Shown here: piece by piece, positions 1-33,529 of the stretch
Layout of the letters: each line of letters starts with the position of its first letter
How positions within the stretch are numbered: position 1 is the stretch's first letter
Virus record (IMG/VR): IMGVR_UViG_3300032401_000044
Location: 1-33,529 of that record
DNA from: a virus
Length of the DNA stretch: 33,529 nt
Direction: 5' to 3' (one strand)
The notes under the pieces: generated by a model
Seen by the model: the letters and a program-made list of their open reading frames with translations, nothing else
Databases searched by the model: none
What the model was told of the DNA's origin: nothing
Made by a program: the position numbers and the translations under genes

Positions 1-69
1 CTAATAGATAAAGGATATAAAAAACTTAATAGAATAATATTTAATAATTTTTGGATAAAAGATTTATGA
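1..69 (+). CDS. 3' end of a gene entering from the left edge (product unknown)
   Basis: Frame 1 is open from the window edge and stops at TGA 67-69, giving 22 C-terminal residues rich in Ile, Lys, Asn and Phe. The stop overlaps the ATG of the next gene at 66 (ATGA), the same junction used elsewhere in this genome, so it is very likely a true gene end. The three following genes are glycosyltransferases, so this may belong to the same set, but too little is visible to assign a function. Confidence 0.6.
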   Translation, partial: LIDKGYKKLNRIIFNNFWIKDL

Positions 70-641
70 AAGTAACCTTTATAACACCGTTGACAAGACC
101 ATATAATATAAAACTAATGCACAATTCTATTATGGCAAGTGTAACTAAAGATGTTGAATGGGATTGGATTATAGTTGAAGATGGAGATTCACTACTTGAG
201 GCTGGAGATTGTCTTTGTACAAAATACATATCATACCCAAGTGATGACAAAGGTTTATCAGGGAATCCACAAAGAAATGTAGCACTAGACCATGTAGACT
301 GTGATAGATATGTTTACTTTTTAGACGATGATAATATTGTGCACTCAAATTTGTTTATTCGTGCTACTAAGATATTACAAAACTCTAATAAAGCGTTAAT
401 CTTTTCCCAAGTACATAAAATCGGAATACCAAGATTAATACCTCAACCAGATAGAATAGTTCCATGTCATATTGATACTGCTCAATTTCTAATTCCAAGA
501 GATTTAATAGGAGATTTAAAATGGGAAAATTTCAATTACTGCGCCGATGGTGCTTTTTTTAGTACTCTATATAATCAACATAAAGATAGATTTATAATAA
601 CTAAAGAAATGCTTTGTTACTACAATTATCTTAGACAATGA
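66..641 (+). CDS. GT2-like (GT-A fold) glycosyltransferase
   Basis: A 191-residue protein. A start at ATG 66 is preferred over TTG 51 because it overlaps the preceding stop (ATGA) and begins directly with the typical GT-A first beta strand, MKVTFITPLTRP. A second strand 'WIIVEDGD' and the acidic motif 'YFLDDDNI' near residue 90 match the nucleotide-sugar and metal binding (DxD) site of family 2 enzymes. The protein is short for GT2, essentially the catalytic core with no membrane segment, so it should be cytosolic. Its stop overlaps the next start (ATGA at 638). Acceptor and donor sugar cannot be read from the sequence; glycosylation of virion proteins or a host-surface polymer are both possible. 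Confidence 0.75.
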   Translation: MKVTFITPLTRPYNIKLMHNSIMASVTKDVEWDWIIVEDGDSLLEAGDCLCTKYISYPSDDKGLSGNPQRNVALDHVDCDRYVYFLDDDNIVHSNLFIRATKILQNSNKALIFSQVHKIGIPRLIPQPDRIVPCHIDTAQFLIPRDLIGDLKWENFNYCADGAFFSTLYNQHKDRFIITKEMLCYYNYLRQ

Positions 642-1399
642 TACTAAGTCTTTGGGGTTCCCTTGGCGACCATATAATTATGACAGGTATACCAGAGGCT
701 TATTTTCATATCTTTGGTGAAAAAACTAAAATAAGAAATAAACTTAGTGAATTATTTTGGAATAATAATCCATATGTAACAGAAGAAAATATAGGGAAAG
801 ATTGTTATTTCAATGCTAATACTGTAGATACTTACAAATTTTATTATCCACAAAGAGTATTTTATGATATTACAGGACTATGGATAGATAGAGAAGATGT
901 CCAACCTAATTTATATATACCTAGAAAAACTGTTCCTAAACTTGTAATAATGAATGACCAAGCAGGATGGCCTTCTAGAAGAGGTTATAGATATCTTACT
1001 AACTTATCCAGACGATTAATGGAGAGTGGATATACAGTAGTATATTTAAGAAATAATGGATTTAAAGATTGTACAAATAAAATATCAGCAGGACAAATAT
1101 GGAGTTCTCATTACATATTAGAAGATTTACCAATGCCACAGTTGCTAGATAAGATGTCCGAAGCAGCTCTTTACATTGGGTATGATAGTGGTCTATCGGC
1201 ATTGGCAGGAGCATTAAAGATACCATACATAACTTTTTATGGTAGTATACCAGCAATAAATACAACACATTTTACCTGTATCTATGCCATAGATGAATGT
1301 GACCACTGTTGTACAGACCAATGCAATAAAAATTGTTTAACCTTGTATGAGGATAAGACAGACGAAATAATGGAAAGGATTAAAGCACATGGAATTTAA
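638..1399 (+). CDS. GT9-like (GT-B fold) glycosyltransferase
   Basis: A 253-residue protein starting at the ATGA overlap with the previous gene. The N-terminal 'LSLWGSLGDHIIMTGIP' resembles the glycine-rich acceptor-side loop of heptosyltransferase-like (family 9) enzymes. The C-terminal 'YIGYDSGLSALAGALKIPYITFYG' region resembles their nucleotide-sugar side, where an Asp-Ser/Thr-Gly segment precedes a conserved Ala-rich helix. It is shorter than the usual 320-350 residues, so one Rossmann half is reduced. The C-terminus has a Cys cluster (CDHCCTDQCNKNC) typical of proteins binding zinc or forming disulfides, which is unusual for GT9. It overlaps the next gene by 11 bp. Family assignment is by motif only. 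Confidence 0.65.
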   Translation: MILSLWGSLGDHIIMTGIPEAYFHIFGEKTKIRNKLSELFWNNNPYVTEENIGKDCYFNANTVDTYKFYYPQRVFYDITGLWIDREDVQPNLYIPRKTVPKLVIMNDQAGWPSRRGYRYLTNLSRRLMESGYTVVYLRNNGFKDCTNKISAGQIWSSHYILEDLPMPQLLDKMSEAALYIGYDSGLSALAGALKIPYITFYGSIPAINTTHFTCIYAIDECDHCCTDQCNKNCLTLYEDKTDEIMERIKAHGI

Positions 1400-2075
1400 T
1401 TTATGTATACCAACACTAAATAGATATGATTTATTAATAAAATGCTTGGAATCAGCAGAAGCTGGAACACTAAAACCAACAGCTTATTATATAATTGATA
1501 ATGGAATGGATTTAGATTTGAATACAGTACCCAAAGAATTTGGATATAAAGTTTTTGTAGCAAAAGTAAAATATAATTTAGGAGTAGCTAGAAGTTGGAA
1601 CTGGTTCATTGATAATGTAAAAGACCATATCATTTTTTGTAATGATGATATAGAATTTTATGAAGATTCTCTTGAAAAACTTATGAGTGGTTATGACGAA
1701 AATTTTGCGGTTTATCCTGCAATTGGTTCAACATCCTTCTCTCTAATACAGTTTCCTAGAAAGATACTTGAAGATGTAGGACATTTTGATGAGGGCATAT
1801 CCCCCTTTTATGCCTACTTTGAAGATAATGATTATCATTATAGAATGAAATTAAAAGGATATGATATAAAATCAGTAGATGGTTGTAAAGTAAAACATGT
1901 TGGAAGTGCTACTTTGAAAAATTTTACTATGCTTGAACAAAAGATGCACCATGGTAAATTTGATGCAGCAAAATATAGATATTTTTTGAAATGGGGTGGA
2001 ATTCCAGGCAAGGAAAAATTTACAGAACCGTTTGATGGGAAAGAAAATGGCATTACAAGAGAAAATAACTCCTGA
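1389..2075 (+). CDS. GT2-like glycosyltransferase
   Basis: A 228-residue protein opening with 'FNLCIPTLNRYDLLIKCLES', the standard start of family 2 enzymes. 'YYIIDNG' follows near residue 35 and 'IIFCNDDIEFY' near residue 80, with the metal-binding Asp-Asp pair. 'FDEGISPFYAYFEDNDYHYRMKLKG' around residue 135-155 matches the conserved acidic helix (ED-x-D/E) carrying the catalytic base. 'VKHVGSAT' follows, as in rhamnosyl-type GT2 enzymes. There is no membrane anchor. It is not a close duplicate of the gene at 66, although both share the fold. It overlaps the start of terL, so it is translated in the same message as the packaging genes. Confidence 0.8.
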   Translation: MEFNLCIPTLNRYDLLIKCLESAEAGTLKPTAYYIIDNGMDLDLNTVPKEFGYKVFVAKVKYNLGVARSWNWFIDNVKDHIIFCNDDIEFYEDSLEKLMSGYDENFAVYPAIGSTSFSLIQFPRKILEDVGHFDEGISPFYAYFEDNDYHYRMKLKGYDIKSVDGCKVKHVGSATLKNFTMLEQKMHHGKFDAAKYRYFLKWGGIPGKEKFTEPFDGKENGITRENNS

Positions 2076-3591
2076 AGAGTGGCATCTATACGAAATTTTA
2101 AAACATCCAGTTCTGTTTGGTGAGTTCTATAGAAATCTGGATACACCAGCGTATTCAACTAAAAAATTTGAGTATTCTGGTTATCAGAAAGAATATTTAT
2201 GTGACTTTAGCCACTATGTATCTCTCTGTTGTGGTAGAGCAGTAGGTAAAACTGTAACTCTAACAGATTATATCTTATGGATACTTGTAAATAATTTCTT
2301 TCCAAATGAATATATCCTATATACAGTTCCAAACAAGGTTCACTTAGAACCTGTATTTACAAATCTAATAAAATATTTAAGAAGCAATACACTTCTAAAA
2401 AATTTTATAGAGCCAAAACGAGGAATTAATTCGTCTAGTTATTCAATTACATTGTTGAATAATGCACAATTGTTATGTAGAATTGCTGGACAATCGGGTA
2501 CAGGTGCAAATGTAATTGGTACTCACACACCAATAATTATCTTGGATGAATCTGGATACTATCCTTGGGGAACTTGGTTAGAATTACAACCTGTTCTAAA
2601 TACATGGGCAGATGGATTCAAATTATGGGTATCAGGTGTTCCTACAGGACTAAGAGAGAATTGTGTTATCTATTTAGCTGATGAGATTATGGAAGAATAT
2701 TCTCATCATAGAACATCTGCTCATGAAAATCCAAGATATACAGAAGAAGATGAAGCGAAGAATATAAAACAATATGGAGGGCCTGATAGTGAAGACTATA
2801 TTCACATTGTTTTGGGGAGACATGGTTCTCCAACCTTCGCAGTATTTGATAGAAGATTAATGAATATAGCTGAATATGCTACTTATAAACTTAGTATGTC
2901 TGGTATAGACCATACTTATACAGAAATTATAAATCGTATGGCACTCATCCCACCCCTTCCTCCACATGATTTAGCAGTAATGGGGATTGACTTAGGATAT
3001 ACGGAACCCACTTCAATCATGATACTTTATGAGAAAAATGGTATAATGAAAGAACATGCTAGAATTAATTTTTATAAAGTTGCATATCCAGTTCAAGAAA
3101 AAATAATTGACTATCTAGATACTAAATTTGGAAGACCAGAAGTTATCGGTGTAGATGTTGGTAATGAAAAAGGATTAGTACAACATCTATTGGAAGATGA
3201 TAACTATGTTCATAAAAATTATGCTAAAAGATTATTTCCAGTTTCCTTTGGTGCTTGGATAAGTCTAGGCGAAAACTCAGAAGGAGAGGAAATAAAAGTA
3301 AAAGTCAAACCTCATAGTGTATCATTACTTCAAGAGTATACTAATACACATAAAATTATATATTCCTCAACAGATTTTGAATTGATAACAGAACTTGAGA
3401 GAATGACATATACTAAAACACCTACAGGAGAAGTTGTATATAAAACTCTTACTCCCAAAGGTGGTAAACGAGGGGAAGACCATAATACAGCAGCTATGTT
3501 ATGTGCTATGATGGCATACTATATGTTAGTTATAGGATTGCTATTTTCTAAAGAACAGAAACGATTAGCTAAAAGTAGATGGGTAGTTTAA
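2047..3591 (+). CDS. terL: Terminase large subunit (packaging ATPase and nuclease)
   Basis: The DNA-packaging motor, which translocates DNA into the prohead and cuts concatemers. With the start at ATG 2047 (GGGAAAG about 7 nt upstream; ATG 2035 and GTG 1996 are in-frame alternatives) it is 514 residues. Walker A is 'GRAVGKT' (about 63-69) and Walker B is 'IIILDES' (about 163-169) with the catalytic Glu. The RNase H-like nuclease half has acidic residues at 'MGIDLGYTE' (Asp about 315), 'GVDVGNEKG' (Asp about 370) and 'EDHNTAA' (Asp about 478). All key residues are present, so it should be active. No small terminase subunit is visible; it may lie left of the window. Confidence 0.93.
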   Translation: MALQEKITPEEWHLYEILKHPVLFGEFYRNLDTPAYSTKKFEYSGYQKEYLCDFSHYVSLCCGRAVGKTVTLTDYILWILVNNFFPNEYILYTVPNKVHLEPVFTNLIKYLRSNTLLKNFIEPKRGINSSSYSITLLNNAQLLCRIAGQSGTGANVIGTHTPIIILDESGYYPWGTWLELQPVLNTWADGFKLWVSGVPTGLRENCVIYLADEIMEEYSHHRTSAHENPRYTEEDEAKNIKQYGGPDSEDYIHIVLGRHGSPTFAVFDRRLMNIAEYATYKLSMSGIDHTYTEIINRMALIPPLPPHDLAVMGIDLGYTEPTSIMILYEKNGIMKEHARINFYKVAYPVQEKIIDYLDTKFGRPEVIGVDVGNEKGLVQHLLEDDNYVHKNYAKRLFPVSFGAWISLGENSEGEEIKVKVKPHSVSLLQEYTNTHKIIYSSTDFELITELERMTYTKTPTGEVVYKTLTPKGGKRGEDHNTAAMLCAMMAYYMLVIGLLFSKEQKRLAKSRWVV

Positions 3592-3609
3592 AATAACATG
3601 GAGAATACT

Positions 3610-5157
3610 ATGGACAATAATAAAAGTAATAGACTAGCAAAGACAGCATTAGCAACATTTTTTATGCCACAGTCTAGTTACCCAAGTGATGTAGGTGTAT
3701 GGGGTTCCAATCAAGTAGATAAACTTTCCTTTGAAGACCATAGCACCTTTGTTAAGATTGTAAAGGATTGTAGATTTTTCTTTAGACATGAACCTATTGC
3801 TACTACTGTGGTAACAAAGATGGTTAGTCTAGCTATTAATGATATTATTGTTCCAGAAAATAGTATCCCCAAAACTGATTACCAGATATATGAATCTCTA
3901 AAGAAAGACATTGTACGATTTTTAAGAAAGGCTGCTTTGGAGTTCTTGACTACTGGATTAGTAGTTCCAGAAATAACCTTAACAAATTTAAATAGAAAAC
4001 AATTGAGAGAAAAGGGAATTCAAAGACTAGATAATTTGCTTTATCCTACCAGTATGTGGTTAAGAAATGCACAAGATATAGTAATAAAAAGACCTTTTAT
4101 TACTGATGAAGAATCTTACTTCTTGATAGTTCCTGATGAAGTAATAAACTTTTTGAAAACGGGCGGTACATACGATGATGGTTCTAAAGATATTGCATTA
4201 TATCAAGAAATTGTAAAATTGTACCCAGAATTTGTAGCTAAAATAACACAAGGGGAAACAAAAATACTACTTGATAATCCTCTTATTGTAAAATCAACTA
4301 TGTTAGCTGATTCTGAATATCCAATCCCTTATTTATACCCAGGATTGGAATCTTATAAACATAAGAGAAATCTTAGAAGAATGGACTATTCAATTGCATC
4401 TAGAGTTATTAGTGCTATCTTACATGTAAAAGCTGGAAGTGATGAATTTCCTTTAACTGAAGACCAACAAGATGTTCTAGATGATTTGGAAGATAAGTTT
4501 CATTGGAGAGAAGGAATTAGTCCCAGTGATGTAGAAAGAGTATTCACATTATTTACTAATCATACTATAGAATTGAAATGGGTATTTCCTGATGTAGAAG
4601 CATTATTGAATGATAAGAAATATGATGCAGTTAATAAAGATATAATCTTAGCATTAGGATTTCCTAGAATTCTAATCACTGGTGAAACAGAACGGTCATT
4701 TACTTCTGACCCAGAGATAGCTACACTATCTCCAGAGAGTACAATGAATGTAATGAGAGATGAACTTTTCCCTATTATATATAAAGTATTCTATGAAGTA
4801 AAAGAAAAAAATAATCTTAAAGGAGAACTACCTGAAGTAAAATTCAAACCTATAAACTTATTAGGATTGAGATTATTCTATGAAGGTGTATCTAAATTAT
4901 ATGATACTGGTAACTTATCTAGAAAATCATTTGCTGAATCTTATGGATTTGACTTATCAGAAGAACTAAATCATAAGGTAGAAGAAAAAGAAATGATGAA
5001 AGAGTTGGGACTAGATTTACCAACAGCAGGAGAACCACCTCCAGTAGTACCAGGAGCACCTGGAAAACCAACTACAAAACCAGCAGCACCCAAACCTGCA
5101 CCTAAACCAAAGCCAAAAGCAGGTGCACCGCCTGGAAATGACAATGGTAAGCAATAA
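3610..5157 (+). CDS. Portal protein
   Basis: Called as the dodecameric DNA gate at the capsid vertex, from its position directly after terL, its length of about 515 residues and its content. A start at ATG 3610 is chosen over ATG 3598 because GGAG lies 6 nt upstream of 3610, whereas nothing resembling a ribosome site precedes 3598. Residues about 50-110 (the 'FFRHEPIATTVVTKMVSLAIND' region) and the central 'LEDKFHWREGISPSDVERVFT' region look like the alpha/beta wing and stem of portals. The last 40 residues are a Pro/Ala/Lys-rich tail with repeated PKPAPKPKP, probably disordered. The stop TAA overlaps the next ATG (TAATG). Confidence 0.85.
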   Translation: MDNNKSNRLAKTALATFFMPQSSYPSDVGVWGSNQVDKLSFEDHSTFVKIVKDCRFFFRHEPIATTVVTKMVSLAINDIIVPENSIPKTDYQIYESLKKDIVRFLRKAALEFLTTGLVVPEITLTNLNRKQLREKGIQRLDNLLYPTSMWLRNAQDIVIKRPFITDEESYFLIVPDEVINFLKTGGTYDDGSKDIALYQEIVKLYPEFVAKITQGETKILLDNPLIVKSTMLADSEYPIPYLYPGLESYKHKRNLRRMDYSIASRVISAILHVKAGSDEFPLTEDQQDVLDDLEDKFHWREGISPSDVERVFTLFTNHTIELKWVFPDVEALLNDKKYDAVNKDIILALGFPRILITGETERSFTSDPEIATLSPESTMNVMRDELFPIIYKVFYEVKEKNNLKGELPEVKFKPINLLGLRLFYEGVSKLYDTGNLSRKSFAESYGFDLSEELNHKVEEKEMMKELGLDLPTAGEPPPVVPGAPGKPTTKPAAPKPAPKPKPKAGAPPGNDNGKQ

Positions 5158-5594
5158 TGAATACAAAAGAATATTACCAGAAATATTATCTTGAACATAA
5201 AGAACATATGTTGGAGTTGGCTAAACGCTCAAGAAATAATAGATTAAAGTCTGATTATAAAAGAACTAATGAAAAGGCTAGAGAGTACAATAAAAAATAT
5301 AGAACAGAGCATAGAGAATGGTTCTTAGACCAGCAAAGAAAAGATAGGCTAAAATATACTTTTGGTATTACCATTCAACAATATAATGAAATGTTTGAAA
5401 AACAAAATGGTTGTTGTGCTATTTGTGGAAAACACCAGAATGAATTTAAAAAAGCATTATATATAGACCATAACCATACTACAAATGAAATAAGAGGACT
5501 GTTGTGTTATAGTTGTAACTCTATGTTAGGATTTGCAAAAGATAATATAGAGATTTTAACTAATGCAATAGCTTATTTGGAGGTAAAAGAATGA
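5157..5594 (+). CDS. Endonuclease VII-like (ββα-metal/HNH) nuclease
   Basis: 145 residues. The C-terminal half has a 'CCAICGKH' zinc half-site near residue 86, the catalytic 'DHNH' at about 104-107, and 'GLLCYSCNSMLG' near 118-127. This is the arrangement of the recombination endonuclease VII family, with a ββα-metal active site and a four-Cys zinc site. The N-terminal half is very basic, with two repeats of a Tyr-Lys-Tyr ... Glu-His-Lys/Arg pattern (EYYQKYYLEHKEHM and EYNKKYRTEHREWF), probably binding DNA. It sits between portal and protease, outside any recombination module. It could resolve packaging branches like T4 gp49, or be a free-standing homing endonuclease; position slightly favours the latter. 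Confidence 0.85.
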   Translation: MNTKEYYQKYYLEHKEHMLELAKRSRNNRLKSDYKRTNEKAREYNKKYRTEHREWFLDQQRKDRLKYTFGITIQQYNEMFEKQNGCCAICGKHQNEFKKALYIDHNHTTNEIRGLLCYSCNSMLGFAKDNIEILTNAIAYLEVKE

Positions 5595-6607
5595 AAAATA
5601 TAACCAAAACCGTCACGTTTGACGCGTTTAATGTACAATTGTTAATAGATAAGTTAGAAATAGATGAGATGGCGGCTTCGGCTTCAATCTCTCTAAACCC
5701 TAACGTTGCTTGGATGAAGTTTTTGTTGACAGATGACCAACATAATGCTAATAAACAGAGAATTCCTAGAGAAGAATTTGCTAATGTTTTAAGAACAGGC
5801 TTATTCATGCCCCTAAAAATGGCATACGGAGAAGTATCTGAAGGACATGATGATACATTTCCATTAGGTGTTATGACACATTTGAAAACAGAAGGCAATT
5901 CAATCCAAGCATTAGCGGCTCTATGGGATAGAGAAAGACATGAAGATGTAGAATTCTTGAGAAACAGATACTCCGAGGGAAAAGGTATTGATATTTCTTG
6001 GGAATTAACTTATACAGACGAAGATGTTGAAGAAGAAGGTGTAGCATTGAAAAATGTCTCCATGAACGCAGCAACCATAGTAGGTATGCCTGCGTACCAA
6101 GGAAGAACAACTGCACTAGCATTATCTTCAGTCGAAAAAGAAGGAGATTCAATGGATACGATTGAAAAAACCGAACATGAAAGACTTTTGAATGAACAAA
6201 AAGGACAGTTTGAGGCTCAAATTGCAGAACTTCAAGCTAGTTTGACTACTGTTCAAACAGAGTTAGATGCGTTAAAACCTCAATATGAGGAATTAGCAAA
6301 TTACAAACAAACTATTGAAGAGGCAGAAGCAAAGAAAACCAAGCTGGCTTCAATTAAAGATAAATTTAAAGATGCAGGTCTTGATATTACTGATGAATAC
6401 TTTACTGAAAAGGAAGAGGCACTTGCTGGAATGACGGATGAACAACTTGAGTTCTTTATTCAAGAACTTGTAGCTGCTTTTAAACCCGCCGAAGAAGGCC
6501 AAGCGTCAATTTCTATTACTTCAAAAGGTGTTCCCGCAATTCGTGGTAAAGAGACTACAACTATCACCTCAAAAGATATGGTCGAATATCTTAGAAATAA
6601 AAACTAA
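5591..6607 (+). CDS. Prohead protease with C-terminal scaffold domain
   Basis: A 338-residue two-part protein overlapping the previous gene by ATGA. Residues 1-185 resemble head maturation proteases of the S78/herpes-assemblin type: 'FPLGVMTHLK', a 'GKGIDISWEL' strand with a candidate nucleophile Ser, and 'LKNVSMNAATIVGMPAYQGRT', which parallels the 'EVSLV..PA' segment of those enzymes. The catalytic residues are an inference. Residues 190-275 form a Glu/Gln/Lys/Leu-rich coiled coil typical of scaffolds, followed by an acidic helical part and a short basic tail. An internal start at 6152 with a strong ribosome site probably makes the scaffold separately. The next two genes are a decoration-like protein and the capsid protein. 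Confidence 0.75.
   Translation: MKNITKTVTFDAFNVQLLIDKLEIDEMAASASISLNPNVAWMKFLLTDDQHNANKQRIPREEFANVLRTGLFMPLKMAYGEVSEGHDDTFPLGVMTHLKTEGNSIQALAALWDRERHEDVEFLRNRYSEGKGIDISWELTYTDEDVEEEGVALKNVSMNAATIVGMPAYQGRTTALALSSVEKEGDSMDTIEKTEHERLLNEQKGQFEAQIAELQASLTTVQTELDALKPQYEELANYKQTIEEAEAKKTKLASIKDKFKDAGLDITDEYFTEKEEALAGMTDEQLEFFIQELVAAFKPAEEGQASISITSKGVPAIRGKETTTITSKDMVEYLRNKN
6141..6146 (+). promoter_or_regulatory. Internal Shine-Dalgarno inside the protease gene
   Basis: AAGGAG at 6141-6146 lies 5 nt before an in-frame ATG at 6152, exactly between the protease half and the coiled-coil half. In its coding frame the site encodes part of a Lys-Glu-Gly-Asp linker. Motif strength and spacing match ribosome sites of genuine genes in this window (for example before 6622 and 7219). 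Confidence 0.7.
6152..6607 (+). CDS. Nested in-frame scaffold protein (internal start)
   Basis: A 151-residue product starting at MDTIEKTEH and sharing the frame and stop of the protease gene. It would consist only of the coiled coil (about residues 1-85 of the nested product), a helical acidic region and a basic C-terminus: a classic scaffold composition that organises capsid assembly and is then removed by the protease. Nested scaffolds made from the 3' part of a protease gene are known in lambda (C/Nu3). Here the support is the strong AAGGAG at 5-nt spacing placed at the domain boundary. Expression is inferred, not shown. Confidence 0.6.
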   Translation: MDTIEKTEHERLLNEQKGQFEAQIAELQASLTTVQTELDALKPQYEELANYKQTIEEAEAKKTKLASIKDKFKDAGLDITDEYFTEKEEALAGMTDEQLEFFIQELVAAFKPAEEGQASISITSKGVPAIRGKETTTITSKDMVEYLRNKN

Positions 6608-6621
6608 GGAGTATAGTAACT

Positions 6622-7197
6622 ATGGAAATCAATAAATATACAGATATTATCGGTGTTGTAGTGTGTGGCGACATCGTTGAAGGCAGAATGGTTCAATTAA
6701 CCAGCCAAAGTTCTAGTCATCTTTGGGGGAGCAGAGAAGATTTAATGGGAGTAAGACTTCCAAGAACTGATGCAGAAGCCTTAAAAGCTAAGTACATTGT
6801 TACTTGGCCTGTAAATAACTCTCAAGTAGATGATAACATTAAAATGTTAGTACCATTCCCACACTATGATTGGTCACTAAGACGAGGTGCTTTTGAGCAA
6901 GTAGGAAATGTTCCATTCACCTCTACAATTTACATGACTTACCCTGGAAATCAAAACGGGGTAACAATCCCTTCGGGTTACTTAGCATTAGCCTTTGATA
7001 GAGGCGTTTTCACTGTACCTTCAGGTGGGTTTGTATTCTCAGCCGATATTATGGCTGCAGGTGCACCACTAGAAGTATTAAATATCAATGATGACACAAC
7101 TAATGCTGGTAAATTAGCTTACGCAAGCGGTGGTGCTATCGCTATAGTTGAGCGGTTCAATTCTGATGACGGTTCCTTAACCTTCAGAACACTATAA
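6622..7197 (+). CDS. Putative capsid decoration/head protein
   Basis: 191 residues, beta-rich, preceded by AAGGAG about 10 nt before the ATG. The N-terminus 'IIGVVVCGDIVEGRMVQLT' looks like a small beta-barrel entry. The body has many Gly, Pro and Val residues, with no membrane segment or enzyme motif. Position between the protease/scaffold and the major capsid gene is where capsid decoration proteins are encoded in many siphoviruses. Base composition is higher in GC than the flanking small genes, as for the capsid and tail tube genes, consistent with high expression. I do not recognise the family with certainty; a capsid-stabilising role is inference from gene order. Confidence 0.5.
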   Translation: MEINKYTDIIGVVVCGDIVEGRMVQLTSQSSSHLWGSREDLMGVRLPRTDAEALKAKYIVTWPVNNSQVDDNIKMLVPFPHYDWSLRRGAFEQVGNVPFTSTIYMTYPGNQNGVTIPSGYLALAFDRGVFTVPSGGFVFSADIMAAGAPLEVLNINDDTTNAGKLAYASGGAIAIVERFNSDDGSLTFRTL

Positions 7198-7218
7198 ACA
7201 TAAAGGAGAGTACTTATT

Positions 7219-8139
7219 ATGGCTGATGAAAAACAAATTCAAGAAGCAATTGCTTCTATGGTGAAAGACAGAAACCAAAGAGAGGCATTGTCACAAATTA
7301 TCGTGGAATACGTTCAGCCTAATCATTTAACAGGAGATTTTGTTGGAAATCTTTTGACTACGAGAGCCTTAAAACCAGGCGACAGCCTTGTAAAGAAAGT
7401 TAGAAAAGGCATCAGAGTTAGAACCTTGGTTCCTGGTGCAGTTCACCTAGCTGGTGAAATTACACAATCAGAAAGAATCAATTTCGTGTTAGATGGTGCT
7501 GACGTAAAAGTTACTTATAATGAATGGGAAATGGAAAGTGGCGAAATTGGCACTCTCCAAGAAATTAAATCAGAAATGGCTGCAAAGCTAAAAGATTTTT
7601 ATTACAATAAAATTTTCTCTGCTTTGGGGACTATCTGGTCTGGTGCAAATACCCCTGACAACTATGTATCTGTAGGTCATGCTATTGATGCAACTGCTCT
7701 AGAAGCAGCTATCAATAGAATTAACCAAACAACTACAGGTGCAAAGGCCATCGTTGGTCTTCGTTCAGTAGTTACCCCTATTTCCAAGTTCGCTGCATTT
7801 TGGGATGATGGTGGTGGTACAAACGTTGGGATATCACAAGATAAAATCAACGAAGTTTTGAATACTGGTAAAATTGGTAGATACTACGGTGTTCCTATCG
7901 TAGCAATTGACCAAGTTTATGACAGCCCTGATACATACAAACCACTTTATCCAAGCAACTTTATTTTAGTTGTTGGTGAAGGTGTGGGTGAATTTATTAC
8001 CTACGGTGATGTAAAATCAAAACAATGGTCAGATATGAATCCTACTCCTCCACAATGGATGATTGAAATTTATCAACAATTCGGAATGATTATTGATAAT
8101 GCTCAAGGGATTTATATGTTGGATGATGTAACTGTATAA
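7219..8139 (+). CDS. Major capsid protein (HK97-fold expected)
   Basis: 306 residues, with AAGGAG upstream of ATG 7219. It follows the protease/scaffold and decoration-like genes and is followed by a GC-rich hairpin, the usual place for the most expressed virion gene. The helical, charged N-terminus (about 1-45) resembles an N-arm or delta domain. 'LKPGDSLVKKVRKGIRVRTLVPGAVHLAGEITQSERINFVLDG' in the first third and the 'ATALEAAINRINQTT' helix are compatible with the E-loop/A-domain layout, as is a C-terminal 'NFILVVGEGVGEFITYG' strand segment. No cleavage site can be assigned with confidence. The name rests on gene order and general resemblance. Confidence 0.8.
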   Translation: MADEKQIQEAIASMVKDRNQREALSQIIVEYVQPNHLTGDFVGNLLTTRALKPGDSLVKKVRKGIRVRTLVPGAVHLAGEITQSERINFVLDGADVKVTYNEWEMESGEIGTLQEIKSEMAAKLKDFYYNKIFSALGTIWSGANTPDNYVSVGHAIDATALEAAINRINQTTTGAKAIVGLRSVVTPISKFAAFWDDGGGTNVGISQDKINEVLNTGKIGRYYGVPIVAIDQVYDSPDTYKPLYPSNFILVVGEGVGEFITYGDVKSKQWSDMNPTPPQWMIEIYQQFGMIIDNAQGIYMLDDVTV

Positions 8140-8151
8140 TAAATAGAATAT

Positions 8152-8174
8152 GGGGGAGAGTAAACCTCTCCCCC
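8152..8174 (+). terminator. GC-rich hairpin after the capsid gene (terminator or mRNA-stabilising)
   Basis: GGGGGAGAG (8152-8160), loop TAAAC, CTCTCCCCC (8166-8174): a perfect 9-bp stem with a 5-nt loop, 12 nt after the capsid stop. Only two T residues follow, so it is a weak intrinsic terminator at best; partial termination or protection of the capsid message are equally plausible. ATATG on the left and CATATG on the right add a loose outer dyad. Confidence 0.65.
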
Positions 8175-8181
8175 TTACCAT

Positions 8182-8451
8182 ATGGCTAATACTACTCTCA
8201 AATATCAAAAAAGAATAATTCGTAATAGAAAGATTGTTGCAGATTATAAGAGTACACATCCATGTACAATATGTGGAGAAACTAGATTGCCATGTTTAGA
8301 TTTTCATCATCCCAATGATGATAAATCTAGAACTGTATGTTGGCTTACTGAAAAAGGTAGAAGTAAAAAACAATTACTTGAAGAAATGGCTAAATGTATT
8401 ATAGTTTGTGCAAATTGCCACCGTATAATACATTGGGATGAACAACATTAA
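8182..8451 (+). CDS. Small HNH endonuclease
   Basis: 89 residues. It has 'CTICGE' near residue 30, 'LDFHHP' (the first His pair of HNH) near 42, and 'CIIVCANCHRIIH' near 75-83, giving the Asn, the last His and the second zinc half-site. The N-terminus is basic. No ribosome site precedes ATG 8182; the only purine-rich run (GGGGGAGAG) is in the 5' arm of the hairpin about 22 nt upstream, so translation may be low or structure-controlled. The lone position between the capsid gene and connector genes fits a free-standing homing-type HNH gene. A packaging-associated HNH is less likely because those usually sit beside terL. Confidence 0.8.
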   Translation: MANTTLKYQKRIIRNRKIVADYKSTHPCTICGETRLPCLDFHHPNDDKSRTVCWLTEKGRSKKQLLEEMAKCIIVCANCHRIIHWDEQH

Positions 8452-8478
8452 AACTTAAAATTAAAAAGGAGTAATAAT

Positions 8479-8955
8479 ATGTCTGATTATAATGTATTTT
8501 CAGCTATGCAGGCAGGGGCAGAACCTCTTGCAAGATATAGAAAAACTATTGTAGGAAAGGTGCACGTAGTCGCGCTCAACCCCTTTTCGGAACAACCAGA
8601 AGGGGTTCTTCTTGAAGGTGACGGAATAGGTTCTTACATAGAACTTTGGGATGCAAAACAACAAGTGTTTTTTGAAAGAATGAACAAAAGTCATCTAGAT
8701 GCTGGCAGGATTGTAAAGATGGAAAAATTACCAGAACCACCACCTCCTTCTCCTAACCAGTTAACAGATGATGAAATTGATAAACTTCTAGAAGGAAGAT
8801 TCCCAACCTTAAAAGCTAAGGCAGATAAATTTACTGATACTGCTCCAGCTCTTAGAATTCTAAACAGAGCTAGAGAACTGGAGAAATCAGAAAAGATTAT
8901 CAAGTATCTAGAAGAAAAGATTGCCCAACTAGAGTTAGAAAAATACGAGCAATAA
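8479..8955 (+). CDS. Putative head/connector protein, C-terminal coiled coil
   Basis: 158 residues, with AAGGAG about 9 nt upstream of the ATG. The N-terminal half (about 1-75) is a small beta-rich domain with no recognised motif. A Pro-rich hinge (PEPPPPSPNQ, about 88-97) leads to a helical, charged C-terminus with a Leu/Ile heptad pattern ending 'YLEEKIAQLELEKYEQ'. The hinge plus coiled coil suggests a structural protein that oligomerises. It lies between capsid and adaptor genes and its stop overlaps the adaptor start (TAATG). I do not recognise a family. Confidence 0.6.
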   Translation: MSDYNVFSAMQAGAEPLARYRKTIVGKVHVVALNPFSEQPEGVLLEGDGIGSYIELWDAKQQVFFERMNKSHLDAGRIVKMEKLPEPPPPSPNQLTDDEIDKLLEGRFPTLKAKADKFTDTAPALRILNRARELEKSEKIIKYLEEKIAQLELEKYEQ

Positions 8956-9446
8956 TGGCTACAGATTTAAACTACCTTATACCAAGATTAAGATTAAAGT
9001 TAGGAGATTTAACTCCTCCCTACAAGTATATGGATGAGTGGTTACATCTATCTTTGGTAGCATCTATTGATGCATTACAACGTTGGTGGAATGACAAGTA
9101 CCAAGTAGATATAAACAATAGAGTTTCTCCATCCATTCAAAGAAGAGATATACAACCTATTGTCTTAATGGCATGTATTATTCTAAAGAGTGGAAGCCTA
9201 GAAAATTTTTCATGGAATGTAGGTTCTTGGAGAGATGCTGAAATTTCTTTTTCCAATATTGAGGGGAGTAGAGGTAAACAAGATTCATTAAAACAAGATT
9301 GGGATGAGTTAAATAGAATATTAACTTCACCAAATAAAAAATTAGTAGGCTCAGTTAAAGGACATTTGCCTGGATATACAGGAAATCAAATTGAAATGGG
9401 GCAAGGTGACGAGTATAAAACATTTATAGATACTGATAACGAGTAA
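8955..9446 (+). CDS. Head-tail adaptor-like protein
   Basis: 163 residues. The N-terminus 'LNYLIPRLRLKLGDLTPPYKYMDEWLHLSLVASIDAL' resembles the helical core of head-tail connector proteins of the HK97 gp6/SPP1 gp15 type, where an 'L...R..LGD....Y.D..L...L..A' pattern recurs. A second helix (IQPIVLMACIILKSG) follows. It starts at the TAATG overlap with the preceding gene and opens the connector series (adaptor, stopper, completion, terminator) in the usual siphovirus order, although a glycosyltransferase gene interrupts it next. The role would be binding under the portal to form the neck. Confidence 0.6.
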   Translation: MATDLNYLIPRLRLKLGDLTPPYKYMDEWLHLSLVASIDALQRWWNDKYQVDINNRVSPSIQRRDIQPIVLMACIILKSGSLENFSWNVGSWRDAEISFSNIEGSRGKQDSLKQDWDELNRILTSPNKKLVGSVKGHLPGYTGNQIEMGQGDEYKTFIDTDNE

Positions 9447-9460
9447 GAAGGAAGGGTTTT

Positions 9461-10660
9461 ATGAATAAAATAAAAGGATTATTTATCGCTGATGCGGTTG
9501 CCGCAACAGGTTTTGCTAGAGTTGCACACTCTATTATTGATAATTTACCAGAGCAATATGAAATTCACCAGTTAGGGATAAATTATTTTGGAGACCCACA
9601 CGAATACAAGCATAAGATTTATCCCGCAAATATAGGTGGAGATGTTTATGGAATAGGGCGAGTCATTCCCCTGATATATACTATCAAACCAGATTTTATA
9701 TTTATCATAAATGACCCGTGGGCAATCTCAATGTACTTGCAAGAAATAAAGAAAGCCAAATTCAAGGTAATTCCACCTATTATAACATATTTTCCAGTGG
9801 ATGCTATGGAGCATAGCCCAAGTTTCTATGAACACTTTGATTTAGTTAATGAAGTCTGTGTTTACACACAATTTGCAAAAGATGTAGTTTTAGCTACAGG
9901 TTCTCCTAATATAGTAGAGGAAAAAATTCATATCATTCCTCATGGAATTTCTACAAAGACGTTTTACCCAATAAATTCTACTTTCGCAAAACAAACGTTA
10001 TATCCAAAAGATAAAACAGAGGAGTTTCTTAATTCTTTTGTGGTCTTTAATGGAAACAGAAATCAGCCTAGAAAAAGAATGGATTTAACGATGTGGGCTT
10101 TTAGAGAATTCCAAAGGAACAAACCAGATGTAAAGTTATATATGCACATGGGGATAATAGACATGGGAATTAATATACCTGAGCTGGCTGTACGATATGG
10201 ATTTGATAGTAAACTGGTTTTATCTACACAGGAGAATAGAATTCCAAGTGTAACAGACGAAAAACTTAATATTATCTATAATGCCGCTGATGTAGGCATA
10301 AATACATCACTAGGAGAGGGTTGGGGGTTGGTTAACTGGGAACATGCTGCTACTGGTAAGCCACAAATTGTACCTAATCATTCTGCTCTCAAAGAAATTT
10401 GGGAAGGAAGTGCTAAATTAATTCCTACAATTATGTTACAGATGATTGATAGAGTTAATACAGTGGGACAGGTAATAGATATAAGAGCATTGATAAGTAC
10501 ATTAGAATGGGCATACTATGATTGGAAATATAATGATGGTGTAGAACTAAAGGAATTAGGGCAAAAAGGTTATAATCTTACACAAGAAGAAAGATTTACT
10601 TGGCAATCTATAGATAAAGACTTTGATAAAATAATTAAGAAAATGTTAAAGGAAAAATAA
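9461..10660 (+). CDS. GT4-like (GT-B fold) glycosyltransferase
   Basis: 399 residues, a full-length GT-B enzyme. It has an N-terminal Rossmann half with 'FIADAVAATGFARVAHSII' (glycine-containing acceptor loop), 'IHIIPHGISTKTFYP' near residue 165-180 and 'NGNRNQPRKRMDLTMWAF' (start of the donor domain). 'NTSLGEGWGLVNWEHAATGKPQIVP' near 280-305 carries the conserved E-x7-E-type donor-binding region of family 4. There is no membrane anchor or signal peptide. It is preceded by AAGGAAGGG and its stop overlaps the next start (TAATG), so it is fully embedded in the connector operon. A substrate among virion proteins is suggested by position only. Confidence 0.85.
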   Translation: MNKIKGLFIADAVAATGFARVAHSIIDNLPEQYEIHQLGINYFGDPHEYKHKIYPANIGGDVYGIGRVIPLIYTIKPDFIFIINDPWAISMYLQEIKKAKFKVIPPIITYFPVDAMEHSPSFYEHFDLVNEVCVYTQFAKDVVLATGSPNIVEEKIHIIPHGISTKTFYPINSTFAKQTLYPKDKTEEFLNSFVVFNGNRNQPRKRMDLTMWAFREFQRNKPDVKLYMHMGIIDMGINIPELAVRYGFDSKLVLSTQENRIPSVTDEKLNIIYNAADVGINTSLGEGWGLVNWEHAATGKPQIVPNHSALKEIWEGSAKLIPTIMLQMIDRVNTVGQVIDIRALISTLEWAYYDWKYNDGVELKELGQKGYNLTQEERFTWQSIDKDFDKIIKKMLKEK

Positions 10661-11100
10661 TGACTATTTTTTGGCCTAGTAATACTGCATATATTACTGA
10701 TGAAATTAGAAATGCAATTGGAAGAGATATAACTATTTTAGTTACAGTATCTGGAATTGCATGTGCAGCGTGCAGTTTAAATCCAGTTTCAAATTTATCT
10801 ACCAATCCATTCTGCCCTGTATGTGGTGGAACATATTGGACAAGTACGACATCAGATTATGTTGTAAATGCTCATGTAACTATAGGTGAAATTGATTTGC
10901 CTTGGAGAATAGCTGGTGGGTATATTGAAAGAGGAGAAGCAGTTGTACAAATAAAATACACCCCTGACAATTTATATGCAGTTGAACATGCAGCACATTA
11001 TATTGTGGATGGGAAAACTTATTTACAGGATGATATCTCTTATAGAGGTGTTCCTGATATAAATAGAATGGTGATTACCCTCAAAGAACAAGAGGGATAA
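10660..11100 (+). CDS. Putative head-closure (stopper) protein with zinc finger
   Basis: 146 residues beginning at the TAATG overlap. Residues about 34-60 contain 'CAACSL' and 'FCPVCGG', two Cys-x2-Cys pairs about 15 residues apart that look like a zinc ribbon inserted in a loop. The rest is beta-rich ('DYVVNAHVTIGEIDLPWRIAGGYIERGEAVVQIKYTP'), compatible with the small beta-barrel of stopper proteins (SPP1 gp16/HK97 gp7 type). Position after the adaptor supports a neck role. The family name is inferred; the zinc pairs are visible. Confidence 0.5.
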   Translation: MTIFWPSNTAYITDEIRNAIGRDITILVTVSGIACAACSLNPVSNLSTNPFCPVCGGTYWTSTTSDYVVNAHVTIGEIDLPWRIAGGYIERGEAVVQIKYTPDNLYAVEHAAHYIVDGKTYLQDDISYRGVPDINRMVITLKEQEG

Positions 11101-11116
11101 AGAGAGGAAGGTTAAC

Positions 11117-11350
11117 ATGGCAGGAGAAATTATTATACAGGGCTTAGACATGGTTGATGCCCTTAACGTGATTGAAAATAAAAAAGATAAGTTTGTTGCG
11201 ATTATGTTAAGTGATGTAGAACTTCAGTTTCCTAAAGGAAGCAAGGAATTCAAATACATCCGAAAGGTAATACTAGATGGAATGAATGATTATACTCGTT
11301 CTTATCTAAGAATTCTTTTTGGTGATATAGAAGGTCTTGTGATGAAATAA
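11117..11350 (+). CDS. Small conserved-looking protein in the connector operon, unknown function
   Basis: 77 residues, with AGAGGAAGG upstream. It is an alpha/beta protein with no Cys, no membrane segment and no catalytic motif. The C-terminal 'YIRKVILDGMNDYTRSYLRILFGDIEG' is likely helical. It ends two nucleotides before the next ATG. Co-transcription with connector genes suggests an assembly factor or a neck component, but I do not recognise it. Confidence 0.55.
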   Translation: MAGEIIIQGLDMVDALNVIENKKDKFVAIMLSDVELQFPKGSKEFKYIRKVILDGMNDYTRSYLRILFGDIEGLVMK

Positions 11351-11351
11351 A

Positions 11352-12245
11352 ATGACAGATTTTGGTTCTAAAGATATAGGAAGATTGTCACGTAAAGCTA
11401 AAGAAGGTAGACAAGAATATGCACATATTCTGAAATATGAGAAAAGAGTAGAAGAAAGAACACAAACTGAGTACAACGAGATAAATGCTAAACGTGAAAT
11501 AATAGAAGAGAATCGTGAATACTATCGAGATATATTTTTAGAAAACACAAGAGTAGCTATAGAAAAAACTAAAGAATATAATAGATTAGAAAAATTCTCT
11601 GATAATCTAGAAAATGCAATTTCATATAATATAATGGATTTACTAACTGCTATAATAACGAGAGGCCCATATGGAGTTTATGATGTAATGGAAAGGGTGG
11701 CTGGAAGTTTAGCTGAATTTTGGGATGGTGTGGAAAATGCAAGAGAAGAAATGGAGTTAGGTAAGGGTAGTCCAGAACAGAGAGCAAGATACTGGAAAAA
11801 TAAGGTTTGGCCTAGTGAAGAGATGTATGAAGATACAATTGCTTATAGATTTCAAGCATGGCAAGATTATGCACCTTATTGGTACTGGATTGAACATGGA
11901 AATTATTTCCATATAAGAGCATTTCCTAATTTTGCACAAACAAATTTTTTATCTAAATCTGCCTATGCAATAGAAGAAGATATAAATATAAAGGTATATG
12001 AGCGCAAGCAAGAAGAAGAAGGAGAAGTAACTCCAGAGGAAGAAGAAGTTCAAGATTTCTATGATACACAAGAAAAGAACTTATTTGATGAAGCGCAGGC
12101 AAGGTTTTTAGCAAATCCAGAATCATTTAAACCTGGAGATGTATTCAACCGCTATAAAAGTCTGGAAGATGAATGTTACTATAAGATTGTTCTTACTCAG
12201 ACTAAATTAATTGGTAGAAGAAAAATAAGGTCGAGGATAAAATGA
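11352..12245 (+). CDS. Putative tail-completion/neck protein (HK97 gp10-like core)
   Basis: 297 residues. The first 90 are highly charged and helical with many Glu/Arg/Lys (coiled-coil-like). The middle, about 165-185, has 'YRFQAWQDYAPYWYWIEHGN', resembling the 'A.YA.YVE.GT' hallmark of gp10-type tail-completion proteins. The C-terminal third includes an acidic Glu-rich run (EEEGEVTPEEEEVQ) and a basic end. The protein is much longer than the usual 120-170 residues of that family, so the flanks would be additions. Order (stopper, this, terminator, tube) supports the role. It overlaps the next start by ATGA. The assignment is tentative. Confidence 0.45.
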   Translation: MTDFGSKDIGRLSRKAKEGRQEYAHILKYEKRVEERTQTEYNEINAKREIIEENREYYRDIFLENTRVAIEKTKEYNRLEKFSDNLENAISYNIMDLLTAIITRGPYGVYDVMERVAGSLAEFWDGVENAREEMELGKGSPEQRARYWKNKVWPSEEMYEDTIAYRFQAWQDYAPYWYWIEHGNYFHIRAFPNFAQTNFLSKSAYAIEEDINIKVYERKQEEEGEVTPEEEEVQDFYDTQEKNLFDEAQARFLANPESFKPGDVFNRYKSLEDECYYKIVLTQTKLIGRRKIRSRIK

Positions 12246-12697
12246 ACTTAGACATAAAACAGAATTTAAGTGTATACTATTATGTAAGGGAAGTTTTATC
12301 TGGCTACCCTACCATACATGTAACAGATGACTATCCCAATACTGAACTGGTACTTCCCTCGGTATCAGTTGTAAATAATGATATATATACGGAACCGCTA
12401 GAACTAGGTAATAGACATGGGCTTAGAAATAGAGTATGGAATATAGAAGTTTTTGGAGCTAATAAAAACCAAAGAGATGAGATAACATACATCTTAATGG
12501 ATAGTGTAGAAAATTATATTCCAGTTTATGACTATGACCAAGGTTTTCCTCCTAGTGGAGTCCCCATGATTGGGGTACTCGAATTGAAACCAGGTACGTT
12601 AGTAGCTACCCCCAATAGAGTTTTTCCAGAACTAGTAGAAAGGCTTTATTGGAGAACAAGCATAAAATTTTTAACAGAATACGAGAGTATTATTTAG
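12242..12697 (+). CDS. Putative tail terminator protein
   Basis: 151 residues starting at the ATGA overlap. N-terminal helix 'QNLSVYYYVREVLSGYPTIHV' is followed by beta strands with 'ELVLPSVSVVNND' and 'RNRVWNIEVFGANKNQRDEITYILMDSVENYIPVYDY', a pattern typical of tail terminators (lambda gpU/SPP1 gp17-like: one strand-rich sheet plus a helix between 'v.v.i.G' and 'd'). It lies immediately before the tail tube gene, the expected site. It would cap the finished tube and bind the neck. Supported by order and fold-like pattern, not by a diagnostic motif. Confidence 0.6.
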   Translation: MNLDIKQNLSVYYYVREVLSGYPTIHVTDDYPNTELVLPSVSVVNNDIYTEPLELGNRHGLRNRVWNIEVFGANKNQRDEITYILMDSVENYIPVYDYDQGFPPSGVPMIGVLELKPGTLVATPNRVFPELVERLYWRTSIKFLTEYESII

Positions 12698-12709
12698 GAG
12701 GTCTTTATA

Positions 12710-13906
12710 ATGGCTAGAAGAATAGCAATTCCATCAAAGGCTGTAGAGCTAAAAGTTGTAGGCCCAAAGGATGCGTTAGTATTCCCTAGAGTACAAAGAT
12801 TAACTGTAACCTCAGATAGACCATCAACAGATATTGATGAACTTGGTAACAGATTACATGCTGGAACTGTCGAAGACATTCCTGCAATCACTGTTACCTT
12901 CCAAGCTATGGATGTAGGAATCAAATTGTTCTCAGTTCTAACTGGAACAACAGCATCTTCTTATCCAGCAAGTGGAGTCAGTATTACCGAGTTGAAGGAT
13001 GTAGACGTTATTGTTAACATCAAGAGCGACACAGTTGAAGACTATGTAAAAATGGCACACGCTAGACGTTGTGTAGTTAGAGATTTTACATTTACCTATA
13101 CGGTAGATGGAGAATCAACCGAAGAGTATACATTGATTGGTACTAAGAAAAGATGGTTCAAGAATGATGTTGTAGCCCAAAAGTTTGATACTGGGACTAC
13201 TTCATTCACACTAACCTATACACCAGTTACTCTTAAGAGTGGTGATAAAGCATTATCAGTAATTCTTGATGGTGTTTACCTAACAGAAGTTGCAGCTACA
13301 CCTGGTACAGGAGAGTACTCAATTTCTACAACCACACTTACTACTGGGGATACCAGAACAAGTCAATGTATCGCAATTTACCAAGCTGTCATGGCTGGTA
13401 ATGCTTGGGTAGACTCAACAGACAGTACAATGCCAGCCGCTATCAGAGGTATGGATGTTCCTGTAGTAATTGGTGCTGGTGGAATCGAAAGAGTTCAATC
13501 AGTAACAATGAATGGTACGTTCAACCCTGAAGCAGTAAAAGAAATGGGAAATCGTGAGTTGGTTGGTTATCAAATGCAAATTCCAGCAGTTACTGGAACA
13601 ATTACTGTATTAGATACTGATACAGAACTAATTGCTCTGTTGACAACTGGACAAATTAATCCTTCTGGTGTAACCGAGTTTGGTGTATCAGAATTTACAG
13701 CTAGTGGTATTTCATTGGTTGTTAAATTACAAAATCCAGCAGACAAAACTTTACCATATGAGATTTTGAAGACTTTATACATGCCTTCAATCTCAGTAAC
13801 CAATGAAGGATTTACTTCAAATGTAAACCAAAACGCTCAACAAACGTTTGACTTCAAATCTACTACTGGGCAAATCATAATTTACCAAGGCTCAGGCATA
13901 TTTTAA
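12710..13906 (+). CDS. Major tail tube protein
   Basis: 398 residues, with an excellent AGGAGG site 7 nt before ATG 12710 and a rho-independent terminator after it, as expected for a highly expressed tail gene. It is beta-rich. The N-terminal part ('FPRVQRLTVTSDRPSTDIDELGNRLHAGTVEDIPAITVTFQAMD') fits a tube-domain opening. The central 'TSFTLTYTPVTLKSGDKALSVILDG' could be an inserted Ig-like or loop domain, and the C-terminal 'VTNEGFTSNVNQNAQQTFDFKSTTGQIIIYQG' is compatible with strands closing the tube barrel. The length is large for a siphovirus tube protein, consistent with added surface domains. The following chaperone and tape measure genes support the call. Confidence 0.8.
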   Translation: MARRIAIPSKAVELKVVGPKDALVFPRVQRLTVTSDRPSTDIDELGNRLHAGTVEDIPAITVTFQAMDVGIKLFSVLTGTTASSYPASGVSITELKDVDVIVNIKSDTVEDYVKMAHARRCVVRDFTFTYTVDGESTEEYTLIGTKKRWFKNDVVAQKFDTGTTSFTLTYTPVTLKSGDKALSVILDGVYLTEVAATPGTGEYSISTTTLTTGDTRTSQCIAIYQAVMAGNAWVDSTDSTMPAAIRGMDVPVVIGAGGIERVQSVTMNGTFNPEAVKEMGNRELVGYQMQIPAVTGTITVLDTDTELIALLTTGQINPSGVTEFGVSEFTASGISLVVKLQNPADKTLPYEILKTLYMPSISVTNEGFTSNVNQNAQQTFDFKSTTGQIIIYQGSGIF

Positions 13907-13938
13907 TAACTAACAAATAAATTTATAGTAAAAGGTTA

Positions 13939-13986
13939 AAAAGGGACTATAATAGAGTAACATCTAGTATAGTTCCTTTTCTTTTT
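13939..13986 (+). terminator. Rho-independent terminator after the tail tube gene
   Basis: GGGACTATA (13943-13951) pairs with TATAGTTCC (13968-13976) with one G-T wobble. Four flanking A residues (13939-13942) pair with T (13977-13980). An inner TAGA/TCTA (13953-13956/13963-13966) closes a GTAACA loop. The 3' arm runs into TTTTCTTTTT. This is a convincing intrinsic terminator in the 94-bp gap before the chaperone gene, probably lowering tail-assembly transcripts relative to the tube. Confidence 0.85.
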
Positions 13987-14000
13987 ATAGGAGTGGAAAA

Positions 14001-14744
14001 ATGAAAGAACAAATTAGAGAAGTTGATAAGAATGATGTTGATATTTCAGAACTTTTTAAATGGAATAAGGAAGTAGAAATCGAAGATGCTTATTCTAATT
14101 TCAAGGTAAAATTTTATATGAGATTATTGGGAGATGCAGATTTGGGTAGAGCTAGAGCATATGCCTATAGAAATTCTTCTGAACTCAGAAAAAATTTAAA
14201 AGAACAAGGTAGTGATGAAAGAACATCTCTTTTGGCAGAACCTGGAGATTTTGTTGAAACAGACGTAATTATGAAATCTATAGAAATTCTTAGAATTACA
14301 GATATGTACCAATCTGCTATGAAGAATATAAATATTCCAGAACCAAAAGAACCTGCTGGTGATGAACTAGAAAAATGGGAAGATTATCAAGAAAAAGTTG
14401 ATAATTATGCTACTGAATTTAAAGCTGGTGTAGATAAAGAAGTTGAAAGACTTAAAAAAATAGATTCAGATTATTTAGCAGGAAAGAACAGAGAAGAGTT
14501 ATATAAAATTTATGAAAATGAAGTTATAAATAAACTATGTCAAGAAGAAATGAATAATAAATTTTATGACATGTCTATTTTCTTAGCTACATTTAAAGAT
14601 GATAAATTTAAAACTCCTGCATTTAAGAACTTTGATACTTATGATAATATCAGACCTGCCCTAAAGGAAAGACTAAAAGAAGAGTATCAAAAGTTAGAAA
14701 TGGGAATAGAAATACTAAAAAAATTGCCAGAAGCAACGGAATAA
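14001..14744 (+). CDS. Tail assembly chaperone (gpG-like)
   Basis: 247 residues with AGGAG 9 nt upstream. Charged, helical, no Cys clusters; an acidic N-terminus (VDKNDVDISELFKWNKEVEI) followed by long helices. Position between tail tube and tape measure, plus an overlapping second frame that lacks its own start, identify it as the short product of a tail chaperone pair (lambda G/GT logic). It would bind the tape measure protein and recruit tube subunits, and is not part of the finished virion. It ends with KKLPEATE; the KK codons are the slippery site. Confidence 0.85.
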   Translation: MKEQIREVDKNDVDISELFKWNKEVEIEDAYSNFKVKFYMRLLGDADLGRARAYAYRNSSELRKNLKEQGSDERTSLLAEPGDFVETDVIMKSIEILRITDMYQSAMKNINIPEPKEPAGDELEKWEDYQEKVDNYATEFKAGVDKEVERLKKIDSDYLAGKNREELYKIYENEVINKLCQEEMNNKFYDMSIFLATFKDDKFKTPAFKNFDTYDNIRPALKERLKEEYQKLEMGIEILKKLPEATE

Positions 14745-15016
14745 CTGCTATATGGTCTGTAATTAAGACCAGCGGGCTACCGCTGCACGAAAATCTGCCG
14801 CCCGCAGACGAATTACCTTGGACAATTTCTTATGTAATAAGAAAGAGAGCACAAATAGACTCTTTCAATGAATTGCCACAAGAAAAACGACCTCCAGAGA
14901 ATATGATTTGGTATGGAACCTCTAGAGACATTGATGATTGGTTTAAAAAAGTATTGAAAACAGATAAAAGACCAGACGAAATCCTATTAGACATAAGTGA
15001 TGAAGAGATAGAATAA
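14001..15016 (+). CDS. Tail assembly chaperone frameshift product (gpGT-like)
   Basis: Joining 14001-14723 to 14723-15016 by a -1 slip at A_AAA_AAA gives a 338-residue protein: 241 residues of the short form plus 97 residues from the -1 frame. The -1 frame is open from upstream of the slip to TAA 15014-15016. It reads like real protein ('ADELPWTISYVIRKR', 'PENMIWYGTSRDIDDWFKKVL', acidic end 'DISDEEIE') and has no good start of its own, yet fills the gap to the tape measure gene at 15020. This matches the conserved programmed frameshift of long-tailed phages. The exact slip point is inferred. Confidence 0.8.
14717..14723 (+). promoter_or_regulatory. -1 ribosomal frameshift slippery heptamer A_AAA_AAA
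   Basis: Seven A residues in register with the short chaperone frame (ctA AAA AAA). Tandem Lys-tRNA slippage back by one base moves decoding into the frame that continues to 15016. A_AAA_AAA is one of the most efficient bacterial slippery sequences. Confidence 0.8.
14753..14785 (+). promoter_or_regulatory. Two adjacent hairpins downstream of the slippery site
   Basis: TGGTCT (14753-14758) pairs with AGACCA (14766-14771) around a 7-nt loop. CAGCGG (14770-14775) pairs with CCGCTG (14780-14785) around GCTA; the two stems share two bases. They start about 30 nt after the heptamer, further than the 5-9 nt usual for stimulatory structures, so a role in frameshifting is possible but not certain. 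Confidence 0.5.
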
Positions 15017-15019
15017 AAT

Positions 15020-18000
15020 ATGGCATCCTCAGACGTTATAGCAAGAACAGAAGAACTAATAAAAGTTTTAGATAGTCTAACAACTACATCAAATATTACT
15101 GCAGAAAGTGTAGCAACTCTTGAAAATGTAGTAACTAGACTAAGTAAACTATCCGCAGACGCTTCAATAAAAAGTATAGTTACATTATTGAATCAATTTA
15201 ATGCTGGATTAGTAGCACTAGAAGGTCATGCTGATAAGATAGCTAGAGTAACAGAATCATTTCAAGGCTTAGCTACTGCTGTTAAACAACAGTCTATACC
15301 ATATGCAGCTTCTTCTGCATATGGAAAAGCTGGAGCTGCTACTAATAAAACAAATGCTGCTATAGCATCAGGGGATATATACGAGGCTAGAAAACAAGAA
15401 CAACTAGCAGTATCATATAAAACTATTGCTTCTAATATAAGAAAAGAAGTTGCTGGTACTGTACCAATTCTTCAAGAAACTTTTGATTTAGCCAGTGAAG
15501 CACAATTCTTACAACAATCTATAATGCAGAGATTAGCTCCTATAAATGTTCCTTTGCTTCCTGCTCTCACCCCATCTACAATAACTGCTCAAGAACTAGC
15601 GGCAGATGCTCAAAGAAAAGCTGCATTTCAAGCACAAGAAACAATCAGACAAAGGATGCAGAGACTTACTGCACCAGTTGTAGAAACACCTGCTCAAAAG
15701 ATGCAAAAACTTACGGCTGGTGTATCCGCAGTTTCCACACCACCACCACAAGCTCCAGGTACTATAGTAACAGGAGTAACAGGCCCACCAACACCTTATA
15801 CATCAATGGTTCAAGGGGGCGTTGCACCAGCACAAGCATTACAAGCGGCACAAGCCGCAGCAACTCCTATTGCACAAGTAGTTCAACAATCAGTACAACA
15901 AGGTGCTCAAGCTGGTCTTGCTGCTGGTCTTCAAGCTAGTGCAGTAGCGGGAGCACAGCCGATACAAACTGGAGTACAGACAGCGGTACAGGCTGGTACA
16001 CAGGCGGGGGTACAAGCAGGTGCTCAACAAGGTGCTCCAGTAGTACAACAAACTGTACAACAAGCTACACAAGCAGGTGCACAGGCTGGCACAGCAGCGG
16101 GAACAGCCGCAGGTGCTGGACAAGGATTAACTCCAGGAAGTTTAGTTCCACCACAACCAGTAACACCAACAGCGATAGTGCAAGCAGCTATGCAACCAGG
16201 TGCAAATGCATCTCTAAACCAAACATTATTTCAAAGCATGGGGTTAAGTACTCAAGCCGCAGATAATCTTGAAAATAAATTAAAATCACTGGGATTAACT
16301 AATGGTCAATTAACTAGAAGTACTACAGAATTATCAACTGGAATACAAACACTAACTTTTTCAGCACTTGACCCTGTTACACAAGCAACTAAAACATTTA
16401 CTGCACACCTAGGCCCTATGGGTAATTTATTGGAAGATACTCAAAAGAGATTCAGAGGCTTTGGTAGTGCTATTATGCGTGACGTAGTAGAAGTTCTAAA
16501 GTGGACAATTGCTATTACTGCCATCTATACTCCTATTAGAAAACTAGGAGAATTGTTGGAAGAAATGAAGAAAATCCAGTTAGACTTAGTTGATGTTCAA
16601 ATTGTTCTAGGAGATTCAACTAAACAATTTAATACTGTTTTACAGGCTTCTTCTGATATAGCTACTGCAACTAGTTCAACTTTAGAAGGAGTTATAGAAG
16701 GATATGCATTAGCCGCTGCCGCTGCCGCATCTGCTGGTGATGAAACTCAAAGAACTGTAGCTACTGAAAAACTATTAAAAGACTCCATGGTTCTTTCTAA
16801 ATTAGCCAATATTGACCAAAAACAAGCTCTGGATACTTTGGTAGGAAGTTTAAGTCAGTTAGGGATGGGATTAGGACAAGGAACAGCTTTACTAGATTCT
16901 TGGGTAGCTGTTAGTAAAAAAGCTAATGTATCTGTAAAAGACATGGCTACTTCTTTTACTATTGTAGGAAGTGCTGCTCAAGAAGCTGGACTAAATTATA
17001 ATGAACTAAATGCTTTAATTGGTACTCTTGCTCAGTCTACTAATTTATCTGCAGATGAATTAGGTAATGCTATTAGAGGTATTATCTCTGCTATGCAGAC
17101 TGATAAAGCACAACAAGCCTTTGCTGAATATGGTATAGCCACTAAATCAGTTAATAGAGATTTTAGAGACTTGATGAATATTCTTAAGGAAGTAAAGACC
17201 ATGAGTGAATCTGGCTTCCTTGATGAAAAAGCTATGGGAGCATTGATGCAAGCGGGTGGTGCTGGAGCAAGAAGAGGTGCTCAATTATCTGCTATCGTTA
17301 AAAACTTAGATAAAGTAATGACATTAGTTATTGTATCTGAAAATGCTAGTGGTGATGCAGCTACAGCTATGGCACTAGAAATGGGGACATTAGATGCTGC
17401 CACTACAAGACTAAATAATGCATTTACTTCACTGGCTGTAACTTTAGGTGGAGAAGGGGGAGTATTAGGATTTCTAACTCTAGTAACTAATGCAGTAACA
17501 GGATTAGTAAAAGGTGTTAAAGATTTATCAAGTGTATTAAAAGGTGCAGCACCAATTTTAGCTGCATTTATGGTAACTAAAGGAATTTTAGGCACAACTA
17601 CAGGAGCAGCTCTTGGTACAAAGGGGTTAGGTGCAATATCTAAATATCTTACACCCCCTACCTTTACTGGAGTAACTGCAGCAGGAGAATCTATGGCAGG
17701 GATGGGAGCAATTTCTAGAGCACCTATAACCAACGCAATAGTAAAATTTTTACAAGGATTGGGAATAGGTGCAACATTAACTGGTAGACAGATAGCCCCC
17801 GCTGGTCAAGCATATGTACCAGGGATGGCAGGAGCTATGACTGTTGGGCAAGTTCCTTTAGTTGGAGAAGCTGGAAAAAATATATGGGGTAAAATAAATA
17901 AACCATTCTTCCCAACACCATCTATAAATGGGCAACAACTGGCAGGAACTGGGTTTAATAAAATGTCATTTGGAACATTGTTAGGCCCTCTACTAATTGC

Positions 18001-20419
18001 CGCATCAAATATTGGACAACCTGGTGGAGGACAAAGAGCTGCTGTTGGAGGTGTTGGTGGTCTTTTAGGAGCATTAACTGGAAGTCCTTTATGGGCAACT
18101 GTTGGGTCTGTTATAGCTACAGCCTTTTATGATAAATTCTTAACATTCTCAGACGATTTGGCAACAGGGTGGGTTAGAGCAATAGCAGAAGCTAAAACAG
18201 CACCCCCACCTCCAGAAGAAGAAGGGCCTCTAACAAGAACTCAGGCATTAACTGAACAAGCTAGACAATCTTTAGATATTTGGGAAACACTTAAACTAAA
18301 TATAGTTCAATGGGGAATGAATACATGGTCTAAATTACCTTCTGGAGTAGCTCAAATCTTTGGAGGCCCAAAACCAACTGGAAAACAAGTTAGTGATGAA
18401 GAAATATTACTAGGAGCTGCTTTACCAAAATCTTTAGTTGGGTGGACTTTAGATGAAGATTCAAAGAAACGAGTTAATGAGGCTTTTAGTGCCGTTGCAC
18501 GTAATTTAGCACAATCTCTTGAAGATATAGCACCTGTAACGGATTCTCAACAACAAGAAATAGCTAGATTAGCTGCTACAGCATCTACGGATATTATGAA
18601 TAAAGCTATAGAAGATATATCTAGAGGAGCTGCTGGAGCTACTGAAGATTATATAAATGCTCAAACTTTGGCACAAAAAATAGGAAGTACCGTAACTAAA
18701 CTAATGACAGTACAACAATTTCTTCCTACGCCTATTCCTATTGGAACAGAAGGTAAAACAGTTACACCAGTTCCTGAATATAAACCTTTAACAACAGAAG
18801 AAGCTACAAAATACGTATCTGAATTAGATATGGCACAACTGAATTTATTAATTTCATCTCTTGGTGGAGTATCAGACGTAATTAGAGTAATAAAAAATAC
18901 AAATGACCAAATTGCAGACCAATATGGGGTAGCTACTCCAGCTCAAATTGAAGATTTAGCTACTTATGAAGCTATGTTAATGCAATTAGCTCCTGAATTA
19001 GCAAGTATAATGGCAGCTACAAGACAGGGAAGCCAGTTTGCAAATATAGAGAAGAATTTAAAACCTATACTTAAACTTCCCGAAATGTCTGTTAAACAAT
19101 TTGGGCAAATTGAAGATGAAGGAAGACGATTGTGGATGGAATATTTTGCTATGAATGATGTTCCACCAGATGTAGCAAAAGCATGGATAGATGGTGCAAC
19201 AGAATATATAGTTCAACTTGGTAAAAATCTAACTCCAATCAAAACAACTATTCCTATAGAATGGTTAACAACTCCTATAGAAGAAGCTAATCTTGGGGCT
19301 GGTACACAAATCCAACAAATGGATGTAACAGGTGGACAACTTAATCAAGCCTTAGCACAATATCCTGCATTTATGAAACAATTACAAGCACTATTAGCTG
19401 CAAAGGGAGCACCAGCATATCAAGAAAACTTACAAGACTATCTTATTTTTACACAGGATTCTGCGGAACTTGCTCACGTTGACATGAATATTTTGAACAT
19501 GTTAATGAAAGATTTGATAGATGTAGAAAAAGAAAAAGGTTTGCAAGGAATGTATAACCTTCCTGCTGGAGCTACCTTCTATGTACCAGTTACTGCTTAT
19601 GAATTAGACCAACAAACAAGAGCAGAGGGGGGTGGAGGAAGTATAGATTGGAATTCTATTGCTGAATTATTAGCAGCAGCACTTAGAAGTGTAGTACCTG
19701 TTACTAAATTAGAGGAAATTAATCCATTTGAAGGACAAAAACTTAATGAAATACCTCCTGGAGAAGGATTTAAACTTGGAGATAAAGAATATAAAATGTT
19801 CGGGCCTCCTGTGCCAACAACTGCTGAAACACAAGTATGGAGTGTTGGAAATCCACTTCCAGTTATGGTTACTAATATGGCAGGAACTCCTCAACCTGGA
19901 ACTCCTCACGACATCCCTTGGAAAAGTCAAATCCAACCTGTAGAGGGATTTAAAGAAGATGTAACAAAAATACAAGCTACTCCTGTAGAACCTCCTACTT
20001 TTGGAGAATGGTTTAAAAATTGGGCAACACAAGATAATGTAAGTACTGATATTAGTGGATTTATTGATACAATTAAATCTTTCTTTGATACCTTCTTTGC
20101 TCCTACAAACCAAACAAATCAAAATCAAACACAACTCCCTCCAGTAGTAGAAACTCCTGAAGTTAAATTACCACAAGCCATGATGAATTGGTTTAGTCAA
20201 CAAGGTCTTTCAGCAACACCACTTTCTGCAACTAATGTAACTCAATTACAGACAGATACAAGACCAGTAAGTACTGCACTTAGTTTATCTGTAGACTCAA
20301 GAATTATATTAACAGTAGATGGTAGAACTTTAGCAACAATTATAAAACCTTATATATATGAGGACTTGTTGAGATACAATGCTACAACATCCTCAACTAA
20401 CAGGAGTGTAATAGCATAA
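15020..20419 (+). CDS. Tape measure protein
   Basis: 1799 residues, the longest gene, starting 4 nt after the chaperone stop. It sets tail length and travels down the tube at infection. The N-terminus (about 1-180) is helical. About 185-385 is Pro/Ala/Gln-rich, including a Gln-Ala-Gly-Thr-Val repeat tract (about 270-368). About 600-765 ('LGSLSQLGMGLGQGTALL'-like stretch, 'SFTIVGSAAQEAGLNYNELNALIG') matches the tape-measure core family. Hydrophobic Gly/Ala-rich stretches near 840 and 987-1037 (for example 'LLGPLLIAASNIGQ') may insert in the host membrane. No lysozyme or peptidase motif was seen. At roughly 0.15 nm per residue the tail would be near 270 nm. Confidence 0.92.
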   Translation: MASSDVIARTEELIKVLDSLTTTSNITAESVATLENVVTRLSKLSADASIKSIVTLLNQFNAGLVALEGHADKIARVTESFQGLATAVKQQSIPYAASSAYGKAGAATNKTNAAIASGDIYEARKQEQLAVSYKTIASNIRKEVAGTVPILQETFDLASEAQFLQQSIMQRLAPINVPLLPALTPSTITAQELAADAQRKAAFQAQETIRQRMQRLTAPVVETPAQKMQKLTAGVSAVSTPPPQAPGTIVTGVTGPPTPYTSMVQGGVAPAQALQAAQAAATPIAQVVQQSVQQGAQAGLAAGLQASAVAGAQPIQTGVQTAVQAGTQAGVQAGAQQGAPVVQQTVQQATQAGAQAGTAAGTAAGAGQGLTPGSLVPPQPVTPTAIVQAAMQPGANASLNQTLFQSMGLSTQAADNLENKLKSLGLTNGQLTRSTTELSTGIQTLTFSALDPVTQATKTFTAHLGPMGNLLEDTQKRFRGFGSAIMRDVVEVLKWTIAITAIYTPIRKLGELLEEMKKIQLDLVDVQIVLGDSTKQFNTVLQASSDIATATSSTLEGVIEGYALAAAAAASAGDETQRTVATEKLLKDSMVLSKLANIDQKQALDTLVGSLSQLGMGLGQGTALLDSWVAVSKKANVSVKDMATSFTIVGSAAQEAGLNYNELNALIGTLAQSTNLSADELGNAIRGIISAMQTDKAQQAFAEYGIATKSVNRDFRDLMNILKEVKTMSESGFLDEKAMGALMQAGGAGARRGAQLSAIVKNLDKVMTLVIVSENASGDAATAMALEMGTLDAATTRLNNAFTSLAVTLGGEGGVLGFLTLVTNAVTGLVKGVKDLSSVLKGAAPILAAFMVTKGILGTTTGAALGTKGLGAISKYLTPPTFTGVTAAGESMAGMGAISRAPITNAIVKFLQGLGIGATLTGRQIAPAGQAYVPGMAGAMTVGQVPLVGEAGKNIWGKINKPFFPTPSINGQQLAGTGFNKMSFGTLLGPLLIAASNIGQPGGGQRAAVGGVGGLLGALTGSPLWATVGSVIATAFYDKFLTFSDDLATGWVRAIAEAKTAPPPPEEEGPLTRTQALTEQARQSLDIWETLKLNIVQWGMNTWSKLPSGVAQIFGGPKPTGKQVSDEEILLGAALPKSLVGWTLDEDSKKRVNEAFSAVARNLAQSLEDIAPVTDSQQQEIARLAATASTDIMNKAIEDISRGAAGATEDYINAQTLAQKIGSTVTKLMTVQQFLPTPIPIGTEGKTVTPVPEYKPLTTEEATKYVSELDMAQLNLLISSLGGVSDVIRVIKNTNDQIADQYGVATPAQIEDLATYEAMLMQLAPELASIMAATRQGSQFANIEKNLKPILKLPEMSVKQFGQIEDEGRRLWMEYFAMNDVPPDVAKAWIDGATEYIVQLGKNLTPIKTTIPIEWLTTPIEEANLGAGTQIQQMDVTGGQLNQALAQYPAFMKQLQALLAAKGAPAYQENLQDYLIFTQDSAELAHVDMNILNMLMKDLIDVEKEKGLQGMYNLPAGATFYVPVTAYELDQQTRAEGGGGSIDWNSIAELLAAALRSVVPVTKLEEINPFEGQKLNEIPPGEGFKLGDKEYKMFGPPVPTTAETQVWSVGNPLPVMVTNMAGTPQPGTPHDIPWKSQIQPVEGFKEDVTKIQATPVEPPTFGEWFKNWATQDNVSTDISGFIDTIKSFFDTFFAPTNQTNQNQTQLPPVVETPEVKLPQAMMNWFSQQGLSATPLSATNVTQLQTDTRPVSTALSLSVDSRIILTVDGRTLATIIKPYIYEDLLRYNATTSSTNRSVIA
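15830..16123 (+). repeat. Low-complexity Gln/Ala/Gly repeat tract in the tape measure gene
   Basis: Degenerate short repeats built on caagcaggtgct/gtacaacaa codons encode repeated QAGAQAG, VQAGTQAG and VQQ units over about 98 residues. The tract is locally richer in GC than the rest of the gene and leaves the minus strand open as well, which creates a spurious reverse ORF. Such tracts may expand or contract by slippage. Confidence 0.7.
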
Positions 20420-20420
20420 T

Positions 20421-20798
20421 ATGACAGCATGGTATTTGAATGGCACAAGAATAACAGTAGTAGATTTAAAAGAAGCAAGAGAAATAATAATTGCTAAATT
20501 ACAACCTTTAAGTGAGGGTACATATTATCAAACTTTTGGTAATATAAAACCAGTGTTTACTTTAACTGCATTTGTAGTTGGAACAGCAGATAAAACAGCT
20601 ATTACTAATCTAGCAACATATTCAGATAATGGGCCTTATACTCTCACAGCCAGTGGAACAGAATATTCATATTCTGCTGATTTTTATGTAGAAAAAGTTG
20701 ATTTTCAGTGGATAACCTCTTATGCTCAGAACTTCAGACCAGATAAATCAAGAACAGATTTGATATTCAAAGCAGCTATAACATTGGATGCAGTATGA
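20421..20798 (+). CDS. Small tail protein (possible distal-tail/hub accessory)
   Basis: 125 residues, one nucleotide after the tape measure stop. Strand-rich with a Thr/Tyr-rich middle ('TLTASGTEYSYSADFYVEKVDFQW') and a short N-terminal helix (DLKEAREIIIAKL). No Cys, no membrane segment, no motif I can name. Being between tape measure and hub genes, it is probably a tail-tip component. It is too short for a canonical Dit protein but could be a reduced one. It overlaps the next gene by ATGA. Confidence 0.5.
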   Translation: MTAWYLNGTRITVVDLKEAREIIIAKLQPLSEGTYYQTFGNIKPVFTLTAFVVGTADKTAITNLATYSDNGPYTLTASGTEYSYSADFYVEKVDFQWITSYAQNFRPDKSRTDLIFKAAITLDAV

Positions 20799-21745
20799 GT
20801 AGACAACTAGATTGTGATATTACTACTACATCACATATAACATCAGTGACTGTTAGTGAGGCACATAATCAACCATCGTCTAGCATGGTAATAAATGCTG
20901 TAGATACTGCATTAGATATGGGAGATGCTGTAACTGCTTATGTAGGCTATGATGACAATAAACCCAAGATGTTTGAAGGATGGGTTAAAAATCTAGAGAA
21001 AAAAGTTCCTGATGATTCTTTCATTATTACTTGTAATGATGAAATGGTAAAAGCTACAGATTTTTTTATTGCTTCTAATACTCCTGATAGTTGTTATAAA
21101 AGAAGAAATATATCTGCTGAAGATTTAGTAGGGGAATTATTAGAAATGGCTCAGATTACTGATTACACACATGGTACTACTTATTTTACTTTTGGTATCA
21201 CAAGAGATGTAGAAGTAAATCTAATATCAGCCTATGACATGTCTAAAACAATTGCTGATATTTTAGCCTATTCTATTTGGTGTGATACTGGAGGAACAGC
21301 ACATTTTGAAGATAGAAGACCTTATGTAATGGATGATGATACTCCTTATAAAACTATTAGTGGTATTGTAAACATTACACATAGAACATCAGAAAGAGAT
21401 TTAAGAAATAGAGTTGTAGTTTATGGAGCATCAGATGTTTATGCTGTGGCTGAAGCAGAAAGTCCTTATCTACCTACAGGGTTTAGAAAAACAGTTGTTG
21501 TAGCATCTCCTTGGATTGATAGTCAACAAATGGCTCAAGATGCCTGTGACTATAACTTAGATAAATTAAATAGACTAACTGAAGAAGTTTCGCTTGAAAT
21601 AATAGGAGACCCTGATATACATGCTAGACAAGTTATTTCACTATCTGACACATATACAGGAGTTTCTGGAAATTGGTATGTATATACTTGTGAGCATAGA
21701 TGGGGAGAAGGAGGATATACTACAGGAATGGAGTTAAGAAAATAA
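20795..21745 (+). CDS. Baseplate/tail-tip hub protein (gpD/gp27/XkdQ-like)
   Basis: 316 residues. The N-terminus with 'ITSVTVSEAHNQPSSSMVINAVDTALDMGDAVTAYVGYDD' is the usual first beta-barrel of hub proteins ('sf.i......s...s...i.i.n......gd.V.v...'). A middle helix 'SAEDLVGELLEMAQI' and 'DMSKTIADILAYSIWCDTGGTAHFEDR' follow, then 'RDLRNRVVVYGASD' near 200, a recurrent hub/late-control signature, and a closing barrel ending 'YTTGMELRK'. It would form the trimeric ring closing the tail tube. The neighbouring 1373-residue protein begins with a related domain, so the two may form paired rings. Confidence 0.7.
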   Translation: MSRQLDCDITTTSHITSVTVSEAHNQPSSSMVINAVDTALDMGDAVTAYVGYDDNKPKMFEGWVKNLEKKVPDDSFIITCNDEMVKATDFFIASNTPDSCYKRRNISAEDLVGELLEMAQITDYTHGTTYFTFGITRDVEVNLISAYDMSKTIADILAYSIWCDTGGTAHFEDRRPYVMDDDTPYKTISGIVNITHRTSERDLRNRVVVYGASDVYAVAEAESPYLPTGFRKTVVVASPWIDSQQMAQDACDYNLDKLNRLTEEVSLEIIGDPDIHARQVISLSDTYTGVSGNWYVYTCEHRWGEGGYTTGMELRK

Positions 21746-21746
21746 T

Positions 21747-24700
21747 ATGACAGAAATTACTGTAGGTATAGCATATTCAGATAAAGATGCTGAAGACCCT
21801 GCTTTCTGGCCTGGTGGGATGGGAGATGATATTTTAATTGAATATACTAGAGAACATGATATATGTACTGGAGTTGGAACTATAGATTTTATTATTGGTG
21901 CAGAAGCATATCCTCCAGAAATTTGGTCTAAAGTTTGGGTATATTCTGATTTAGGTTTCCTTTCAAGATATAATGTTGTATCTGTAGAAAAAAAAGCACC
22001 CGATGGTGTGTGGTTAATTTCTTGCCAAGATGATTCTAAAAGAATGATGGATTACTTTATTGATGAACAGTATGAAATAACCTATCCATCAACTTCTGTT
22101 TATTGGATGAAAAAATTCTTAGATGAAGCTGGTATTGCATATGTAATTGATAGTGAATATGGGGTCATGATGTCTGAAAATGCATCATTAGGAATGACAT
22201 CTTGTTATGATGTTATTACACAACTATGTCAAATGAATGGATGGGCATTTCAGTTTACAATGGATGAAGACCCACCAAATTTTTATAGTTCTGTATGTCA
22301 TATTGGTAAATTCTCTATAACTGAAAATCAATCAGGGGGTGCTCATATTGGTGAACATAGAGTTATAGAATTAGGTTATATTAAAAGTGATAAAATGCTT
22401 AGAAATAGAGCAGTTGTATGGGGAGCAGGAGACCCAGATACTGGAGCATGGATATGGGCAGATACGTCTACAACAACTGCGTGGAATAGACCTGATGGAG
22501 ATTACAGAACGATAGTATATGCAAATGGGTGTATTAAAACTTGGGGAGTAGCTGCAAGTTTAGCTACAACTATACTAAATGAATTTTCTCAAACAATACC
22601 AGAAGAAACTATAAAATGTTTTTATAACTATGGAGATGGGTGGAAAACAAATGAGGAAGGAGACCCTATTCCTAAAACTTATAGTGAAATGGTAGCACTA
22701 GGTTATTATGTAGGATTAATGTCAAATGTTAATGCATCTAGTCCTAGACATAGTATATATGTGGGAGGAAGGATAACACATCTTACTGAACGTATGGATT
22801 CAACTGGACTTACAGCTACTTATGTATTAGATAGAAGATGTCCTAGATTATTTGGTTATGCAGAGTGGAGTGATTATGTTTATATAGGAACAACAGGGGC
22901 GGGTGTATGGAGAAAATGGATTACAAGTTCTACATGGACAAATTATTCTACTGGAATTATAGATTTAAATATTAAAGATTTAACTGCTTATAATGGACTA
23001 TTAGGTGCAGTAAGTGATGGGGGACAATCCTATATTAGACATATTCAAAATGCTGCATGGGCACAATATAGTCCTGCTGGATTTACAAATAATTTTGTAG
23101 TTAGTGGGGAAGTATTTGGGAGTGAGTATCTTACATCTGGAATTTTAGCAGAAGCATCATCTCTTGATAGAACATATGGAATAAATGGAGCAATTACCCT
23201 AGGCTTTACTATTCCTAATGCAATTGGTATGGAAGAATTTGCTTCAAGTGGTATGGCAAATAGAAGACATGACATATTTCCAGCGTCAGGAAATTTATCT
23301 TGGGTAGAGGCTATTGATTTAAGTAGAGTTCCTATTTATTCTCAACAGATTATAGTAATTTCTGGTGAAACTATTATGCATGATTTTGGTATAATAGATT
23401 TAGAAACTAATTGGGATAGTAAAAATCTAATCTCAGTTTATGGTGGAACTACAATATCTGGTACTATACATATAAACTATATAACCCCGACACCCTATGA
23501 TTATGGGGATGTACCTAGAGGTGGGGGAGGCTGGAACTGTTCTTCTCCAAACCTTTTAGTTATATCACCACCCCCATCTTCTGGAATAGTATTAGAACCA
23601 ACTTCAACTGATTTAGGAGATTTTCCTTGGTCTGGAGGTTATTGGATTATTGAAACAAATGTAGGGTCTTGGGGAGGCACAGTCATAGAGGATAGTGAAG
23701 AATTAGAACCTAAGTTATATGGAATGAGATACTATGGTGATGATTATTGGTCATTAGAAACACATCAAATATGTACTGCAAGTGCAATATGGAATCCTGA
23801 GTATGAATGGTGGGATTTTGATGGTGATTACGCTAAATATTATTATTTAGATATAACTGGATTTGGTGATAATATTGATACGTTTTTCTTTAATAAATTA
23901 AATGATACTACTTTTACAATAACTGGAATAGATTCAGGAAATTTTGAATTTGATACAACAACAGATACATATTTTATAGAAATATCAGGAAATGATGCAA
24001 CAGTAACTGACCACGTATCTAATAATTTAGGCCCTACATATCATTATTATTATGCGTCAGTGGTAGGTAGGATGACTTATGCTAATTCTAATGGGCGTTA
24101 TATAGGAATCCTTCAACCATATGCTGATGAAGGAGAAGGTGATGAGACACCAGTTACTATGAAATTTAAAGTAGTGGATGGAAATACTGGAGGACTTGTA
24201 TCTGAACAAGATATATGTTCAGTAACTGACCATGAAAATCTTCAAGGTTTTGGATATACTAATACCAGCCCACACCATAGTATATTTGGTGTAATAGAGG
24301 GGTCTCCTGGGACTGGAATATTGGATAGATGGGAGGGATGGAGAGTTTATGTAATTATATTTAATCATAATACAGGAGGATTTTCTGTTGGTCAAATAGA
24401 TGGGCCTGATGATTATCCTGAAGGTAGTTGGGATACTGGAATGAATTGGCTTTTTTATTCAGCAGATAATCGCCATTGGAATAATGCTGGTGGGGATGAG
24501 TATATAGGATATAGACATAATATTTTAGGCATAGTTAATGAAAATCCAGATTCAGGAGCTGGTTTTGCTAGAATATTCGCAAGATGTATAGTAACTCATA
24601 CAAATTTGGGAGCGCCTTGGCCTTTTGACCATTGGACTTATGTTTATGGAATTAATGGAACAGTTAGTATGGGAGGAGATATTAGTGTAGAACCTTGGAC

Positions 24701-25868
24701 AGATATTATCCATAATGATGATGATGAAAGAATTACTCAACAGGAATCCGAGGGTTGGATGGAAAACCAACTTAAAACTACTTATGGACAGTGTGTAGGA
24801 ACTCCTGGAGATATATTACCAACTTTTTCTAGAAATATATCTAATACTCCAATAGGAAGTTATGCATTTAAAGGAGACTATGACACCAACAATTTTGAAT
24901 TAATATTATCAAATCCAGATGATTTTAGTGAAATATCTGTAACTAAAATACCGTATCCTAATGAATGGGGAATAGGTGACTTTAATATTTTAACTAATGT
25001 ATGGCCTATGTTAGATGACGTTGAAAATTTACTATATTTAGAACTAGATGATACCCTTACTGTAGGATATGACCTCGGTGGAAATATTAAAAAATTATTC
25101 TTTCCTAGAACAGATTGGAATCAGGATACTGCTTATGGGCAACCTATTCAAAATGCTTTATTCAACCCAAATCCAAGTGTATCTCACTATTATTGGTTTT
25201 TACCAAGAGTACCTATAGAATATGAACAAGAAATACATCATAACTATATGGTTTTATATCACGACCCCCTTATTACAATTTCGGGAGGAACCTTACCTTC
25301 TGGAGTGTCTGTTGGACAATTTGATATAATCTATCATCACAATAAACCAATATATTTAGATACTGCTAAAAATGTACCTACTGTAATTTATACTAAACCT
25401 TATTTAGATGATTATCCATCAGAACTTGTGGGAGTAAGTTTTCTAAATGAACTTAATAGTTTTACAGTAATAAGTCCTGGAGGAGGAATGGGAGTTCATG
25501 ATGTAAGGACATTTGACTTAACAGATGATTTAGGATTATTTCCTGCCAGTGGATTATCAGCCAGTGGATTTTTAGATAGATATGTTGGAGTTGCTGGTGG
25601 ACATGTGGGAGCAGTAATGTTTAATAGTACCTTTGATAGAGAAGGAGGTATGTTTGTTCCATATGCTGTTATAGCTAGTGGTAACTTTACACACCTAGAT
25701 TTTACAAATAATGACCCAGACCCTTATATATTTGTAAGTGCATCTGGAATTTCATCTAGTGGAATATTTTTACAAAGAGATAAAGCATCATCAATTTGGC
25801 ATGATTATTCAGCAACGTTACCTTCAGGAGTACCAATCACAATTATTAGAGCAGATGATAGGATGTAA
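21747..25868 (+). CDS. Hub domain fused to a large beta/propeller-like tail-tip or receptor-binding region
   Basis: 1373 residues. Residues 1-365 repeat the layout of the preceding hub protein: opening barrel, 'YDVITQLCQMNGWAFQF' helix, 'DKMLRNRAVVWGAGD' near 215-230 and a final strand 'STGLTATYVLDRR'. From about 368 a Trp/Tyr/Gly-rich beta region begins ('DYVYIGTTGAGVWRKW', 'TWTNYSTGI') that looks like a beta-propeller blade. A similar blade ('YIFVSASGISSSGIFLQ', 'SIWHDYSATLPSGV') ends the protein, as if the first and last blades close a ring around inserted domains. About 588-1000 is Gly/Asp/Thr-rich and may hold carbohydrate-binding or Ig-like folds. No hydrolase motif was identified. It is probably cell-surface recognition at the tail tip. 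Confidence 0.65.
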   Translation: MTEITVGIAYSDKDAEDPAFWPGGMGDDILIEYTREHDICTGVGTIDFIIGAEAYPPEIWSKVWVYSDLGFLSRYNVVSVEKKAPDGVWLISCQDDSKRMMDYFIDEQYEITYPSTSVYWMKKFLDEAGIAYVIDSEYGVMMSENASLGMTSCYDVITQLCQMNGWAFQFTMDEDPPNFYSSVCHIGKFSITENQSGGAHIGEHRVIELGYIKSDKMLRNRAVVWGAGDPDTGAWIWADTSTTTAWNRPDGDYRTIVYANGCIKTWGVAASLATTILNEFSQTIPEETIKCFYNYGDGWKTNEEGDPIPKTYSEMVALGYYVGLMSNVNASSPRHSIYVGGRITHLTERMDSTGLTATYVLDRRCPRLFGYAEWSDYVYIGTTGAGVWRKWITSSTWTNYSTGIIDLNIKDLTAYNGLLGAVSDGGQSYIRHIQNAAWAQYSPAGFTNNFVVSGEVFGSEYLTSGILAEASSLDRTYGINGAITLGFTIPNAIGMEEFASSGMANRRHDIFPASGNLSWVEAIDLSRVPIYSQQIIVISGETIMHDFGIIDLETNWDSKNLISVYGGTTISGTIHINYITPTPYDYGDVPRGGGGWNCSSPNLLVISPPPSSGIVLEPTSTDLGDFPWSGGYWIIETNVGSWGGTVIEDSEELEPKLYGMRYYGDDYWSLETHQICTASAIWNPEYEWWDFDGDYAKYYYLDITGFGDNIDTFFFNKLNDTTFTITGIDSGNFEFDTTTDTYFIEISGNDATVTDHVSNNLGPTYHYYYASVVGRMTYANSNGRYIGILQPYADEGEGDETPVTMKFKVVDGNTGGLVSEQDICSVTDHENLQGFGYTNTSPHHSIFGVIEGSPGTGILDRWEGWRVYVIIFNHNTGGFSVGQIDGPDDYPEGSWDTGMNWLFYSADNRHWNNAGGDEYIGYRHNILGIVNENPDSGAGFARIFARCIVTHTNLGAPWPFDHWTYVYGINGTVSMGGDISVEPWTDIIHNDDDERITQQESEGWMENQLKTTYGQCVGTPGDILPTFSRNISNTPIGSYAFKGDYDTNNFELILSNPDDFSEISVTKIPYPNEWGIGDFNILTNVWPMLDDVENLLYLELDDTLTVGYDLGGNIKKLFFPRTDWNQDTAYGQPIQNALFNPNPSVSHYYWFLPRVPIEYEQEIHHNYMVLYHDPLITISGGTLPSGVSVGQFDIIYHHNKPIYLDTAKNVPTVIYTKPYLDDYPSELVGVSFLNELNSFTVISPGGGMGVHDVRTFDLTDDLGLFPASGLSASGFLDRYVGVAGGHVGAVMFNSTFDREGGMFVPYAVIASGNFTHLDFTNNDPDPYIFVSASGISSSGIFLQRDKASSIWHDYSATLPSGVPITIIRADDRM

Positions 25869-25870
25869 AT

Positions 25871-26719
25871 ATGCCATTTTTTATTAATAGAAACTTTGAA
25901 AATCAGTTATTTGAATACTTTGCCAGTATGCAGGCATGGAATAATATTAGACCTATCAATCTAGGTGGAGTATCTAATCCTAGTGGAACTGGAGGGCCTC
26001 CTGGAGGATTTATTGGTCAATTACCTCAAAACAGAGTAACCTACGATTATATTGAAGAAGCTACTTGGAATATACCATCCAGTGGTGTATCTTTAGTAAA
26101 TAACCTTAATCGTATTAGACATAGACTTGATGATTTAGAAACTGGGAGTGGTGGAGGGGGTTCACCATTGGAAGTTCAATGGGAAGGCGATACAATTAGT
26201 GCTGCAATTACTGTAATCAATTTTGAAGGTGATGTAGAAGTTGAAGAAACTTCTACTGGACATGTAACCGTATTTATAACTGCTAGTGGAGGAGGTACAG
26301 GAGGGGGTGAAACATATTTTAATCCTTTTTATTGGTGTACAATATCTGGAGAAAAAACAACAATATATGATGGAAATTTTGATGATGTAGATTGGACATT
26401 AGTAACACAATTTCCAATTCTTAGAGATGGAGATGCAACTCTTTATTTATGGTGTGATACAGCATCAAGAGATTCTAATCAAATGGAAATAGATTATTAT
26501 ATATCATTTATGCCATCTGATAATGGAGATGAATATGGTAATGAATCTGGATGGAGAACAGTTACATTAAGTGGATTACCTAGTTATTCTGATAAGATAT
26601 ATCTAACAGGCCCAACCACAGTGGCAAAATTTGATGGTATCTGGTTTGATTCACATCATCATGTTGGAAATGGAACAAATGATGCCTTTGTTTATGGACT
26701 TATAGTAGACATTGAATAA
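25871..26719 (+). CDS. Tail fibre/receptor-binding protein
   Basis: 282 residues. The N-terminal 'FINRNFENQLFEYFASMQAWNNIRPINLGG' looks like a virion-attachment helix. A short helix 'LVNNLNRIRHRLDDLETG' is a likely trimeric coiled coil. It is followed by a Gly hinge (GSGGGGS), a small strand unit ('TISAAITVINFEGDVEVEETSTGHVTVFI', as in fibre shafts) and a second Gly hinge (GGGTGGG). The C-terminal 140 residues are a beta-rich, Trp/Asp-rich head ending 'FDSHHHVGNGTNDAFVYGLIVDIE'. The layout is that of short tail fibres whose head binds a receptor. Last gene before the lysis region. Confidence 0.65.
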   Translation: MPFFINRNFENQLFEYFASMQAWNNIRPINLGGVSNPSGTGGPPGGFIGQLPQNRVTYDYIEEATWNIPSSGVSLVNNLNRIRHRLDDLETGSGGGGSPLEVQWEGDTISAAITVINFEGDVEVEETSTGHVTVFITASGGGTGGGETYFNPFYWCTISGEKTTIYDGNFDDVDWTLVTQFPILRDGDATLYLWCDTASRDSNQMEIDYYISFMPSDNGDEYGNESGWRTVTLSGLPSYSDKIYLTGPTTVAKFDGIWFDSHHHVGNGTNDAFVYGLIVDIE

Positions 26720-26735
26720 CAGAATGGAGTATAAT
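26706..26735 (+). promoter_or_regulatory. Candidate promoter upstream of the lysis genes
   Basis: TAGACA (26706-26711), 18 nt, TATAAT (26730-26735) sits over the end of the fibre gene and the 33-nt gap before the next ATG; AGGAG follows at about 9-nt spacing from ATG 26753. One mismatch in the -35 and a perfect -10. It is AT-rich here, so chance occurrence is possible. Confidence 0.5.
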
Positions 26736-26752
26736 TAATTAGGAGAATAAAT

Positions 26753-27049
26753 ATGGAAGAATTAATAAATCCAATACATACACTTATATGGTTTATATCA
26801 TTTATTGGCATAGTCATTTCAATTACAGCAATATATTTTAATAAAGGTAGATGGGGTTATATATTAGCTCCATTTACTTATTTAGTAAATGTATTTCTTT
26901 ATAATACAGTATTACATGCAACTATAGTATATAATATAGGAAATGTAACATCCCAGCAATTAGAAATCTGGTCAGCCGTAGTTCGTTTACATGCTATGCT
27001 TTTAGCTATATTATATATTATTTTTAGGATATCAGCAAGAGGAAAATAA
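26753..27049 (+). CDS. Small membrane protein A (three predicted membrane segments)
   Basis: 98 residues with hydrophobic helices near 10-28 ('LIWFISFIGIVISITAIYF'), 34-55 ('YILAPFTYLVNVFLY') and 75-93 ('LHAMLLAILYIIFRI'). It ends with basic residues (SARGK), suggesting a cytoplasmic C-terminus. It is related to the next gene: both have 'AP..Y', then 'IW......H..L' and a final basic tail. First gene after the promoter-like site and before the holin-like gene, so a lysis accessory, antiholin or superinfection-exclusion role is possible; none is proven. Confidence 0.65.
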   Translation: MEELINPIHTLIWFISFIGIVISITAIYFNKGRWGYILAPFTYLVNVFLYNTVLHATIVYNIGNVTSQQLEIWSAVVRLHAMLLAILYIIFRISARGK

Positions 27050-27050
27050 A

Positions 27051-27344
27051 ATGCAATCCCTAGATATAATTTCAATTTTACGTTTTGTGATACTTTTTGA
27101 ACTTCTTTCTGGACTGGGGGTATGGATATACTGGGGATGTAGACATAGACATAGAGATAGATATAAGTACTCTGTAGCTCCTATATTATATGTTATTCAT
27201 GCACTAATATTTATTATATTCACATTACTAAACTGTCTACCACAAGATGTTTATATTATTTGGAGAGATATACTTTTTGTACATGGACTATTAATATTAA
27301 ATTTAGTCGGAATAATACTTATTCAAATTAAAAAGGTGGAATAA
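27051..27344 (+). CDS. Small membrane protein B (paralogue of the preceding gene)
   Basis: 97 residues, one nucleotide after the previous stop. Three hydrophobic segments are visible: 'ISILRFVILFELLSGLGVWIYW', 'YSVAPILYVIHALIFIIFTLL' and 'FVHGLLILNLVGIILIQI'. A strongly basic His/Arg cluster (CRHRHRDRYKY) sits between the first and second, and the C-terminus is 'KKVE'. The shared spacing of 'AP..Y' and 'IW......H..L' with the preceding protein indicates a tandem duplication that has diverged. They may act as a hetero-oligomer. Function is not recognised. Confidence 0.65.
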   Translation: MQSLDIISILRFVILFELLSGLGVWIYWGCRHRHRDRYKYSVAPILYVIHALIFIIFTLLNCLPQDVYIIWRDILFVHGLLILNLVGIILIQIKKVE

Positions 27345-27347
27345 TAT

Positions 27348-27896
27348 ATGGATATAAATACTCTACTACCCCTTATTCTAGCTATTGTTGCTATTGTACC
27401 AGGTGTGTGGGCATTAGTTAATCAAGCAAACAAAGACAGAAACCAATCTAAAATAGACATGAATACTGCTGCCCAAAATGCTGCTATGGGTATTATTGCA
27501 CCTTTACAAACAGAAGTAGCAAGATTACAAGCTGATAGTACACGGTGGCAAGCTAGAATTATAGAACTTGAAAATGCATTAATAGAGAAAACTAAAACAA
27601 TTGGTCAATTGATGCAGGAAGGAATTGATAAAGATGCTGAATTACGTACTTTGAAATATAGTATGTTGGATATGCAAAAGAGATTAAATGTATTTGAAAG
27701 TAAAAGAAAATCTACTTCTAAAACAAAAGCTGATGTTGAAGAAGAAACTCTACTTATTTATGATGAAGAAATAGCAGAAGAGTTAAAAACACTTGAAGCA
27801 AAAAAAGAAGCGATTAAGATTTCTACAGCAGAAGAAATTAAAGAATTTAAAAGCAAGTCAATTACTAATAATATAAATGGAGAAATAGGAGAATAA
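27348..27896 (+). CDS. Membrane-anchored coiled-coil protein
   Basis: 182 residues. A single N-terminal hydrophobic segment ('LLPLILAIVAIVPGVWALV', about 5-24) precedes a long helical, Ala/Gln/Glu/Lys-rich region with heptad spacing of Leu and Ile (about 55-120, 'LQTEVARLQADSTRWQARIIELENAL'). The C-terminus is charged and Lys/Glu-rich. It ends one nucleotide before the holin-like start. The architecture resembles membrane-tethered lysis or tail-associated proteins, but Rz/spanin roles apply to Gram-negative hosts, which the GH25 endolysin does not support. Function is unknown. Confidence 0.55.
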   Translation: MDINTLLPLILAIVAIVPGVWALVNQANKDRNQSKIDMNTAAQNAAMGIIAPLQTEVARLQADSTRWQARIIELENALIEKTKTIGQLMQEGIDKDAELRTLKYSMLDMQKRLNVFESKRKSTSKTKADVEEETLLIYDEEIAEELKTLEAKKEAIKISTAEEIKEFKSKSITNNINGEIGE

Positions 27897-27897
27897 A

Positions 27898-28248
27898 ATG
27901 GACTACACACAATTACAACAAGTATTGTTATGGCTAACTGGGATTGGTGCCCCGATGGTCATTATGTATGTTTTATCGTGGGTTGTTGAAAACTGGAAAG
28001 GTTGGTCTACACTTCCCAAAGATGTTAAGTTTTTAGTACCTATGGTTGCATCAGTTTTGCTATCAGTGGGGGCAAGTCAATTACTTCAATACCCACAAAT
28101 TATAGCTGGTATACAACCTTGGTTCCAAGTTACAATGGCTTCTGTATTAGCATACTTAGCATCACAGAAAGCATACTTAACTGCTATGAACGCGGGGTAT
28201 GGAGCTAGATTTGCTCGCCCTGATTCAAAGAATATAAAGGCATTTTAA
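27898..28248 (+). CDS. Holin-like protein
   Basis: 116 residues with hydrophobic segments at about 10-30 ('LLWLTGIGAPMVIMYVLSWVV'), 43-62 ('VKFLVPMVASVLLSVGAS') and 76-95 ('WFQVTMASVLAYLASQKAYL'), ending in a charged tail. Size, segment number and position directly before the endolysin, whose ATG overlaps its stop (TAATG), fit a holin that forms membrane lesions at the timed end of infection. No family-specific motif could be confirmed. Confidence 0.7.
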   Translation: MDYTQLQQVLLWLTGIGAPMVIMYVLSWVVENWKGWSTLPKDVKFLVPMVASVLLSVGASQLLQYPQIIAGIQPWFQVTMASVLAYLASQKAYLTAMNAGYGARFARPDSKNIKAF

Positions 28249-29261
28249 TGGCAAAAGTATGTCCGACCTGCGGGGGCAATACTGTAAATTGTCCTACCTG
28301 CGGTCTACCACCTAAAAGAAAGTCACCCAAACAGGGTGTATTCAGTAGAGTATATAATGCTCTATTCGGAGTACCATCTTGGGAAGTTTTGGGGGTTGAC
28401 CTGTCTAAATGGAATGGTACTATGAATATTGCTACTACCAAAACTAAGGCTCAATATGGTATCATACGTTTAGGATATGGCACTCAATGGAAAGACCCTG
28501 CTTGTGATAATTACTATCAACAGGCTCAAGCCAATGATTGGCCTGTAGGAGTTTATTGGTATTGTAATGTAGGACAGGATGTTAATCTATCCATGCGTAG
28601 TTTTGCAGAGGAAATAAACACACATAGACCTCAGGTAGATATAGTATTAGATTTTGAATCAACATCAGTTGACCAAGGTGCTACTCTAAAATGGTTACAA
28701 GATGCATATACTATTCTTCTAGGACTAACAAATAAGAAACCTGTAATATATACCGCCGCATGGTGTTGGAATCCTTGGGTAGCCCGAAGTAGTTATTGGT
28801 CTGGAAAAGAACTATGGGTTGCAAACTGGACTACTGGTTCTTCTCCATACATGCCTATGGATTGGTATGCATGGACACATTGGCAATATTCAGCCGATGG
28901 AAACAAAAAAGCTGCTGAATATGGAATGATATCAGGTGGGGATGTAGATATGGACTTAGACAGATTTAATGGTACATGTGCTCAATTCAATGCTAAGTAT
29001 GGAACACATATTATACCTCTTGGTGAACCTCCAGTAATTCCACCTGTAATACCTCCAGGAACACTACCTGAATATGTAATTATTAACACGGGTGAGTTAG
29101 CTATACGTAATTCACCAGATGTAATATCAACAAACACCATTGGACATGCTTTATATAATACCAAATGGTATCCTTTAGAACTTGTAACTAAGAATGGTAT
29201 TCCTTGGTATAGAATAGGTACAAATGCCTATATTAGTAAAAATTATACAAGACTGTCATAG
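28248..29261 (+). CDS. GH25 endolysin with N-terminal zinc ribbon and C-terminal SH3-like domain
   Basis: 337 residues, an N-acetylmuramidase of the GH25 lysozyme family that cleaves the glycan backbone of peptidoglycan. The catalytic barrel runs from about 48 to 255: 'GVDLSKWNG' (Asp about 51), 'VLDFES' (Asp about 135, Glu about 137), 'LWVANW' and 'HWQYSADG', with 'DMDLDRF' near the end. A Pro-rich linker (EPPVIPPVIPPGTLP) leads to a C-terminal region from about 275 ('YVIINTGELAIRNSP', 'WYRIGTNAYISKNYTRL') typical of a bacterial SH3 wall-binding domain. Unusually, residues 5-18 form two Cys-x2-Cys pairs (CPTCGG, CPTCG). There is no signal peptide, so export through the holin is expected. Confidence 0.92.
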   Translation: MAKVCPTCGGNTVNCPTCGLPPKRKSPKQGVFSRVYNALFGVPSWEVLGVDLSKWNGTMNIATTKTKAQYGIIRLGYGTQWKDPACDNYYQQAQANDWPVGVYWYCNVGQDVNLSMRSFAEEINTHRPQVDIVLDFESTSVDQGATLKWLQDAYTILLGLTNKKPVIYTAAWCWNPWVARSSYWSGKELWVANWTTGSSPYMPMDWYAWTHWQYSADGNKKAAEYGMISGGDVDMDLDRFNGTCAQFNAKYGTHIIPLGEPPVIPPVIPPGTLPEYVIINTGELAIRNSPDVISTNTIGHALYNTKWYPLELVTKNGIPWYRIGTNAYISKNYTRLS

Positions 29262-29270
29262 GAGAATATA

Positions 29271-30023
29271 ATGCAAGAATTTAGTTTACGTTTTGGTAAG
29301 AAACCCCCTATAAAAGACTATCGTACATTTATGCTTCAAAATTACTTGAAGGATGATATTCCAACTCCTCCTGATAAATTTGAATCATTAAAAAGAGTGT
29401 ATGAAAATATTGACCCAGATGACCCTACTGTATTATTCCCTATGATGGCAAATGATGAGATTGGAGATTGTACAATTGTAGGAATGGCTCATGGAGATAC
29501 AGTATGGAGTGCTTTAGTGGGAAATAAAAGTATCTATCCAACAGATTTAGTAAAGAAAATATATTTTCACTTAACTGGTGGGGATGATACTGGACTCGCT
29601 ATGCTCACTGTATTAGATTACTTTAGAAAAACTGTTGTAGCTGGAGAGACTATTTATGCATATATGAGTCTCAATCATTATAATCATACTCATGTTAAAC
29701 AGGCAATTAATTTATTTGGAGGACTATTTATAGGATTCCAAGTACAAGAGAAATGCTTAGAAGAGTTTAGAAATAGAACCCCTTGGAAACCTGGAAAACT
29801 TCTTAATGCTGGTCACGCTGTATTTGTTACTGGGTACGATAAAGATGGACTAAATGTCTTGACTTGGGGAAATACTCAACGAGCTACATGGGGATGGTGG
29901 GACTTGTGTGTAGATGAAGCATATATAATTCTTCCACCAGAAGCATCTAATCCAGAATTTTTACCTGGGTTTGATTTTGCTCAACTTAAAAAAGACTTAG
30001 TATCAGTATCAGAATGGTTCTAG
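29271..30023 (+). CDS. Papain-like cysteine peptidase
   Basis: 250 residues with AGGAG before ATG 29271. The visible catalytic set is Cys about 67 in 'DEIGDCTIVGMAHG', His about 182 in 'NAGHAVFVTGYDKDG', and Asn about 201 in 'TWGNTQ'. These are the order and local sequence of papain-fold enzymes (C1-like), where Cys starts a helix, His sits on a strand before 'v.GyD' and Asn precedes the 'W' strand. There is no signal peptide or pro-region. It is directly downstream of the endolysin, so it could cut peptidoglycan cross-bridges, process virion proteins, or act on host proteins; placement favours a lysis or virion role. A transglutaminase- or amidase-type activity in the same fold is not excluded. 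Confidence 0.7.
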   Translation: MQEFSLRFGKKPPIKDYRTFMLQNYLKDDIPTPPDKFESLKRVYENIDPDDPTVLFPMMANDEIGDCTIVGMAHGDTVWSALVGNKSIYPTDLVKKIYFHLTGGDDTGLAMLTVLDYFRKTVVAGETIYAYMSLNHYNHTHVKQAINLFGGLFIGFQVQEKCLEEFRNRTPWKPGKLLNAGHAVFVTGYDKDGLNVLTWGNTQRATWGWWDLCVDEAYIILPPEASNPEFLPGFDFAQLKKDLVSVSEWF

Positions 30024-30034
30024 AGGAGAACAAG

Positions 30035-30232
30035 ATGAAAGACAAAATTATTAAAGCTGTAGCTATTGCTACAGTAACAGTTATATCAAGTGCTTTGGTT
30101 GCATATTTGAAAAATCCTGAAAACAGATTAGCAGTACAAAAATCTGCTAAGAAATACCAAGCTAAATTTCAAAAGACAGCTAGAAAAACAAAGAAACAAA
30201 TTAATAGTAAATTAAGAGACTTCCAGATATAA
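30035..30232 (+). CDS. Small single-pass membrane protein with basic tail
   Basis: 65 residues when started at ATG 30035, which has GAGGAG 6 nt upstream; an in-frame ATG at 30014 would overlap the previous gene and lacks a ribosome site. One hydrophobic helix ('AVAIATVTVISSALVAYL', about 7-24) is followed by a very basic, Lys/Gln-rich helix. The pattern resembles small YtxH-type membrane-anchored stress or structural proteins, but no function can be assigned. Confidence 0.6.
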   Translation: MKDKIIKAVAIATVTVISSALVAYLKNPENRLAVQKSAKKYQAKFQKTARKTKKQINSKLRDFQI

Positions 30233-30243
30233 AGGAGGCTAAA

Positions 30244-30477
30244 ATGCCTTACGGTATGCCCAAAGAAATGGGTGGAGATTCACCTGAAAATGATAATTGG
30301 ATGGAACGCTGTGTAAAAAGAGTATCCACCCAAAAAGGTAAAGATGGAAATACTTTTGGTAAAGAAAAAGCTATTGCTATCTGTAAATCAACCTTTATGA
30401 AGATGAAAGGCAATAAATCTAATGCTGAGATGGAACTTGCCTTTACATATGAGTGGTTTAAACGAACTACCCCTTGA
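30244..30477 (+). CDS. Small phage protein, unknown function ('W..RCVKRV...AIAICKS' type)
   Basis: 77 residues with a full AAAGGAGG site 5 nt upstream of the ATG. The core 'DNWMERCVKRVS' followed by 'GKEKAIAICKSTF' is a pattern I recall from many phage proteins near structural genes, with two Cys residues in conserved positions, but its role is not known to me. It is the last gene of the late block: its stop codon TGA is part of the TTGACA box of the next promoter. Confidence 0.65.
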   Translation: MPYGMPKEMGGDSPENDNWMERCVKRVSTQKGKDGNTFGKEKAIAICKSTFMKMKGNKSNAEMELAFTYEWFKRTTP

Positions 30478-30502
30478 CAAATCTTTTAAAACGTGTTATA
30501 AT
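30474..30502 (+). promoter_or_regulatory. Consensus vegetative promoter with extended -10
   Basis: TTGACA (30474-30479), 17 nt, TATAAT (30497-30502), with TG at 30494-30495 giving an extended -10 (TGTTATAAT). All 12 core positions match the housekeeping sigma consensus. Transcription should start about 30509, leaving a short leader before GGAG (30521-30524) and ATG 30534. The -35 box overlaps the preceding stop codon. Confidence 0.9.
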
Positions 30503-30533
30503 ATAGCTATATTTTACAATGGAGATTGAACAA

Positions 30534-30731
30534 ATGAGTAAGCCCTATTCACCAAAAATTGAAAGAAAAATTTTCAGAAGGATTATTAATCAAGGTCTGT
30601 TTGATGACCAGATGGATGCTCAAGCAGGAACAGACGAACAGTATGAGAGATTTTTGGAAAAGCAGGAAAGGAAAGCCCTAAGAAAGAAAAGAAAAAACAA
30701 TAAAAAAGATTGGGATGATGATTATGGGTAA
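30534..30731 (+). CDS. Small charged protein, first gene of the promoter-driven accessory block
   Basis: 65 residues from ATG 30534, chosen over ATG 30519 because GGAG lies 9 nt upstream of 30534 and only T-rich sequence precedes 30519. Basic N-terminus, acidic Gln/Asp-rich middle and a Lys/Arg-rich stretch (RKALRKKRKNNKK) before an acidic end (DWDDDYG). No recognised domain; probably nucleic acid- or protein-binding given its charge. Immediate placement after the strong promoter suggests early or abundant expression. Confidence 0.55.
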   Translation: MSKPYSPKIERKIFRRIINQGLFDDQMDAQAGTDEQYERFLEKQERKALRKKRKNNKKDWDDDYG

Positions 30732-30762
30732 ATGTAAAACTAAGAAGAAAAAGAAGAAATAA
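30715..30762 (+). CDS. Possible Lys-rich micropeptide
   Basis: An overlapping frame reads ATG ATG ATT ATG then GKCKTK followed by five more Lys codons and TAA (30760-30762), 15 residues from the first ATG or 12 from ATG 30724. It overlaps the last codons of the preceding gene. A TGGG run just before the first ATG is only a weak ribosome site. It could equally be a meaningless poly-Lys stretch of A-rich DNA. Confidence 0.2.
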   Translation: MMIMGKCKTKKKKKK

Positions 30763-30790
30763 TATAACATAAAAGGTGGAAGAAAAGGAC

Positions 30791-31000
30791 ATGACAATTG
30801 CATTTAGTGAAATCCAAGATAACGATGGTTTTATAATCAGAAGCGGGTCTGGGTACTTTGTACGATTTAATGGGAATAATCCCCAAATGGTCAGTACCCC
30901 AGTACTCGCTTCTTTATTTAATTATTATGATGCCGTAGGTATAATGATGAAAATGGAAAAACTAGGTTATACAGCAGAATTGATAAAACAGGCAGGATGA
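30791..31000 (+). CDS. Small protein, unknown function
   Basis: 69 residues from ATG 30791 (MTIAFSEIQDNDG); GTG 30776 is an in-frame alternative adding five residues. A purine-rich AAAAGGTGGA lies about 10 nt before 30791. Strand pattern 'FIIRSGSGYFVRFNGNNPQMV' followed by a helical 'YYDAVGIMMKMEKLGYTAELIKQAG'. No Cys, no membrane segment, no motif I recognise. It ends one nucleotide before the next gene and belongs to the same message. Confidence 0.55.
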   Translation: MTIAFSEIQDNDGFIIRSGSGYFVRFNGNNPQMVSTPVLASLFNYYDAVGIMMKMEKLGYTAELIKQAG

Positions 31001-31001
31001 A

Positions 31002-31190
31002 ATGACTAAAATAACAACTTGTGATAGATGTGGTTCTGAGAGTGATGGTGATTATGGGATGAGTAGTCTTCATTTTCAAAATGAAAATGGGCATCCTACA
31101 TTTGATTATGATTTATGTCCAAAGTGTATCAATGAATTGGCTCATATAGTAAAAGATTGGGTAGAAAAAGAAAATGCTAAACGGAAATAG
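31002..31190 (+). CDS. Small zinc-ribbon protein
   Basis: 62 residues with two Cys-x2-Cys pairs, 'CDRCGS' near residue 7 and 'LCPKCINELAH' near residue 39, separated by about 30 residues with strand character: a classic zinc ribbon followed by a helix. It could bind nucleic acid or a protein partner. It ends one nucleotide before the methyltransferase start and is co-transcribed with it. No specific family is recognised. Confidence 0.65.
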   Translation: MTKITTCDRCGSESDGDYGMSSLHFQNENGHPTFDYDLCPKCINELAHIVKDWVEKENAKRK

Positions 31191-31191
31191 G

Positions 31192-31806
31192 ATGAAATCA
31201 ACAAGAGGTAGACACGTAAGGGACTTTTACACAACCCCTATAGAATTAGCGATAAGTGCTATGCATAAGTTTGCAGGTGATGAGGGAATATTATATAAGG
31301 ATATGTATGGGTTAGATGCTGGTTGTGGAACTGGAGTGTGGGGACTTGCTAATATATCTATGCCTAATAAATTAGCTGATGGGATTGATATAAATCCCCA
31401 AGTAATCGAAATAGCTAAATCAGTATATGATGAGATTATTACAGGTGATTTCTTAGATTATGGTCAAGATGGTTATGATGTGGTGTTTGGTAATCCACCT
31501 TATTCTTTAGCAGAGGAATTTATAAGACATTCACTTGATTTAGTAGTCCCCAATGGGTATGTATACTTTTTACTAAGATTGTCATTCTTAGAGGGAATAA
31601 AAAGAGGTAAAGGATTCTTCCAAGAATATCCTCCAAAGATAGTATATGTCTGTTCAAGAAGACCATCCTTTTATATGACTAATGGAAGGAATACCACAGA
31701 TACTTTAGCATATGCTATGTTCTTGTGGCAAAAAGGTTGGGAAGATAAACCAGAGATAGATTGGTTAGATTGGGAATATGAAAAGGATTATAACGTAGGA
31801 GAATAA
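31192..31806 (+). CDS. N6-adenine-type DNA methyltransferase
   Basis: 204 residues from ATG 31192, right after the preceding stop (ATG 31174 is an in-frame alternative within that gene). The opening 'RDFYTTPIELA' is typical of phage adenine methylases. Motif I 'LDAGCGTGVWG' (about 41-51) binds SAM, an acidic 'GIDINPQVIEIA' follows, and motif IV 'FGNPPYSLAEEF' (about 99-110) has the NPPY catalytic signature. A 'GYVYFLLRLSFLEG' strand follows. The small size leaves little room for a target-recognition domain, so specificity may be relaxed or the enzyme may use a short site. Methylation to evade restriction is the likely purpose. NPPY could in principle also modify other substrates. Confidence 0.8.
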   Translation: MKSTRGRHVRDFYTTPIELAISAMHKFAGDEGILYKDMYGLDAGCGTGVWGLANISMPNKLADGIDINPQVIEIAKSVYDEIITGDFLDYGQDGYDVVFGNPPYSLAEEFIRHSLDLVVPNGYVYFLLRLSFLEGIKRGKGFFQEYPPKIVYVCSRRPSFYMTNGRNTTDTLAYAMFLWQKGWEDKPEIDWLDWEYEKDYNVGE

Positions 31807-31808
31807 AA

Positions 31809-32006
31809 ATGAAAGATAATAATTTTTGGGGTAATGTTGCTAATAATGCATGTTGGATGTTGATTGGGTATTGTGTAGCTGTACTTCATTATGTTCCAGA
31901 CATAAATTTTTGGAAATTGTTTAGTATGGAACTTCTAGGGATATTTCTAATATGGGTAGTATGCTTTCTACTAGACCTACTAACAAATTGGATAAAGAAT
32001 AGATAA
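31809..32006 (+). CDS. Small membrane protein (two segments)
   Basis: 65 residues. Hydrophobic segments 'ACWMLIGYCVAVLHYV' (about 14-29) and 'LFSMELLGIFLIWVVCFLLDLL' (about 37-58) with a short polar loop and a basic C-terminus. It lies between the methyltransferase and the nuclease-like gene and touches the latter by one base (TAATG). Small membrane proteins of this kind can block superinfection, but nothing here shows that. Confidence 0.55.
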   Translation: MKDNNFWGNVANNACWMLIGYCVAVLHYVPDINFWKLFSMELLGIFLIWVVCFLLDLLTNWIKNR

Positions 32007-32473
32007 TGAACGAAACTGAAACCAAATTCTCTGCTCAAGCTATAAAACGTGATTATAAAGTAGTTCATGCTGACAGTTATCAAGATAGAATAGAACACTG
32101 GGACTTTATTATTCAAAAGAATGGCTTCCCAATTACTGTAGAAGTGAAAGGACAGAAGAGAATCAACAGACATGACATGCACCCCCAGTGTGAATGGATA
32201 TGGATAGAGTTAGTAGGAATAACAGGACATAATGGTTGGTTATATGGAAAGGCAGATGTAATAGCTTTTGAAACGGATTATGGATTTCTATTGGTCAATA
32301 GAAAAAAGTTAATAGAGATAGTAGATAAGAAAGTCAATCATAAAGAATATGTAGACTGTAGTTGGGATGCTAAGTACAAAGTATATCAAAGATTTGGTAG
32401 AGATGATATGCTTACTCTAATAAATAGAAGTGATATAGAAGAAATAAAACATATAAAATGGATAGCAAAATGA
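32006..32473 (+). CDS. PD-(D/E)XK-like nuclease
   Basis: 155 residues. 'HWDFIIQKNGFPITVEVKGQKR' gives Asp about 33, Glu about 46 and Lys about 48, the D...ExK metal site of the PD-(D/E)XK nuclease fold. It is preceded by a helix with Gln/Lys and followed by strands around a Trp-rich 'CEWIWIELVGITG' and 'DVIAFETDYGFLLVNRKKL'. The layout resembles small Holliday-junction or repair nucleases and some restriction-type domains. It sits two genes after an adenine methylase. It overlaps the next start by ATGA. Fold assignment is by motif; target is unknown. Confidence 0.65.
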   Translation: MNETETKFSAQAIKRDYKVVHADSYQDRIEHWDFIIQKNGFPITVEVKGQKRINRHDMHPQCEWIWIELVGITGHNGWLYGKADVIAFETDYGFLLVNRKKLIEIVDKKVNHKEYVDCSWDAKYKVYQRFGRDDMLTLINRSDIEEIKHIKWIAK

Positions 32474-32772
32474 TACCCAAAGAATACTTTAGAATGGAAT
32501 GTGATTGTCAAGTATATGAAGAGAACACCCTCTATATAGATAGCTGTTGGGAACTTGGTGTAAGGCATGGCTTTATAACAGACGATTTTATTATCTTCAA
32601 GTATTGTCCTTGGTGTGGAAAGAAATTAGAAAAAGTTCCTATTCCCAAAGATATGTCTCTACATGAAGCACAAAGATGTTCATATAGATTACATATGCAC
32701 ATGCCCCTTGATACTAGTGTGTGGGGATACTACTTTGATATGGGAGTGAATGAATGGAAGCCAATGAAATGA
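32470..32772 (+). CDS. Small protein with Cys pairs (possible zinc binding)
   Basis: 100 residues from ATG 32470, which overlaps the previous stop (ATGA); ATG 32458 is an in-frame alternative. 'MECDCQVYEENTLYID' gives one Cys-x-Cys near residue 10 and 'YCPWCGKKLEKV' gives a Cys-x2-Cys near 46, a plausible split zinc site. The C-terminal part is His/Met-rich (RLHMHMP) and Trp/Tyr-rich. Function unknown. Confidence 0.55.
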   Translation: MIPKEYFRMECDCQVYEENTLYIDSCWELGVRHGFITDDFIIFKYCPWCGKKLEKVPIPKDMSLHEAQRCSYRLHMHMPLDTSVWGYYFDMGVNEWKPMK

Positions 32773-32990
32773 AGACTAGAATAATTACACATATATCTGT
32801 AGAAAATCCTTTCTATTTTGATAATAAATTTGATATAACCTTCTATAGAAAAGATTATCAATATAACGTAGATATAGTTAATAAGTACTGTGGAGTTACT
32901 GAAAGTAGTTTAAGTAGATTGGATAGATTGATACCTAAACATTACTTAATTGGAGACCCACCGATAACAGTTCCTAGAAAATTTTTTTAG
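32769..32990 (+). CDS. Small protein, unknown function (last + strand gene)
   Basis: 73 residues from ATG 32769, which overlaps the previous stop (ATGA) and has GGAAG 8 nt upstream; ATG 32754 is an alternative. Strand-rich ('RIITHISVENPFYF', 'KFDITFYRKDYQYNVDIV') then a helical 'VTESSLSRLDRLIP' and a C-terminal 'PPITVPRKFF'. No Cys pairs or membrane segment. No clear terminator follows; the stop is in an AT-rich run leading to the repeat region. Confidence 0.5.
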   Translation: MKTRIITHISVENPFYFDNKFDITFYRKDYQYNVDIVNKYCGVTESSLSRLDRLIPKHYLIGDPPITVPRKFF

Positions 32991-33074
32991 ACCGATAGTG
33001 GAATCTGAAAATTGAGGTGTGATGTGTGGGGTATACACGGCGGCGCTGACTATGCGAAAGGTGACAATTTTTAT

Positions 33075-33178
33075 CCAATTAGATATATATCTAAGTTGAT
33101 CCGAATTGATATATATCAAACCTGGTCTGAATTGATATATAACAAAAACTATCTGAATACTCATATCTTTAACATTCC
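33075..33178. repeat. Four tandem 26-bp iteron-like units with central palindromes
   Basis: Units begin at 33075 (CCAATTAGATATATATCTAA...), 33101 (CCGAATTGATATATATCAAA...), 33127 (CTGAATTGATATATAACAAA...) and 33153 (CTGAATACTCATATCTTTAA...). The first holds a perfect 16-bp palindrome (33079-33094), the second a perfect 14-bp palindrome (33106-33119), the third the same with one mismatch (33132-33145), and the fourth is degenerate. Centres of the first three are exactly 26 bp apart. These are likely binding sites for a dimeric phage protein. Confidence 0.8.
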
Positions 33179-33217
33179 TTTAACAAAAGTTGTCTGACAA
33201 CTCATCTAATGTTAAAG
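33167..33217. repeat. Inverted repeat CTTTAACATT around a GTTGTC-T-GACAAC palindrome
   Basis: CTTTAACATT (33167-33176) is mirrored by AATGTTAAAG (33208-33217), extendable by one base outward. Between them lies the perfect 13-bp dyad GTTGTCTGACAAC (33189-33201). Further TTTAACA/TGTTAAC/TGTTAAA boxes sit at about 33178, 33220 and 33231. The left arm lies inside the fourth 26-bp unit, so the two repeat systems interlock. Confidence 0.65.
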
Positions 33218-33248
33218 AATTGTTAACGCTATGTTAAATTATAAATAT

Positions 33249-33283
33249 AAAAAAAGTTGCCCTTACCTGGGCAGGGTAAGGGC
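33249..33283 (-). terminator. Rho-independent terminator for minus-strand transcription
   Basis: GCCCTTACC (33259-33267) and GGTAAGGGC (33275-33283) form a perfect 9-bp stem with a 7-nt loop. Read on the minus strand the hairpin is followed by AAC and seven T residues (A-run at 33249-33255 on +). The + strand side has no T-run. It lies about 38 bp beyond the stop of the minus-strand gene. Confidence 0.85.
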
Positions 33284-33320
33284 ATATTCAATTAATCTTC
33301 CACAATTAATCTTGTGTAGA

Positions 33321-33529
33321 CTAGATATTTTTAATTACCTTTACAATTTTAATTGTTGATGCGGATTCGGTATGATGTATTTTACCTGAACGATTAGGTA
33401 ACGCTAATAGACGCATGCTACGTATAGATTCAAAGGTAACATAGGATAAAATCTCTTTTTGATTAGCGTATACATCATGTTTAGGTTGATCACCCCCAAA
33501 TGAAACATCCTTTATAGTTACCTGTATAT
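33321..33529 (-). CDS. 3' part of a minus-strand gene entering from the right edge, product unknown
   Basis: The minus strand is open from the window edge to TAG at 33323-33321, giving 68 C-terminal residues that read as protein: 'KDVSFGGDQPKHDVYANQ', then 'EILSYVTFESIRSMRLLAL' (helical), 'NRSGKIHHTESASTIKIVKVIKNI' at the end. A strong terminator follows at the right distance, supporting a genuine gene. Its direction is opposite to everything else, so another transcription unit (for instance early, replication or lysogeny genes) starts beyond the window. No family is recognised. Confidence 0.7.
   Translation of the reverse strand, partial: IQVTIKDVSFGGDQPKHDVYANQKEILSYVTFESIRSMRLLALPNRSGKIHHTESASTIKIVKVIKNI

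Follow-up and report, generated by a model that had tools for sequence, protein, structure and literature searches.

The question raised by this locus is what a short array of tandem palindromes may do at the point where the plus-strand genes of a phage end against a gene of the opposite strand. The earlier note had preferred a replication origin with iterons, a partition site or a long-range regulatory array over promoter operators for this place. The window analyzed here corresponds to a complete IMG/VR virus record (33,529 bp), a single contig from an uncultured phage. The genes of its late arm, all on the plus strand, are those of a tailed phage and encode terminase, portal, HNH-like, tail and endolysin proteins along with small products; the features at the right end are listed in Table 1. 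A perfect sigma70-type promoter (TTGACA-17-TATAAT with an extended -10) was found at 30474-30502, ahead of the small genes which end the late arm. Two small HNH endonuclease-like genes are located at 5157-5594 and 8182-8451. The phage also has a number of glycosyltransferase-like genes, placed ahead of the terminase and within the head-gene region (51-2075 and 9461-10660), of which that at 9461-10660 was assigned by a PHROGs match and the others by eye.

Table 1. Features at the convergent junction of the window
Feature	Position	Strand	Basis or remark
Last late-arm gene	32754..32990	+	78 aa, no family
Two CCGATA direct repeats, 31 bp apart	32961..32997 (32961, 32992)	+	Motif count upstream of core
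Conserved non-coding core (TGGGGTATACAC...CAATTTTT...AAT)	33006..33079	+	Model R1 from three relatives, E=0.002
Tandem array, 26-bp period, ~3.1 units	33070..33158	.	Self-identity by lag, shuffles, TRF
Dyad 1, perfect palindrome TTAGATATATATCTAA, 16 bp	33079..33094	.	Self-comparison
Dyad 2, perfect palindrome TTGATATATATCAA, 14 bp, also reads TTGAT-N4-ATCAA	33106..33119	.	Self-comparison
Dyad 3, TTGATATATAACAA, single mismatch	33132..33145	.	Self-comparison
Second repeat layer: imperfect inverted repeat, inner dyad and motifs	33162..33238	.	Repeat search, fold z-scores
Intrinsic terminator of minus-strand gene	33258..33284	-	Terminator scan
Minus-strand gene facing the junction element	33321..33529, start beyond window	-	C-terminal 68 codons only

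The 26-bp period of the array was found to be real. Within 33070-33178, identity at lag 26 was 56/83 (67%) compared with 14-42% at the other lags from 5 to 44. The array is the best 78-column self-match of the entire 33.5 kb window (54/78, lag 26, start 33055); none of 1000 dinucleotide-shuffled versions of the region reached its score, and TRF reports the same array. The earlier note had described four units, each with a dyad; the unit at 33153-33178 has none and retains only part of the spacer (CTGAAT), and there are therefore three dyads in approximately 3.1 repeat units, their centres spaced at exactly 26 bp. Its description of the first two dyads as perfect palindromes and the third as having one mismatch was confirmed, as was the location of the array between the ends of the plus-strand and minus-strand genes. 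The motif is confined to the array, as TTGATATATATCAA occurs once in the window and allowing one mismatch adds the third dyad only. The region 32991-33254 is only slightly richer in A+T than the window as a whole (69% against 65.5%), and a search of Rfam gave no match.

No strong promoter was detected at or reading out of the array, only weak 9/12 matches at the level expected by chance. This bears on whether the dyads could be sites for a host regulator of the FNR type, as TTGATATATATCAA spells the FNR consensus TTGAT-N4-ATCAA found in papers including PMC3688515 and PMC1802743. Dyad 2 matches these letters and dyad 3 does so with one mismatch, but there is no good promoter for such a regulator to act on, dyad 1 deviates in both half-sites, a spacing of 2.5 helical turns is unusual for co-activation and the relatives described below are without the motif. 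Regulation by FNR is the least probable of the explanations considered here.

No DNA similar to the window was found in cultured phages and no relative of its terminase in GTDB genomes. The terminase search first gave 13 loci, including that of a 52 kb contig (G005), and a terminase profile gave at least 80 related loci (80 kept out of 108 relatives). Nineteen related contigs, G005 among them, were read in their entirety. G005 shares 90-93% identity with positions 1-12770 of the window, bar an HNH-like insertion, and reaches 40 kb further left; the HNH-like gene at 5157-5594 is absent at that place in G005 (90% identical), which fits a recent insertion. The left side of G005 is a minus-strand arm encoding a PolA-like polymerase, a RecA/UvsX-like recombinase, SSB, a DnaB-type helicase, a primase and a sigma-factor-like protein. 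One further protein of G005 (L028:7371-8504) has long TPTxTPT repeats, a style common in Chloroflexota and a possible hint to the host. Most of the 19 contigs have the same layout, with an early minus-strand arm, a divergent start, a late plus-strand arm and a convergent junction, the last situated 27-33 kb after terL in most relatives. One relative (G029) closes as a 96.5 kb circle (overlap 104 bp) and another (G030) measures 96.7 kb. Searches by the minus-strand gene, a 250-aa gene, a tail gene, the primase arm and the 26-bp DNA pattern gave no close relatives spanning the array, and a search by a 104-aa gene gave one contig, matching over just 60 residues at 38%.

The main new result is a conserved core with CCGATA repeats, situated to the left of the palindromes which the earlier note had described. 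At the convergent junction of the family the core follows the pattern TTGGGGTATAC...AATTTT...GGGGG; that of the window is without the 3' G-run which its relatives keep. A sequence-only model (R1) was built from the junctions of G017, G028 and G029, with the window excluded. It has a single match in the window (33006-33079, E=0.002). In 840 kb of other contigs it recognizes, apart from its own three, only the G035 junction and the G026/G027 junction, both at E=0.002. Counted by phage type, the core occurs once in the window and once in each of five others; it is conserved over TerL identities of about 55-100%. A model built from six sequences had no match in 1.5 Mb outside its building set. The string TGGGGTATAC is common to the junctions of the window, G017, G028 and G029, and outside coding sequence occurs nowhere else in these contigs. 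The second half of the core is present in diverged form in G030 and G031 (TTTTTTAGAA.TTG.GGGGG), recognized by alignment only. No RNA structure was predicted for the core on either alignment, and the RNA fold of 32985-33075 was no better than that of shuffles.

In six genomes the 200 bp preceding the core contain, in total, eight copies of the hexamer CCGATA, always on the plus strand, against 0.15 expected, a figure somewhat flattered because the motif was picked after looking. In the window the copy at 32961 lies within the end of the last plus-strand gene. The sequence CATTCCTTTAACA comes immediately after the core in G026, and in the window after the array (33173-33185). In addition, the 12-mer TTGATCCGAATT at 33096 in the array matches, as reverse complement, a stretch of the G017 core, AATTCGGATCAA, a hint that the array may have grown from a binding motif of the family. 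As a separate observation, 9 of 62 related terminase genes (for example the TerL genes L009:7066 and L051:10994) encode their DLGYT motif with codons that read TTGGGGTAT(AC), the same letters as those of the junction core, compared with approximately one expected from codon usage; the genes in this count are related to each other, and the window's own terL differs.

Unlike the core, the palindromes are not shared. The array of the window begins where relatives have the G-run which ends the core, and it stops before the inverted repeat and the terminator. The corresponding slot, or sequence near it, holds two copies of GTGAATTTTTTCAC along with CTAATTTTAGAATTAG in G028, inverted repeats in G029, and three 49-bp units with GGTACC and GATATC in G026/G027, the last of these beyond an inverted junction gene. 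The junction of G039 has two exact DnaA-type boxes, TTATGCACA and TTATACACA, 15 bp apart (77391-77415, oriented contig coordinates); in the window, no DnaA box (0-1 mismatch) was found up to 350 bp from the array. No comparable dyad array was found beside the core of G017 or the core-like region of G030, and the array is therefore dispensable. As other members have different dyads or none, the palindromes are specific to a lineage, and it is the core that the family retains. The earlier note had held that repeats which are not conserved within a conserved neighbourhood would speak against its reading, and half of this was observed, in that the repeats vary between lineages while the core beside them is conserved.

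To the right of the array is a second repeat layer, which the earlier note missed, as it did the conserved core directly left of the array. An imperfect inverted repeat (33162-33233) has 31-nt arms of 77% identity and encloses an inner perfect dyad, AGTTGTC-T-GACAACT (33188-33202), and TTTAACA (33168, 33179) faces TGTTAAA (33210, 33232) in an inverted arrangement. As single-stranded DNA, 33060-33245 folds with z=-4.7 and 33160-33250 alone with z=-4.4. Hairpin potential was rejected as a special mark of the site because many other intergenic regions of these genomes reach z values of -3 to -5.5.

Dyads and inverted repeats of this sort also call to mind a partition site (parS/parC type) or a phage attachment site, in both of which tandem dyads with inverted repeats are common. 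Such a role is rated very unlikely; no ParA/ParB-like or integrase family was seen among the scanned proteins of the G005 replication arm and of the window, which cover part of the ORFs of an incomplete genome.

A further possibility is that proteins bound to the dyads act as a transcription roadblock or insulator which stops late transcripts from entering the early arm. The intrinsic terminator found here serves the minus strand only, no plus-strand intrinsic terminator was found in the window after the last plus-strand gene, and the array directly follows the last late gene. However, relatives with plus-strand terminators of their own (G028, and G026 where it lies upstream of the core) keep the core. 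What also speaks against a general insulator is that the element is missing from other convergent gene pairs of these genomes; the core, for instance, is absent from other convergent junctions of the same genomes, such as that at 20540/20747 in G028. We consider a roadblock to be quite improbable.

A small gene of unassigned family borders the junction in the members read there. The junction genes of G029, G017 and G026/G027 belong to a single protein family (E below 1e-12), to which those of G030 and G031 are weakly similar. Those of G028, G035, G039 and the window occupy the same place with no detectable similarity. For the window, homology between the minus-strand fragment, which is truncated, and the junction proteins of relatives was not detectable (hhalign P=0.18); the gene is the positional counterpart of their fast-evolving junction gene. 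Comparison of the junction protein with Pfam, PHROGs and the PDB gave nothing convincing. By its position, its product is the natural candidate for the dyad-binding protein, as far as can be inferred. Several relatives also have tandem repeats of differing unit lengths immediately upstream of the junction gene on the minus strand (G028 80741-80792 and 119-194; G017 59598-59724; G035 65142-66040; G029 6713-6750), and in two relatives they end the assembly.

Taken together, a non-coding, multi-motif site which occurs once per genome and has fast-changing iterons and a fast-changing neighbouring gene looks like an initiator/origin or a packaging site. The explanation we favour, with a chance somewhat short of even, is that the array constitutes initiator-type iterons of a cis-acting site for DNA transactions, present once per genome where the late and early arms converge, and probably a late or secondary origin. 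Tandem iterons that are palindromic are known from lambda (PMC7466680) and RepA_N replicons (PMC7145576). The three palindromes would be tandem sites for a dimeric DNA-binding protein and would form the lineage-specific block of an element ordered as CCGATA repeats, TTGGGGTATAC...AATTTT core, iterons or other inverted repeats, and the terminator of the minus-strand gene. We infer that a protein binds the dyads, most likely one encoded by the phage and plausibly the fast-evolving product of the minus-strand gene, and that it would open or remodel the DNA beside the core so that a round of DNA synthesis could start. Different dyad blocks in the same slot among members are what fast-evolving pairs of initiator and iteron would give. 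The family encodes its own DnaB-type helicase, primase, SSB, RecA/UvsX-like recombinase and PolA-like polymerase. From position and skew, the junction would be a secondary or late-phase origin, and the first bidirectional origin would lie in the divergent region adjoining the DNA polymerase gene.

The earlier note had suggested cumulative GC skew as a check on an origin, and here skew peaks rather than bottoms at the junction. In most contigs its maximum is at the junction and its minimum at the divergent promoter region, a terminus-like pattern, and replication forks setting out from the junction would travel against the direction of nearly all genes. Both observations count against a primary bidirectional origin at the junction; the objection would not apply to a late or secondary origin or to a packaging start. 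The same skew pattern could mean that the junction is a replication terminus, the meeting point of forks from the divergent origin, with a fork-arrest or resolution protein bound to the dyads. The skew maximum at the junction and the minimum at the divergent region adjoining the polymerase gene fit such a terminus. However, the skew is confounded with gene orientation, and neither the few opposite-strand genes nor 4-fold sites separate replication skew from coding skew; fork-trap sites are, moreover, usually asymmetric rather than palindromic. A terminus is regarded as improbable.

The main rival to the origin is a packaging or genome-end site, in which the core would be the start for terminase (pac/cos) or would mark the ends of a linear genome, with the dyads as accessory terminase-binding or end-protecting sites. 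The core occurs once per genome, is non-coding and lies at the outer ends of both arms, where a linear map would end, and minisatellites flank the site in G028, G017 and G035. In phage ICP1 the pac site falls in a 1.3 kb ORF-free space which is also the peak of late replication (PMC7145576), but that space lies between divergent genes, not convergent ones. The core is also approximately 31 kb from terL, whereas pac and cos sites usually adjoin the terminase genes, and the circular assembly of G029 and the 96.7 kb assembly of G030 cross the junction unbroken. Packaging is possible, if on balance unlikely.

Returning to the late or secondary origin, the preference of the earlier note for an origin, partition site or long-range array over promoter operators is partly supported and appears right in kind. 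The element is non-coding and once per genome, with no strong promoter; the skew peak, the head-on genes and the lack of a par gene among the scanned proteins tell against parts of it. A broader proposal, which we hold to be doubtful, is that these junctions represent a new class of phage cis-element, with CCGATA repeats, a TTGGGGTATAC core and a diversifying iteron slot co-evolving with a neighbouring DNA-binding protein of unassigned family. There would be one such element per genome at the late/early convergence, controlling the switch to late replication or packaging.

For uncultured phages of the lytic type, sequence alone has almost never sufficed to locate an origin or a packaging start. 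Here the comparison yields an exactly placed conserved target of 85 bp, with a candidate binding protein encoded nearby, for a large family of phages so far found only in metagenomic virus contigs, which makes the start of late replication or packaging testable with reads that may already exist. The eye-catching palindromes proved to be the changeable part of the locus, and the inconspicuous sequence to their left the conserved part.

Compared with known systems, an FNR-family operator resembles the locus in that dyad 2 fits its consensus, but here there is no promoter context and the sites form a tandem triple at half-turn spacing which is not conserved. The array differs from a DnaA-dependent origin in being without a DnaA-box cluster, the two exact boxes of G039 belonging to a relative. 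Like the pac/late-replication region of ICP1, the junction is one ORF-free region, and its proposed role in late DNA metabolism would likewise be exercised at one site per genome; the flanking genes are convergent here and divergent in ICP1, and no sequence similarity was found. The RepA_N-type iteron origins of staphylococcal plasmids and the PLE satellite likewise have semi-palindromic direct repeats in a non-coding region, but the adjacent gene here is of unassigned family, and no match to a RepA_N initiator was found among the right-end proteins of the window (where the minus-strand gene is truncated) or the junction proteins of relatives. The O-type origin of lambdoid phages differs in that the lambda iterons lie inside the O gene, whereas the array is non-coding and at a convergent junction; no O homologues were found here and the conserved core is absent from lambda. 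It is similar in having several tandem iterons, each an (imperfect) inverted repeat, as are the three dyads with their 26-bp period, possibly in having easily melted sequence beside them (69% against 65.5% A+T here), and in that the phage encodes or recruits a DnaB-type helicase.
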